Position numbers and translations under genes: made by a program. From NCBI GenBank assembly GCA_001898935.1, contig MKVT01000013.1, positions 310,001 through 374,000 on the forward strand: a DNA stretch of 64,000 nt, given 5' to 3'. The notes below the pieces were generated by a model. The model was given only the letters and a program-made list of their open reading frames with translations. It ran no database searches and had not been told where the DNA came from. The stretch is from Paludibacter sp. 47-17. Its GTDB lineage: Bacteria > Bacteroidota > Bacteroidia > Bacteroidales > Paludibacteraceae. Below are positions 1 to 64,000 of this stretch, in pieces (the stretch's first letter is position 1; each line of letters starts with the position of its first letter).

Positions 1-1599
1 GGGCGGGCCCAGGGCGATTTCCGGATTGCAGGACCTACAAAAGCCTTGCGGTTCTCGGGCGATCTGATGGTAAACAGCGGACAGGTAACGGTGGATATAT
101 TACAAACCACCTACCGGTTCAACGACCGCGTAATACTTACACCCTACAATATAGCCCTGAATTCGCTTACCATGTATGATGAAGAACGAAACAGGGCCCG
201 GATCAACGGAAATATACGTCACGACGGCAGTTTCGACAATATGGAATACGATGTACGCATACTTACCGACAATCTGATGGTGATGAACACCACTTCGCAG
301 GACGACGACTTTTTTTACGGGAAAGCTTACGCGAGCGGACAAGCCCGGATTTTCGGCGATTTCTCGGAAACCAATATTGTGGTGAACGGGGTGTCGCGCC
401 CCAAAACGAAATGTTACTTGTCGATGGCCAGCACCTCGTCGGTTCTGGAAGGCGATTTCATCCGGTTCGAGAAAAAACAGACCAACGAGATCTACAATCC
501 GGTCGAAAACGAAGAAAAACGACGTGCGTTTACCGACGAAACACCTTTCAACGTAAAAACCGACATCCAGCTGGAACTCACTCCGGAAGCCGAGATCGAA
601 ATCCTGGTCGATCCCCGGGCGGGCGACAAGATTACCGGAAGAGGCAGAGGAAATCTGCGCATCCGATTCGACACCTTTTCGGATGTGGAGTTATTTGGAA
701 CCGTGGAAATGGATCAGGGGAATTACCTCTTTACGCTGCAAACGGTGATTCGAAAGGAATTCCGTATCAACCAGGGAAGTACAATCTCCTGGACTGGCGA
801 TCCGTTTGAAGCACAAGTAAACATCAATGGTTACTACCCGCTTACGGCCTCGCTCACCGACCTTATCGAGCCCGGCGAACTGCAGCAGATTACTTCGCGC
901 TCCACCGTACCGGTCCATTGCTTGTTGTACCTTACCGATGACCTCATGTCGCCCACCATCCGTTTTGGCATCGACCTGCCTTCGAGCGACGAGAGCGTGA
1001 AAAGCAGGGTTACCAACATCGTAAATACCGAAGAAATGATGAACCGGCAGATTTTGTACCTGCTGTTGTTTCATAAGTTTTTCACGCCCGACTATATGCG
1101 TACTACAGCTGCAGTCGGTGTAAACGAAGGCTTATCGTTTGCCACGGCAACCTTTAGCGCCCAGGTCAACAACTGGATACAAAGCACCCTGAATACGAAT
1201 GTGTTTTCGATCGGTGTCGACTGGCAAAAAACCAATGCCGAATCGGACGAAGTAAAAGCACAGATTCTGATTCAGCCCAACAACCGGCTGGTAATCAACG
1301 GCAATATCGGTTACCGCAACGATAATATCAGCGAAAATAAGTTTATCGGCGATTTCGACCTGGAATATAAACTGATCGAGTCGGGGAAACTCCGTTTTAC
1401 AGCCTACAATCACACGATCGACAGGGCTCAGTTGCGCGAGGCGAAAACTACACAGGGAGTGGGTTTGATTTACCGGGAAGATTTTAACAACGTGCGTGAA
1501 ATGTTTGAATACTACTGGGATAAAGTGAAGAAGGTATTTAAAAAACAGGACGAACAGGCGAAAAGGAAAGCGGCGCCGGCGGAAACATCAGCCAACTAA
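1..1599 (+). CDS. Translocation/assembly module TamB-like protein (DUF490 C-terminal), 5' truncated by window start
   Basis: Frame is open from base 1 (GRAQGDFRIAGPTKALRFSGD...). C-terminal beta-rich TamB-like sequence (GRGNLRIRFDTFSDVELFGTVEMDQGNYLFTLQ...). Confidence 0.8.
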   Translation, partial: GRAQGDFRIAGPTKALRFSGDLMVNSGQVTVDILQTTYRFNDRVILTPYNIALNSLTMYDEERNRARINGNIRHDGSFDNMEYDVRILTDNLMVMNTTSQDDDFFYGKAYASGQARIFGDFSETNIVVNGVSRPKTKCYLSMASTSSVLEGDFIRFEKKQTNEIYNPVENEEKRRAFTDETPFNVKTDIQLELTPEAEIEILVDPRAGDKITGRGRGNLRIRFDTFSDVELFGTVEMDQGNYLFTLQTVIRKEFRINQGSTISWTGDPFEAQVNINGYYPLTASLTDLIEPGELQQITSRSTVPVHCLLYLTDDLMSPTIRFGIDLPSSDESVKSRVTNIVNTEEMMNRQILYLLLFHKFFTPDYMRTTAAVGVNEGLSFATATFSAQVNNWIQSTLNTNVFSIGVDWQKTNAESDEVKAQILIQPNNRLVINGNIGYRNDNISENKFIGDFDLEYKLIESGKLRFTAYNHTIDRAQLREAKTTQGVGLIYREDFNNVREMFEYYWDKVKKVFKKQDEQAKRKAAPAETSAN

Positions 1600-1702
1600 A
1601 ACCCTAACTAATTCTTAAGTAAAAAAAAGAGGCTGTCTCAACATAGAAATTAAGTCTCTGAGAATTGAATATTCAGATTTGTTCCCGGATAGGTATCCGA
1701 AT

Positions 1703-1743
1703 AAAAAAAGGGTGAAATCACCTTGTGATACACCCTCTTTTTT
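1703..1743. terminator. Bidirectional intrinsic terminator between tamB-like and rpmE2
   Basis: AAAAAAAGGGTG..ATCAC ctt GTGAT..CACCCTCTTTTTT hairpin with A-run and T-run on either side, between convergent genes. Confidence 0.75.
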
Positions 1744-1764
1744 ACATCGCTCCGACGAAGCAGA

Positions 1765-2022
1765 TTATTTTTTCTCCATACGCTTTGCGTAACGGTTCAT
1801 AAACTTATCAACGCGACCTGCAGTATCCACCAGTTTCGACTTACCGGTATAGAAAGGATGTGACGAGCTCGAGATTTCAAGTTTAACAATCGGATAGGAA
1901 ACACCATCGATGTCAATGGTTTCCTTTGTGTTCACTGTTGAACGAGAGAAAAACGTATCGCCGTTCGACATGTCTTTAAACACAACTACGCGATAGCTTT
2001 CTGGGTGAATTCCACTTTTCAT
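1765..2022 (-). CDS. rpmE2: 50S ribosomal protein L31 type B
   Basis: [30 protein letters not shown]...[28 protein letters not shown] is characteristic of L31. Confidence 0.95.
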
Positions 2023-2101
2023 ATCTTATTCTTATTTTATATTTTCGTGCACTTACATTTGGGCTTGCAAAAGTACAATAATTTATTGAAATAAAAAACA
2101 T

Positions 2102-2845
2102 TCAGTCTAAAAAAATATTCTCCGGATACTGCACATCGGTCAGATAAAGCCCATGCGCCGGCATCGACACACCGGCTTTACAGCGATTCCGGGCTTCGAC
2201 CACCCCTTTCAGATCGTCGATCGACATCCTGCCATATCCAACTTCCAGCAAAGTGCCTACTACCGAACGCACCATATTTCTCAAAAAACGATCGGCGCCG
2301 ATCACAAATACCCATCCGCCGGACCGTGGTTCCCACGCTGCCCGGATTAATTTACAATTGTTGGTTTTCACATCGGTATGCAACTTACTGAAGCTCGTGA
2401 AATCGCGGTACTCCATCAGTACCGTGGCGGCCTGATTCATCAATCCGAAATCGGGCTCTCGATACAAACGCACCGAACGTTTCTCACTAAACACGTCCTT
2501 CCCGGTATGAACATGATACTCGTAATAACGGGCCGAGGCATCGAACCGGGCATGCGCATCGGGCAATACCTGCCTGACGCGATGCACGGCAATATCGTTG
2601 GGCAAAAGGCTGTTCATGCGTTGCAGAAAGTCGTCGTGCAACCCGCAATCAGTATCAAAATGTGCTACCATCAACCGGGCGTGAACTCCCGAGTCGGTGC
2701 GTCCGGCCCCTGTAACTGGTACCGGGCGGCGCAATAAAATCGCGAGCGACCGCTCCAGCACCTCCTGAACCGAAATCCCGTTGGGCTGTACCTGCCAGCC
2801 ATGATAAGCTGTACCGTTGTACGACAAATAAAGAAACCAGCGCAT
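2102..2845 (-). CDS. truA: tRNA pseudouridine(38-40) synthase TruA
   Basis: YNGTAYHGWQVQPNGISVQEVLE...GAGRTDSGVHA...RFLRNMVRSVVGTLLEVG motifs. Confidence 0.95.
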   Translation of the reverse strand: MRWFLYLSYNGTAYHGWQVQPNGISVQEVLERSLAILLRRPVPVTGAGRTDSGVHARLMVAHFDTDCGLHDDFLQRMNSLLPNDIAVHRVRQVLPDAHARFDASARYYEYHVHTGKDVFSEKRSVRLYREPDFGLMNQAATVLMEYRDFTSFSKLHTDVKTNNCKLIRAAWEPRSGGWVFVIGADRFLRNMVRSVVGTLLEVGYGRMSIDDLKGVVEARNRCKAGVSMPAHGLYLTDVQYPENIFLD

Positions 2846-2869
2846 AACAATGAAGCCTTAAAGTTTCGG

Positions 2870-2877
2870 CAAAGATA
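2870..2877 (-). promoter_or_regulatory. Bacteroidetes -7 element for truA
   Basis: CAAAGATA on + = TATCTTTG (TAnnTTTG) on -, just upstream of the truA start. Confidence 0.6.
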
Positions 2878-2923
2878 GTGATTTCTTAAAAATTGAAGAA
2901 TCGCACGATACGATTGCTGTTTC

Positions 2924-2944
2924 TAAATTATTTTATTAATTTTA
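2924..2944 (+). promoter_or_regulatory. AT-rich quasi-palindromic element upstream of GH109 gene
   Basis: TAAATTATTTTATTAATTTTA; shares AAATTATTTTAwTAATT with the elements at 5455-5484 and 24560-24590. Confidence 0.4.
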
Positions 2945-2985
2945 CAGCCGAAACTAAATTAACAACCAATTCACATCCTCTGTTT

Positions 2986-4362
2986 ATGAAACGACTTTTT
3001 TTTATGGTACTGGTAGCCCTGCTACTGCCTCAACTCAATGAAGTGGAAGCTTCGAAAGGAACCGGAAAACAAAATCCAATTGTTGTAAAATCGCCTAAAA
3101 GAGCAAAAGGACAAACCGATGTAATCGAACTTCGCGCAGCTCCTATCGACACCGTACGGGTTGCCTTTATCGGACTCGGCAACCGCGGCGTAGGCGCCGT
3201 GCACCGGTTCACGTTCATCCCTACTGCAAAAATCACCGTATTGTGCGACGTCAATCCCGATTACGTCAAACGCTCGGTCGACTACCTGACCAACAAGGGG
3301 ATACCCGCTCCTGCTACCTATACGGGTGCCGACGACTGGAAAAAAGTATGCGAACGCGAAGATGTCGATCTGGTGTATGTATGTACGCACTGGGATTTGC
3401 ACCATCCTATCGGGGTGTATGCCATGAAACAGGGAAAACACGTGGCACTGGAACTGCCCGCCGGACTCACCATGGAAGAAATCTGGGACCTGGTGGACAC
3501 TTCGGAAAAAACCCGTCAGCACTGCATGATGCTCGAGAACTGCAATTACGACTTCTTCGAGATGGCCACACTCAACATGGCCCAGAAAGGCCTGTTCGGT
3601 GAAATCGTTCACGCCGAAGGTGCTTACATACACGACCTGCGCGACCTCAACTTCAGCGAAACCTACTATTGGAACAAATGGAGACTGAAAGCCAACGCCA
3701 CAGAAGAAGGAAACCTTTATCCTACTCACGGCCTGGGCCCGATCGCCCATGCGATGAACATTCACCGCGGCGACAAAATGAACTACCTGGTAACCGTTTC
3801 GTCGGATCAATTCGGAATGACAGAATACGCCAAAAAGAAGTTTGGCGAAAATTCGCCTCAGGCCAAAGCCGAATATAAACACGGCGACATCAACACCACG
3901 CTCGTCAAAACCGAGAAAGGAAAAACAATGATGATTCAGCACGACGTTACCAGCCCCCGCCCCTACAGCCGCCATCATGTTTTAAGCGGAACCAAGGGAT
4001 TTGCACAGAAATATCCTGTACGCGGACTGGCATTCGATCCCAATGCGCACGGTTTCCTGAGCAACGAAAAAATGGAAGCCATGCTGAAAGAATACGAACA
4101 TCCCATTGTTCAAGAAGTGGGCGAACTGGCCCGTAAAGTGGGTGGACATGGCGGAATGGACTTTATCATGGATTATCGCCTGGTGTACTGCCTCAACAAC
4201 GGCCTGCCGCTCGATCAGGACGTGTACGATGCCGCCGAATGGTCGTGCCTTGTGCCGCTCACGAAACTGTCGGTTCAAAACGGCGGCCGCCCGGTTCAGA
4301 TACCCGACTTCACCCGTGGAGCCTGGAACAAAGTAAACACAGTCACTTACTACACAAAATAA
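2986..4362 (+). CDS. Gfo/Idh/MocA family, GH109-type glycosidase (alpha-N-acetylgalactosaminidase-like)
   Basis: Start at the internal ATG with signal peptide (MKRLFFMVLVALLLPQ). Rossmann motif VAFIGLGNRGVGAVHRF, then GKHVALELPAG and HGLGPIAHAMNIHRGDKM. Confidence 0.85.
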   Translation: MKRLFFMVLVALLLPQLNEVEASKGTGKQNPIVVKSPKRAKGQTDVIELRAAPIDTVRVAFIGLGNRGVGAVHRFTFIPTAKITVLCDVNPDYVKRSVDYLTNKGIPAPATYTGADDWKKVCEREDVDLVYVCTHWDLHHPIGVYAMKQGKHVALELPAGLTMEEIWDLVDTSEKTRQHCMMLENCNYDFFEMATLNMAQKGLFGEIVHAEGAYIHDLRDLNFSETYYWNKWRLKANATEEGNLYPTHGLGPIAHAMNIHRGDKMNYLVTVSSDQFGMTEYAKKKFGENSPQAKAEYKHGDINTTLVKTEKGKTMMIQHDVTSPRPYSRHHVLSGTKGFAQKYPVRGLAFDPNAHGFLSNEKMEAMLKEYEHPIVQEVGELARKVGGHGGMDFIMDYRLVYCLNNGLPLDQDVYDAAEWSCLVPLTKLSVQNGGRPVQIPDFTRGAWNKVNTVTYYTK

Positions 4363-4373
4363 CACCCGAAAGC

Positions 4374-4410
4374 AAATGCCCGGTCACGCTTCAATGCAAA
4401 CCGGGCATTT
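4374..4410 (+). terminator. Intrinsic terminator-like hairpin after GH109 gene
   Basis: AAATGCCCGGT cacgcttcaatgcaa ACCGGGCATTT, perfect 11-bp arms. Confidence 0.7.
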
Positions 4411-4430
4411 ATATATCTCCCCCATAAAAA

Positions 4431-4495
4431 AAGGCCGGAAAACCACCTTTCAACAACCAGGCAATATCCTGGTCGAAAGACAGTTTTCCGGTCTT
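4431..4495 (-). terminator. Terminator-like structure after the nanA-like gene
   Basis: AAGGCCGGAAAAC...GTTTTCCGGTCTT (one G:T) with inner CCAGG/CCTGG stem; A-run on + gives U-run on -. Confidence 0.6.
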
Positions 4496-4510
4496 GCTTT
4501 TATTGCTCGT

Positions 4511-5437
4511 TCAAAACCGGTTACAACGCTCAAAAAAATTGATAGCCTCCAGTTCTTTTTTCATGGAAGCTTCTTCGGCATCGGTCATATTCTGAAACGG
4601 AGTGCGGTTTTTACCCAAATCGAGCCCAATTAATTTCATAATGCGCTTCCCGCCCACGATATTACCACGGTAATTCACAATCACATTAATCACATCCTGC
4701 GAAAAGTTCTGCAATTCGCGCGCCGTCGCCAGATCGCCTTCGGCCCAGGCCTTACCAATACCAACCAGAGCCCTGCCGTTATAATTGGTCGTGCCGCCGA
4801 TTCCACCCTGCGCACCACCCATCACAAGAGCCGAAAGAATGGTCTCGTCCTGACCATGAAGCATATCGAACTTCCCGCCGGCATACTTCATACATTGATT
4901 GTATTCGTACAAACTCTCGTAAGTATACTTAATACCGGCAAAATTCGGTATACGGCCATCGACAGCCTTCAGAAAAGGCAACATGGGCAGAAAAACACCA
5001 CTTAATGCCGGAATATGATAAAAATAAAACGGCAACCCGGGAGCACCCTCGGCAATCTCTTCACAATACTTGACCAACTCCTCGACACGGCCGGCCTTCG
5101 GAAACGGACTCGCCATCGCTCCTACTCCCCAGGCCCCTATCTGCTGAGCATGCCCGGCCAGCTTCCGGCTCGACTTCACACAGGTAGCACCCACATGCAC
5201 GATCACCTTAAAACCGGCAGGCGAAACCCGCACCCATTCCTCGGCAAGCAGCATGCGTTCCTCTTCGGTGAGCATATACCCCTCGCCGCTGGAACCGTTT
5301 ATAAACACACCCTGCAATCCGTTCTTCTGCAACATCGCCGCATAGGCAGCGATAGGCTTTAAATTCACTTCTCCCCGCTCGTCGAACGGCGTAAAAGGAG
5401 CATTAATCAATCCTTTAATCTTTTCCATATCTCTCAT
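4511..5437 (-). CDS. nanA: N-acetylneuraminate lyase / dihydrodipicolinate synthase family protein
   Basis: GLINAPFTPFDERGEVNL, GVFINGSSGEGYMLTEEER, FYFYHIPALSG, FAGIKYTYESLYEY: DHDPS/NAL family, NAL-like. Start could be 5437 or 5428. Confidence 0.85.
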   Translation of the reverse strand: MRDMEKIKGLINAPFTPFDERGEVNLKPIAAYAAMLQKNGLQGVFINGSSGEGYMLTEEERMLLAEEWVRVSPAGFKVIVHVGATCVKSSRKLAGHAQQIGAWGVGAMASPFPKAGRVEELVKYCEEIAEGAPGLPFYFYHIPALSGVFLPMLPFLKAVDGRIPNFAGIKYTYESLYEYNQCMKYAGGKFDMLHGQDETILSALVMGGAQGGIGGTTNYNGRALVGIGKAWAEGDLATARELQNFSQDVINVIVNYRGNIVGGKRIMKLIGLDLGKNRTPFQNMTDAEEASMKKELEAINFFERCNRF

Positions 5438-5454
5438 GGTATTTAATAATCGTA

Positions 5455-5484
5455 CAAATATAAATAAATTATTTTAATAATTAT
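5455..5484 (-). promoter_or_regulatory. Promoter/operator of the nanA-like gene
   Basis: CAAATATAAATAAATTATTTTAATAATTA. On the - strand TATATTTG (-7), preceded by the perfect palindrome AATTATT-TT-AATAATT (5467-5482). Confidence 0.45.
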
Positions 5485-5501
5485 CCGTTCGATAAAAAAT
5501 T

Positions 5502-7745
5502 TTATCTAAATCGATCCGAGACCTGAAAATTCAACTTCCCCGCTTTCAGCAGCTCCTGATGAGTAATACGGAACTCCTTCACCGTACGTGAACCCACCTT
5601 CACCGCAGTCGTATAGGGATTGGCGCTTGCACTGGCCGACGTTTCGATCACCAGCTTATCGCGCCCGTGCACCCCGGGATCGAGTCGGATCTCGATCCTG
5701 TCGAAGACCGGAGTAGTCAAGGTATACTCGGCAACTCCCGGCACATCGGGATAAAAACCCATCATACTGAACACCGCCCAGGCCGACATCGTTCCGGTGT
5801 CGTCGTTACCCGGTATGCCTTTGGGCTTATTTTTATAGTGCCGATCCAGCAACCGCCGCACCTCCTTTTGCGTTCGCCAGGCTTCATCGGGAAAATAGCT
5901 AAAAAGATAAGGATATGCTATATCGGGCTCATTGGCCGGATCGTAACGATCCAGATCGAACACCGACTGCAATTGAGCCACAAAAGCCTTTTTCCCTCCC
6001 ATCAACCGGGTCAGGCCTTTCACATCGTGAGGCACATAAAAGGTATAGTTCCATGCATTACCCTCGTGAAAACCCGGGCTCGGCTCAAAATTTTCACCTT
6101 GCATCGGATTAAATGGCGAATAAAACTTCCCGTCGGGCAATCGCGGTCGCAATGTACCGTATTCGGCACTATAATAATGCCGATAGCCCAGCGAACGTTT
6201 ATAGAACAATCCGGCATCGTTTTTTTTGCCCAACTGCCCGGCCAGAGTCGAAAGGGCAAAATCGGCAATATAATATTCCAGCGCATGCGACACCGAATTA
6301 TCGTATTGCTCTCGTAAAGGAATATAACCCAGCTGCATATAATCGTCGTTATCGGGACGCAGCAAATTCTGACTTCCCGGCAAGGTAGCCGATTTATACA
6401 TAGCCTCATAGGCCAGGTGAATATCGAAATCGCGTAAGCCCTTCATCCAGCTATCCACGATCACAGGGATGGAAGGATCGCCCTCCATGGTCAGCGTTTC
6501 GCGGCCATACAGCTCCCATTTGGGCAACCAGCCATGTTCGCGGTACATATCGAGCATCGAGCGAATCATATCGATTTGCCGTTCGGGATATACCAGGGTC
6601 ATGAGCTGATGCACATTGCGGTAGGTATCCCACAACGAAAACACAGTATAGCGGTTTCGTGAAGTTGTTTTAATTTCGTGACTTTCCATGGCCGGATATT
6701 CACCATTCACATCCTGCAAAATATTCGGATGTATGAGCGTATGGTACAAGGCGGTATAAAACACTGCTTTTTGATCGCCGGTACCTCCTTCTACTTTTAT
6801 ACGCGACAACAAGGTGTTCCACTCCTCACGACTTTCCGTGCGAATCTGATCAAAATTTTTATCGAGCTGTTCGGCAATCAGGTTCAGACGGGCATTTTCG
6901 ACACTCACGAACGAAACTCCCAGACTCACCTCTACGGCTTCTCCCTCCCGGGTATCGAACGACAACCAAACACCCACATCATCGCCACTCATCTCCTTTC
7001 GGTACGAAGTGTACAATTTATATTTACCGGCTGTTGTATCCCACTGGGCCTCGACTCCCATCGGACGCATCTTTTTCCAGAAGCCCGACGACGAAGGGAC
7101 CTTATGTACCTTCATCACAAAATAAACCGGGAAGACTGCCTGCGGAGCATAACAAAATCCACCCAATAATTTCGAACCCTCAATTTCGTTCTCCCCTACA
7201 AACCGCACCGTAGCTCCTGTTTCGTTGGTAAGACCTTCGCCCAGATTCAGCAAAATATTGGAATGCCCCCTCGGAAAGGTAAAACGCGCCCTGCCTGTGC
7301 GGAGCGTAGAGGTGACCTCGGCCAGCACATTGTATTTCGACAACCGTACCGAATAATATCCCGGACCGGCTTGTTCGTCGGCATACAGCGAACCGTATTC
7401 CCTATAATCAGGATTCACTCCGCCCGTAGTAGGCATCAGCAACAAAGAGCCCAGGTCGGGGCAGCCTACTCCACTCAGGTTCACATGCGAAAAACCCGTC
7501 AGGAACTTATTGGTGTGATCATAAGGCGTCGACCACCATTGCCGGTCCTTGTCAAACCGGTTCAGATCGGACCCCATCACATTGAAGGGTACCACCGACA
7601 TCAATCCGTTGGGACGAACCGCTCCGGGATGCGTGGTGCCGTAATTAGTGGTACCGATAAAAGGGTTGACATAATCGACCGGTTCCTGTGCCGCCAGCAC
7701 TTGTACTGCAAGCAGCGCCACCAGGCAGGATAATTGTATTTTCAT
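5502..7745 (-). CDS. GH92 family glycosyl hydrolase (alpha-mannosidase-like)
   Basis: DYVNPFIGTTNYGTTHPGAVRPNGLMSVVPFN, TVFSLWDTYRNVHQLMTL, EGNAWNYTFYVPHDVKGL, GNDDTGTMSAWAVFSMMGFYPDVPG; signal peptide. Confidence 0.93.
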   Translation of the reverse strand: MKIQLSCLVALLAVQVLAAQEPVDYVNPFIGTTNYGTTHPGAVRPNGLMSVVPFNVMGSDLNRFDKDRQWWSTPYDHTNKFLTGFSHVNLSGVGCPDLGSLLLMPTTGGVNPDYREYGSLYADEQAGPGYYSVRLSKYNVLAEVTSTLRTGRARFTFPRGHSNILLNLGEGLTNETGATVRFVGENEIEGSKLLGGFCYAPQAVFPVYFVMKVHKVPSSSGFWKKMRPMGVEAQWDTTAGKYKLYTSYRKEMSGDDVGVWLSFDTREGEAVEVSLGVSFVSVENARLNLIAEQLDKNFDQIRTESREEWNTLLSRIKVEGGTGDQKAVFYTALYHTLIHPNILQDVNGEYPAMESHEIKTTSRNRYTVFSLWDTYRNVHQLMTLVYPERQIDMIRSMLDMYREHGWLPKWELYGRETLTMEGDPSIPVIVDSWMKGLRDFDIHLAYEAMYKSATLPGSQNLLRPDNDDYMQLGYIPLREQYDNSVSHALEYYIADFALSTLAGQLGKKNDAGLFYKRSLGYRHYYSAEYGTLRPRLPDGKFYSPFNPMQGENFEPSPGFHEGNAWNYTFYVPHDVKGLTRLMGGKKAFVAQLQSVFDLDRYDPANEPDIAYPYLFSYFPDEAWRTQKEVRRLLDRHYKNKPKGIPGNDDTGTMSAWAVFSMMGFYPDVPGVAEYTLTTPVFDRIEIRLDPGVHGRDKLVIETSASASANPYTTAVKVGSRTVKEFRITHQELLKAGKLNFQVSDRFR

Positions 7746-7798
7746 ATTTTCGTTTCTAAATAAGTACGTACCAAAACCGCATCAGTTCCTCTCGATGC

Positions 7799-9775
7799 TT
7801 ACTCGACAATCACTTCATCGGTAAAAATCCAGCCTCCCAATTCCTTGCTGCTTTGTGCCGAAATTTTCACAAACCGGGCTCTCGCCCGTCCCTTCCATTC
7901 ACAGGTACGGAAAGCAACCGCCCCGGTTTTCACCACCTCGAACTGTTGATGGTATAGCCTGGTATAGCTTTCGCCATCCTCCGATATTTCCACTGTGAAA
8001 CCGGCAGGCAGATACACTTCGGCTCCCTCGCTCTGGATAAAATCAAGCGCGACCGACTTCAATCGCGTGACTTGATCGAGATCGATCACCAACTCCAACC
8101 GGCGCGGCGAAATAAATCCCTGCCACCGTCCGTCGCCGTAGGTCCAGCCACCCCGCCAACCGTCGGTCAGCGCACTGTCGCCACCGGCAGCATACACCTT
8201 CGCGTACGGAGCCAGGTAAGCTACCCGCTTTCCAAGCGCCTTATGGCTCACCCTCGACTTAGCCGCAGGCCGGTTTCCCAGCTCATTCTTCAGCTCAAAC
8301 GGACGATAAGCCATCGCCTTCAGGTAATCCACTTCACGCAAAGCAGCCTTGCGAAACAACGAATACGATTTATTTTCCGCTTTCGACCAGCCAATTTCGG
8401 AAAGCGCCATCGCCCTGGGCCAAAGCATGGTTTCGGCATGAGCTTCGGCCGACACATACTCGGTCCATAAATTGGCCTGCACACCCAGCATCGAATCGCG
8501 ATCCACCCGGTGAGCGACGGTACCAAAGGGTTCGTAGGAGTAAATCTTTTCCAGCGGCGTAAATCCGCCAATAGCTTCAGGCTGCGTATGAGGTGCGTCC
8601 TGATAAGCATCGAGGTAACAATATTCACCGGGCGACATTATAGCTGCGTGCTGTCCGGTGAGCAGGGCAGCAGCACCTCCTCCCTCTCCCCGCCACGACA
8701 TCACCGTTGCACCAGCCGGTATGCCGCCTTCAATTATCTCGTCCCAACCGAGCAACCTGCGGCCATTCTGCCGCAAAAAGCTTCCCACCTGGGATACAAA
8801 CCAGCTTTGTAGTTCTTTTTCGTTGTGTAAACCATGATCGTGTATGCGCGCCTGGCAATCCGCACATTTCTCCCACGACGATTTATTCGCCTCATCGCCA
8901 CCAATATGAATAAAACGGGAAGGAAACAAGTCCATCACTTCGGTCAATACATTTTTAATAAATGCCAGCGTAGTGTCCTTCCCCGGGCAAAACTCGCCAT
9001 GATGGTAAGGCATGCCGGTACACGAAAGCTCGGGATATACCGCCAGCACCTCCTCCGAATGTCCCGGCATTTCAATTTCAGGAATAATGGTGATATGCCG
9101 TTCGGCAGCGTACCGGATAATCTCACGCATATCATCCTTGCTGTAAAACCCTCCTTGCGCTCCGGGAGTATCGCGATGCAGGTAGTTACGGTCGCCGTTC
9201 CACCAGGGCTTCCACTCCCGGTGTGTTCGCCAGGCAGCCACCTCGGTAAGCAGCGGATAACGGTCGATCTGCAACCTCCATCCGGCCGCATCGGTAAGAT
9301 GCAAATGCAAGGTATTCAACTTATACCGGGCCATGGCATCGAGTTGTTTCAGAATAAAGGCCTTCGGATAAAAATGACGCGACACATCCAGCATCAATCC
9401 ACGGTAAGCAAAACGCGGACTATCGGCAATTCGAACCGAAGGAATGCGCATCACTCCCGACCTCGACACCTTCATGAGCTGAGCAAGCGTCTGCAGTCCA
9501 TAAAAATGACCCTTCTCATGACGGGCTTCCACCCGAATACCTGCAGGACTTACCTCCAGCCGGTAACTCTCGTCCGACGGAAACCTCATCCGGTCCGGAG
9601 AGACAACCACCTCCACCTGTTCCCGCAGCCAAACTTCCGGAGCGCCGTGTATTGCGGCTTTATACTCTCCCTTACGCCATTCCACAGAAGCCGGAACCGG
9701 GATTATGCGCACACGCTCCCGGGCACAAACCCACGAAAACTGTCCCACCAATACGATGATCATCAATATTCTCAT
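7799..9775 (-). CDS. GH20 family beta-N-acetylhexosaminidase
   Basis: RGLMLDVSRHFYPKAFI, LNTLHLHLTDAAGWRLQI, PEIEMPGHSEEVLAVYPELSC, IHIGGDEANKSSWEKC. Confidence 0.93.
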   Translation of the reverse strand: MRILMIIVLVGQFSWVCARERVRIIPVPASVEWRKGEYKAAIHGAPEVWLREQVEVVVSPDRMRFPSDESYRLEVSPAGIRVEARHEKGHFYGLQTLAQLMKVSRSGVMRIPSVRIADSPRFAYRGLMLDVSRHFYPKAFILKQLDAMARYKLNTLHLHLTDAAGWRLQIDRYPLLTEVAAWRTHREWKPWWNGDRNYLHRDTPGAQGGFYSKDDMREIIRYAAERHITIIPEIEMPGHSEEVLAVYPELSCTGMPYHHGEFCPGKDTTLAFIKNVLTEVMDLFPSRFIHIGGDEANKSSWEKCADCQARIHDHGLHNEKELQSWFVSQVGSFLRQNGRRLLGWDEIIEGGIPAGATVMSWRGEGGGAAALLTGQHAAIMSPGEYCYLDAYQDAPHTQPEAIGGFTPLEKIYSYEPFGTVAHRVDRDSMLGVQANLWTEYVSAEAHAETMLWPRAMALSEIGWSKAENKSYSLFRKAALREVDYLKAMAYRPFELKNELGNRPAAKSRVSHKALGKRVAYLAPYAKVYAAGGDSALTDGWRGGWTYGDGRWQGFISPRRLELVIDLDQVTRLKSVALDFIQSEGAEVYLPAGFTVEISEDGESYTRLYHQQFEVVKTGAVAFRTCEWKGRARARFVKISAQSSKELGGWIFTDEVIVE

Positions 9776-9776
9776 A

Positions 9777-12700
9777 TCACTCCCCCATTACCAATTCCAA
9801 CTTTCCCCCCTTCATCAACTCCGCGTGAGTAAAGAAGGGCTCCTTCCGTTTTTTACCGTTCAACTTCATCGATCGAATGTATTTCGCCGAACGGGAATTA
9901 TGGCGGGCAACAATTTCAAAGGTTTTATCCCCGGGAAGCCGAATCACCACCCTGTCAAACAACGGGCGGCCAATCGAATAGGTAGGATCGCTGGGCGCAA
10001 TCTGGTAAAAACCCATCGCGTTCATCACATACCAGGCCGACATTTGTCCGCAATCCTCATTACCCGACAAACCGTCGGGATCGGCACGATAAAGCGATTG
10101 CAGCACACTATCGGCCAATTCCTGTGTTTTATACGGCCGGCCGGCCTTGTTGTACAAATGAATGATGTGATGGCTCGGCTCATTTCCATGCGCATACTGA
10201 CCAATCAACCCCGTGATATCGGCCGACACCAGTTCACCCTCCATCGCCGACTCCGCCATAAACAACGAATCCAACCTCTCGGCAAAACGTTTCCGTCCTC
10301 CCATCAGCTGCTGCAAACCCTCTACATCGTGCGGCACAAACCAGGTCCACTGCCAGGCTGTACCCTCACAATAATCGTCGCTGCGATGATTCGACGAACG
10401 CGGATGAAAAGGCGTACGCCAGTTGCCCTGTGCATCTTTTCCTCTCATAAACCCTGTCGACTTATCGAAATAATGCCTGTAATTCAGCGCCAACTGCTCG
10501 TAGCGATCGGCAATCGCTTTCTCACCCATCGCCCGGGCCATTCGCGCTATGCACCAATCGTTGTATGCATACTCGAGCCCCTTGGCTACCGATTCGATTT
10601 CCGAATCAAACGGAATATACCCCAGGGTGTTTTTATACTGCTTCGACAAAGGCATCAAACCATGATCGCGCACGTAGCGGGTCGAACGAATCGCCGCCGT
10701 ATCGTATACCGAACTCCGGATCATCGCCTGCAAAGCCTTTTTCGCATCAAAACTCCTGTCGCCCTTCATATACGCATCCACGATCACCGGTACCGCATGA
10801 TAGCCGATCATCGTACCCGTGTAATTAGCCGCCAGCTCCCACATCGGCAGAATACCTCCTTCGTCGTATTTTTTAAGCAACGACCCGATAAAGGCACTGT
10901 TCCGGTCGGGATCGATAATCGTGAGCAGAGGATGCAAGGCCCTGAAGGTATCCCAGAGCGAAAACACGGTATAGACCTCCTGACTGCCGGTCGTACGCAC
11001 CGACTTATCCATCGCCTTATAACGGCCGTCTACATCACTGAAAACATTCGGGGCGATAGCTGTATGATACAGGGCTGTATAAAAAATCTCCTTCTGCGTG
11101 GCATCGTCGGTTTCGATTCCGATCTTCGACAGATAACTGCGCCATGCCTCCTTCGCCTCTTCGTGTACCCGGTCGAAATCCCAACCGGGAATTTCGGCCA
11201 GGAGATTTTTGCGTGCGCCTTCCATATCCACATGCGAGATGCCCAGCTTCACCAACACCTGCTCGCCCTCGGCCGTAGCAAAATGCAACAGCACTTTTTT
11301 GCGCGGATAGGTCTGCCGCCGGGCCTGCACCTTCAGAGTATCGTCGATAATCGTGTAACCGAAAGGCTTCGAAAACACCGCATAAAAAGCAATCTCCTGA
11401 TCCCATGCCCAGCCTTGCGTATTTTTCCGCCCCCTGATCGTGGAATCGTTGACCACCTCCACCTCCATCATCGTATTGATGTATTTCTGCAAGGTATAAT
11501 CCATATCGAGCACAAATCCGGCACTATCGGTTTTCGGGAATGTGTAGCGATGAATAGCGGCACGCCGGGTGGCTGTGAGCTCGGCAAACACCTCGTAGCG
11601 ATCGAGCCATACCGAATAGTAACCCGGGGAAGCTTTCTCGTTTTGATGCGAAAAACCCGAAGCATACGACACATTTTGGGCGGCAGTACCTTCAAACTCC
11701 ATATCCTTGGTTCCCACGGTGGGCATAATCAGAAAATCGCCATAATCGCCTATGCCCGTCCCGCTGAGATGGGTGTGCGAAAAACCGTTGATCAGCGAAT
11801 CGGTGTAATGGTATCCCGAACAGGCATCCCACCCCAGCATCCGGGTGTCGGGACCGGGCTGAATCATCCCATGCGGGAGCGTAGGCCCCGGAAAGGTATG
11901 ACCATGCCCTCCGGTACCGATAAACGGGTTCACATACGACAACAGGTCGGGTGCATACAATTCGCCGGGAAGCTGAACGCTGTAGCTGTCGGACGAGCGC
12001 ACACCCGGCTTCGTTTCGCCCTGAAAAACGATAAGCCGGTTTCCGAACCGGGCCGCAGCCGCTCCCGCCCGCGCCAGCTGAGGAACTTCCAGCACCTCCT
12101 GCCAGCGGTCGGTCTTCACATTGTAAATCAACACCAACGGATTGAACTGATACCATTGCGGATCGTGCGACAGGTAACGGCGGCGCAACGACAGAGCTTC
12201 GACACCCTTGAACCGGGCTTCGCGCTGCAAGGCTTTCAGGAACACGCCGCGATGTACGCCGCCGGTATACACGAAAAGCGAATCGTTCCACTGCGTCGCG
12301 GTAGCTCCTCCCAGCGAAACAGGCTGTCCGCGGCGATCGGTGGGCGGAAGCAAACCGGTCCACCTGTCCTCGTCGGCATCGTACCGCAATCCGTCTACCG
12401 AGACCGAGGCCGGACGATCGTCTCCGGCAGCAGCAAAGCCACCGAAAAGGAAAAGCTGCAGTTTGCCATTGGCCTGAGAAGCAGTGAGCACTGGCTGAAC
12501 GCGAGGCGGACCCGGGAAGGATGCCAGCTGCTCCCAACCCTTATCGGGCTCGTTCATATCGAGACAATACAATGCATTGGAGGGCTGCCCGGCAACAAGT
12601 CCACCCGCCACAAACACCCGGCTCCCGGCCCTCACACCGGCCATATTATCGATAGGATGCGGCAGCGAAGGCAACGATTCGATGACAGGCAGCGCTCCTG

Positions 12701-13097
12701 CTCCCATATGGTACAGATCGACCGACGATTGCGACCCTCGTGCGTTTTGTCCGCCAATGTAGATAAATCCATCAGAAGCCGGCACTGCCACCCCATAGGC
12801 GAGCGGCTGCCGGAGCCGGCCGGCAGACCACCAGCTCCGGCCGTTCCACCCCAGAATCTGGCTGTAGTAACGTTTGGCTCCACCATCAACAGCGGGCGTT
12901 TCGGGAAAATTGCATCCTCCGGCAACAAACAATACCGAACCCGATTGTACCAGGGCTGCTGCAGAAACTCCGTGGCCGGCACCTTGTTCGGTATAGGGCA
13001 CTGCCGGCAAACGGTCGACGCGGCCCTTTCCGGGAGCCGCGTTCAACACCAATACCGACCAGCAAAGCAGTACCGCCGCCTTCATCTGTACGTTCAT
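9777..13097 (-). CDS. Kelch/NanM-like (cyclically permuted mutarotase) domain fused to a GH92 glycosyl hydrolase
   Basis: N-terminal ~380 aa has Kelch-type repeats (LFVAGGCNF, GFIYIGGQNARGSQSSVDLYHM, RVFVAGGLVAGQPSNALYCLDM, LFLFGGFAAAG...). C-terminal ~725 aa is canonical GH92 (SYVNPFIGTGGHGHTFPGPTLPHGMIQPGPDTR...GNEDCGQMSAWYVMNAMGFYQIAPS). Confidence 0.88.
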   Translation of the reverse strand: MNVQMKAAVLLCWSVLVLNAAPGKGRVDRLPAVPYTEQGAGHGVSAAALVQSGSVLFVAGGCNFPETPAVDGGAKRYYSQILGWNGRSWWSAGRLRQPLAYGVAVPASDGFIYIGGQNARGSQSSVDLYHMGAGALPVIESLPSLPHPIDNMAGVRAGSRVFVAGGLVAGQPSNALYCLDMNEPDKGWEQLASFPGPPRVQPVLTASQANGKLQLFLFGGFAAAGDDRPASVSVDGLRYDADEDRWTGLLPPTDRRGQPVSLGGATATQWNDSLFVYTGGVHRGVFLKALQREARFKGVEALSLRRRYLSHDPQWYQFNPLVLIYNVKTDRWQEVLEVPQLARAGAAAARFGNRLIVFQGETKPGVRSSDSYSVQLPGELYAPDLLSYVNPFIGTGGHGHTFPGPTLPHGMIQPGPDTRMLGWDACSGYHYTDSLINGFSHTHLSGTGIGDYGDFLIMPTVGTKDMEFEGTAAQNVSYASGFSHQNEKASPGYYSVWLDRYEVFAELTATRRAAIHRYTFPKTDSAGFVLDMDYTLQKYINTMMEVEVVNDSTIRGRKNTQGWAWDQEIAFYAVFSKPFGYTIIDDTLKVQARRQTYPRKKVLLHFATAEGEQVLVKLGISHVDMEGARKNLLAEIPGWDFDRVHEEAKEAWRSYLSKIGIETDDATQKEIFYTALYHTAIAPNVFSDVDGRYKAMDKSVRTTGSQEVYTVFSLWDTFRALHPLLTIIDPDRNSAFIGSLLKKYDEGGILPMWELAANYTGTMIGYHAVPVIVDAYMKGDRSFDAKKALQAMIRSSVYDTAAIRSTRYVRDHGLMPLSKQYKNTLGYIPFDSEIESVAKGLEYAYNDWCIARMARAMGEKAIADRYEQLALNYRHYFDKSTGFMRGKDAQGNWRTPFHPRSSNHRSDDYCEGTAWQWTWFVPHDVEGLQQLMGGRKRFAERLDSLFMAESAMEGELVSADITGLIGQYAHGNEPSHHIIHLYNKAGRPYKTQELADSVLQSLYRADPDGLSGNEDCGQMSAWYVMNAMGFYQIAPSDPTYSIGRPLFDRVVIRLPGDKTFEIVARHNSRSAKYIRSMKLNGKKRKEPFFTHAELMKGGKLELVMGE

Positions 13098-13109
13098 ATA
13101 TAATGTGTT

Positions 13110-15422
13110 TTATTTCAATACAATTTCATCTACAAACAAGAAACCGCTACGGCCGCGACCTCCGTGCCACTCGGGAATCGAGCGTTCCGATCCGGCAATT
13201 ACCTTCACATAGCGGGCCTTTACCGGAATAAAATTCAATTCATGTGCATAAATGCCGCTCTCGGCCTGACGGGTAGCGGCAGGATATTCCTCACCGGCTA
13301 CCCGGGTAAAGGTTTCGCCATCGGCCGACACTTCGACCGCAAAACTACGGGCATCGAAAATCCAGTCGCCATTCACCACATTGCAGGTGATAGAGGCATG
13401 CGACAGCTCGGTAGGTTCCTCAAAATCGATCACCACCTCCATATCGTTGCCCGCAAAGGCAATCCACCTTCCGGTTTTGTAGTTCGCATTTCCGCGCAAC
13501 CCGTCCACCAACACCGAAGCGCCGTTGTAGCGGTACTGCCGGTTGATGGGTTGCAGAGCCTTAATGGGCTTCAGGCTGGCTTTGCTCAAGGCTACCCGCT
13601 CGGTAAGCACCCTGCTTTTTTCGTTCCCTCTGATTACGACGGCCGACACCTCGGCATCTTTATTCAACTGCAACAGAGGAGTATACACCGGAGAGCTTTT
13701 CGTAGGTTCCGATCCGTCCAGGGTGTAATGAATCGGTGCATTGTCGATGGTCGAGAAGGCAATATCGAGCGTACCATTGGCCGCATTGGGCTTAAAATCG
13801 GCTGTAATATCGAAAAGATGCCGGGCATACCTGTAATTATGATAGCTGTAACGCTCCATCATAGGCAACAGCCGTTTCAGAAATGCATCGTAATTTTTCT
13901 TTTCGGGTTGCATCCACTGCACTTCGGCCAATGCAGCCATACGGGGAAGCACCATGTATTGAACATGACCGAACACCGGCATATACTCGCGCCATACATT
14001 GGCCTGTACTCCTAAAATATGTTTTTGCTGACCGGGAGTAAGTTGCGAAGGAATCGGCTCGAAATTATACACCATTTCAACCGGAGAATAGCCCCCTATA
14101 GCCAGAGGTTCCTGATCGACATCCTTGGTTTGATAATGATCGAAATACAAAGGCGAATTGGGAGTCATAATCACATCATGACCTTGCCGGGCAGCTTCAA
14201 TACCGCCTCCCATTCCCCGCCACGACATTACGGTAGCATTAGGGGCCAGTCCGCCTTCCAGAATCTCGTCCCAGCCGATGAGGCGGCGTCCGTGCTTATT
14301 CAGGAATTGTTCGGCATGGGTAATCGCAAAACTCTGCAGGCGATCTTCGGCGGAATGATGTTCGTCGGCAACCAAGCCCAGCGCCTTGATACGCGCCTGA
14401 CACCTGGGACATTCTTTCCAACGGGTCTTGGGACATTCATCGCCTCCGATATGAATGTATTCCGAAGGGAAAATCCGGAGCACTTCGTCGAGCACATCGG
14501 TGATAAACCCGAGGGTTTTATCGTTACCGATGCACAATACGTCGTCGGACACTCCCCACATGGTCCATACCTCGTAAGGTCCGCCGGTACATCCCAGCTC
14601 GGGATAGGCTGCCAAAGCGCCCAGCATATGGCCGGGCATATCGATTTCAGGGATGATGGTGATATAACGCTCCTGAGCATACTTTACGATCTCGCGAAGC
14701 TCATCCTGCGTATAATATCCTCCGTGCGGCTTCCCGTCGTAGGTCCCGGAATTACGCCCGATTACCGTTTCCTTCCGTTTCGAACCTATTTCGGTGAGAC
14801 CCGGATATTTTTTGATTTCAATCCGCCATCCCTGATCGTCGGTGAGGTGCCAGTGAAAACGATTCACATTGTGCAATACCAGCATATCGATGAATACCTT
14901 CACGTTCTCGACCGATTCAAAATGACGCGATGCATCGAGCATCATGCCACGGTAACCGAAACGGGGCGAATCCTTGATGACCACTGCCGGCAACGCAACC
15001 GGACCCCGGGCTCCAAAAGGAAGCGACTTGCGCAGGGTTTGTATGCCGTAGAATACCCCGGCGGCCGTGGAGCCGGAAATGGTTACGCCCTTTGCATCTA
15101 CTTTCAGCACATACCCTTCGGGATGTTGTACCGTATTATCAATCAACAGATGAATACCCGTCTTACCCTTACCCGCTTTTACCGGCGATCCCGCCCCCAG
15201 CGCATCGCGCAGGTAATTGCTCAGATACTGGGCATTACGCTGCATTTCGGCATTTTTCCCCGGGTAATACACCTTCACCCCGGGTTGAAGCTGGTAAGGC
15301 GCTCCTCCCTGCAATTCGATACTGCCGGGAAGCGGAATTACCTGATAATCGACGGCGGCAAACAGCCGGGTACATGCCAATACTAGAATTGTTACTACTG
15401 ATAATCGTTTTAATGTCTTCAT
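13110..15422 (-). CDS. GH20 family beta-N-acetylhexosaminidase with C-terminal F5/8 (discoidin)-like domain
   Basis: RGMMLDASRHFESVENVKVF, RFHWHLTDDQGWRIEIKKYPGLTEIGS, IPEIDMPGHMLGALAAYPELGCTGG, IHIGGDECPKTRWKECPRC. Confidence 0.94.
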   Translation of the reverse strand: MKTLKRLSVVTILVLACTRLFAAVDYQVIPLPGSIELQGGAPYQLQPGVKVYYPGKNAEMQRNAQYLSNYLRDALGAGSPVKAGKGKTGIHLLIDNTVQHPEGYVLKVDAKGVTISGSTAAGVFYGIQTLRKSLPFGARGPVALPAVVIKDSPRFGYRGMMLDASRHFESVENVKVFIDMLVLHNVNRFHWHLTDDQGWRIEIKKYPGLTEIGSKRKETVIGRNSGTYDGKPHGGYYTQDELREIVKYAQERYITIIPEIDMPGHMLGALAAYPELGCTGGPYEVWTMWGVSDDVLCIGNDKTLGFITDVLDEVLRIFPSEYIHIGGDECPKTRWKECPRCQARIKALGLVADEHHSAEDRLQSFAITHAEQFLNKHGRRLIGWDEILEGGLAPNATVMSWRGMGGGIEAARQGHDVIMTPNSPLYFDHYQTKDVDQEPLAIGGYSPVEMVYNFEPIPSQLTPGQQKHILGVQANVWREYMPVFGHVQYMVLPRMAALAEVQWMQPEKKNYDAFLKRLLPMMERYSYHNYRYARHLFDITADFKPNAANGTLDIAFSTIDNAPIHYTLDGSEPTKSSPVYTPLLQLNKDAEVSAVVIRGNEKSRVLTERVALSKASLKPIKALQPINRQYRYNGASVLVDGLRGNANYKTGRWIAFAGNDMEVVIDFEEPTELSHASITCNVVNGDWIFDARSFAVEVSADGETFTRVAGEEYPAATRQAESGIYAHELNFIPVKARYVKVIAGSERSIPEWHGGRGRSGFLFVDEIVLK

Positions 15423-15435
15423 TTCGTTCTTTTTA

Positions 15436-18000
15436 TTAGGGGTAAGTCGCCCGTATATGATTTAATTTTATGGTTTTTGCATCAATCTTTTCTCCCTTGG
15501 GAGTGGTAACCCGTATCTTTTTTGTTTCACCGGGGAGCAAATCGAAGAAGTTGTCGGTAAACCGGGTGCCGTGAACGGGAATTTCAACGAACACATCCTT
15601 GGCCAGCTTGTCCGATTTCAGGGTCAGTTCGTACGAACCCGCGGCTTCTTTCAAACTGAACCGGATCGCCGGCTGTGGAAGATTCAAATCCTTGGTCTTG
15701 TTGAAGAAATATACATCGCCTGCCTGAACATTGCCTTGCGAATCCACCAGACGCACCACTAAATAACTTTCGCGACGCTGGACTTCATTCAGCACGCGGC
15801 TCACCGGCTCTTCGTACACCACTGCCGAACTATTGGCCGGAAGTGCAACCGGCAACCGCAGGGTTTTTAGCTTTTTCCCCGAAAAGCCGGTCCATTGCAA
15901 CTCCAGGGTCATCCCTGTTTTTTCTTCCAAATAATCATTTACCAGGTAAATCCGCAGCGAATCGTTGCGTTGCATCGGGCTGATGAGCAGCGGTGCAAAC
16001 GCTTTGGCCGTATGATAGTGAAGGGCTTTCCAGTTGTTGTAATAATCGATCGACGACCACGACACCACCGGCCAGCTATCGTTGAGCTGCCAGTACAAGG
16101 TGCCCATGCAATACGGACGGTTGCGCCGCTGCGCTTCAAAACCATAGCGCATCCCCCTGCCTTGCAGCACCGAACCTACATACACAAAATCCTCAAACTT
16201 CTCCGGAATTATGTAATCGCGCTCCATATAAGTCCTGATCAGCGAATTGCCGATCGTACTTTTCTGATGAGCATTCATCACTTCCGACTCGATCGCATAA
16301 TCGGAAGGGTCGGCAAACGAAGCAATGGTTTTCATTTCGGGAAACGACTGAAAACCAAACTCACTCATAAAACGTCCGAGATCGGTATCAAAACTTTCGA
16401 AAGGCTTGCGACCATACCATACACCCCAATTATGACTATCGCCACGCGACCAGGACTCCGGCCGCCCCCAGGTGCTGGTAAGCGGCGAACCGTGAATATA
16501 CGACCTCCCCGGATCGTAAGTCGAAACTGCATGAGGAAGCAATTCACGGAAAAGACGGTCGTAGCCCACGAACATTTCATCATACACTTGCGGAGTGTAC
16601 CGTTTCGCCCATCCCCAGTAATGCATCCCTTCGAGAATCTCATTGTTACCGCACCACATTGCCAGCGAAGCATGATTCCGGAGCCGGGTAATATTATACG
16701 CCACCTCATCCTGTACCCGCTTCAAAAAAGCAGGATCGTGCGGATAAGTGGTACACCCGAACATAAAATCCTGCCAAACCAGAATCCCGTGCCGATCGGC
16801 CAGTTCGTAAAACAGGTCGTCTTCATATGCACCCCCGCCCCACACACGGATCATATTCATGTTGGCTTGTACAATATTCTCGAACAACAGCCGGTAGCGC
16901 TCCGGAGTCACCGAAGGTAGCATCGCATCCGAAGGAATATAATTGGCACCCTTGGCATAAATCGGAATACCGTTCACTTCGAAATAAAACGACTGCCCCC
17001 ACCGGTCGTCTTCATTTACCAGCTTGACGGTTCGCAAGCCTATATGCTGGCTGTACGAAGCAATGGCCTGTCCTTTCTGCATCAACACCACCTCTTGCCT
17101 GTACAACACCGGCTTACCCCATCCCCGGGGCATCCAGCGCTGAGGCTTCAGAATATCGACCGGAATTTCAACCTGATTCACCGAAGGCTTCAGGTTCAGC
17201 ATTTTTGTTTGGCCGGCAGCTACCTTACCATCGAGCAGGTAGCGCACGATCAGTTCGACCTGCTGATCGGCTCCCGAAACATTATCGATCCGGATAACAT
17301 TGGCGACCGACGCTTTTTCGTCGTTCAGGGAAAGCTGCCGGTGATGCACATCGTCGATAATCGCCGTATTGAACATCCGTAGAGATACCGGGCGCCACAC
17401 ACCGCTGGTAACCATGCGTATTCCCCAGTCCCATCCGTAGCTGTAAGGCGCTTTACGTGTATAAACACTCAACTTTTTATCGTGATGATCGTTGTCGGCA
17501 GGATAATTAAATCCCGTCGATTCCCATTGGGGCAAGGTTTGCCGTACAGGCGAATGAAAATAAATATGCAGGCGGTTCTCACCTTCGCGTACCACCGGCT
17601 TTACATTTACCACATGGCCTACGAACATGTTATCGGAACGCAGAATAAGCGAACCATTCAGGTATACATCGGCATAGGTATCGAGTCCTTCGAATACGAG
17701 CTGGAGCGCATCGTGCTTCAGCTGCGATGCCGTGAGCCGGAACTGCGTACGGTATTCCCAGTCTTTTTCTTCTACCCATTGAATTTTCTTTTCATTGGTA
17801 CCCCGGAACGGATCCGGCAACTTTTGAAGGCGAATCAGGTCCTGATGCACAGTGCCGGGCACTTCGGCCGGAAACCAGGTATTGGTTCCCGCTTGCGAAA
17901 ACTCCCACTTACTGTGAAGCTGAAGGGTTTCGGCAGCTAAAAAGGGCGCCGGCAATAACAGGAGGATAAGTAATAACTGTTTACACGTTGGTTGCAACAT
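15436..18000 (-). CDS. GH2 family beta-mannosidase-like glycosidase
   Basis: AEVPGTVHQDLIRLQKLPDPFRGTNEKKIQWVEEKDWEYRTQF, VRKAPYSYGWDWGIRM-type region, NMIRVWGGGAYEDDLFYELADRHGILVWQDFMFGC, WCGNNEILEG. Confidence 0.92.
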   Translation of the reverse strand: MLQPTCKQLLLILLLLPAPFLAAETLQLHSKWEFSQAGTNTWFPAEVPGTVHQDLIRLQKLPDPFRGTNEKKIQWVEEKDWEYRTQFRLTASQLKHDALQLVFEGLDTYADVYLNGSLILRSDNMFVGHVVNVKPVVREGENRLHIYFHSPVRQTLPQWESTGFNYPADNDHHDKKLSVYTRKAPYSYGWDWGIRMVTSGVWRPVSLRMFNTAIIDDVHHRQLSLNDEKASVANVIRIDNVSGADQQVELIVRYLLDGKVAAGQTKMLNLKPSVNQVEIPVDILKPQRWMPRGWGKPVLYRQEVVLMQKGQAIASYSQHIGLRTVKLVNEDDRWGQSFYFEVNGIPIYAKGANYIPSDAMLPSVTPERYRLLFENIVQANMNMIRVWGGGAYEDDLFYELADRHGILVWQDFMFGCTTYPHDPAFLKRVQDEVAYNITRLRNHASLAMWCGNNEILEGMHYWGWAKRYTPQVYDEMFVGYDRLFRELLPHAVSTYDPGRSYIHGSPLTSTWGRPESWSRGDSHNWGVWYGRKPFESFDTDLGRFMSEFGFQSFPEMKTIASFADPSDYAIESEVMNAHQKSTIGNSLIRTYMERDYIIPEKFEDFVYVGSVLQGRGMRYGFEAQRRNRPYCMGTLYWQLNDSWPVVSWSSIDYYNNWKALHYHTAKAFAPLLISPMQRNDSLRIYLVNDYLEEKTGMTLELQWTGFSGKKLKTLRLPVALPANSSAVVYEEPVSRVLNEVQRRESYLVVRLVDSQGNVQAGDVYFFNKTKDLNLPQPAIRFSLKEAAGSYELTLKSDKLAKDVFVEIPVHGTRFTDNFFDLLPGETKKIRVTTPKGEKIDAKTIKLNHIRATYP

Positions 18001-18057
18001 AAAATAGGTATTGGATTTAAAAAATCTGATGCAATATTACTAAAAAAACAACGCAAA

Positions 18058-18087
18058 AGCAACCGCCTTTTCACAAAGGCAGTTGCT
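18058..18087 (-). terminator. Hairpin (intercistronic attenuator/terminator) between susD-like and GH2 genes
   Basis: AGCAACcGCCTTT tcac AAAGGCaGTTGCT; on the - strand followed by a T-rich run. Confidence 0.55.
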
Positions 18088-18135
18088 ACTCAAGAAAAGT
18101 GATCTATCTATGAGATTTTACTAAGTCTGATACTT

Positions 18136-19707
18136 CTATTGATTGTATCCTGCCGTTTGTTTTAATTCAGGATTCTGATTCAGCGTATTCACATCAACCG
18201 GCCAAAGCAATTTATAGGCTTCCGATGCCGGTATAAGGGGAGTTCCGGCAGGATAACCCGCCACAGGTGAGAACGCGAGTGAATTGCCGGCTGCATCGCG
18301 CATGCGCACTACGTCGAACCACCGTTTGCCTTCCCATACGAATTCCTTATCGCGCTCCTTCAGAATAGCCAGTTCGTTGTCGGCAAAACTACCGTCGGCA
18401 TAAGCATGAATAGCGGCATCGTAGGCAGCTCCAAACGCTCTTTTACGGATTTCGTTCACATAACTGGCACAACTGCCGGTGAGTCCGTTCTCGATTTCGG
18501 CCATCATCAGGATGGCATCGGCATAACGGTATAAAATGATATCGGCATCGAAAATCCGATCGTTGGTCGAATTGATCGAACCTAACCCTTTTTTCATTAC
18601 CAGACCGGGGCCGGTGCTTGCAGCAGCATCGTTGTAGTAATCCATGAACGTAGCGTCGCGGCGAATGTCGCCCGGTGCATACGACTGGAACAGCTCGAAT
18701 TTATACTCATGGCGGAACACCCCTCCACGACCTTTAAGCACCAGGGTATCGCCCATTAATTTACCATTCCGGCCATATTTCTGATTCAGGAATACTGCAT
18801 CCTGATAAAGGTACATTCCACCGTAGTTGGTTGCTTCGGTATCGGCAAAACGTAAGGCAAAAATTACTTCCTTATCATTCTTGGTCGAGAAGACTTTCGC
18901 AAAATCGCTTTGCAGTGCAAAATTACTATTACCGATTACACTTTGAAGTGCCGTTTTAGCTACCTGCAAATCGGCATTTCCTCCTTTAGGCTGATCGAGT
19001 ACAGGCACTTTGGCCGCCCACAAATAGATTTCGGCTTTCAGCATTTTTGTAGCGTACACCGACCATTCCGAACGGGCAGGAATAGCAGTGGAAGCACCGA
19101 ACAAAGTTTCCGACTTGTTGATATCCGATTTGATAAGCTCCAGCGTTGCCTTGGCAGTTGCACGCGGAATATAGAATTTATCGGCCGATACTTTTCCATT
19201 CAACACCTCTACCGTCGTAACCAGCGGCACATTGCCGTAGGTGCGGTACAGGAAGAAATAATACAATGCACGGATACCGTAAGCCTGCGCCAGGTAAGTG
19301 CTACGAGCTTCGGCGGTAAGAAAAGGAGTTGCTTTTTCATCCTCTACTTTCAAAATGAACAGATTGACGTTGAGCAGACGGCTGTAAATTCCGTACCATC
19401 CCGAAATTCCGGTATTATTTGCATCCAGGTTGTTGGTTTTAATCCGCTCCTGATCGAGACTGGTATTTTGCGACGAAGTACCGGTTTTGTGGGTACCACC
19501 ACGGGCTTCACCCAAATCGTGCAACATAGCATAACTATTACGCAGGGTAGCATGCATGCCATACATAAAACCTTTCACCTGGGCTTCGTTGTTCCAGAAG
19601 TTATTGCTGCCGTAGTAGTCTTCCGGACCGATATTCAGCGAATCTTCGCAGGCCCCGAACAATAAAGCAAGTCCCAGGAAAGTGAATATATAAATGAACT
19701 TTTTCAT
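18136..19707 (-). CDS. RagB/SusD family nutrient-uptake outer membrane lipoprotein
   Basis: Lipobox (LALLFGACEDSLN); FWNNEAQVKGFMYGMHATLRNSY, AYGIRALYYFFLYRTYGNVPLVT, KERDKEFVWEGKRWFDVVRM. Confidence 0.95.
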   Translation of the reverse strand: MKKFIYIFTFLGLALLFGACEDSLNIGPEDYYGSNNFWNNEAQVKGFMYGMHATLRNSYAMLHDLGEARGGTHKTGTSSQNTSLDQERIKTNNLDANNTGISGWYGIYSRLLNVNLFILKVEDEKATPFLTAEARSTYLAQAYGIRALYYFFLYRTYGNVPLVTTVEVLNGKVSADKFYIPRATAKATLELIKSDINKSETLFGASTAIPARSEWSVYATKMLKAEIYLWAAKVPVLDQPKGGNADLQVAKTALQSVIGNSNFALQSDFAKVFSTKNDKEVIFALRFADTEATNYGGMYLYQDAVFLNQKYGRNGKLMGDTLVLKGRGGVFRHEYKFELFQSYAPGDIRRDATFMDYYNDAAASTGPGLVMKKGLGSINSTNDRIFDADIILYRYADAILMMAEIENGLTGSCASYVNEIRKRAFGAAYDAAIHAYADGSFADNELAILKERDKEFVWEGKRWFDVVRMRDAAGNSLAFSPVAGYPAGTPLIPASEAYKLLWPVDVNTLNQNPELKQTAGYNQ

Positions 19708-19728
19708 ATTGATGTCTTTTTCAAAAAA

Positions 19729-22700
19729 TTAGAATGTTAAATTAAGACCAAAAATAACAGTTAACGGCAGAGGGTATCCACCCCAAACACTCGATACCTC
19801 GGGCGAGAAGATGTGTGGAGCCTCGGTCCAGTAACCTAGATTCTGACCGGTTACCGAGAATTCGGCATTGGCAAGACGGGCTTTTTCGACGATTGCTTTC
19901 GGCAGGGTATATCCGATGGTAAGCTCCCGGAACGAGAGATAATCGCCATCGTAGGCAAACATCGATGTATTGCGTGCATAATTACGTTTACCAAGCTGGT
20001 CGGCCCAAGTATAAATCGGATAGGCTGCATTGGGATTTTCGGGGGTCCATGTCAACTTCGTATCGTTGATGGAGTTATACGTCCCCTGCATATTACCCAT
20101 GATCCACGGTGTACGCTGATCCACGATAGTATGCCCTAAAGCATAGTCGAAACGGGCATTCAGACGGATACCTTTGTACGAAACATTGGTATTGAAACCA
20201 CCGGTAATGGTGGGCGTCGAATTACCTACTTTTACAAGATCATAATTATCGATAATATTGTCGCCATTCACATCGCGCCATTTCACATCACCTGGCTCAA
20301 TAGGCAGAGAATTGGCTTTTTCGGTTGCAGTCAGCGTATTAAAAGCTTCAGTTCCTCCATAAAGCGGACGACCGTTGGACCCATTATTACCGGAAGTACG
20401 GTCGATGAGGTTTGCAGGTATTTCGTCTTGCGACTTATAGATCCCTTCGGCAACGAACAGGTAAATATCGCCGGGACGCTGCCCTTCCTGCAAACCGCCT
20501 ACCCATATTTTTTCGTACGGATCGTTGGGATTAGTCCCCGAATATACCTGGAAGGCATTCTGACGGTTGAGTTCCAATCCGTTTTCGGGTAGTTTAATTA
20601 CCTTATTGGCATTGTAGGCCCCCAGTAAACTCACATTCCATTTCAGATTCTTGTTGTCGATAACCGCGTAATTGAACTCGTATTCAAATCCCCGGTTCTG
20701 AAACTCTCCGTTATTGGAAGTAATGGTCGAAATACCCGACAAGGAAGGAACTGTGATGTTGGCAAATTTATCGAAAGTATTACGGTTGTAATAGGTCAGG
20801 TTCGCAGTCAGACGGTTTTTGAAGAAACCTAAATCGAGACCGAATTCGGTAGTATTCGAAGTTTCCCAAATCAAATACGGATTGGCAATTCCCCCGATAG
20901 TATACCCTACCAGATTGTTGTATTTGGTGCTCGCATACGAACCCTGCACGGTGTAGTTTCCTACCCAGTTGGCCGACACATTACCGTTGCGGCCGTAGCT
21001 GGTACGGAACTTACCGAACGACAGCACATTGTCGTATTCGGTCATGAAATCTTCTTTGGTGAATACCCAACCCAACGAAATACCGGGAAAGTTACCGAAA
21101 CGGTTTTGTTCGGCAAGTTTCGAGTAACCGTCGCGACGGAATACAAACGAAGCCAGGTATTTGTCTTTGTAGTCGTAGTTCAGACGTCCGAAATACGAGA
21201 CGATACGGTTGCGGGCATGTTCGGTATCGATCGAACGCAGCCCTTCCTTCGTACTGGTGTATTGCAAGTCGGCAAAGTCGTCGGTCGGAGCACCCGATCC
21301 CGATGCAGCCAGGTTGCGGTAATAGCTTTCGTAGTACTCGTAACCCGCCATGGCCGACACATTATGAGCCTCGGCGAAGGTACGGTTATAGTTCAGCACT
21401 CCGTTGTAAGTCTGATCCACCATGCGCGACGACGAGGCAGAAGAGTTGCGCGTAGTTACCAGTGCTGTCGGAGAGTTTTTATAGTCCTTGTTGAACGATT
21501 CGTAACGGCCATCCGAAATATACCAGTTGGCATTTAATTTCAGCGACAAACCTTCGGCAAGTGCAATGTTGAACGATTGCGCCATGGTAAATTTCGTAGT
21601 ATTATTGTCGCGCACAAATTTTTCGAGCTGGAACGCCTGGTTACCATCACCGGCATTGGGCCCCAACAGGGCTTCGCCTTTTGCATTGTAACCTCGGAAA
21701 GTGGTAGGAAGCGAAAGCACACGGGTAAAATAATTCTGCTCATCACCCTGTGTAGGAGCCAGCCCATACCATTTCGCATCGGCAAAGTTGAACGTCGAGC
21801 TGGATGTCAACCAATCTTTTACCTTATAATCGCCGTTGAACTGGAAAGTAAGACGTTTATACCAGTTACCCACAGCAGTTCCCTCGCTGTCGTTGTATCC
21901 AATACCGGCATAATAGTTTCCTCTATCATTGCCTCCGCTCATGTTGATATTATAATCCTGTGAAGTGGAAGGCGATACGATATTGAAATCGGAAATATCA
22001 AAATTCTTGTAAATGATTTCACCTCCAAACACCGGATCGGTCATGGTGAGCCAACCTTCGTTTTTCAAAAACTCCAGATCGCTGGTAAGTTTCATTGGGC
22101 TCCAGATAGCTTGTGTATTTGTATTACCGTCCAACGGTATCGTGTTGGCAGCATCGGCCCAATATTTATTACCTGTACCATAGGGGGTAGCATTGTTGAG
22201 TGTACCGATAGCAGCCCATGCTTTAATATTGGTGCCGTCAGGATACTGACGGGCAGGTACCACTGTACCATCGGCCTTTGTATATGTACCTACATTGGCA
22301 TTCTTATACGACATACGCATCCAATACAAATAGTCGGTAGCATTCATAAAATCGTAAGGCTCACGAAAATAGTTCATTCCCACTTTTGCTTTTACGCTTA
22401 CGATACCAGGTCCTTTTTTACCACGCTTGGTCGAAACCAGCACCACCCCGTCATTGGCACGGGCACCATAAATAGCTGTTGCTCCGGCATCCTTCAATAC
22501 TTCCATCGATTCGATATCTTCAGGATTAATGTCGCTGAGCGAACCGCGCACCTGACCATCCACAATAATCAGCGGCGAACCCGAACCATCGAAGTTCGTT
22601 CCTCCACGAAGCGTAATCGATGGAGTAGCACCCGGATTCCCCGACGACTGCACCACCCGCAAACCGGCCACAGCACCCGAAAGGGCCTGCGCTGGGTTTG

Positions 22701-23103
22701 AATAAATACCCGTGCTTAACATGTCTTCTTTCACCTTCGAAATCGAGTTGGTCACCTTCGAACGCAGCTGAGTGCCGCCGTATCCGGTCACCACAACCTC
22801 TTCTAAGGCCTTGGTATCTTCGACCAATACCACATTAACAATATTGCTTGCGCCTACACTCAATTGCTGCGTCACAAATCCGATATACGAAACGGAAATT
22901 TGCGAACCCGCCTTTATACGCAAAGTAAACGCTCCGTTGATATCGGTAATCGTACCGTTACCCGGAACCCCTACTTCCACGACACTTGCTCCAATAACCG
23001 GTTCGCTGGCAGCATCGACTACCTTACCGGAAATTGTCCTGTTCTGTGCCGTAACCGACCATACGAACAGTAAATTAAAAAATACAAAAAGCAGTTTTTT
23101 CAT
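19729..23103 (-). CDS. SusC/RagA family TonB-linked outer membrane protein
   Basis: Carboxypeptidase-regulatory-like N-term (ISGKVVDAASEPVIGASVVEVG), LEEVVVTGYGG, SPLIIVDGQVRGSLSDINPEDIESMEVLKDAGATAIYGARANDGVVLVSTKRGKKG. Confidence 0.97.
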   Translation of the reverse strand: MKKLLFVFFNLLFVWSVTAQNRTISGKVVDAASEPVIGASVVEVGVPGNGTITDINGAFTLRIKAGSQISVSYIGFVTQQLSVGASNIVNVVLVEDTKALEEVVVTGYGGTQLRSKVTNSISKVKEDMLSTGIYSNPAQALSGAVAGLRVVQSSGNPGATPSITLRGGTNFDGSGSPLIIVDGQVRGSLSDINPEDIESMEVLKDAGATAIYGARANDGVVLVSTKRGKKGPGIVSVKAKVGMNYFREPYDFMNATDYLYWMRMSYKNANVGTYTKADGTVVPARQYPDGTNIKAWAAIGTLNNATPYGTGNKYWADAANTIPLDGNTNTQAIWSPMKLTSDLEFLKNEGWLTMTDPVFGGEIIYKNFDISDFNIVSPSTSQDYNINMSGGNDRGNYYAGIGYNDSEGTAVGNWYKRLTFQFNGDYKVKDWLTSSSTFNFADAKWYGLAPTQGDEQNYFTRVLSLPTTFRGYNAKGEALLGPNAGDGNQAFQLEKFVRDNNTTKFTMAQSFNIALAEGLSLKLNANWYISDGRYESFNKDYKNSPTALVTTRNSSASSSRMVDQTYNGVLNYNRTFAEAHNVSAMAGYEYYESYYRNLAASGSGAPTDDFADLQYTSTKEGLRSIDTEHARNRIVSYFGRLNYDYKDKYLASFVFRRDGYSKLAEQNRFGNFPGISLGWVFTKEDFMTEYDNVLSFGKFRTSYGRNGNVSANWVGNYTVQGSYASTKYNNLVGYTIGGIANPYLIWETSNTTEFGLDLGFFKNRLTANLTYYNRNTFDKFANITVPSLSGISTITSNNGEFQNRGFEYEFNYAVIDNKNLKWNVSLLGAYNANKVIKLPENGLELNRQNAFQVYSGTNPNDPYEKIWVGGLQEGQRPGDIYLFVAEGIYKSQDEIPANLIDRTSGNNGSNGRPLYGGTEAFNTLTATEKANSLPIEPGDVKWRDVNGDNIIDNYDLVKVGNSTPTITGGFNTNVSYKGIRLNARFDYALGHTIVDQRTPWIMGNMQGTYNSINDTKLTWTPENPNAAYPIYTWADQLGKRNYARNTSMFAYDGDYLSFRELTIGYTLPKAIVEKARLANAEFSVTGQNLGYWTEAPHIFSPEVSSVWGGYPLPLTVIFGLNLTF

Positions 23104-23138
23104 GTGTTTTGAGAATTAAATTTGTGTTTGAATCGCTA

Positions 23139-24434
23139 TTATTTTTTAAGGAAAACTTCGTCGTTAAGCATTTCTTCACAAAGCAAATGCGCGTAAATCA
23201 TCATCCGGGGAATATGAAAAGGACCTTTAAACAAATTCCCTTTTGCAGGCTGGGCAACCTTCCCGTCGCGGTGCAGGTAACCGTACCATTCGCCGTATTC
23301 CCTGTCGGCAAAATGTTGGTAGGCGTATTTATGTATCTTGCGGTGCATTTCCAGGTATCGGGCATCGCCCGTTGCCCTGTAGGCATAAAGCGTCGCAATA
23401 ATCGCCTCTGTTTGAGGCCACCAGAACTTCATGTCCTGGGCATAGTCCTGACAGGGCAGATTGCGGCAATCGCGGAAATTGATAATCCCACCGTGTTCCT
23501 CGTCCCAACCCCATTTCCACGACCAATCGAGAATAGTGGTAGCCATCGTAACAAGCTCCTGATCCCATCCCCGGTAACGCGCTTCGTCGAGCAAAAACCA
23601 GGAAGTCTCGATAGCATGCCCCGGGTTGATCATGCGCCCCATACCGGTATCGATGAATTCTCCTTTCATGCCCACTGTTTCAAGCACCGCCTCAAACTCG
23701 GGATGCATGAAATAATGCTTGATTTCAAAAACCGATTCTGCAATCTGAGCTTCGAGCACCGGATCGCTGATGGCTTCACGAATACGGGCAGCCGTATTCA
23801 GCAAGATCATAGGAAGCGAATGTCCTCTGACCTGAAGATGCTCCGTGTACTTAGCCGTTAACGCACCCGGAGTATTTTTAAAATAAAGAATCCGCTTGAA
23901 AAGATCGACTGCCTTCGCAGCATACGAGGTATCGCCCGAAGCCTGCGAATACTCTGCCATCGCAATGGCGGCAAAACTTTCCGAAAACAAATACCGGCGT
24001 TTCCGCAAGGGCTTACCCTCGGCAGTCATTTCAAAATACATTCGTCCGTCGGTATCAAAACAGTATTTTTCGATGAAGTCGATGGCCGATCGCGAGGCCT
24101 CCAACCACTCGGTACGCGGCTCGATTTTGTTGTAAGCCGATGCAAATGTGTAAGCCGCTCTCCCCTGAAACCAAACCGATTTGGTCGAATCCATCAATGA
24201 CCCGTCCCGGTCGACACAGGTGTAAAATCCGCCGTGAACACGGTCCAGACCGTGGGTTAACCAAAAAGGTAAAATATTAGTCACCAAATCTGTGTAGTAC
24301 CGTAATCCACACTCTTTCAGATAATGCACTTCAGCCGATTTCATACGATCCGTTTTTTCCGATTCCTTAACTTCTTGTTCCTTGACTCCTACCTGAAAAG
24401 TATTCGTCTCTTTTTCAACTCTTCCGTTCAACAT
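23139..24434 (-). CDS. AGE family epimerase/isomerase (N-acylglucosamine 2-epimerase-like)
   Basis: GGFYTCVDRDGSLMDSTKSVWFQGRAAYTFASAYN, GHSLPMILLNTA, WWPQTEAIIATLYAY. True start may be the internal Met at 24344. Confidence 0.88.
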   Translation of the reverse strand: MLNGRVEKETNTFQVGVKEQEVKESEKTDRMKSAEVHYLKECGLRYYTDLVTNILPFWLTHGLDRVHGGFYTCVDRDGSLMDSTKSVWFQGRAAYTFASAYNKIEPRTEWLEASRSAIDFIEKYCFDTDGRMYFEMTAEGKPLRKRRYLFSESFAAIAMAEYSQASGDTSYAAKAVDLFKRILYFKNTPGALTAKYTEHLQVRGHSLPMILLNTAARIREAISDPVLEAQIAESVFEIKHYFMHPEFEAVLETVGMKGEFIDTGMGRMINPGHAIETSWFLLDEARYRGWDQELVTMATTILDWSWKWGWDEEHGGIINFRDCRNLPCQDYAQDMKFWWPQTEAIIATLYAYRATGDARYLEMHRKIHKYAYQHFADREYGEWYGYLHRDGKVAQPAKGNLFKGPFHIPRMMIYAHLLCEEMLNDEVFLKK

Positions 24435-24559
24435 AGCTATATTTTAATAATAATCCCTATTTTATATAAAACCAACATACACACCATATTAACAACTTTG
24501 AAATATGATTGTAAGTTAATTTAAATGCCCAAATAAAACACATCATTTTATTTCGACAG

Positions 24560-24590
24560 CAAATATAAATATATTATTTTATTAATTAAT
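24560..24590 (-). promoter_or_regulatory. Promoter/operator upstream of the AGE-SusC-SusD operon
   Basis: CAAATATAAATATATTATTTTATTAATTAAT: TATATTTG (-7) on - strand plus the AT-rich element shared with 5455-5484. Confidence 0.45.
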
Positions 24591-24645
24591 GCGTTTTTGT
24601 AAAATATTTTTATTTTATGCTGTTAAACATATTTTTCATAAAAAA

Positions 24646-24680
24646 ACCAGCCGGATGTAGTTAAACTACATCCGGCTGGT
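24646..24680 (-). terminator. Intrinsic terminator after lipocalin gene
   Basis: ACCAGCCGGATGTAGT taa ACTACATCCGGCTGGT, perfect 16-bp arms; A-run on + side gives U-run on -. Confidence 0.85.
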
Positions 24681-24705
24681 CGGAAAACGATCAACTGTTT
24701 AATGC

Positions 24706-25233
24706 TCAGGGAGTATGCTCCACCCAGATTAATTTACCGGTATCGAAGCCGATCGACTGCGCGAATTGCACGTAACGATCGCGCACTTCCTGCGGTATCG
24801 TTTTGGTACGTGCCAATATCCACAAATAATCGAGACTGCTCCCCGCAACAAGAGCATAGGTATAGGCTTCGTCGAGCGCAATCACATTATACCCCCCGTA
24901 GAACGGACCGAAAAAAGAGACCTTCAATCGGGCCTCGTCGGTGGCGTCAACGAATTTCGCTTTTCCTACCGACTCCTTCCATTGCCCTTTTACATAGTTG
25001 AATCCGCGATTCACTACTTTAATCGTACCATCTTCATTCAGCGAATAGTGGGCCGTAGTATTGTTCAGATCTTTTTCAAACCTGAAATCGAATCGCGCTA
25101 TTTCATACCAGGTACCCAGGTATTTATCCTTGTCAAACGGCTTTACAGCCACCGCTCCCTCGGGCACAGGATAGCTCCGGCAGCCCGCCAACAGAGTTAT
25201 CAAACTCATCATCAGCATTAATTGCTTTTTCAT
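24706..25233 (-). CDS. Lipocalin family lipoprotein (Blc-like)
   Basis: Lipobox LITLLAGC; DKDKYLGTWYEIARFDFRFEKDLNNTTAHYSLNEDGTIKVVNRG, YLWILART. Start at the internal Met. Confidence 0.92.
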   Translation of the reverse strand: MKKQLMLMMSLITLLAGCRSYPVPEGAVAVKPFDKDKYLGTWYEIARFDFRFEKDLNNTTAHYSLNEDGTIKVVNRGFNYVKGQWKESVGKAKFVDATDEARLKVSFFGPFYGGYNVIALDEAYTYALVAGSSLDYLWILARTKTIPQEVRDRYVQFAQSIGFDTGKLIWVEHTP

Positions 25234-25296
25234 ATACTGCTTAATTTTTAAATCCTCCGGCACAAACCACAGCGTTACCGGACTCCATTTATCCGA

Positions 25297-27060
25297 TCAG
25301 CTAAATAACTTTTCAATCTGATCTTTGTAACGCTCCTCAATCACGTTACGTTTTATTTTAAGTGTCGGCGACAGCATACCGTTAGGCTGCGTCCATTCGT
25401 CGGGAACCAGAATCCAACGTTTCACCTGCTCAAAATCGCCAAAATTCTGATTGTATTTTTTCACTTCTTCCGTATAACGCTTCTGAACTACCGGATGCTT
25501 TACCAGCTCTTCGTTGGTAGCGGCGTCTACATGGTGCAGCTTGGCCCACGACTTGAGATATACAAAATCGGGAGTCATAATGGCGGCGGCAAATTTCTTA
25601 TTCTCTCCTAGTACAATCATCTGATCGATAAGGGGCGATTCGGTAAACTTCGACTCAACGGCCTGCGGATTCACATACTTGCCGAACGATGTTTTGAAAA
25701 TACTTTTCAGCCTGCCGGTAATGATCAGCTGACCTTCGGTGGTAAACTTACCGGTATCGCCGGTATGGAACCAGCCATCGGCATCGATCACCTGGGCAGT
25801 CAGATCGGGATCGCGGTAATAACCAAGCATCACATTATGCCCACGGCACAAAATCTCGTCGCGCTCGCCCAACTTCACTTCTACGCCCGGAAGCGGCAAA
25901 CCTACCGTGCCGAACTTGCGCCCGTTCTTTCCCCGCTGACTTACGGCAATCACCGGCGAAGTCTCACTCAATCCGTAACCTTCGAACACCGGCATCCCGA
26001 TTGCCGAGAAAAAGGAAGCCATATGCGGCTGAATCGCCGACCCGCCCGATACGACTATATCGAAATTCCCTCCGATAGCCGCACGCCATTTCGAATAAAT
26101 CAGCTTATCGGCCAGCTTCAGCTGCCATTGCTGCCAGGCACTCATCCCTTCGAGCTGGTAACGGGTGGCCAGATGAAAGGCCCAGTAATAGATATTGCGC
26201 TGTACAAACGACAACTTCTTACCGGCCAGGTACAATTTATCGTAGATCTTTTCGAGCAGGCGGGGAACTGCCGACATCATGGTAGGATTCACCTCTTTAA
26301 TATTGTCGGCTATGGTAGCCAGACTCTCGGCATAATACACCGACATGCCCAGGAATTGGTACAGGTACACCAACATCCGTTCGTAAGCATGGCACAAAGG
26401 CAGGAAGCTCAGCGAGGTCTTGCTCCAGGTGGAGGGCGTCGTTTTCAGATTTTCGATCTGACTTACAATGTTACTATGCGAAAGCATCACTCCTTTGGGA
26501 TTACCGGTGGTGCCCGAAGTGTAAATAATGGTGGCAAGATCACCGGTTCTTACCGAATCTTTCAATGCTTGCAATTTTTCCGGCGCCTGATGTTCGCGAC
26601 CCAACTCAATCAGTTGATCCAGAAACTTATAATCGCCATCGGTTTCGTCGAACACGAAAATCGATTTCAGCGTTTTCACATCGGGCAATACCGGCTCCAG
26701 TTTACGACGCAGATCCTTTCCTTCGATGAAAATCATTTTCATCTCGGCATGGTTAAGAATGTAACGATAATCCTCCTGACTAATGGTGGGATAAATAGGA
26801 ATTGAAATGGCTCCAATCTGCATAATGGCCATATCGAGCATGTTCCACTGCGGACGGTTGCCGCTTACAATGCCTACATTATCGCCGGGCTTGATACCCT
26901 GCTGCAGCATCCCGTAACTAATCAGGTTGGTGAGTTCAACATATTCCTGAATACTGTACTTGCGCCACTGCCCAGCTCTTTTGTAGGCCAGTGCTGCCTC
27001 TTGCTGCGGATACTGTTCCAGGTAGTTATCCAGCAAATCAAATATACGCGTTATCTTCAT
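25297..27060 (-). CDS. AMP-dependent long-chain fatty acid--CoA ligase
   Basis: TIIYTSGTTGNPKGVMLSHSNI, GYGLSETSPVIAVS, DGWFHTGDTGKF. Confidence 0.93.
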   Translation of the reverse strand: MKITRIFDLLDNYLEQYPQQEAALAYKRAGQWRKYSIQEYVELTNLISYGMLQQGIKPGDNVGIVSGNRPQWNMLDMAIMQIGAISIPIYPTISQEDYRYILNHAEMKMIFIEGKDLRRKLEPVLPDVKTLKSIFVFDETDGDYKFLDQLIELGREHQAPEKLQALKDSVRTGDLATIIYTSGTTGNPKGVMLSHSNIVSQIENLKTTPSTWSKTSLSFLPLCHAYERMLVYLYQFLGMSVYYAESLATIADNIKEVNPTMMSAVPRLLEKIYDKLYLAGKKLSFVQRNIYYWAFHLATRYQLEGMSAWQQWQLKLADKLIYSKWRAAIGGNFDIVVSGGSAIQPHMASFFSAIGMPVFEGYGLSETSPVIAVSQRGKNGRKFGTVGLPLPGVEVKLGERDEILCRGHNVMLGYYRDPDLTAQVIDADGWFHTGDTGKFTTEGQLIITGRLKSIFKTSFGKYVNPQAVESKFTESPLIDQMIVLGENKKFAAAIMTPDFVYLKSWAKLHHVDAATNEELVKHPVVQKRYTEEVKKYNQNFGDFEQVKRWILVPDEWTQPNGMLSPTLKIKRNVIEERYKDQIEKLFS

Positions 27061-27144
27061 ATTTGTAAAAATTTGTTATTCAGGTCAAAAGTATAAAATT
27101 ATTTGAAATCCACCTGCATATCATTAACAATTAATAGTTAACAA

Positions 27145-27912
27145 TTACTTCAATACCATATACACGGCTACGACCACCAGAAAGAGTGCATATATTTTTT
27201 TAAAGTGATTAGAGGCCATTTTCACCCCCACCAACGAACCCAGCAATGCGCCCGCCAGAATTCCTCCCGCTATCAAAGCTGCCGAGGCGATATTCAGGTG
27301 ACCGGCATCGGCATAAATCAACACGCCTGGCAATCCTACCGGCAATTGCAACGAGGCAAGCGAAGTAGCCACCGCCATCTTTGGCGAGTAGTGAAACACA
27401 GCCATCAGCATGGGCACAATCACAATTCCTCCCCCCTTACCAAACAGGCCGGCAAAGACGCCTGCCGCCAGCCCCACCGCCACAAACGACCAAACCGGAA
27501 ACGATTTTGCCGGAGGAAGGACTTCCGTCTTTTTTTCTTTTTTACGAACCAACGAAGGGACATCCAGGTAACTAACCGCTACATAAATAAGTATGGCGGC
27601 ATACAAAGCCGAAAGTAATTTTTCGCTGATATTGACTGCGATTTCACCCCCGAAAAAAGAACCTATAAACAACCCGAGCGCTATCCACAACGATTCTTTA
27701 ATATTGACATGTCCCGCCTTATAGTACGACCATACGCCCAAAATCCCTACCGGCAACAGCATGGCTGCCAGCGATGTGGCGTTGGCATCGAGAATCTCCA
27801 TCCCGAAAAACACAATCAGCGAAGGCACAAGCACGATCCCGCCGCCTATCCCAAACAGCCCCGACAGCACTCCCGCAGCCAGTCCAAGCACTATATATCC
27901 TGCTTCAGTCAT
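27145..27912 (-). CDS. TSUP family (TauE/SafE) sulfite exporter-like permease
   Basis: GLAAGVLSGLFGIGGGIVLVPSLIVFFG and repeat GLAAGVFAGLFGKGGGIVIVPMLMAVF. Confidence 0.92.
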   Translation of the reverse strand: MTEAGYIVLGLAAGVLSGLFGIGGGIVLVPSLIVFFGMEILDANATSLAAMLLPVGILGVWSYYKAGHVNIKESLWIALGLFIGSFFGGEIAVNISEKLLSALYAAILIYVAVSYLDVPSLVRKKEKKTEVLPPAKSFPVWSFVAVGLAAGVFAGLFGKGGGIVIVPMLMAVFHYSPKMAVATSLASLQLPVGLPGVLIYADAGHLNIASAALIAGGILAGALLGSLVGVKMASNHFKKIYALFLVVVAVYMVLK

Positions 27913-27977
27913 TGTTCCGAATAAAAAAACACAAAGATACGATTTTCCGGGCCTTCTTCAAAGACAAAAGTTTTTGC

Positions 27978-27985
27978 TATTTTTG
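27978..27985 (+). promoter_or_regulatory. Bacteroidetes -7 element for the serine hydrolase gene
   Basis: TATTTTTG (TAnnTTTG) about 28 bp before ATG 28013. Confidence 0.55.
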
Positions 27986-28012
27986 CAGGATAACCAAATC
28001 GGGAAACACCAT

Positions 28013-29365
28013 ATGAAACGGATTATCCTCAAATCGATAGTCGGAGCGCTGCTGCTGGCCATCGTCGGCGGACTGTACTACATCCACCTGCTCACCCCCG
28101 TCATTACCGGATATGCTGCCAAAAACCTGGCGTCGGGGGTTTTCGTAGCCCATCGCACCCAGGAAAGCATGGAACAAACCGACCTCAACTTTTCGTTCAT
28201 CCGTTTTACGTCCAACACCGTCGACACGGTTAACAAAGAAGTGACCAGCCGGTTTCTATGGGCCGAATCGAAAGCAATTTATATCGATGGTTTCGGCTGT
28301 ACACTCGTGCGCGGCTTTACCGAAGAGGAAATTCGCAACCGGCCTTACACCCGCGTCGAACTACCTGCCACCGATCCCGACACGGTCGACTGGCCCGCCG
28401 GCGATCGACTGGCCGATACCGTTCCCGGCAATGTCGATCGGCAACAGCTGAATAGTGCACTCGACAGAGCTTTTGCCGACACCACCGGCACGCAGGGTAC
28501 GTTTGCCGTGGCCGTTGCCTACCGGAATCAATTGATTGCCGAGCGGTACCGCGACGGATTTTCGGAGCAAAATCGCTTTCTGAGCTGGTCGATGGCCAAA
28601 AGCATTACGCATGCACTCGCCGGAATACTGGTCAGAAAAGGGCAACTCGACATCCACCAACCGATAAATCTGCCCGAATGGCAACACGATGACCGTTCGC
28701 AAATCACCCTCAATCACCTGATGCATATGAACGCCGGGCAAGAATGGAACGAAAACTACGGGAATTTGTCGGACGTAACACTGATGCTCCACAAATCGGC
28801 CGATATGGCCCGTTTTTCAATGCAGAAAAAAAGCGTTGCTCCCCCCGACTCGCTCTGGCTGTATAATTCGGGCGCTACCAATATTGTCAGCCTGCAGATC
28901 CGCCGCATCATCGACAACGACGCCGACTATTACGCTTTTCCCCGACGGGAGCTTTTCAACCCGCTGGGAATGCGTAGCGCTATTTTCGAAACCGATGCAT
29001 CGGGTACATTCGTGGGCTCGTCGTATGTGTATGCGTCGATGCGCGACTATGTACGCTTCGGGCTGCTGTACCTCAACAAAGGCAACTGGCTGGGCAATCA
29101 GCTGTTACCCGAAGGCTGGACCGACCAGGCCATGCAGCCTGCCGGCGGCTCGGGGGGCCGGTACGGCTCCCTCTTCTGGCTCAACCGGTCGGGCGATTAT
29201 CCCGACGCTCCGGCCGACCTGTTTATGTGTCGCGGCCACGACGGACAATACATCTATATAATCCCTTCGATGCAGTTGGTAATCGTACGCACCGGCTTCT
29301 CGAAAAAAGGGCAGTTCGACTATAACGCATTTGTCTCATCTATTCTAAAATCCATTCAGCATTAA
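28013..29365 (+). CDS. Beta-lactamase-like serine hydrolase (class C / penicillin-binding family)
   Basis: SxxK-like FLSWSMAKSITHALAGILVRKGQLD, LYNSGATNIVSLQIRR, FMCRGHDGQYIYIIPSMQLVIVRTG. Start reassigned to ATG 28013 downstream of the promoter. Confidence 0.88.
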   Translation: MKRIILKSIVGALLLAIVGGLYYIHLLTPVITGYAAKNLASGVFVAHRTQESMEQTDLNFSFIRFTSNTVDTVNKEVTSRFLWAESKAIYIDGFGCTLVRGFTEEEIRNRPYTRVELPATDPDTVDWPAGDRLADTVPGNVDRQQLNSALDRAFADTTGTQGTFAVAVAYRNQLIAERYRDGFSEQNRFLSWSMAKSITHALAGILVRKGQLDIHQPINLPEWQHDDRSQITLNHLMHMNAGQEWNENYGNLSDVTLMLHKSADMARFSMQKKSVAPPDSLWLYNSGATNIVSLQIRRIIDNDADYYAFPRRELFNPLGMRSAIFETDASGTFVGSSYVYASMRDYVRFGLLYLNKGNWLGNQLLPEGWTDQAMQPAGGSGGRYGSLFWLNRSGDYPDAPADLFMCRGHDGQYIYIIPSMQLVIVRTGFSKKGQFDYNAFVSSILKSIQH

Positions 29366-29367
29366 TC

Positions 29368-31359
29368 ATGAAACGCACTGCAAGCCTTTTCGCAATGATG
29401 CTCGCAACTTTTCTTGCGACAGCACAAACCTTCACACTTCAATCGCCCGATAAGAAACTAACAGTCGGTATCGACACCAAACAATCGCTGCGATATTCGG
29501 TAACCCACGAACAAGACCGGTTAATAGCACCATCGGAAATAGCACTGGAACTTAGCGATGGAACCTGCTGGGGAAAAAACGCGAAACTACTACGCCGGCA
29601 GACCCGAACCGTCAACACCTCTATCGCCACACCGATTCATTTCAATGCCGAGGTTAAAAACCACTACAACGAACTCACGCTCGAATTCCGCGGTAACTGG
29701 GGCATCCGGTTCCGGGCCTACAACGATGGAATGGCCTATCGCTTTTATTATACCGGCACACAGCCGATCCGTATTGCCAACGAATTGACGGAGCTTCATT
29801 TCACGGGCGATCCTCAGGCCTACATACCCTACTCCAATGGCCAACACGACAGCTTCGAGCAGCAATTTCACAATTCATTTGAAAATCGCTACGTATACCT
29901 ACCGGTATCGCAACTCGACCCCGAACGCCTCATTTTCCTTCCGATTCTGGTCGAAGCTACGGCCACAAAAAAAATCTGCTTCACCGAAGCCGACCTGGAA
30001 TCGTATCCCGGACTGTACCTCAACAAACCTGCCGGAGACAACTTCCTGAAAGGAGTTTTTGCTGCTTATCCGGCCGCAACGACCGATGGCGGGCACAACA
30101 ACCTGCAAACCCGTGTGGCCCGGCGCGAGAACTATATTGCCCGCGTGGAGGGTGCCCGCGAATTCCCCTGGCGCACAGCCATCGTCAGCACCAGCGACAA
30201 AAACCTGGCTGTCAACGACATGACCATGCGACTGGCAGCGCCCAACCGGGCAGGCGACATCAGCTGGATTAAACCCGGGAAAGTGGCCTGGGACTGGTGG
30301 AACGACTGGAATATTGCGGGTGTCGACTTCGAATCGGGAGTCAATAATGCTACTTATAAATACTACATCGACTTTGCTGCTTCAAAAGGGATTGAATACG
30401 TGATTCTCGACGAAGGTTGGGCGGTGAACCGGCAGGCCGACCTCCTGCAGGTAGTGCCCGGAATCGACATCCGTGAACTGGTCGAATACGGGAAGGAGCG
30501 AAATGTGGGGATTATCCTGTGGGCCGGCTATCGTGCCTTCGATCGCGACATGGAGAATGTATGCCGTCATTATGCTGCTTTAGGAGTAAAGGGTTTTAAA
30601 ATCGACTTTATGGACCGCGACGACCAGCAAATGGTCGATTTCATTTACCGGGCTGCGGCAACCACCGCCCGCTACCAGCTACTGGCCGACTTCCACGGCA
30701 TGTATAAACCAACCGGACTGCAACTCACCTACCCTAATGTAATCAATTTCGAAGGGGTCTTCGGCCTCGAACAAATGAAATGGGAACCCGAAGCAACCGA
30801 CATGGTAACCTACGACGTCACAATTCCTTTTATCCGGATGGTGGCCGGCCCCATGGATTATACCCAGGGAGCTATGAAAAATGCCGCCCGGGGAATGTAC
30901 CGCCCGGTGTATTCCGACCCCATGAGCCAGGGCACCCGCTGCCGCCAACTGGCAATGTACGTGGTATACAATTCGCCGTTGAACATGCTCTGCGACAGCC
31001 CCACCGAATACCTGAAAGAACCGGCTTCGACCGACTTCATAGCCAACATCCCCGTTGTATGGGACGAAAGCCGCGCACTCGACGGGAAAGTGGCACACCA
31101 CATCACACTGGCCCGCCGTAAAGGTAACGATTGGTACGTGGGAGGACTTACCAACTGGAACCGTCGCACCGCCGAACTCAGCCTCGACTTTCTGACCCCG
31201 GGTAAAAACTACACACTTACCTTGTTTAAAGACGGAGTAAACGCCCACCGGAAAGGTACCGATCACACGATCGAAACCCGGGAGGTGAATTCCACTACAC
31301 GCCTGACGATACCGATGGCGCCCGGCGGAGGTTTCGCCGCTAAAATCTCGGCTTATTAA
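29368..31359 (+). CDS. GH97 family glycoside hydrolase
   Basis: LQSPDKKLTVGID, GIRFRAYNDGMAYRFYY, KVAWDWWNDWNIAGVDFESGVNNATYKYYIDFAASKGIEYVILDEGW. Confidence 0.93.
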   Translation: MKRTASLFAMMLATFLATAQTFTLQSPDKKLTVGIDTKQSLRYSVTHEQDRLIAPSEIALELSDGTCWGKNAKLLRRQTRTVNTSIATPIHFNAEVKNHYNELTLEFRGNWGIRFRAYNDGMAYRFYYTGTQPIRIANELTELHFTGDPQAYIPYSNGQHDSFEQQFHNSFENRYVYLPVSQLDPERLIFLPILVEATATKKICFTEADLESYPGLYLNKPAGDNFLKGVFAAYPAATTDGGHNNLQTRVARRENYIARVEGAREFPWRTAIVSTSDKNLAVNDMTMRLAAPNRAGDISWIKPGKVAWDWWNDWNIAGVDFESGVNNATYKYYIDFAASKGIEYVILDEGWAVNRQADLLQVVPGIDIRELVEYGKERNVGIILWAGYRAFDRDMENVCRHYAALGVKGFKIDFMDRDDQQMVDFIYRAAATTARYQLLADFHGMYKPTGLQLTYPNVINFEGVFGLEQMKWEPEATDMVTYDVTIPFIRMVAGPMDYTQGAMKNAARGMYRPVYSDPMSQGTRCRQLAMYVVYNSPLNMLCDSPTEYLKEPASTDFIANIPVVWDESRALDGKVAHHITLARRKGNDWYVGGLTNWNRRTAELSLDFLTPGKNYTLTLFKDGVNAHRKGTDHTIETREVNSTTRLTIPMAPGGGFAAKISAY

Positions 31360-31368
31360 CAGCCACGG

Positions 31369-32544
31369 TCACCTGGCATCCAGCGCATACAACGCGAAGG
31401 ATGCCAGCCAGTGACTTCCTCCGTACGACGCTCCGATTACCGGCAACGTTTGCCCGATATAACGGCTCGCCGTCGACTCAAACAAGGTTTTCAGCCGATG
31501 CCCCTCCGGCAATGCCTGTGCTATCCCTTTCATACACCAGGCTCTGCTGAACGATAAACCGTCGAGATGTACGATCTGATAATCGGTGCGATCGCTCACT
31601 ACCGGCGGTGTAATCAGATTCCGGATGCCTGCGTCGGTAAAATAACCCTCCACCCACTTTACATATTCCTCGCGAGAAAGAATACGCCGCATCAAATCGG
31701 CTGCCAGTAACGACGGACTGAAAAAATCGGAAGCATCGGGCTCCAGATGCGAAGGCATCGATTGATTGCCATGGTAAAACTGCATCGCTTTATCGATCAA
31801 CCGATGCTCGAACTCCCGGTTGCCTGTTTCACGTGCCCAATCCAGTGCAAATGCCAGTCCGAAAGCGGTATTCGGATGCACCCCTGTGCGGTTGGCATAA
31901 CTCTGACGAGGCAAATACGCTTGCCACAGCTCGACAATACGGGCTGTGAGAGGCGCCATCGACCGGTGCCATGCGCCGGCCAAGGGATCGTCCCACCTCA
32001 TCAACTCTTCGTCGAGCTTCAGCAACCAGGCCCAACCATAGGTGCGTTCAAAAGTGCTCGATCCGGTGTAAGCCGAAAAATAAGCAGCCTCGGCTTTCAT
32101 TTTTTCCGGACTGAACGATTGGGCCAGACAAGCAACGATACTGTCACGATTTTTTATAGCGGGAAATAATTTGAGCACTTTTACAAGCAGCCAATGACCA
32201 TGAACACTGCTGTGCCAGTCCAAACAGCCGTAAAATGCCGGGTGAAGCTCCGAAGGCAGCAACCGGTGGTCGGCCGGCCCATCGGACATGTGTGACGTCT
32301 TATTCGGCCATTCCTGACCAATACAATGCAACGGCATCTGCGAAAGCGCGTAGGCCTTCTCCTCAGTAAGCTGCGCCGCAACCGGTCCCACGTATATCAG
32401 AGCAACCAGAATCAAAATCAATTTACTGCTTCGCAAAACCCTAAACCGATGCCCATCTTCCATCTTTTTCCGGTAATCACGACACGTATTTCCTGAGCTC
32501 CGGGTTACGCCGCTTGCTGATTTTTTAGATAATTCGCTGTACAT
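31369..32544 (-). CDS. DUF2891 family protein
   Basis: LHPAFYGCLDWHSSVHGHWLLVKVLKLFP, GWAWLLKLDEEL, RTGVHPNTAFGLAFALDWAR, YGGSHWLASFA. Confidence 0.85.
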   Translation of the reverse strand: MYSELSKKSASGVTRSSGNTCRDYRKKMEDGHRFRVLRSSKLILILVALIYVGPVAAQLTEEKAYALSQMPLHCIGQEWPNKTSHMSDGPADHRLLPSELHPAFYGCLDWHSSVHGHWLLVKVLKLFPAIKNRDSIVACLAQSFSPEKMKAEAAYFSAYTGSSTFERTYGWAWLLKLDEELMRWDDPLAGAWHRSMAPLTARIVELWQAYLPRQSYANRTGVHPNTAFGLAFALDWARETGNREFEHRLIDKAMQFYHGNQSMPSHLEPDASDFFSPSLLAADLMRRILSREEYVKWVEGYFTDAGIRNLITPPVVSDRTDYQIVHLDGLSFSRAWCMKGIAQALPEGHRLKTLFESTASRYIGQTLPVIGASYGGSHWLASFALYALDAR

Positions 32545-32777
32545 AGTTTATGATAGTTGATCGTAGATAAATCGACAATAAAAACCAAAGATATACAATA
32601 TCGATCGGTTTATCTATCGCAACAGAGAAATTCCGACCGGAAATGATGTGAAAAACACCCCGCTATCCCGTAATCAGGCCAAGAATGACCCGGGATTTCC
32701 TTGGCTCGACTCAGCTATACTCCATCTGCCCCTCACGAACACATGAGGGGCAAATACAAACAAGTCTCTGTCATTAT

Positions 32778-33452
32778 TCACAGCACCACTTCCGGCACTA
32801 CCTTTCCGTCGAACAAATTAATTATTCGATCGGCAAAACCTGCATCGTGCTGGCTGTGAGTTACCATTACGATCGTAGTACCTTCCCGGTTGAGTTCGGT
32901 AAGCAGGCTCATCACCTCGGCACCGTTGCGGCTGTCTAAGTTTCCGGTAGGCTCATCGGCAAGGATGAGCCTGGGATTGGCCACTACGGCACGTGCAATG
33001 GCGACACGCTGCTGCTGACCACCCGAGAGTTGCTGCGGAAAATGCTTCTCACGATGCGAAATAGCCATGCGTTTCATGGCTTCTTTTACCCGTTCTTTAC
33101 GTTCGGCTGCCGGAATTTTCATGTAGAGCAAAGGAAGCTCGATATTTTCATACACATTGAGTTCTTCTATCAGGTTGAAACTCTGGAACACAAAGCCGAT
33201 AACGCCTTTACGAAGCGAGGTGCGTTCGTTTTCGGTAAATTCAGTCACATCGGTGCCGTTTAAATAGTATTTCCCCGACGTTGGATTGTCTAACAAACCT
33301 AAAATATTGAGCAAGGTGGATTTGCCACACCCCGACGGTCCCATGATGGCGACAAATTCGCCCTCGTTGATTTCGATACTTACTTCGGTCAATGCCCAAG
33401 TTTCCACTTCTTCCGTGCGGAAGATTTTTTGTAAGTTTTCTGTTCTGATCAT
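32778..33452 (-). CDS. ABC transporter ATP-binding protein (MacB/LolD type)
   Basis: Walker [16 protein letters not shown], signature [14 protein letters not shown], Walker [14 protein letters not shown]. Confidence 0.97.
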
Positions 33453-33553
33453 GTTTATTTCAAAATTTATAAAGCCTGGACTTTTGTCCTAAAGGCTGTA
33501 AAACAATCATTTTAACGGTAAGCTGCAACACTCATCTGCCAACCTACCAACGC

Positions 33554-34966
33554 TTATTTCAAAATCATTACCAAGAGTTCAAAGTCCGTCATTTCGCTGT
33601 GTAATGACTGTAATTTTGCTCGTTGCGCCGCGGGGAAGGCGGCGAACGCATCGGAAGAAATTATTTCACTCAACTGCCTTTTGGTATAGGATGAATAAAA
33701 CTTGTTTTTATATACGCTGGCGTTGGATATACTGACAGGAATGGTGCCGTCGATGCTGTTGGTAAGTGTGAATACTTCCGGAAAACCGCTGCGTGGCAGG
33801 GCATATCGTTTCGCTGCTTTCTTGTCGAAATACGAATAGAAAAACCTTACCGCACCGCTATTTCTGTTGTTCCTGCAATCGTAATCTTCGGTGTGTGTAA
33901 TGAACAGGAAATCGTCGGTTTCCAATAATTTACTTATAAATATTTTCCCTTTTTTATCGCCTTTCAAAGCGGTTTGTACATCAGGCTTTTTGCTCCCGGA
34001 GCTGAGCACATAGACTGGTATGAGCTTCTCGGCCGTTACACGGAAAATAGTGTCGTTGTAGGCTTGCCGCATAGTCAGGTATTTCCCGTGGCGGTAGAAG
34101 ATCGTGCTTTCCGGATTGGTGTACGAGCCTCTGCCTACATCGGCCAGAGGATTATAATTAATAAATTTAGAGAGTGTATCGCCTTTTATATCAAAGCAGT
34201 ACAGCATCGGTTCACGTCCTGTACTTATGGCCCGATACATATCGGCCACATACGTATCCGGCGAAAGCAACAAGACACTGCCGGGTGAACCCGGACGGCT
34301 CAGGTAATTTTTACGTGTACCGAGGTGATGAAAAACAAAGGTGCTCTTCCTGTTGTTTGTACTCATAATCAAACAATTATCATCCAAAACCGAAATACCG
34401 TGAATCGTTTCTCCCTCCGGCGACCAATGCAGGCTTGCTTTATTGTTTTTCAGATCAAAGTCGGGAAGTTCTTTTTTGGCAATCAGTGTGTGAGTGTAAT
34501 TGCCTTGAAAATCGAAACAGTGATAACCGAAAAAATTATCGCCGGCAATCAGTTTATCTTCTGTTAAATAAACCCTGGAATTGGCGCCGTCGCCCATCAT
34601 GCCTCCTTGGTCATACAATACTTCGTAACTGCTGTTTCCTAAAAATGCGATGCCTTTTTCGCTGAGCGGATGTTTTAATTTGATGTATTCTACCTCTGCA
34701 TAATATTGGGCTAAATCCAACTCCCTGGCTTCGGCAACCGTTTCCAGGTTAATCACCTTCGGTGGATTTTGCGGGTCAATTTTCCGCTGCTCAGGATATT
34801 TCACACCCGGATTGGGCACGATCGTATCCAGCACCTCTTCGCTGGCATACAGTTCGGTTAAGTTCACTTGTTGTTCTTCAGCCTTATCGCCGAGCGTTTG
34901 CCTGTTGTTTTTGCAAGCTGTTGCGATCAGGTACAACAGCAATATTGCTACGTACTTCGTCTTCAT
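33554..34966 (-). CDS. 6-bladed beta-propeller lipoprotein, embedded in ABC export cluster
   Basis: Lipobox-like LLYLIATACKNN; propeller-type architecture (AGDNFFGYHCFDFQGNYTHTLIAKKELPDF, FDIKGDTLSKF). Confidence 0.6.
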   Translation of the reverse strand: MKTKYVAILLLYLIATACKNNRQTLGDKAEEQQVNLTELYASEEVLDTIVPNPGVKYPEQRKIDPQNPPKVINLETVAEARELDLAQYYAEVEYIKLKHPLSEKGIAFLGNSSYEVLYDQGGMMGDGANSRVYLTEDKLIAGDNFFGYHCFDFQGNYTHTLIAKKELPDFDLKNNKASLHWSPEGETIHGISVLDDNCLIMSTNNRKSTFVFHHLGTRKNYLSRPGSPGSVLLLSPDTYVADMYRAISTGREPMLYCFDIKGDTLSKFINYNPLADVGRGSYTNPESTIFYRHGKYLTMRQAYNDTIFRVTAEKLIPVYVLSSGSKKPDVQTALKGDKKGKIFISKLLETDDFLFITHTEDYDCRNNRNSGAVRFFYSYFDKKAAKRYALPRSGFPEVFTLTNSIDGTIPVSISNASVYKNKFYSSYTKRQLSEIISSDAFAAFPAAQRAKLQSLHSEMTDFELLVMILK

Positions 34967-34993
34967 AATTTTAATTGTTAATATTTTTTTTAC

Positions 34994-37351
34994 TTATTCG
35001 TTTTTTAATGCATCTACCGGGTTTTTCTGAGCTGTGATATGGATTTGCAGACTGATAATCAGATATGTAACACCCATAATCGACAGCGGAATGGCCAGAA
35101 ACAGCCACCAACTGAGCGAAGTGCGGTAGATATAAGTCTGTATCCACCGGCTGAGAATATAATAACACAGCGGAATAGCAGGAATGGATGCCACAAGGGC
35201 TACCTGCAGAATGCTTTTTGAGAAAAGTTGCACGATATCCCTGGTTCTTGCCCCGTTGATACGCCGGATGGCTATTTCTTTGCTGCGTTTTTCTACTGTA
35301 AACGAAATCATACTTACGATCCCCATCAGCGCCAGCAGCAGTGAAACAACCGCAAATACGGATAACATCCCGGCAGTACGCAACTCTGTTTCGTACATTT
35401 CGTTATACTCATCATCCACCGTCCGGTACATTATGGGCAGGTTGTTTCTGTTCGGTCGTATCTCTTTGTATTTGTCCAGAATATAATTCAACGTCGCTTT
35501 TTTGTCTTTCCCGGTGGTTTTGATATACAATGTATTACATACTTCCGGATTAAAACTGATAATAAGCGGCTCGATCTTTTCTTTGAGCGGTTTGAAATTA
35601 AAATCTTTGACCACACCAATAATTTTGCCTCTCATTCCCCAGGCATAGTTCACACTTACGCCGATAGGGTTATCCAAACCGATAACTTTTTTAAACGCCT
35701 CGTTAATCACGATATTGAAGGATTTTTCTTCGGAGTATTGCCACCAGCTAAGCCCGGGCGGAATAAATTCTCCCTGTATGACCTGCAGTCCAAAAGTGTT
35801 GGCATAATTATGGTCGCAGAAAATCTGTGTAAACTCCATCTCTTTCGAACTCTCCTTGCCTCCCGTCCAGCTTACTCCGCTGTAGGAGTACGAACTGTTG
35901 TATGGCGCCGACATCGCTATGCTGGCGTCGATAATGTTGGGATTTTCTTTTTTTATTATTTGAATAAAATCTTCAGCATCGTACCAGAGCATCGTGTTAA
36001 GAATGACGATATTCTTTCTGTCCACACCCGTTTCGGCATTGTATATGGCATTTATTTGCTTGTAAAAAAACAAGGCACCTATCAGCACCGATATGGAAAG
36101 GAAAAACTGCACTCCGATCAGAAGTTTTCGCAACCCCTCCTTCGACCCGGTTTTCATGCCTCCTTTCATGATCGTTATGGGATTGAATGCCGAAAGGTAA
36201 AATGCCGCGTATCCGCCCGAGAGCAGACTTACAATGATGCACGTGCCCAGGGCTATAAGCAGGGTGCCAAGATCAAAGTTGAAGGCTATGCGGTGCCCCA
36301 TTACCTGGCTGAACCAAGGAAAAAACAATTCCACTAACACCATGGATATAAAAATGGCGACAAATGAAATCACAAAGGCTTCAAGCAGAAATCGCTGGAT
36401 CAGCTGCCGCCTGTTTGCACCGAACACTTTTCGTACGCCCACTTCTTTTACCCTGCTCATAGCACGAGCGATGGAGGTGTTCACGTAATTGATGACGGCA
36501 ACCAACAGAATAAGCAGGACGGCAACAGAGAAAAACCAAATCTGAGCCATACTGCCGTAGGTTTTATCGGCGATCTCCTTGGGCGAGTGCAAGTGAACAT
36601 CGCGCAAGGCTTGAAGTTTTAACTTGTTTTTGGTGTCGCGCGTGGTGGAAAGAAAGGCCGATACTTGTTCCTCAAATTCGGAGCTCATGTTGAACTCGTC
36701 TGCCAGTTTAATATAATGGACCCCGCCATAGCCTTCGTTTTTCACGTGCGGATTGAGTATGCCGAATTTCAAGTGCGTATTCTCGGGCACTTTTACCACG
36801 GCGCCAATCATGAATGTAGCATGTCCGCTACTGCCGAAACTCAGCATCTCCCCGATCGCCGATTTTTTCCCAAAAAACTTCCGTGCCAGTTCTTCGGAGA
36901 GTATAGCGCCCCGGTTTTTCATTACTGCTTCGGGCGAACCCTCTACGTATTCATAGGCAAACATCTTTAAGTAATCTTCGTTGGTAGTTACCAGCATTGC
37001 CATTATGCCGTCGCTCTTCGTATCGCCGCCCGCTACCGTGAAAGGCAATTCTTCGTTCGATACATACGTAGCGTATTTCACTTGCGGGAAAACTTCTTTT
37101 ATTTTAGCCGAAAATCCGGGACGTATCCATCCGTTATAGTTTATTCCATCCGTGCGGGTTTCTTCTTCCAAAATTTTGTAGATTCTGTCCACATCGGGGT
37201 GGCCGGTTTCGTAACTTAACTCAAATCTGATCCAAAAAATCAGAAGGAAACAAAAGGTCATAGCTATGGCCAACCCTAGGATGTTTACAGCAGAATACAC
37301 CCTGTCTTTGAGCAGGTTCCGCCACGCGATTTTTAAATAATGTAAAATCAT
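34994..37351 (-). CDS. ABC transporter permease (FtsX/MacB-like)
   Basis: MILHYLKIAWRNLLKDRVYSAVNILGLAIAMTFCFLLIFWIRFELSYE; RSKEIAIRRINGA C-terminal motif. Confidence 0.92.
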   Translation of the reverse strand: MILHYLKIAWRNLLKDRVYSAVNILGLAIAMTFCFLLIFWIRFELSYETGHPDVDRIYKILEEETRTDGINYNGWIRPGFSAKIKEVFPQVKYATYVSNEELPFTVAGGDTKSDGIMAMLVTTNEDYLKMFAYEYVEGSPEAVMKNRGAILSEELARKFFGKKSAIGEMLSFGSSGHATFMIGAVVKVPENTHLKFGILNPHVKNEGYGGVHYIKLADEFNMSSEFEEQVSAFLSTTRDTKNKLKLQALRDVHLHSPKEIADKTYGSMAQIWFFSVAVLLILLVAVINYVNTSIARAMSRVKEVGVRKVFGANRRQLIQRFLLEAFVISFVAIFISMVLVELFFPWFSQVMGHRIAFNFDLGTLLIALGTCIIVSLLSGGYAAFYLSAFNPITIMKGGMKTGSKEGLRKLLIGVQFFLSISVLIGALFFYKQINAIYNAETGVDRKNIVILNTMLWYDAEDFIQIIKKENPNIIDASIAMSAPYNSSYSYSGVSWTGGKESSKEMEFTQIFCDHNYANTFGLQVIQGEFIPPGLSWWQYSEEKSFNIVINEAFKKVIGLDNPIGVSVNYAWGMRGKIIGVVKDFNFKPLKEKIEPLIISFNPEVCNTLYIKTTGKDKKATLNYILDKYKEIRPNRNNLPIMYRTVDDEYNEMYETELRTAGMLSVFAVVSLLLALMGIVSMISFTVEKRSKEIAIRRINGARTRDIVQLFSKSILQVALVASIPAIPLCYYILSRWIQTYIYRTSLSWWLFLAIPLSIMGVTYLIISLQIHITAQKNPVDALKNE

Positions 37352-37456
37352 ATGTTTTTTATTTTAAGAACCGAGTTTCATGCTTCTACTACTGTCGGTG
37401 GAACACACAGGCCTGCTCACTACCGGGTTGTATTCCGTTTTTATGAGTATAGTATG

Positions 37457-39736
37457 TTATTCCGACTTTATTACCACCGCTGGATTTTCGCTGGCGGCCT
37501 TATGCACTCTGAAGAAAATGCTGAAGAACACAACCACCGATATTACGATCAATACACCTGCAAAAAGCCACCATTCCATAGATACCCTCCGGGTGTACTG
37601 CTCCAACCAACGCTGCATCACATACACGCCAACAGGAAGTGCCACTATATAGGCTGTAAGGGTAACAATGAAATATTCCCGAAAAAACAGAAACAGAACT
37701 TCATTCATTCTTGCACCGTTTACTTTGCGAATAGCAATTTCTTTCCTTCTTTGGTTGCAGGCTAATGTAATCATGGAGTAAACACCGAATACTGCTATTA
37801 GAATAGCCGTAACCGTCATCATACTCAGCAACTTTAACAGATTACGTTCTGATTTTGTGTAATTTGAATATTCATCATCCATATATCGGAACGTGGGACG
37901 ATGAAGGCTTTGACTTTTTTCCGCAATTATTTTTTGTAATGCCTGCTCGGTTTCCAGCCTTTTACCCTCGGCAAATCGGTAGGCATAAGAATTCTCATTG
38001 GCACCAGAGGTATATATTGCCGGCTGTGTAGGCAGCAGGGGCGAATTGGTTTTTAAATCCGCAATAACACCCACAACCGTCCAACTTCCAAGTTTTTTAC
38101 CAATTACGGTTTCATGTCCCTGACGCCGGCTTGCTGTTTCGTTTAGTAAGCAGGATTGAGTTTCGTTGCTATACAAATTACGTCCTTGAAGCAGCTGAAT
38201 TTCAAAAAACTCCAAGAAATCAGGACTCTCTATGGGATAGATCTCATAACTTATTGTCGGTTCGTCGGGGGAGCCTGCATCTGCCGGTAGGGTAATTCCT
38301 GATGTAACCAACGACGGCAGGAAGCCTGGACTGAACAGAATCGCATTCTCAATATAGGGCAGACTTCTCAGTTCGTTTTTACTCATTGGCAATCCGCTGA
38401 TTGTTGCCACATTGTGCCGGTTAAATCCGATATCGGAATGATTCAGATAGTATATTTGAAATAAAAATACAAACGTACAGAACATCAACAGTATGCTTAT
38501 TGACAACTGTGTGAAAATACTCGTTAATGTGAATTGGTTTTTTATGCCCCCATGCGACATTGTTTCGGGCTGAATATTTTCTCGCACGCTGCGTTGCATA
38601 AAATAAAGCGTCGGAAGCGTTATAGCGATGATTGAGAATGCAACGATGCCGACACTGTACAAAGCGGCTTCTGCCAGGAAATAAGCTTTAGGTGCTTCGA
38701 TTTGCGATAACGACAGAAAGTGAGGAAAAAGCCACTCCGTCAGAACTCCACCCATCAACAGCGAAAACAGCAACAAGAGCAGAAACTCGGTGATCAGCAA
38801 ACCTGCAAGCTGATAGTCGGACGCAGCATTTACTTTTCGCAAAGCCAACTCTCTACTTCTTAATTTTATTCTGTTTACAAACAACATTATATAATTGAAC
38901 AAGCCACTTAAAATAACCAGAATGGCAACTAAAGCAAAGATTTTCAGATGTGTGTATTTAACATTTGCATGCTGGTCGGGAATTGTATAGTGAGTTTCGC
39001 TCAGTGGAATAATTTTAAATGAAAAGCTTAGTTTGCGCCCGTCGGTATCAACACTGATGGTGGTTAGTTTTTTTATAAGCTCATCTGCATTCACATTTTC
39101 ACGTAAGCGTATATATACGGCACCCCCCATTCCTATACACCACGGGCAATACGTTTCATTGGACGATGAATAATCAACAAATCGAAGCTGGTCAAAAACC
39201 ACATTACTGTGCGTGTTTTGGTCGGCCACAACACCTAAAAAACCGGACGATTTTTCAAGCTGAAAGTCATTCATTTTTTTATCAAACGAGCTTGTATATA
39301 CATAAGCAATCGAAGGTAAGGGTTGGGGAAATATCAAGTTGATTTCAGGATAAAAAACCCGAAAAAAAGATGTGTCGGCAGTTATCGTCCTTACATTTTC
39401 AATACTGTCCTTTCCCGCATTGATCCATAAGGTCTGTGTACTCGAGAATAAGAATGAAGCAGCTTCTATTTCGGGATAAGCCTTGGGTAAATAATCCGCT
39501 AAAGGATCAGGAACCATATTGCTCAGGCCTTCAATTTTGGTAGTATCCACCTGAACAACCCGATAAATCCTGTCCCTGTCCGGATTATGGCTGTCGTACG
39601 AAAGCTCGTACCGTATCCACGACATTGTAAACGAAAATGCCGTAAAGCCAATCGCCAGGCCCATCATGCTGACAATGGTTTGGGTTTTGTACTTCAACAG
39701 GTTCCGCCACGCGATTTTTAAATAATGTAATAGCAT
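37457..39736 (-). CDS. ABC transporter permease (FtsX/MacB-like), paralogue
   Basis: MLLHYLKIAWRNLLKYKTQTIVSMMGLAIGFTAFSFTMSWIRYELSYD; RRKEIAIRKVNGA. Confidence 0.92.
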   Translation of the reverse strand: MLLHYLKIAWRNLLKYKTQTIVSMMGLAIGFTAFSFTMSWIRYELSYDSHNPDRDRIYRVVQVDTTKIEGLSNMVPDPLADYLPKAYPEIEAASFLFSSTQTLWINAGKDSIENVRTITADTSFFRVFYPEINLIFPQPLPSIAYVYTSSFDKKMNDFQLEKSSGFLGVVADQNTHSNVVFDQLRFVDYSSSNETYCPWCIGMGGAVYIRLRENVNADELIKKLTTISVDTDGRKLSFSFKIIPLSETHYTIPDQHANVKYTHLKIFALVAILVILSGLFNYIMLFVNRIKLRSRELALRKVNAASDYQLAGLLITEFLLLLLFSLLMGGVLTEWLFPHFLSLSQIEAPKAYFLAEAALYSVGIVAFSIIAITLPTLYFMQRSVRENIQPETMSHGGIKNQFTLTSIFTQLSISILLMFCTFVFLFQIYYLNHSDIGFNRHNVATISGLPMSKNELRSLPYIENAILFSPGFLPSLVTSGITLPADAGSPDEPTISYEIYPIESPDFLEFFEIQLLQGRNLYSNETQSCLLNETASRRQGHETVIGKKLGSWTVVGVIADLKTNSPLLPTQPAIYTSGANENSYAYRFAEGKRLETEQALQKIIAEKSQSLHRPTFRYMDDEYSNYTKSERNLLKLLSMMTVTAILIAVFGVYSMITLACNQRRKEIAIRKVNGARMNEVLFLFFREYFIVTLTAYIVALPVGVYVMQRWLEQYTRRVSMEWWLFAGVLIVISVVVFFSIFFRVHKAASENPAVVIKSE

Positions 39737-39827
39737 ATAGATGTTATTTTACGATTTCTAACCACTCCTACACAAAGACTCACAACAATTATTGAAGGAA
39801 AAACACTCAACAACCCGACATCCGGCA

Positions 39828-41141
39828 TTATTTTATCACCAATTCGCCCACATCCCCGAAATTGGCGTAACCGTTTACCACCACGCGGTCGCCGGGTGCC
39901 AGACCGGAAACCACTTCGTACTGCACGGGATTTTGCCGCCCGATGCTTACCGGTGTACGGATGGCCCGGTCGCCCGATTTGCTGAGTTTATAAATCCATT
40001 GTCCGCCTGTGGTTTGAAAAAAATCGCCGCGAGGAATCACAACGGCAGTTTCGGGTTGCCCCAACTCTACCTGTACGCGGAAACTTTTACCAATGCGGAC
40101 GTTATCCGGCATGTCGCCCGTAAAAACAAAATCTACCTGAAACTGGCGATCTTTGACTTCGGGAATAACCTTCGACACTTTCATCGGGAACTTTTTACCC
40201 TGATAGGTGACGGATGCGGGCAAGCCCACGCTTACACGGTCTATGTAGTACTCGCTCAGCTGAGTGTGGATTTTGAAGTTGTCCATCACTTTTATCTCAC
40301 CTATATTGGCAGAAGTTCCCACATTCTGCCCCGGCGTAACGTTCAGAAAGCTAAGCTGTCCGTCAATGGGTGCACGTACCACAAGATTTTCCAGCCGGCT
40401 ACGGGCGTGAGCCGTGTTTTTCCGGGCACGTTCCAGGTCGTTGTCCATTAGTTCGCGGCGCAGGCGGGTAGCGGCACTGTCTTGCTTCAGTCCGTCCAAT
40501 TGCAGCGAAATGCTTTGAGTCTTATAAATGTATTCTTCATGCTGCACGTCAAGCTGAGCCTTGCTTTTTATGCCCATGCGATACTCTTCTTCACCCAGGA
40601 CAAAATCTTTTTGCAGGCGGCTCAGCTCGTAGCGCGCCAACAACATTTGTTGTTTTAGCAGAATGGATTTTTGCTCCATTTCAATTTTTCTTTCCTGATA
40701 CAGGATACGCTGTTTTTCCCACTCGTCTTGCTGTTCTTCTATGGTGCGCTCGAGATCCGGGTTTTGCAGGGTGAGGATAATGTCGCCTTGTTGCAGCATG
40801 GCCCCCTCTTCGGCCGCAATTTGCTTCACCGTACCACTTTCCTGCGTGTTCAGTTTCAACGTAAGAATAGGCTGCACGATACCCTCAGCATCCACGTAGT
40901 CCAGAAAGTGAGCTTCCGTAACGTCGGCAATACCGATTTTTTCGTTATCGATACGCAGTTTCCGGCCGCCCGACACACTTACAATTACAAAAACCAGAAA
41001 GGCCGCGAAAGCAGCTCCGGCCAGCATGTAATATTTGTATTTTTGAAATGCCGATTTACGGGGCAGCCGTTTGTCCATTTGCGTATCAAGAGCTTCGTTA
41101 AACCCTGTTCGAGTTCCGGAGTTTGAAGTTGAGTTGTTCAT
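39828..41141 (-). CDS. HlyD-family efflux periplasmic adaptor subunit
   Basis: Single TM, coiled coil, lipoyl-like VRAPIDGQLSFLNVTPGQNVGTSANIGEI. Confidence 0.92.
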   Translation of the reverse strand: MNNSTSNSGTRTGFNEALDTQMDKRLPRKSAFQKYKYYMLAGAAFAAFLVFVIVSVSGGRKLRIDNEKIGIADVTEAHFLDYVDAEGIVQPILTLKLNTQESGTVKQIAAEEGAMLQQGDIILTLQNPDLERTIEEQQDEWEKQRILYQERKIEMEQKSILLKQQMLLARYELSRLQKDFVLGEEEYRMGIKSKAQLDVQHEEYIYKTQSISLQLDGLKQDSAATRLRRELMDNDLERARKNTAHARSRLENLVVRAPIDGQLSFLNVTPGQNVGTSANIGEIKVMDNFKIHTQLSEYYIDRVSVGLPASVTYQGKKFPMKVSKVIPEVKDRQFQVDFVFTGDMPDNVRIGKSFRVQVELGQPETAVVIPRGDFFQTTGGQWIYKLSKSGDRAIRTPVSIGRQNPVQYEVVSGLAPGDRVVVNGYANFGDVGELVIK

Positions 41142-41198
41142 TTTATGTTTATTTTTTAATTTTCAGGAAAAACACCGATGTGCCAATCCACCATTACC

Positions 41199-42656
41199 CT
41201 AATAACTGCTATCAAAATTTAGTTTTTCAGCCTTCTCGAAATCCCATCCCGTAATACTGCGCAAGGTATAATAAAACCGCCAATAGTTTTGCAATTCGTT
41301 GATATAAGCCCGTTGCGAGGCATCCTTTTCCGAGATGGCGGCATTGAGGTCCAGAACCGACGATTTTCCCATTAAATACAGCCGGTAGGCTACTTCATTT
41401 CGTCGGGCGGCGCGAACGGCTGTTTTCTCGGCTATATTTACCTTGCCGGCCTGCAGATTAAATTGCTTGACTAATTTGACCACATTGGCATCAAAATCGA
41501 TTTTAGCCTGCTCAATATCAATTTTCACTTTCTCAAGATTGCTTTTAGCCACTTCTACACGTCCACGCCCCACACCCCAATCCAGTAGGGGGATGCGAAT
41601 GCCGAGACTCAGCAGTTGCTGGTCGAGCGGTTTTTTATAGGCATCACCCCATTGCGCAGCCGTCTGCGTAAGTCCGAGCTGCATATACAGGTCGGCTTTC
41701 AGTCCGCGTTGCGATCTGGCATAGGCAACGTTGCTTTCGCTCTGCAGCAGCTGCAGGCGGAAAGTTTCAATATCCGGACTGTTTTGTCGAGCCAATTGCA
41801 GCACCTCATCGGGCGACACGGAAAAGTCAGGAACGCTTTTGTCGATCAGTACCACAATTTCCACCTTATCTCTAATCCCCAAAAAGCTGCGCAAATCCTG
41901 TACACGGTCGTCCACATCAATACGTGCATTTAATCGGTTGCTTTGTTCGGTCAGGTGATTAATTTCCAGTTGCAGCATCTCGTTTTCCGAAATCGTTCCG
42001 ATATCGTACCGCCCCTTGGCATATCTGAACAGCGTATCAGCAGCGGCGTAGTTCCAGTCGGCCGACTGCAAACTACTCTGTGCCAATGCCAGTGCGAAAA
42101 ACTTATTGGCCGCCACAGAGGCCAGCAGTTCCAGGGTTTCGGAGTACGATTTCCGAGCTTCACTAAAGCGTGTGGGCTCCATCTTTTTGTTCCACTTCAG
42201 GTAGTTGTAGCCAAACAAATTCTGCGAATACCCGATTACCACAGGCATAGAATTGTAGGAACTGTTCTTATCGGTAAAAAGGTCTAAGCGCTGCAAGCCC
42301 GACTGCACAAACACGCTTCCGCCCAAAAGAGCGATGTTTTGATGAAGCGTAACATTACCGTTGTTGAGCAGCTGGTTTCGGTGTACAAAGCTATCGCTTC
42401 CGTCGGGCATGGTTACCGGGCTGATACTTCTGTTCAGCGAACTGTTGCTGCTAAACGAAAGATTGGGTAGGTATTCAGCCTTAAACGACCGCCAATTCCA
42501 ATACGCCGCTTTGTATTGATGCTTGGCCGCCACGGCTTGGGGCGACTGTGTACGGGCAAGCCGGACCACATCAGCAAGCGACAGACGTAGCGTGTCTTGC
42601 GCCTCCAGTTGGAGTGAAAAACAAAATAAAATGGAGAAAATAAGGAGCTTGTTCAC
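41199..42656 (-). CDS. TolC family outer membrane protein
   Basis: Listed ORF extends to a GTG at 42695; the signal peptide VNKLLIFSILFCFSLQLEAQ suggests a start near 42656. LSLADVVRLARTQSPQAVAAKHQYKAAYWNWRSFKAEYLPNLSF. Confidence 0.88.
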   Translation of the reverse strand: MNKLLIFSILFCFSLQLEAQDTLRLSLADVVRLARTQSPQAVAAKHQYKAAYWNWRSFKAEYLPNLSFSSNSSLNRSISPVTMPDGSDSFVHRNQLLNNGNVTLHQNIALLGGSVFVQSGLQRLDLFTDKNSSYNSMPVVIGYSQNLFGYNYLKWNKKMEPTRFSEARKSYSETLELLASVAANKFFALALAQSSLQSADWNYAAADTLFRYAKGRYDIGTISENEMLQLEINHLTEQSNRLNARIDVDDRVQDLRSFLGIRDKVEIVVLIDKSVPDFSVSPDEVLQLARQNSPDIETFRLQLLQSESNVAYARSQRGLKADLYMQLGLTQTAAQWGDAYKKPLDQQLLSLGIRIPLLDWGVGRGRVEVAKSNLEKVKIDIEQAKIDFDANVVKLVKQFNLQAGKVNIAEKTAVRAARRNEVAYRLYLMGKSSVLDLNAAISEKDASQRAYINELQNYWRFYYTLRSITGWDFEKAEKLNFDSSY

Positions 42657-42702
42657 ATTCACTTTATTTTTGAGAGTTCGTTTCAGCTTCGGCACCTGTC
42701 AT

Positions 42703-42718
42703 AACAAACCAGATACCA
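42703..42718 (-). promoter_or_regulatory. Candidate sigma-54 (-24/-12) promoter for the tolC-hlyD-ABC operon
   Basis: On - strand TGGTATCTGGTTTGTT, compared with TGGCACGN4TTGCW: GG and TTG at correct spacing, GC to GT at -12. Confidence 0.4.
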
Positions 42719-42773
42719 CACAGCTAATAAATTGATTACATGCAATATACAGCACATATCAACAAACCTAAAG

Positions 42774-42810
42774 TGTTCGGATCCGCACGATCGATGTTCG
42801 AATTCGCACG
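42774..42810. promoter_or_regulatory. Two tandem enhancer-binding-protein-like sites
   Basis: TGTTCGGATCCGCACG (42774-42789) and TGTTCGAATTCGCACG (42795-42810): same quasi-palindrome, 21-bp period. Confidence 0.6.
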
Positions 42811-42831
42811 CTTTTGTAAGCAACAATGTTT

Positions 42832-42839
42832 TATCTTTG
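42832..42839 (+). promoter_or_regulatory. -7 element for the response regulator gene
   Basis: TATCTTTG (TAnnTTTG) about 45 bp upstream of ATG 42885. Confidence 0.55.
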
Positions 42840-42884
42840 TACCATCATTGTATCGAACTGTTTTGGATACTACACTTCAAAATT

Positions 42885-44246
42885 ATGCACAAACAAGGAA
42901 AAATACTGATTGTAGACGACAACGAGGATATACTCTTTGCACTGAACTTGCTGCTTCAACCGCATGTGGAGAAAGTAAAAGTAACCACGCAGCCCGAACG
43001 CATCGGACATTTCATTGAAAAATTTTGTCCCGATGTAATTCTGTTGGATATGAATTTTCATCAGGATGCCAGCAGCGGGCAGGAGGGGTTCTTTTGGTTA
43101 GATACAATTCTGAAGACAGATCCGTCGGCAGTGGTTATTTTCATAACAGCCTACGCCGATACCGAAAAAGCCGTACGAGCCATCAAGGCCGGTGCCGCGG
43201 ATTTTATCCCTAAACCCTGGGAAAAAGAAAAACTGCTTGCCACGGTTTCATCGGCCGTGCAGCTCAAGCAGAGCCGAAATGAAGTCACACAGCTCAAGCA
43301 GCAGCTCGCCGCCCTGGAAAGCAACCGACCGCCGCTGCCCGAAATTATCGGCGAAAGCGGGAAAATGATTTCGCTGCTTGAAACGACCGAAAAACTACGT
43401 GATACCGATGCCAACATCCTGATTTTAGGCGAAAACGGCACGGGAAAGGACCTGATTGCAAATCTGCTTTACCACTCATCGCCACGTGCCGGGAAACCAT
43501 TGGTTCATATCGACCTGGGCTGTATTCCCGAAAGCTTGTTTGAAAGCGAATTGTTCGGTTATGAGAAAGGGGCATTTACCGATGCTAAAAAAGAAAAGCC
43601 CGGACGATTTGAAATTGCATCGGGAGGAACGCTGTTTTTAGACGAGATAGGCAACTTAACACCTGCCATGCAGTCCAAACTGCTCACGGCTATAGAAAAA
43701 CGCCAAATCACACGCCTGGGTTCCACGCAGCCTGTCCCCATCGATGTCCGGCTGATTTGCGCCACCAATGCCGACATTCATAAAATGGTGGACAACAAAG
43801 AATTCCGGCAGGATTTACTGTATCGTATCAATACCATTGAACTGCATATACCGCCGCTACGTGAGCGAGGCAACGACATTTTGCTGCTTGCCGATTTTTT
43901 TCTGGTCAAATTTGCACGGAAATACAAAAAAGACATCCGCAGTATTTCGTCTTCGGCTCAGCGAAAACTACTGGAATACGCCTGGCAGGGCAACGTACGT
44001 GAACTTCAACACGCCATGGAACGAGCCGTTATTCTTTCAAAATCTTACGTACTGGGCACCGACGACTTTATGCTGACGAATGTGCCAGGCAGAAAAAAAA
44101 CGGAGACGTTTAACCTGGCTGAATTAGAGCAACGAACCATAGAACAGGCTCTTATTCAATGCAATGGGAATATCAGTCAAGCGGCCGATTTGCTCGGCAT
44201 TTCACGTTTTGCATTGTATCGCAAAATGGGCAAACCAGAAAAATAA
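42885..44246 (+). CDS. Sigma-54-dependent NtrC-family response regulator
   Basis: Receiver (ILIVDDNEDILFAL...VILLDMNF), AAA+ GENGTGKDLIANLLY, ESELFGYEKGAFTDA (GAFTGA variant), Fis-type HTH NISQAADLLGISRFALYRKM. Start reassigned to ATG 42885. Confidence 0.96.
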   Translation: MHKQGKILIVDDNEDILFALNLLLQPHVEKVKVTTQPERIGHFIEKFCPDVILLDMNFHQDASSGQEGFFWLDTILKTDPSAVVIFITAYADTEKAVRAIKAGAADFIPKPWEKEKLLATVSSAVQLKQSRNEVTQLKQQLAALESNRPPLPEIIGESGKMISLLETTEKLRDTDANILILGENGTGKDLIANLLYHSSPRAGKPLVHIDLGCIPESLFESELFGYEKGAFTDAKKEKPGRFEIASGGTLFLDEIGNLTPAMQSKLLTAIEKRQITRLGSTQPVPIDVRLICATNADIHKMVDNKEFRQDLLYRINTIELHIPPLRERGNDILLLADFFLVKFARKYKKDIRSISSSAQRKLLEYAWQGNVRELQHAMERAVILSKSYVLGTDDFMLTNVPGRKKTETFNLAELEQRTIEQALIQCNGNISQAADLLGISRFALYRKMGKPEK

Positions 44247-44361
44247 AGCCTGAAACACAGCTGTTATGTATTTTTATTTAACTTTGCAGAAAAGGTTATT
44301 CATTATTTTCCATCTGTCAATCGAACGGTCGGATGTCTTCATTTTGAGAGCAGTGCTTTAA

Positions 44362-45387
44362 TTGAACACGAATACGAAGAGTATGAAACTTCAAGCCAGA
44401 TATCTGTTTGTCATTAAAATAGCAGCCATAGTGCTGTTGGCATTGGCAGGTGCATGGCTCATGCTGAAAGGATTGTACTTTTCGGCCATTCTCGTATTAG
44501 TAGTCATTGTAAGTCTGGCGGTTTCGGTGTATCTGGACCGACGAAAACTAATCAGCCGGATGGAAAGAATGATTTCCAGTATCCAGAACTCAGATTTCTC
44601 TTTTCATTTGCCCGAAACAACTACCAAAGACGAACTTCATAACTTGTCGGCAGAAATGGAAGAGGCCTTGCAGGCTTTTCGCAGGCAAACACAAAGCTCA
44701 TTCATGGACGAGGCAGAAACACAGGCCTGGCAAAAACTCATCAGTGTACTCACTCATGAGATAATGAACAGCATTGCCCCTATTATTTCACTGTCAGAAA
44801 CCCTGAGCGACACGGCCGAAATGCCCGCATTACCCACCGAAGAGGAATATAAAAACATGCAGCAGGCCATGCGGATTATCCACCGGCGCAGCAAAGGGCT
44901 TCTTTCGTTCGTGGAAAATTACCGGAAACTGACCAAAATCCCGGAGCCGGTTCTTCAACCCATCCCGCTGGAACCGATGCTGAAATATTTACAACAGCTG
45001 ATGACGGCAAGCGGCATCAACCTTTCGTATTCCGTTTATCCGCAGCCACTCACTCTTACTGCCGATAAAAGCCTGGTGGAGCAGGCGCTTATAAATCTCA
45101 TTAAAAACGCTTCGGAAGCTGGTAGTGCAGAGCAAGAAACCATCATCGACATAAAAGCGAACAAGATTGGCAATGAGATTCATATCATCGTATCAGACAA
45201 CGGAAAAGGAATTAGCCCCCAGGCCATTGAAAAAATTTTCATCCCTTTTTACACGACCAAACCCACAGGCTCGGGCATTGGCCTGAGTATCTGCAGGCAG
45301 GTAATGCTGAGGCACAAAGGCAAAATTTCCGTGCAATCGGATGAACACGGAAGTCGATTTACGCTGACATTCCCCTCTTATTTATAA
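44362..45387 (+). CDS. Sensor histidine kinase
   Basis: H-box LISVLTHEIMNSIAPIISLSETLS, N-box LINLIKNASEA, G-boxes DNGKGISPQAIEKIFIPFYTTKPTGSGIGLSICRQVM. Confidence 0.96.
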   Translation: MNTNTKSMKLQARYLFVIKIAAIVLLALAGAWLMLKGLYFSAILVLVVIVSLAVSVYLDRRKLISRMERMISSIQNSDFSFHLPETTTKDELHNLSAEMEEALQAFRRQTQSSFMDEAETQAWQKLISVLTHEIMNSIAPIISLSETLSDTAEMPALPTEEEYKNMQQAMRIIHRRSKGLLSFVENYRKLTKIPEPVLQPIPLEPMLKYLQQLMTASGINLSYSVYPQPLTLTADKSLVEQALINLIKNASEAGSAEQETIIDIKANKIGNEIHIIVSDNGKGISPQAIEKIFIPFYTTKPTGSGIGLSICRQVMLRHKGKISVQSDEHGSRFTLTFPSYL

Positions 45388-45608
45388 AATACAAACAGTT
45401 TGTCTTTTCTTCAGGGATCTCGCACCCTGATGGATAGTATTCATGCGCATCAGAGCATGAATCAGCAATGCCCTTTCGTTGGGTATTCCGCCACAGGTGT
45501 AATGAAATGAATAGGACACAACGATTATAAGGAGATGAAGCCCTACATTGACATTGCCGATGATATTAAGGTCAGTGCAATGGACAAGTTTAATCAAATA
45601 CGATTTTT

Positions 45609-45648
45609 ATGTTCTAAGAAATCAGAATATTTTGATTTTTTAGAACAT
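45609..45648. repeat. AT-rich inverted repeat at accessory-region border
   Basis: ATGTTCTAAGAAATCA gaatattt TGATTTTTTAGAACAT (16-bp arms, one mismatch). Confidence 0.7.
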
Positions 45649-45652
45649 ATTA

Positions 45653-46200
45653 AACGGAAAACAATACGGAAATCCCTAACACTCATACCTCATTATTAAC
45701 AGACCTGTTACCCCAATACAGGCTGATTAACCCTATTTACGAGCAGGTCATAGATAGTTTGAAGTTGAATTTTGATCGCCAGTACCATATCACGGATTTC
45801 TATAATACGTTCAAGGATAAACAAGCATTCGAAAAAGCTATTTTAACTCTGCTTCTTTCTAAAGACACAGAGAAACTAGCATTAATCACCACCAACCTAA
45901 GAGAGGAAATAAGCAAGAATATTAAGCTATACACTGCTCATAAAGAACTGTTTGACAATATAGAAGATACCCTCAACGTCTGTACGGGTAGACACAATCC
46001 GCTTCATACTAAAATAGAGGGATAACAGAAAGACACTAACAAACCCTGGCAGGAACTTACGCAAGTCAGAAACTCTTTGGAATCGGCAAGTTGGAAAGAT
46101 GATAAAATCGCAATACAACGCTTAACCCAAGATGAAGAACGGTTTGAAGATTTACATAAAAAGGAGCAAGAGAAACTTCAAATTCTTTTTTAATATAGGA
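45653..46200 (+). pseudogene. Decayed/frameshifted ORF remnants of unknown function
   Basis: Open frame ...TEIPNTHTSLLTDLLPQYRLINPIYEQVIDSLKLNFDRQYHITDFYNTF... ends at 46025; coding-like sequence continues after the stop (QKDTNKPWQELTQVRNSLESASWKDD...KEQEKLQILF). Confidence 0.35.
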
Positions 46201-46341
46201 TTTTCGGACGGAGAGTTCATTTTCTCAAAAGAATATAATTCTGAAGTTTTACAAGAGAGAAGAGTGTATTGCATGCAACTCTTCATTGGCTGAAAGACTT
46301 TGGAACAATTGATAATGAAGATATAGCTATTTTAGGACAAG

Positions 46342-46923
46342 TCATTTCTTTAAAAATTGAATTATCTTTGCAGTCATATTGACTCCCAACTTACAGTTTA
46401 CTCGAAGATATATCTCGAAGTCGGTTACGAATTGAAGATTCAAATTATCCAAATAGATGTCATTCTTGGAATATTGATGAAGCATAAAGCCTTGAACCCG
46501 TCGATAGGCAAGTTCATACTTCTTATAAGTATCTATTACCCTACCGTAACCAACTAACTTTAATTCATCGTCATTGTGTTTTCTAAATAAAGTGAGCAGT
46601 GTTTGGGAGTACATCTCGGTTTGCGTATACATTTTTCGAAGTTTGTCTGCAGTTATTATTTCACGCTTCTCGCTTAGGTTCCGGCAATACGTATAGAGGG
46701 TCATTCGAATTGAATTCAGGTCGTTATTAAGAGTTACAGCCTCGTAACTATTTCCCTTTGCTTCTCCAATATCGGTATTCCATTGGGAAGCAACAATGCC
46801 TAACTTGGTACTAAACTCCACTTTTTCTCCATTTAAAGTGATTCTTGCAATAATCGGTGACTTGCCATTTTTCCGTACTGTACTCTTCTTCAGGAAAAAT
46901 GAGATTCTAAAGGTGTACTTCAT
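46342..46923 (-). pseudogene. 3'-truncated tyrosine recombinase/integrase
   Basis: MKYTFRISFFLKKSTVRKNGKSPIIARITLNGEKVEFSTKLGIVASQWNTDIGEAKG... = arm-binding and SAM-like domains of Bacteroidetes integrases; stops after ~193 aa with no catalytic R-H-R-Y domain. Confidence 0.82.
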
Positions 46924-46995
46924 TGATTTTAATGTTACATGATTAAACTTATACCTAACGAAAATAGTTGGGAATGTATGATTTATCCTGAATTA

Positions 46996-47026
46996 TTTGC
47001 AAAACCCAAAATATTGAGTAAATTTG
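46996..47026 (+). promoter_or_regulatory. Bacteroidetes promoter of the DUF4143 ATPase (and probably SIR2-HerA) operon
   Basis: TTTG (46996-46999), 19-bp spacer, TAAATTTG (47019-47026). Confidence 0.6.
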
Positions 47027-47044
47027 CTATCCGTATTGAGTAAA
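47012..47044 (+). repeat. Tandem 11-bp direct repeat TATTGAGTAAA (22-bp period) overlapping the promoter
   Basis: Exact copies at 47012-47022 and 47034-47044. Confidence 0.8.
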
Positions 47045-47054
47045 ATTGGAATTT

Positions 47055-48239
47055 ATGTTTGAACGTCCTTATCTGAAGTCGGTTAAATCAAGAATTGAAG
47101 AGCCCAGAAAGTTTATTCAGGTTATTCTGGGGCCTCGCCAAGTGGGCAAAACCACTATGGTGACACAACTTGTTGAACAACTGTTAATCCCAAACTTATT
47201 TGAATCTGCAGATGCCATTTCAGCTACAAACTCAGCTTGGATCACACAAATTTGGGAATCAGCTCGCCTGCGGATGAAAGCGTCGAATGCTTCAGAGTTC
47301 TTGCTTATAATTGATGAAGTTCAGAAAATAGACAATTGGAGTGAAGTCGTGAAACAACAATGGGATAAAGATACTCGTGAGAAAATCAACATAAAGGTGA
47401 TTTTACTTGGTTCTTCTCGATTGTTAATTCAGAAAGGATTGACCGAATCTTTAGCTGGGCGATTTGAAACACTCTATCTTGGACATTGGTCTTTTCCTGA
47501 AATCCAGGAGGCATTCGGGTGGAGCATCGAGCAGTATGTCTACTTTGGTGGCTATCCGGGATCGGCAACGTTGATTAATGATGAAGAACGTTGGAAGAAT
47601 TACATAAAGGATTCGCTCATAGAGACGAGTATTTCCAAAGATATTTTGATGCTGACACGTGTTGATAAGCCTGCTTTATTAAAACGATTATTTGAATTGG
47701 GCTGCCTTTATTCAGGTCAAATACTCTCTTACACGAAGATATTAGGTCAGCTTCAAGATGCCGGAAATACAACAACGTTGGCTAACTATCTAAAACTGTT
47801 ATCCGATTGTGGATTATTAGGCGGATTAGATAAGTATGCCGGAGATATAATCCGCAAACGTGGCTCAAGTCCCAAATTCCAAGTATATAACAATGCATTA
47901 ATTACAGCACAAAGCGATGATACCTACGAAAAAGCAATTGTCGATCCAAAGTTATGGGGACGATTAGTTGAATCTTCAATTGGAACTCATTTGATAAATC
48001 ATGCTATTTCCGAAAGATACAACCTCTATTATTGGAGAGATGGCAACTACGAAGTTGACTTTATCTTAGAAAGAGGAGATAAGGTGATTGGACTTGAGGT
48101 AAAAAGCGGAATGAAAGTCGAAAATGCAGGTATGGGAGTTTTTGCTGAGAGGTTTCATCCTGAAAAGGTACTGCTCGTTGGGACAGGTGGAATTCCTTAT
48201 GATGAGTTTTTGAAGATTAATCCGAAAGAATTGTTTTAA
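47055..48239 (+). CDS. AAA ATPase with DUF4143 domain
   Basis: VILGPRQVGKTTMVTQLVEQ, LLIIDEVQKIDNWSEVVKQQWD, LLGSSRLLIQKGLTESLAGRFETLYLGHWSFPE, YYWRDGNYEVDFILERGDKVIGLEVKSG. Confidence 0.93.
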   Translation: MFERPYLKSVKSRIEEPRKFIQVILGPRQVGKTTMVTQLVEQLLIPNLFESADAISATNSAWITQIWESARLRMKASNASEFLLIIDEVQKIDNWSEVVKQQWDKDTREKINIKVILLGSSRLLIQKGLTESLAGRFETLYLGHWSFPEIQEAFGWSIEQYVYFGGYPGSATLINDEERWKNYIKDSLIETSISKDILMLTRVDKPALLKRLFELGCLYSGQILSYTKILGQLQDAGNTTTLANYLKLLSDCGLLGGLDKYAGDIIRKRGSSPKFQVYNNALITAQSDDTYEKAIVDPKLWGRLVESSIGTHLINHAISERYNLYYWRDGNYEVDFILERGDKVIGLEVKSGMKVENAGMGVFAERFHPEKVLLVGTGGIPYDEFLKINPKELF

Positions 48240-48249
48240 AATTTACAAT

Positions 48250-49527
48250 ATGAAAATAATGACACACGATCCATCAGAATATATTAGAGGCTTACAAGCA
48301 TTACTCGTTTCTGACAAGAAAAAAATAGGTTTTTTATTTGGAGCAGGCACTTCATTGGCTAAAAAAGATAAAATCAAATCAAAAAATATTCCTGCGATAT
48401 CCAAAATGACTTCTGATATTGAGACCGAATTGTTCAAAACTGATAATTATAAAACTGCAATTGATGAAATAAAGAACGAAATAGGAAAAGACAAGTACAC
48501 TATTGAAACCTTATTGTCTGCAATTGAGCAGAAGAAGATGGCAGTAGGAAGACATTCAATAAATGGTTTGAATTTCTCTGAATTTGATGATTTATGCAAA
48601 GAGATAAAAAAAGAAATTCACAAGATAGTCAGCATTCATAAAAACATTGAGAATGAATTGGAATACGTTATACATGTTGATTTTGCAGATTGGATTGAGA
48701 GAGCAGATAGATATTATCCGATAGAAATATTTACTACAAATTATGATTATCTATTTGAACTGGGCTTGGAGTATAAGAATGTTCCTTATTATGATGGTTT
48801 TACAGGAAGTCTTAAACCCTTTTTTAATTCTCATTCAGTTGATGATTTAAATTTTCTCCCGAAGCAAACTAAACTGTGGAAAATACATGGCTCCTTAGGG
48901 TGGCATTATGATGAAGACACCAAAAGGGTTTGGAGAAAAGATTCTGATTCTGAAGATATACTAATCTATCCATCAACACTAAAGTATAATGATTCAAAGA
49001 AACAGCCATATACAGCTTTGGGGGATCGCTTGACGAACTTCTTGAAACAATCAGATACAATTCTTATTATAAGTGGATACTCTTTCGGAGACGAGCATAT
49101 AAATGAACGAATTTTGACAGCCTTAAAAACGAATACATCTGCACATGTTTTCGTTTTATTTTACGATGCTATATATGATAGTATAGGTAAGAAGATAGGT
49201 TATATTTTAGAGAAAGAAGATTGTACATTAAAAGATATTGCAAAAGCAAATAATAAGATCTCTGTCTTGGGTTGTCGTCACGCAATCATTGGATGTCAAT
49301 ATGGAAAATGGAAATTAAAAAGAGAACCGGATAATGATGATGCCATTCATATTGATTTATATTTTGACCAAGATGCTCATGCTGATGCTAGCGATATGAT
49401 AAATAATAAAATAGAAGAGCAAAAATGGACAGGTGAAGGTGAGCTAAAGCTGCCAGACTTTACTTCATTTGTGAACTTTCTTCAATCAATGATTCACTTA
49501 TCAGATTTAACTAAAGAGGGAAAATGA
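48250..49527 (+). CDS. SIR2-family (SIR2_2-type) protein, putative NAD-consuming defence effector
   Basis: GFLFGAGTSLAK, IFTTNYDYLFELGL, LWKIHGSLGWHYD, LIISGYSFGDEHINERIL: SIR2 NAD-binding motifs. Confidence 0.88.
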   Translation: MKIMTHDPSEYIRGLQALLVSDKKKIGFLFGAGTSLAKKDKIKSKNIPAISKMTSDIETELFKTDNYKTAIDEIKNEIGKDKYTIETLLSAIEQKKMAVGRHSINGLNFSEFDDLCKEIKKEIHKIVSIHKNIENELEYVIHVDFADWIERADRYYPIEIFTTNYDYLFELGLEYKNVPYYDGFTGSLKPFFNSHSVDDLNFLPKQTKLWKIHGSLGWHYDEDTKRVWRKDSDSEDILIYPSTLKYNDSKKQPYTALGDRLTNFLKQSDTILIISGYSFGDEHINERILTALKTNTSAHVFVLFYDAIYDSIGKKIGYILEKEDCTLKDIAKANNKISVLGCRHAIIGCQYGKWKLKREPDNDDAIHIDLYFDQDAHADASDMINNKIEEQKWTGEGELKLPDFTSFVNFLQSMIHLSDLTKEGK

Positions 49528-51323
49528 AAAATATTCAAACAGAAGTTGGAGAAATAATTAGTGTTAGTGGGAATACAATTAGTGTTCAACTATCTGATTC
49601 AATAAAATCAAATATTCCTGTCATTGATGGAATTGTATTCCGTATAGGCCAAATTGGTTCATTTCTGAAAATACCTTTAGGATATACAAACTTATATGGC
49701 ATTGTGACACAAATAGGAGCTTCTGCAATTCCAGATAATTTGAAAGAAATTATAGAGCAAGATTATTCAAAACTCGAAAATAGGCAATTCTTGAATATGG
49801 CTTTAATTGGAGAGCAATATGGTTACAAGTTTGAAAGAGGGGTATCTCAATCTCCGACTACAGGAGATAAGGTTCATCTAGTAACATTAAAAGACTTAGA
49901 TGCAATATATGGTGGCTATAATAAAAACAACTCTATAACTATTGGGAATATAAGCATATCTGAAAGCTTAAATGCAAAAATAGATTTAAATAAGCTTATT
50001 TCAAGACATTGTGCAATACTTGGATCTACGGGAAGTGGAAAATCAAATGCAGTTGGAGTATTGTTAAAAGCAATTGCAGATAGAAATTTTAAAAGTTCGC
50101 GTATCTTAGTTATTGATCCTCATGGAGAGTATAATAGTGTTCTTAAAGATAAAAGTAATGTTTACAAAATTAGGGCAAATCAAGATGAAAATGAAAAAGA
50201 ACTGTATGTTCCTTTCTGGGCTTTGCCTTTTAATGAACTAATAAGCATGTTTTCTGGATCAATATCAGATCAAAATCGTGATTATATACGAACGCAAATA
50301 GTTGAAGCAAAGATTGCCTCTGCAAAAAAGAATAAAATAGATATTGAAGCCGAATTAATAACAGCGGATACTCCCATTCCTTTCAGTATAAAACAGTTGT
50401 GGTTTGATTTAGATGATTTTGAACGTCAGACATTTAACGAAAGAGCTAAGCCTGAAACTATAACAAAAAAACGAATTGAAGGAAATGCCGATAAATTAAT
50501 ATCGAATGAATATCAGCCAGCAAGTGCAGGTGGTGGCGCTCCCTTTTTAAATAATCAAGCAAAAGCTATATTAGGATTCTTAGATAATATTCGTATAAGG
50601 TTGAAAGATTCAACCTATAATTTTCTTTTTGCCCCTGGAGAATATGAACCTGATTTAAAAGGAGAAGTAAAAAAAGATTTAAGTAATCTTCTTTTTGAGT
50701 GGCTGGGAGGTAAAGTTCCTGTTACTATTTTAGATTTATCGGGAATACCAAGTGAAATAATGACATCTATTTCAGGCACATTGCTAAAAATTATATATGA
50801 TGCATTATTTTGGGGGCAAAACTTACCAAATGGAGGAAAAGAGCAACCCTTATTCATAGTTTTAGAAGAGGCTCATAATTATCTTAAGGCTGGAGAAAAT
50901 TCTATTTCCTCAAGAGCTGTCCAAAGTATCGCAAAAGAAGGTAGAAAATATGGAGTTGGTTTAGCATTGGTAACTCAAAGACCATCCGAATTGGACGAAA
51001 CGGTATTAAGTCAATGTGGCACCATTATAGCTTTACGGATGAATAATTCAAAAGACAGAGGTCACATACGTTCTTCGATACAAGATGAATTACAAACCAT
51101 GGTAGATTTATTACCTAGCTTACGTACAGGCGAAGGGATTATATCAGGTGAAGGGGTTAAAATACCTTCTAGAGTGCAATTTTATAAGCTCGCAAATGCT
51201 CCTAAAGGTTCAGATCCATTAGTCTCAATGAAATGGATGGAAGAAAAAAATGTAGAAGTTGAAGATTACAATAAATTACTTTCTCTTTGGAGAAATCAAA
51301 AATTAAAGGAGGAAACAAAATGA
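49524..51323 (+). CDS. HerA-like ATP-binding protein (DUF87)
   Basis: Walker A AILGSTGSGKSNAVGVLLKAI, ILVIDPHGEYNS, Walker B LFIVLEEAHNYL, VTQRPSELDETVLSQCGTIIALRMNNSKDRGHI. ATGA overlap with SIR2 stop. Confidence 0.95.
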   Translation: MKNIQTEVGEIISVSGNTISVQLSDSIKSNIPVIDGIVFRIGQIGSFLKIPLGYTNLYGIVTQIGASAIPDNLKEIIEQDYSKLENRQFLNMALIGEQYGYKFERGVSQSPTTGDKVHLVTLKDLDAIYGGYNKNNSITIGNISISESLNAKIDLNKLISRHCAILGSTGSGKSNAVGVLLKAIADRNFKSSRILVIDPHGEYNSVLKDKSNVYKIRANQDENEKELYVPFWALPFNELISMFSGSISDQNRDYIRTQIVEAKIASAKKNKIDIEAELITADTPIPFSIKQLWFDLDDFERQTFNERAKPETITKKRIEGNADKLISNEYQPASAGGGAPFLNNQAKAILGFLDNIRIRLKDSTYNFLFAPGEYEPDLKGEVKKDLSNLLFEWLGGKVPVTILDLSGIPSEIMTSISGTLLKIIYDALFWGQNLPNGGKEQPLFIVLEEAHNYLKAGENSISSRAVQSIAKEGRKYGVGLALVTQRPSELDETVLSQCGTIIALRMNNSKDRGHIRSSIQDELQTMVDLLPSLRTGEGIISGEGVKIPSRVQFYKLANAPKGSDPLVSMKWMEEKNVEVEDYNKLLSLWRNQKLKEETK

Positions 51324-51541
51324 ATTATCCGGAAATGAAGGTCGTAAGTTCTTCTAATATAGCAGAACTTGGTTATGATCAAGAAAGTCAAACTGTTTAT
51401 GTGAGATTTTTAAATGGAAGTCTTTATATCTATAAAGGAGTTCCAGAATATGAATTTGATAATTTATTTAATGCACCATCATTAGGTTCATATTTACATA
51501 GAAATTTTAAAAACGTATACCCATACGAAAGAATTGAATAA
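51320..51541 (+). CDS. KTSC-domain protein
   Basis: MKVVSSSNIAELGYDQESQTVYVRFLNGSLYIYKGVPEYEFDNLFNAPSLGSYLHRNFKNVYPYERIE matches the KTSC pattern. ATG overlaps herA stop (ATGA), preceded by aaaGGAGGaaac. Confidence 0.88.
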   Translation: MNYPEMKVVSSSNIAELGYDQESQTVYVRFLNGSLYIYKGVPEYEFDNLFNAPSLGSYLHRNFKNVYPYERIE

Positions 51542-52584
51542 TGTCAACAATAAAATTAAACCAGCAACTCAACCGAGTTGAAATCAAAGAATTTGAAATA
51601 GAAAATCCCATTGTTTTTAACTATTTCAATAATCTTCCTGTTAATGAACGGGATGAAAAGTTATTACGTGCCATATACATTGGTGTCTTAGCATTGATGG
51701 AAGATAGAATTTCTGCATTCTTGTCGAAAACCTCCAATGAATTGGGAACAGAACTTGAAAGTCTCAAAATGATATTTGAGATGAAAAAGGAGCTCTTTTA
51801 CAAATCAACTATAAAAGGAATTCTGGCTGAAGACGAAATAGCTGAATTTCTAAATAATTATTTTCAAGAAAAGCGACTGAAAGATAGGGCTGTATTAACA
51901 GGAAATACAGCCGGAAATATAGCAAAAAATAAGACAGGTGATATTGTTTGCGAAATTAATGGAGACAACAATCTAAAAATTGTTATCGAATGTAAATTCG
52001 ATAAAAGCATTCGCTTGGGAGACATTGATTCCAAAGATATTTTTACTCGAAAAACAGATACAGCCTGGAGTCAGTTAATTGAAGCCGAAGCAAACAGAGA
52101 TGGGAAGGTTAGTATCATTGTTTTTGATAGATCGTTAGTTGACAATTCTATTCTGAAATTGTCCGAAAATGTTGGATATATTTCAGGGATTGGATTTACG
52201 GCGATTATCGATTCTCAAAAAGGTGATTATTCAAACTTATCCATTGCTTATATGTTGGCTCGTGATATTGCCTTAAATGCTAAACAAGTTGAACTGGACA
52301 AAGATTTGTTAGCTATTCTTGTGAATAGAATCATAAAGGATATTAACGAGGTTTTATCTATAAAATCTCTTGTTCATAGCAATATAGAGAATAACAAGGC
52401 TATTTTAAAACAATTAGAAAAATCAATCTTATTGATGGAATTTAATCAGGAATACATGAAGAAATTCTTGATAGAGGGAACTTTGACAAAAAAAGACTTG
52501 CTTGACTTCTATTCTGGCGAAGATATAAGAGATAAATATCGGATTATAGAAAAAGAAATTAAGAGTGAAATTAATGACAGGTAG
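51541..52584 (+). CDS. Uncharacterised protein with PD-(D/E)XK nuclease-like core and coiled coil
   Basis: TGDIVCEINGDNNLKIVIECKFDKSI has a D...ExK arrangement; TAATG overlap with the KTSC gene. Confidence 0.6.
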   Translation: MSTIKLNQQLNRVEIKEFEIENPIVFNYFNNLPVNERDEKLLRAIYIGVLALMEDRISAFLSKTSNELGTELESLKMIFEMKKELFYKSTIKGILAEDEIAEFLNNYFQEKRLKDRAVLTGNTAGNIAKNKTGDIVCEINGDNNLKIVIECKFDKSIRLGDIDSKDIFTRKTDTAWSQLIEAEANRDGKVSIIVFDRSLVDNSILKLSENVGYISGIGFTAIIDSQKGDYSNLSIAYMLARDIALNAKQVELDKDLLAILVNRIIKDINEVLSIKSLVHSNIENNKAILKQLEKSILLMEFNQEYMKKFLIEGTLTKKDLLDFYSGEDIRDKYRIIEKEIKSEINDR

Positions 52585-52852
52585 ATTTTTCTAACAGTTC
52601 TTCTTCTATGGATTGCCAAAAACTTGAAATACAGCTTAAAAGCGCACCAAGTCTTAAGTTGTTGCGTTCCCGTAATGCTCCGCTTATATGTATTGTGTCC
52701 CTTTCTCATTTTCTATAAAAAGAGACACGATTTGGACACTGTTTTATGGCAAATTCAAGCAGAAAAACACCTGATTATAGAAAGGGGTACAGCTTAAATT
52801 ATTGATTTACAGCAATATGTAATGGATTTGGGCCGAGGGTTCGAAAAAAGAA

Positions 52853-52886
52853 AAACCTCTTATAATCGATTGATTATAAGAGGTTT
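52853..52886. terminator. Perfect hairpin downstream of the SIR2-HerA operon
   Basis: AAACCTCTTATAATC gatt GATTATAAGAGGTTT, 15-bp perfect arms. Confidence 0.55.
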
Positions 52887-53261
52887 ACATTTTCTGCGGT
52901 ATGGACGGAAGATGAACTTTTCGCTTTAACTGACTGTCTGTTAGTAGATTATCCCTTATTTTTAATGTAGGGGGTACAGTTAATGTACGTTTTCTACTTA
53001 CTCTTGACAATCAAAGACTTACATTCGTCTTTTTGTCCTTTTCCCATTTAGCGGTCCGGACGGGTTTAAAACCCTACCCGTATTACGCTAATATTCAGTG
53101 ATTCAATATTTCAATTTCGTTCATGGGGTACAAATGGGGGTAAATTGCTTTACTTGGCCTTTTTGGCGGCTATTGTCACCCGTTTGACTGCTTAGAACTC
53201 AGGTTCAAAATTACACATTTTTTCAATAACAACAAACATTCTCACTATTAATCTTTTATCC

Positions 53262-53320
53262 TTTGTGCAAGGTGCAAGCATCTATATATAGATAGACTTG
53301 CACCTTGCACAAATTTTTTT
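53262..53320 (+). terminator. Strong intrinsic terminator with no recognisable + strand gene immediately upstream
   Basis: TTTGTGCAAGGTGCAAG catctatatatagataga CTTGCACCTTGCACAAA TTTTTTT, perfect 17-bp arms and T-run. Confidence 0.8.
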
Positions 53321-53357
53321 CCATATAAGAATTATCCTATCATGTTAAAAAAATCCA

Positions 53358-53365
53358 TATCTTTG
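53358..53365 (+). promoter_or_regulatory. -7 element abutting the start codon of the His-rich protein gene
   Basis: TATCTTTG ends 5 bp before ATG 53371. Confidence 0.6.
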
Positions 53366-53370
53366 CAAAC

Positions 53371-53790
53371 ATGAGATTTAGGAAGGTCATATCATATCTA
53401 ATTCTTGCGGTATATGGTTCGGTATTAATACATACCATTATCCCGCACGACCATCACACGCACCTTTGGGAAACCGTTAGTGCGGCGATTGATGTATTCC
53501 ATGATAATGACGACGAACATCATCATGCTGACGGTTCAACCCATCACCATGATACACATAAGTTTCCCCATCATGAGGAATCGCAGCACCCCGAAGTTTA
53601 TACATTAAGTTCAAGCAATACCATTGCCCAACTGTTTGCAACCCTTACGCTATACTGCCATGCGGTTCAAACATTTGACTTTACACCTAAAGAGGTTGAA
53701 ATTGACAAGCAGAACATTTATTATGTCCCGCTTAAAATTCCAATAGCCTTTACTTTAGGCGTTCCGCCACGCGCCCCACCTATCGTTTAA
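53371..53790 (+). CDS. Small His-rich membrane/secreted protein, metal-efflux associated
   Basis: N-terminal hydrophobic segment, ...IIPHDHHTHLW..., HHHADGSTHHHDTHKFPHHEE, C-terminal PPRAPPIV. Confidence 0.7.
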   Translation: MRFRKVISYLILAVYGSVLIHTIIPHDHHTHLWETVSAAIDVFHDNDDEHHHADGSTHHHDTHKFPHHEESQHPEVYTLSSSNTIAQLFATLTLYCHAVQTFDFTPKEVEIDKQNIYYVPLKIPIAFTLGVPPRAPPIV

Positions 53791-53883
53791 TTTTTTATCG
53801 AGCGTTTTACAACCACAGCCCGTAACAGGCTTTGTGGTTTGTGATTATTCAATTCAGTTCAAAAAAATTAAACGAAAATTCAA

Positions 53884-54147
53884 ATGAAAAAGATATTTTT
53901 AGCCATCGCAATCTGCGGTTTCCTTTTTGCCTCATGCGGCAACAAATCCAACAGTAATAACGGTACGCATAAGCACGATGATGGTAGCGTACATACCGAC
54001 CATGCCGCCGACCCAGCCAAGCCTGCACAAGAAACTTTCAAGGTAGAAGCCGACACGACTGCCGCCAAGAAAGACAGCCTAAATCAAAAGCACGATGACC
54101 ACGGTCAAGCGCACGACCACGGCGACGGCAAACCTCACAAACATTAA
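53884..54147 (+). CDS. His-rich lipoprotein
   Basis: MKKIFLAIAICGFLFASCGNK lipobox; GTHKHDDGSVHTDHAAD...HDDHGQAHDHGDGKPHKH. Confidence 0.75.
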   Translation: MKKIFLAIAICGFLFASCGNKSNSNNGTHKHDDGSVHTDHAADPAKPAQETFKVEADTTAAKKDSLNQKHDDHGQAHDHGDGKPHKH

Positions 54148-54240
54148 TAATCGAATTGGGAATTGACAATCGGGAATAGTTGCTTTACGCAATTCTGTTC
54201 CCCGGTTGCTGATACCCTATTCTCTAAAATCAAGTAAAAG

Positions 54241-55740
54241 ATGAAACGCATCCTATATTTAGTATGCCTTACTGCCGTCATGTTCGGCTGTAAAGGCAAA
54301 TCAGAACAACCCGCAGGCGACCATCCGCACGACGAAAAACTTCAACTCACCGCATACAGCAGCGATTTTGAGGTTTTCGCCGAAGCAACGCCTTTTGTCG
54401 TGGGACAACCGAGCGATATTCTCGCCCACTTTTCCTTCCTGAAAAATTTCAAACCGATTACAGAAGGAAAAATAACGGTAAGTTTAATTGTCGGAACCGA
54501 TGGCGCACGTCAAACACTCGAAACACCTACACGCCCCGGCATCTATAAATTTTCGCTGCAACCTGCCACCGCAGGAACGGGAAAATTGGTGTTCGACATT
54601 GCAACACCGCAGGGAACTTCGCAAATCGTTGTTTCCAACATTAAGGTTTATACCGATGTACACGATGCACAGCACGACGCGGCAGATGCCGTGGCTTCGA
54701 GCAGCAACGGCGTAGTATTTACCAAAGAACAAAGTTGGAAAGTCGATTTCTCAACTGCGGCAGCCACACGCGAACCCTTCGGGCAAATTATCCGAACCAC
54801 TGCGCAAATCCAACCTTCGCAGGGCGACCAACAAATTATAACGGCTAAAACCGCAGGCATTGTACTTTTTCCGAACGGTGATGTGGTGGACGGAAAAGCC
54901 GTTGGCGCAGGACAATCGCTGTTTTCCATTGAAGGCGGCGGAATGGCTGACAACAACCTGATGGTACGTTACAGCGGTGCTGAAAGCGAATACAACCGAG
55001 CTAAAGCCGAGTATGACCGTAAAAAAGAGTTGGCAAAAGACAACATCGTTTCGCAAAGCGAACTGTTGAAGGCACAAACGGAATTTACCAACGCCGAAGC
55101 CGTATTCAACAACCTACGGAAGAATTTTTCGGCAGGAAAGCAAACCGTTTCTTCACCTATCAGCGGATTTATCACGCAGGTATTGGTCAGCAACGGGCAA
55201 TACGCCGAAGCGGGACAACCCGTATTGGTGGTTTCGCAAAACCGCGATTTACTTATCAAAGCCGAATTGCAACCCAAGTATTTTTCGATTTTGGGCGGCA
55301 TTACCTCTGCCAACATCAAAGTGTTGGACGACGGTCGCACCTTTACATTGGAAGAATTGAACGGACGTGTAGTGTCATTCGGCAAATCATCCGACCTCGC
55401 TAATCCGCTTATACCCGTTGTTTTCCAAGTGAAAAACAGTGCAGGATTACTATCGGGCAGTTTCGTAGAAATGTACATCAAAACGCAAACCAACGCGCAA
55501 GCAATCACCGTACCCAATGAATCCGTTGTGGAAGAAATGGGAAACTACTTCGTTTACGTGCAATTGACACCCGAATTTTTCGAGAAACGGGAAATCAAAA
55601 AAGGCGTAACCGACGGTTTCCGCACAGAAGTAGTATCAGGCATAGCGGATAGCGACCGTGTTGTTGCCAAAGGCGCAATATTAGTAAAACTGGCACAGGC
55701 TTCGGGGGCGTTGGATGCGCATTCGGGACACGTGCATTAA
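54241..55740 (+). CDS. Efflux RND transporter periplasmic adaptor (CzcB/CusB-like)
   Basis: Lipobox (TAVMFGCKGK), HPHDEKLQLTAYSSDFEVFAEATPFVVGQPSDILAHFSFL, barrel/lipoyl SPISGFITQVLVSNGQYAEAGQPVLVVSQ; C-terminal HSGHVH. Confidence 0.92.
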   Translation: MKRILYLVCLTAVMFGCKGKSEQPAGDHPHDEKLQLTAYSSDFEVFAEATPFVVGQPSDILAHFSFLKNFKPITEGKITVSLIVGTDGARQTLETPTRPGIYKFSLQPATAGTGKLVFDIATPQGTSQIVVSNIKVYTDVHDAQHDAADAVASSSNGVVFTKEQSWKVDFSTAAATREPFGQIIRTTAQIQPSQGDQQIITAKTAGIVLFPNGDVVDGKAVGAGQSLFSIEGGGMADNNLMVRYSGAESEYNRAKAEYDRKKELAKDNIVSQSELLKAQTEFTNAEAVFNNLRKNFSAGKQTVSSPISGFITQVLVSNGQYAEAGQPVLVVSQNRDLLIKAELQPKYFSILGGITSANIKVLDDGRTFTLEELNGRVVSFGKSSDLANPLIPVVFQVKNSAGLLSGSFVEMYIKTQTNAQAITVPNESVVEEMGNYFVYVQLTPEFFEKREIKKGVTDGFRTEVVSGIADSDRVVAKGAILVKLAQASGALDAHSGHVH

Positions 55741-55752
55741 TCCATTGACAAC

Positions 55753-58700
55753 ATGCTGAATAAAATCATAAAATTCTCTCTCAATAACAAACTATTTGTG
55801 TTGCTGGGAGCGGTGCTGCTGATTGTAGGCGGAACGTACATATCCCAAAAGATGGATATTGACGTGTTCCCCGACCTCACAGCCCCGACAGTAGTTGTAA
55901 TGACCGATGCACACGGCATGGCTGCCGAAGAAGTGGAACGGTTGGTAACCTTCCATATCGAAACAGCCGTCAACGGTGCAACCGATGTACGCCGCGTCCG
56001 CTCGGCATCCATGCAGGGATATTCCTTCGTGTGGGTAGAGTTCGGATGGGGAACGGATATTTTCAAAGCCCGCCAGATTGTAAGCGAAAAAATGGTATCG
56101 CTCGGCAGCGAATTACCCGCCGATGTCGTTCCCGTATTAGCCCCGCAATCGAGCATCATGGGCGAAATCCTGCTACTTGGCTTGCAAGCCGACAGCACTT
56201 CGATGATGGAACTGCGCACTTTAGCCGATTGGGTGGTAAAACCCTCGATACTCGCCACGGGCGGCGTGTCGCAGGTAACCATTATCGGCGGCGATTACAA
56301 GCAGTACCAAATACTTGCCGACCCGCAAAAGATGGACGTTTACGGTGTAAGCATGAACGAGTTGGAAAACGTGGGAAGCACATTCAGCGCCAATTCGTCG
56401 GGCAGCGTAATCCGCGACTACGGTAACGAATTTATCCTGCGCGGCATGGCTCGAACCAACAGCCTCGAAGAGTTGGGAGCAACATTCATTAAAACCGTAA
56501 ATGGTAAACCCGTTGTTGTTTCAGATGTGGCGGAAATTGTTATCGGCAGTGCCTTAAAGTTGGGTTCAGCCTCGCAAAACGGCAAGCCCGCCGTTATACT
56601 TGCCATTTCCAAACAGCCCAATATCAATACGCTCAACGTAACCGAAAACATCGAACGGCGGTTGGCAGAAATACAAGCCACACTTCCCGCAGATGTAAAG
56701 TTGGATACCAAAATTTTCCGTCAAGCAGATTTTATCGAATCATCCGTCAATAACGTGGGTGGCGCACTGATGGAAGGCGCGCTGTTCGTAGTCATTATTC
56801 TGTTCCTGTTTTTGGGAAGTTTACGCACCACGGTTATATCCGTTGTGGCTATTCCGCTTTCGCTGTTGGGTGCAATTATCGTACTCTACCTGTTGGGCAT
56901 GAACATCAATACCATGACCCTCGGCGGGATGTGTATCGCCATCGGTTCGTTGGTGGACGATGCCATTATCGACGTGGAAAACGTGTACAAACGCCTGCGG
57001 CAAAACCATCGCAAGCCCAAAGAGCACCGACAGTCCTCTTTCACGATAGTATTCGATGCCTCGCGCGAAATCCGTGCTTCTATCCTCAATGCTACGCTCA
57101 TTATCATTGTAGCGTTTGTTCCCCTGTTTTTCCTTACGGGAATGGAAGGACGAATGCTTAAACCGCTCGGCGTGGCATATATTGTTTCGCTGTTCATGTC
57201 GCTGATTGTCGCCATGACCGTAACGCCGCTCATGTGTAAGTTGATGCTTTCGGGCGATAAGTATTTGGATAAAAACGAAAAAGACAGCTTGCTGACCCGC
57301 AAACTTTCAACCTTCTACGGTTCATCGCTGCAATGGGTGCTACGCAACAAAAAGAAAGTGTTGTATCCAACTATCGGCGTGTTTATTGTGTCGCTTGGCT
57401 TGTTTTTTACAATGGGACAGAGTTTTTTACCCGAATTTAATGAAGGTTCGTTGGTCATTTCTGCCGTAACCAAACCCGGTGTTTCGTTGGAAGAAAGCAG
57501 TCGTTTGGGTAATCTAATTGAAACCGAACTAATGAATATTCCCGAAGTAACGGGAACGGCAAGGCGCACGGGACGCGGCGAGTTGGACGAACATGCACAA
57601 AGCAGCAACAGTGCCGAAATTGATGTGATGTTTCAACTAAAAGACCGTTCACGAGAAGAATTTATGGAAGATGTACGCCACACGTTGGCAGGCGTTCCGG
57701 GCATGGCGACTACCGTCGGGCAGCCTTTGGGACACCGCATCGACCATATGCTTTCGGGAACTCGTGCCAACATTGCCATTAAAATATTCGGCCCCGATTT
57801 AAGCCGCTTATTTATGATGGGTAACCAAATCCAAAATTCCATCAAGGGAATTGACGGACTGGTAGACGTGGCGGTGGAACAGCAAACCGAAACACCACAA
57901 TTACAGGTACGCGCCAATCGCGGTATGTTAGCCAAGTACGGCATCACCATTGAAGATTTCAATAAGTTTATCGACATAGCGTATGGCGGCGAAAAGTTGG
58001 CGGACATCTACGAAGGGCAACGCAGCTTCGATTTGGTGCTTCGCTTGAATCAAAACTACACCCAAAGTATCGACCAAGTGAAAGCCGCTCTGATTGACAT
58101 CGGCAACGGGCGTAAAGTGCCGTTGGAAGAAATTGCCGAAGTGGTTTCCGTTGGCGGCCCCAACACTATTACCCGCGAAAACGTACAGCGTAAAATCGTA
58201 GTTTCGGCAAACGTGTCGGGGCGTGATCTAAAAGGTGTCGTAGAGGATATCAAAGCCAACATCGGTGCAAATATCAACCTGCCCGAAGGCTACCGCGTGG
58301 AATACGGTGGACAGTTTGAGAGTGCCGAAAGTGCCTCGCGAACCCTGCTTATCACCTCGTTTTTGGCGTTATGTGTGATTTTCCTCTTGCTCTATGGCGA
58401 GTTCAAAAACCTCACGCTATCAGCCATTGTATTGCTGAACTTACCGTTGGCGTTGATTGGCGGCGTGTTTGCTGTGTTCTTCACGTCCGATATTGTCAGC
58501 ATTCCGTCCATCATCGGTTTTATCACCCTATTCGGAATCGCTACGCGAAACGGAATCCTGCTTATATCCAAATACCAACACATGCAGCAGCACAATGAAG
58601 AATTGCAAATTTCGAGCGATGAGTTGAAGTCAGAAGGGATTGATTCGGAAATCGAAGTTCAAGATTCAAAATTGCGTGAGATTGTAGTACATGGCTCGAT

Positions 58701-58926
58701 GGACAGGCTCAACCCGATACTGATGACCGCACTTACGGCGGCATTGGCACTTATCCCGCTCGTTTTTCAGGGCGATAAGCCCGGCAACGAGATACAAAGC
58801 CCGATGGCAGTTGTAGTGTTGGGTGGATTGCTTACGTCCACGCTATTAAATATTTATATTGTGCCTGTAGTGTACGAAATGTTGGAAAAAAGAAAACAGA
58901 AGAAAAATGAAAAAAATAGTAATTAG
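55753..58926 (+). CDS. CusA/CzcA family heavy-metal efflux RND transporter
   Basis: KMDIDVFPDLTAPTVVVMTDAHGMAAEEVERLVTFHIETAVNGA, TMTLGGMCIAIGSLVDDAIIDVENVYKRL. Confidence 0.96.
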   Translation: MLNKIIKFSLNNKLFVLLGAVLLIVGGTYISQKMDIDVFPDLTAPTVVVMTDAHGMAAEEVERLVTFHIETAVNGATDVRRVRSASMQGYSFVWVEFGWGTDIFKARQIVSEKMVSLGSELPADVVPVLAPQSSIMGEILLLGLQADSTSMMELRTLADWVVKPSILATGGVSQVTIIGGDYKQYQILADPQKMDVYGVSMNELENVGSTFSANSSGSVIRDYGNEFILRGMARTNSLEELGATFIKTVNGKPVVVSDVAEIVIGSALKLGSASQNGKPAVILAISKQPNINTLNVTENIERRLAEIQATLPADVKLDTKIFRQADFIESSVNNVGGALMEGALFVVIILFLFLGSLRTTVISVVAIPLSLLGAIIVLYLLGMNINTMTLGGMCIAIGSLVDDAIIDVENVYKRLRQNHRKPKEHRQSSFTIVFDASREIRASILNATLIIIVAFVPLFFLTGMEGRMLKPLGVAYIVSLFMSLIVAMTVTPLMCKLMLSGDKYLDKNEKDSLLTRKLSTFYGSSLQWVLRNKKKVLYPTIGVFIVSLGLFFTMGQSFLPEFNEGSLVISAVTKPGVSLEESSRLGNLIETELMNIPEVTGTARRTGRGELDEHAQSSNSAEIDVMFQLKDRSREEFMEDVRHTLAGVPGMATTVGQPLGHRIDHMLSGTRANIAIKIFGPDLSRLFMMGNQIQNSIKGIDGLVDVAVEQQTETPQLQVRANRGMLAKYGITIEDFNKFIDIAYGGEKLADIYEGQRSFDLVLRLNQNYTQSIDQVKAALIDIGNGRKVPLEEIAEVVSVGGPNTITRENVQRKIVVSANVSGRDLKGVVEDIKANIGANINLPEGYRVEYGGQFESAESASRTLLITSFLALCVIFLLLYGEFKNLTLSAIVLLNLPLALIGGVFAVFFTSDIVSIPSIIGFITLFGIATRNGILLISKYQHMQQHNEELQISSDELKSEGIDSEIEVQDSKLREIVVHGSMDRLNPILMTALTAALALIPLVFQGDKPGNEIQSPMAVVVLGGLLTSTLLNIYIVPVVYEMLEKRKQKKNEKNSN

Positions 58927-60085
58927 CCTATTGTTCGTATCCGTTCTGTTTTCTGCGAAAGCACAAAACGGATATGAAACTGTTTTGCAAACAATAGAAG
59001 CAAACAGTTCCACGCTCACTGCGCTGCGTGAACAGATGGAAGCGCAAAAATTGGGTAACCGCACGGGAATCTACCTTGCCAATCCCGAAGTTGAATTTCA
59101 CTATCTATGGGGTAATCCCAACGTCATAGGCAACCGCACGGACTTTACCGTAAAGCAATCGTTCGACTTCCCAACGGCTTACAGCCACAGGGGAAAGATT
59201 GCCGACCTGCAAAACGCCAATGCGGAAATGCAGTACAAAGCCGAGCGGATTAACCTGCTGTTGGCAGCCAAAAAAGTTTGCGTTGATTTGGTGTACTACA
59301 ATACCTTAGCGAAAGAGTATGCCGCAAGGTTGCAGAATGCCGAACGCATTGCCGCTACCTACCAGTCGCGCATGGCGAAAGGCGATGCCAACGTATTGGA
59401 AAACAACAAGGCGCAACTGAACCTGACAACCGTTCAAAACGAAATGGCACGTATCAGGACAGAACAGGCGACTTTGCTGTCCCAACTCAAAGGGTTGAAC
59501 GGCGGCAAGGACATTGCTTTTACCGATGATGTGTACCCTGCCAACGTGCTGCCTGCCAATTTTGAAGACTGGTACGCCTCTGCCGAACCGAAAAGCCCCG
59601 TGTTACAATACGTCAGCGGACAAATCGAAATCAGCAAGCGGCAAATAAAGTTGAATCAGGCAATGGGCTTGCCCAAGTTTTCGGCGGGCTACATGAGCGA
59701 AGCGGTAACAGGCGAACGCTTCCAAGGCGTTATGGTCGGTGTTTCCATTCCGCTTTGGGAAAACAAAAACCGCGTTAAACAAGCCCGTGCACAGGTTACA
59801 GCCGACGAATCGGTGTTGGCTGACACCAAAGTGCAGTTTTATAACCGCCTGCAAAGCCTGCACCTGAAAGCGTCGGGCTTACAACAGAACGCGTTGAAAT
59901 ACCGCCAGTCCATTACGGCTAACGGCAACGAACCGCTGCTGAAAAGAGCCTTGGACGCAGGCGAAATCTCACTGCTTACCTACCTCATGGAAGTGGAATA
60001 CTACTACGATGCCATCAACAAGGTATTGGAAGCGGAGAGAGATTATAATTTATCATTGGCGGAGTTATCGGCGGTGGAACTTTAA
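58907..60085 (+). CDS. TolC family outer membrane protein (CzcC-like)
   Basis: Overlaps the RND gene by 20 bp; signal peptide MKKIVISLLFVSVLFSAKAQ; SIPLWENKNRVKQARAQV. Confidence 0.92.
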   Translation: MKKIVISLLFVSVLFSAKAQNGYETVLQTIEANSSTLTALREQMEAQKLGNRTGIYLANPEVEFHYLWGNPNVIGNRTDFTVKQSFDFPTAYSHRGKIADLQNANAEMQYKAERINLLLAAKKVCVDLVYYNTLAKEYAARLQNAERIAATYQSRMAKGDANVLENNKAQLNLTTVQNEMARIRTEQATLLSQLKGLNGGKDIAFTDDVYPANVLPANFEDWYASAEPKSPVLQYVSGQIEISKRQIKLNQAMGLPKFSAGYMSEAVTGERFQGVMVGVSIPLWENKNRVKQARAQVTADESVLADTKVQFYNRLQSLHLKASGLQQNALKYRQSITANGNEPLLKRALDAGEISLLTYLMEVEYYYDAINKVLEAERDYNLSLAELSAVEL

Positions 60086-60092
60086 GTTTTGA

Positions 60093-60536
60093 ATGATGTG
60101 TATGCACAGTAAAATGAAATTGTACAAAGAAAACAAGCTGTTGCTTGTTTTGGCAGGGATATTAGTTCTTGCTCATGCTGTTATACCCCATACGCATCAT
60201 TTCAGTTTCTTTTCATCCGTAGTCGATCTGTTGGGAGAGGATTTTAAGGAACAATTTGAACACCATAATCCAACAACAGATAAAACAAAAGAATGCTATT
60301 GTAGCTATCGGTTTGATTATTCTGATTCAGATGATACAACAGGGCTACATCTTAAAAAAACGAATGACAAGAAAGAATATGTCCTGGATTATCAACCATC
60401 TTACATGGTTGATAATCCACCGGACATAACTTGCGAAACGAAGTTACTTTCATTATTTAATCCCAATGTTGCATTCAACTATACTGACTGTATAGTGCTT
60501 TTTGTGGGGCTTAGAGCACCACCCTTTGTTTGTTAG
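60093..60536 (+). CDS. Small membrane/secreted protein with IPHTHH motif, analogous to the 53371 product
   Basis: LLLVLAGILVLAHAVIPHTHHFSFFSSVVDLL...YTDCIVLFVGLRAPPFVC: same N-term hydrophobic + IPHxHH and C-term RAPP layout. Confidence 0.65.
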   Translation: MMCMHSKMKLYKENKLLLVLAGILVLAHAVIPHTHHFSFFSSVVDLLGEDFKEQFEHHNPTTDKTKECYCSYRFDYSDSDDTTGLHLKKTNDKKEYVLDYQPSYMVDNPPDITCETKLLSLFNPNVAFNYTDCIVLFVGLRAPPFVC

Positions 60537-60559
60537 ACACATCGCTTTTTATCAAATCA

Positions 60560-62458
60560 ATGTTTAACGAACAAATAAAAATTAAAATGAAAAAAATATT
60601 TAGTTTTCTCGAAAGTCTTCCGATGACAATAGTAGGAGGTGTTTTCCTTGCCATAAGTTTAGTGTTGTTATTGACAGACACAAAAATGCTCATCGATCCC
60701 GCGTGGGTAACTGTTTTTATATGCGGATTACCGCTACTGTATCTCGCTCTTACCCGTTTGATTTTTCAACGGTGGGTATCATCTGCTTTGTTAATATCTA
60801 TCGCGATGGTTGCTGCTATTGCCATAGGCGAACTTTTTGCCGCAGGCGAAGTAGCTTTCATCATGGCTATCGGTGCTTTGCTCGAAGAACGGGCGGCAGG
60901 CAGAGCCAGAAAAGGCATCAGCAAACTGTTGAACCTTGCTCCGCAGAAAGGACGGCGCATTATTACGGTTGATGGCAACATCACGGAAGAAATCGTTCCT
61001 GTGGAAGAAATACACAGGGATGATTTATTACGTGTATTTCCAGGAGAAACAATTCCTGTCGATGGAAAAATTGTTTTTGGGAACACTTCCATAGACCAAT
61101 CCATTATGACGGGAGAGTCTTTGCCGGTGGATAAGAGTATCGGCGATGATGTATTCTGCGGAACGATCAATCGCTTCGGCTCTATCGACATCGAAGCGAC
61201 TAAAGTGGGCAAAGATTCTTCACTCCAAAAGATGGTCGATATGGTAAAATCCGCCGAGAATAAAAAGGCTCCGATGGAACGCATCGTCGATAAATGGGCT
61301 ACATGGCTTGTTCCTATCGCTCTGCTGATCGCTATATTGGCTTATTTCTTCACAGGCGATATTGTCCGTGCGGTAACTGTACTGGTTGTTTTTTGTCCCT
61401 GTGCATTGGTCTTGGCTACTCCTACGTCTGTAATTGCAGCCATCGGGCAGGCAACCAAGCATGGTGTACTCATTAAATCGGGCGAAGCATTGGAAGCAAT
61501 GGGTAAGGTGAATAGCGTTACATTCGATAAAACCGGAACACTTACTTACGGCAAGTTAGAAATTAGTGACCTGCTTATGTTTTCAGACGATATGAATGAG
61601 CGGGATTTACTATCCCTTATTGCTTCTGCCGAGTTGCGGTCTGAACATCCATTGGGAAAAGCCGTCGTAAAATATGCACGGGATAAAGGTATTGATGTGA
61701 GGGAGCCTTCCACATTTGAAATGATACCGGGTAAGGGGCTGAAAGCCGTTATTGACGAACACGAAGTAATATGCAGCAACACTGCATTACTACAAGAAAA
61801 CGGAATCCAAATAGAAGATAAAGTAACAGATTCTTTACAGAATACACGTCAGGAAGGCAAGGCTTCAATCTTAGTTGCTTTAAATGGAAAGTGCGTAGGT
61901 CTTGTCGCCTTATCCGATGTCATTCGTCCCGATGCAAAAGAGATGGTGGGCAAACTGCAAAAGATGGGTACGGAAGTAATCCTGCTGACGGGCGATAACA
62001 AGCAAGCTGCCTCCTATTTTGCAGAACAGGCGGGAATAGATACCATTTATGCCGAACTACTTCCCGGACAGAAAGTAGAGCAGATTGAAATACTACAGCA
62101 AGAAGGACGAAAAGTTTGTATGATAGGCGACGGTGTTAATGATGCTCCGGCTCTTAAAACTGCTGATGTCGGTGTGGCAATGGGAAGTATGGGCAGCGAT
62201 ATCGCCATTGAAGCTGCTGATATTGCGCTGATGGGCGATGAAATATCAAAGATACCGTATCTCAAAAAGTTATCTAACTCCACTTTGAGCACGATAAAAT
62301 TCAATATAACCCTTTCGATGGTTATCAATTTCGTGGCGATAGGCATGTCGCTTATGGGATGGTTAAACCCGATTACCGGAGCATTGGTACATAATGCAGG
62401 TTCCGTACTGGTTGTATTGAATGCAGCATTGTTGTACGACAGGAAATTGAAGTATTGA
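60560..62458 (+). CDS. Heavy-metal-translocating P-type ATPase (P1B, probably Zn/Cd class), no N-terminal HMA domain
   Basis: VFCPCALVLATPTSVIAAIGQATKHGVLIKSGEALE, FDKTGTLTYGK, GDGVNDAPALKTADVG, HNAGSVLVVLNAALL. Start 60560 or 60587. Confidence 0.93.
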   Translation: MFNEQIKIKMKKIFSFLESLPMTIVGGVFLAISLVLLLTDTKMLIDPAWVTVFICGLPLLYLALTRLIFQRWVSSALLISIAMVAAIAIGELFAAGEVAFIMAIGALLEERAAGRARKGISKLLNLAPQKGRRIITVDGNITEEIVPVEEIHRDDLLRVFPGETIPVDGKIVFGNTSIDQSIMTGESLPVDKSIGDDVFCGTINRFGSIDIEATKVGKDSSLQKMVDMVKSAENKKAPMERIVDKWATWLVPIALLIAILAYFFTGDIVRAVTVLVVFCPCALVLATPTSVIAAIGQATKHGVLIKSGEALEAMGKVNSVTFDKTGTLTYGKLEISDLLMFSDDMNERDLLSLIASAELRSEHPLGKAVVKYARDKGIDVREPSTFEMIPGKGLKAVIDEHEVICSNTALLQENGIQIEDKVTDSLQNTRQEGKASILVALNGKCVGLVALSDVIRPDAKEMVGKLQKMGTEVILLTGDNKQAASYFAEQAGIDTIYAELLPGQKVEQIEILQQEGRKVCMIGDGVNDAPALKTADVGVAMGSMGSDIAIEAADIALMGDEISKIPYLKKLSNSTLSTIKFNITLSMVINFVAIGMSLMGWLNPITGALVHNAGSVLVVLNAALLYDRKLKY

Positions 62459-62483
62459 TTTCATTAAATGGGCGCCACTGCTG

Positions 62484-62548
62484 GTAAATAGCATTTTCCC
62501 AACCTTTGTGTCAATGTTTTTCTAAACAGCGACACAAAGGCTATTTAC
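62484..62548. terminator. Extended imperfect hairpin downstream of the P-type ATPase
   Basis: GTAAATAG...CCTTTGTGTC [loop] GACACAAAGG-CTATTTAC. Confidence 0.55.
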
Positions 62549-62796
62549 TTATAGCTGTTTAGCTGTAATTATCAAGGTTTCTTCGTTTGACGCCAAGTAG
62601 GCGGTTTACAGAATGCGAAATAGGTGCAGCGAAAACAAGTGCCTATTCCTTATTTTAGGCGAAAAACCCAACCTGATTTTCGGAATTGCTTTACTGATAA
62701 TGATAGCGGGGACGGATAGGAAGGTTGCAAACTAATAACATCGAAGTTAGGGGAACTTCAATTTAGAGTAAAATAAAGGATGATGAACTGTATATA

Positions 62797-63258
62797 ATGG
62801 AATTACTTGGTGACTGGGGTTATTTAGGTTTGTTTTTGGGCTGCTTTTTGGCAGCAACCATCATTCCCTTTAGTTCAGATGCATTATTTGTATCCGCACT
62901 GGCTCTTGACGGCAGCATTCCATTGACTTTGTTTTGGGGCGTTTCTGGCAACTGGTTAGGCGGATTAGTTACCTACTGGATGGGCTATGTTGGCAAATGG
63001 GAATGGATTGAGAAATGGTTCAGGGTAAAACCTGAAACGCTTGAAAAGCAAAAAAAGAGAGTGAATAAATACGGTAGTTGGCTTGCGCTTTTGACTTGGA
63101 TTCCTATAATCGGGGATGTTTTTGCATTGGCATTGGGTTTTTACCGCACTAATTTTTATTCATCCGCTTTCTTTATGCTTATAGGTAAACTGGTTCGGTT
63201 TGTCTTGATAATTATTGTTTTTGTGTATTTTAAAGTCGAATTGGATTGGTTTGTTTAA
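62797..63258 (+). CDS. YqaA/DedA-like small integral membrane protein (VTT-type)
   Basis: GYLGLFLGCFLAATIIPFSSDALFVSALALDG...GNWLGGLVTYWMGYVGKWEWIEKWFRV...ALLTWIPIIGDVFALALGFYR. Confidence 0.82.
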   Translation: MELLGDWGYLGLFLGCFLAATIIPFSSDALFVSALALDGSIPLTLFWGVSGNWLGGLVTYWMGYVGKWEWIEKWFRVKPETLEKQKKRVNKYGSWLALLTWIPIIGDVFALALGFYRTNFYSSAFFMLIGKLVRFVLIIIVFVYFKVELDWFV

Positions 63259-63326
63259 GTTGATATGTTGCAATATTTAGGATAATCATGTCTAAATAAT
63301 TGTTGGATAAATATATAGTAGTTAAA

Positions 63327-64000
63327 TGAGAAAGAAAATAGACAAAATAACGGAGCAGTTGAATACTCAATTTCAGGCGATTGACATGTCGGAAATGAGT
63401 ATTTTGAAAAAAGCAGAAGAATCAGTTTTGCTGCTGGAGACTGCCTTTGAACAGTTGAAAAACTTTATATATGGCTATACTTTTGAAAGTGAAGCGGAAG
63501 AAATACACTTCTTTAAAGAAGTAAAGCCAAAGATATTTCACAAGTTAATCTATTACCGCAAGATTTACAATTTTGAAGCCATGCGCCCAAACGGTAGCAT
63601 CAGCGTTCAGAAAAATTACATAGAAAAAGAACTTGACCATCTGAAATATGTATTTGATAAGAACATAGATTTCTACAAATATTATCGTTCGGAAAGTACG
63701 CATTTAGACAGATACTATTTTCTGCGCGGCAAGCCCGATATACAAATGATGTTGGAAACATTTTACTTTGAACGCGACCCGAAGTTTTCCACTTCGTGCG
63801 ATTTCAAAGTCGCAAAGATTTTGGCAAACGAGTTATTGCGTATCTATTTCAATGAAGAACTCATGGCATTAGAGCATCCGCAACACCCGCAATCCGATTG
63901 TTATACATCGCTTAAAGCAAAGGAAACGTGGACACGCAACAAAACAGACCTTGTAGAGTTGATATATGCCATTTGCGAAGCCGATTGTTTCAATTTCGGA
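63327..64000 (+). CDS. rteC: RteC-domain protein (conjugative transposon regulator), truncated by window end
   Basis: Not in ORF track. Translation MRKKIDKITEQLNTQFQAIDMSEMSILKKAEESVLLLETAFEQLKNFIYGYTFESEAEEIHFFKEVKPKIFHKLIYYRKIYNFEAMRPNGS... runs open to the last base. Confidence 0.85.

Follow-up and report, generated by a model that had tools for sequence, protein, structure and literature searches.

Three similar sites, almost purely A and T, that stand before a nanA-like gene, an AGE-SusC-SusD operon and a GH109 gene are very probably operators of NanR, a HTH repressor of the ROK family whose gene is unlinked to them. By this reading NanR would cover the three promoters until released by sialic acid or one of its products, and would have some ten co-targets scattered over the genome, other genes for taking sugars off host glycoproteins. 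All three sites lie in the window, the 64 kb stretch of DNA analysed here (C13:310001-374000 of a genome of 4.18 Mb in 39 contigs); the features are listed in Table 1.

Reading from 24434 on the minus strand, one unit contains, in order, AGE (N-acylglucosamine 2-epimerase), SusC, a NanU-like SusD, GH2, GH20, a NanM-GH92 fusion, GH20 and GH92. The nanA-like gene lies downstream of GH92 with its own promoter in the intervening gap, and its product has N-acetylneuraminate lyase as best NCBIfam match, under the curated cut-off; the GH109 gene is convergent to it. The fusion is an unusual one, a 1106 aa frame (9777-13097, minus strand) that joins a sialic-acid mutarotase of the NanM/YjhT type (residues ~43-376) to a GH92 alpha-mannosidase (384-1105). 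The main ORFs between 46 and 48239 include no regulator of the SusR, hybrid two-component or ECF sigma/anti-sigma kind, the sole two-component pair being at 42.7-45.4 kb beside exporter genes. The preliminary description of this DNA had called the locus devoid of a regulator gene, which is correct for the window, the NanR gene being on contig C34.

Table 1. Features of the window and predicted NanR-type sites elsewhere in the genome (scores with the outside-genera matrix unless stated)
Feature	Position	Strand	Evidence or score
Operator 3 (NanR-type, predicted), upstream of GH109	2919-2940	+	19.7 bits; 20.1 with matrix lacking Parabacteroides-type sites
Weak -7-like box TAATTTTA of GH109, overlapping operator	2937-2944	+	Sequence and inference
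GH109 gene (alpha-N-acetylgalactosaminidase family)	2986-4362	+	Glyco_hydro_109_C 1.1e-53
nanA-like gene, N-acetylneuraminate lyase (DHDPS family)	4511-5437	-	Pfam DHDPS 3.7e-48
-7 box TATATTTG, nanA promoter	5455-5462	-	sigmaABfr consensus; 3 nt overlap with operator edge
Operator 1 (NanR-type, predicted), nanA promoter	5460-5481	-	20.0 bits; 19.6 with matrix lacking Parabacteroides-type sites
Remainder of operon: GH2 (mannosidase type), GH20, NanM-GH92 fusion, GH20, GH92	5502-18000	-	Pfam; gaps 2-136 bp, one strand
SusD, NanU-like	18136-19707	-	NanU match 1.6e-75, below cut-off
SusC	19729-23103	-	TIGR04056 above cut-off
AGE, first gene of operon	23139-24434	-	Pfam 7e-45; NCBIfam AcylGsamEpipAGE 2.6e-107, under curated cut-off
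-7 box TATATTTG, AGE promoter	24560-24567	-	Sequence; 3-base overlap with operator
Operator 2 (NanR-type, predicted), promoter of AGE-SusC-SusD-GH operon	24565-24586	-	17.3 bits; 18.9 with matrix lacking Parabacteroides-type sites
Site before GH20	C21		20.0 bits
Site before haem/transferrin-type TonB-dependent receptor, with -7 box	G000:C29:19813-19834 (L203:4014)		19.8 bits
Site before sulfatase	C20		19.0 bits
Site overlapping end of dapA-type gene, ~120 bp before proline dehydrogenase/aldehyde dehydrogenase gene	G000:C17:3704-3725 (L202:3704)		19.0 bits
Site before GH84	C8		18.8 bits
Site before sialidase	C9		18.2 bits
Site before sulfatase	C31		16.4 bits
Site before GH31	C21		16.2 bits
Site before sulfatase	C21		15.7 bits
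Site before MFS gene adjoining nanR	C34		15.6 bits

The three sequences named in the preliminary description were all found where it had placed them. When the whole 4.18 Mb genome was searched with up to three mismatches, the 29-mer CAAATATAAATAWATTATTTTAWTAATTA occurred at only two places (5455 and 24560), both in the window, and the reversed 29-mer had no match in the genome; a 16-mer search of the window gave four matches at three places, against 0.76 expected. The operator itself was modelled by a palindromic mixture model trained on 67 non-redundant 220 bp regions upstream of nanR or nanA, taken from other genera only. Four widths were compared, and the best likelihood was that of 22 bp (wTTAATAAAaTAtTTTATTAAw), widths 18 and 24 having converged on unrelated GC-rich patterns. 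Scanned over the 64 kb, this outside-genera matrix placed exactly the nanA, GH109 and AGE sites first, second and third, with a gap of 11 bits between them and the fourth-best score of 5.7 bits; with the matrix lacking Parabacteroides-type sites the next score after the three was 4.1 bits. The number of hits at or above 14 bits in Markov-simulated 64 kb sequences was 0.03, although one of the 60 simulations reached 16.3 bits. The likeness of the three sites, as first described, is thus upheld, although two details have changed. The palindrome AATTATT-TT-AATAATT gives way to the dyad kept by relatives, TAAA-WWWW-TTTA, whose axis lies ~4 bp away (5470/5471 in the nanA operator), and the GH109 site, taken to share only a core, is a full operator as strong as the other two. 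In Parabacteroides gordonii, the region from nanR to susC holds a site identical to the nanA operator at 22 of 22 positions, and few positions separate the GH109 operator from the site in the nanR/nanA intergenic region of Bacteroides nordii (L255 and L079, respectively).

The association of this motif with NanR, like the motif itself, its conservation and its set of targets, was observed directly in the genomes. Sites of at least 15 bits are present at 31 of 36 NanR-linked loci and at 2 of 44 unlinked ones among 80 named loci (Fisher 1e-14, a value that involves non-independent related genomes and a matrix itself derived from NanR-linked loci); with a cross-validated matrix, a site was found at 11 of 12 NanR-linked Parabacteroides-type loci versus 1 of the 44 unlinked. 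Many Parabacteroides-type genomes have a ROK protein within a few kb of nanA, and the nanA upstream regions of such genomes carry TTATTAAAATATTTTATTTATATTTGC, one base off the site in the window. One of the two unlinked loci with a site (L077) comprises just 1.8 kb upstream of nanA. The other (L066) is a contig of the same-genus genome G014, in which nanA is on one contig (C100) and nanR-like genes are on another (C56) beside another AGE, an arrangement similar to that of the genome studied here. At the latter place (L149, 6708-10673), three tandem NanR-like ROK regulators adjoin the AGE gene.

The NanR candidate, P0004, is a protein of 402 aa encoded at G000:C34:199314-200519, on a different contig from the window. 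The genome has exactly two ROK proteins, both on C34 and 9 kb apart, one of which is kinase-like; P0004 is the only HTH-ROK protein, with an N-terminal winged HTH (HTH_24 + ROK), and does not have the GGT phosphate-binding residues of the neighbouring ROK kinase (DIKHFR versus DMGGTN). Its closest solved relatives include Mlc and a Vibrio ROK regulator (1z05), and it scores 198 bits against the NCBIfam NagC model, whose cut-off is 650. In 36 of the 80 named relatives an orthologue is encoded no more than a few kb from nanA-AGE, with 50-71% identity across most or all of its length, and of 247 genomes sampled from the order 53 gave a match at E up to 1e-60, with identities that vary greatly. 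From family, position and relatedness, rather than from the BT0433 sequence itself, P0004 is probably orthologous to the Bacteroides regulator BT0433. Its gene adjoins an MFS transporter gene whose product is 70% identical to the MFS protein of the Bacteroides clarus nanA operon, and is therefore probably NanT. The location of nanR on C34, outside the window and away from the nan operon, is a matter of position and not of function. At its own promoter no operator scores above 3.8 bits (7.4 if one base is deleted), and autoregulation in this genome, for which TTTATTAAAAATAATATTTATATTTG had been picked by eye, was given up once the region had been scored. Several relatives do carry an operator at their own nanR gene; neither this feature nor adjacency to the nan genes defines what NanR does.

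The operator could be real and yet be read in this genome by another HTH protein or by a global Crp-like factor. This is improbable, though NanR is unlinked here, the nanR promoter is without a good site and a Crp-like global regulator of sugar use is known from Bacteroides thetaiotaomicron (PMC3878776). A different regulator fits poorly with P0004 being the genome's only HTH-ROK protein, with the co-occurrence of the motif and P0004 orthologues in many genera, and with the same-genus genome G029, where site, nanR and nanA stand side by side. That one regulator serves the three units, as originally proposed, appears well supported, the motif being the conserved operator that accompanies NanR (ROK) orthologues across the Bacteroidales.

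The geometry of the promoters bears on how NanR would act. The sigmaABfr -7 consensus is TAnnTTTG (PMC7366714), and the -7 and transcription start positions given here are predictions. The box TATATTTG, initially described as following right after the palindrome at the nanA and AGE sites, is present at both, but it overlaps the operator edge, and the operator fills the spacer upstream. Similarly, a regulator had been proposed to sit over the -33 region; the promoter is indeed covered, but what is covered is roughly the -33/-7 spacer and not the -33 element alone. The sialidase, C20 sulfatase and TonB-receptor promoters resemble those of nanA and AGE, the operator being inside the spacer at the first two. 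The GH84 operator follows the -7 box and precedes the start codon, and that of GH20 is ~55 bp in front of the -7 box. Since targets differ in where the operator stands with respect to the -7 box, it is not the promoter itself, and a repressor accounts for this variation better than a promoter element would. Bacteroidota promoters often have AT-rich spacers, and the site abuts TATATTTG at nanA and AGE, so that the shared sequence might be just the AT-rich core promoter (spacer and -7 box) of the primary sigma factor, with no dedicated regulator. We consider this very unlikely, as the palindrome also occurs outside the spacer, other -7 boxes in the window are without it (next best score there 5.7 bits) and its presence tracks NanR linkage.

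Genome-wide counts rest on two pattern searches, a model search and the scanning of selected stretches, and are therefore lower bounds. Scoring of the matches from the two pattern searches gave at least 13 sites of 15 bits or more, of which 11 precede sialic-acid, amino-sugar or sulfo-glycan genes (GH31 being counted without an established action on GalNAc). The other two, on C17 and C29, fall outside this target set, and the C17 site is perhaps due to chance. The four weakest sites (15.6-16.4 bits) score 12.9-15.0 with the cross-validation matrix. Two weak matches, one preceding an ABC-F gene (13.9 bits) and the other at C9:355349 (13.5 bits), were left out of the set. A covariance profile search of the genome, using a 22 bp model, which is short, and with 150 of 1628 candidates scored, reached a best E of 1.4, and all its places were within the known set. 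The two patterns occurred at 19 and 11 places, against 9 and 4 when reversed. The neighbours of the eight reversed-pattern control sites were transglutaminase-like proteins, a subtilase, an efflux protein, RteC, unknowns and one SusC relative, in contrast to the sialic-acid, amino-sugar and sulfo-glycan genes of the operator set, and the concern that the motif might occur at background frequency before unrelated genes was not borne out. Chance resemblance of AT-rich intergenic DNA, suggested by the near-pure A and T composition and by the existence of eight independent control sites, is the least credible explanation, given the ranking of exactly these three sites on top by an outside matrix, the difference in neighbours and the presence of a site at three of the only seven sulfatases of the genome (P ~1.5e-6 for 13 sites, ~3,400 genes being assumed).

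Several targets are conserved in relatives. In G014, a 20.7-bit site precedes a sialidase (59% identical), a 14.3-bit site lies between the orthologues of sulfatases B and A, with that of C following A, and a 19.2-bit site precedes a GH27-type gene. The three sulfatase orthologues are thus clustered around one operator (L251, G014:C93, 770-6464), whereas the sulfatases are scattered in the genome of the window, which suggests that the cluster was dispersed, or assembled, while the control site was kept. In B. congonensis a susCD pair and a sialidase-GH20 unit are each preceded by a site, as are MFS-nanA-AGE and nanR in B. clarus.

Our working hypothesis is that a NanR dimer binds the 22 bp palindrome, which in each promoter spans the spacer and takes in the edge of the -7 box, and thereby blocks primary (sigmaABfr-type) RNA polymerase. 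The signal would be Neu5Ac or a breakdown product (for example ManNAc or GlcNAc(-6P)); on reaching the ROK domain it would cause NanR to be released, allowing joint expression of nanA, the AGE-SusCD-glycosidase operon and GH109, as well as of the scattered units for sialidase, GH20, GH84, GH31, three sulfatases and the NanT-like transporter. We infer binding, repression and inducer; relief of repression by sialic acid or a product is suggested by the HTH-ROK architecture and by the Bacteroides fragilis data discussed below. It is tempting to speculate, though we hold this tentatively and at somewhat short of even chances, that in this lineage host-glycan foraging answers to one master switch, the unlinked NanR, which would respond to sialic acid or an amino-sugar product and directly control sulfatases, sialidase, GH20, GH84, GH109, GH31, the N-glycan locus and the haem/transferrin-type TonB receptor in place of per-locus polysaccharide sensors. 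NanR control would predict that desulfation and the trimming of mucin and N-glycans are switched on together with sialic-acid catabolism. Judged from sequence, a distant monosaccharide repressor can apparently take charge of a PUL that has no local sensor, a point that bears on how regulation is read from gene neighbourhoods.

In Bacteroides, a ROK regulator of sialic acid and GlcNAc use, NanR (BT0433), has been predicted in 11 genomes, with a limited number of extracellular targets (PMC3878776). The system described here is alike in its ROK-type HTH regulator, its sialic-acid and amino-sugar targets and the outer-membrane or extracellular nature of some of them, and our operator was learned from Bacteroides and Parabacteroides loci rather than from the published logo (PMC3878776). 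In B. fragilis, deletion of nanR makes the aldolase (nanL) constitutive, and sialic acid induces nanLE, nanT, nanOU, sialidase and hexosaminidase; how the nanR-linked derepression comes about was described there as unclear (PMC3969230), a question that a conserved 22 bp operator with a defined list of targets makes directly testable. No literature on nanLET promoters came up in a search. The B. fragilis regulator is likewise a putative sialic-acid-responsive HTH repressor, but the evidence there is experimental and the gene, beside nanLET, is 5' of the nan operon. NagC and Mlc of Proteobacteria share the ROK fold with an N-terminal HTH, although the sequence relation is only moderate and phylum and targets are different. 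Their operators are AT-rich palindromes, as here. The present finding is a member of the known Bacteroides NanR regulon kind; what is new is a regulator unlinked from nanA-AGE and a broad set of targets scattered over many contigs, including GH84, GH109, GH31 and three sulfatases.
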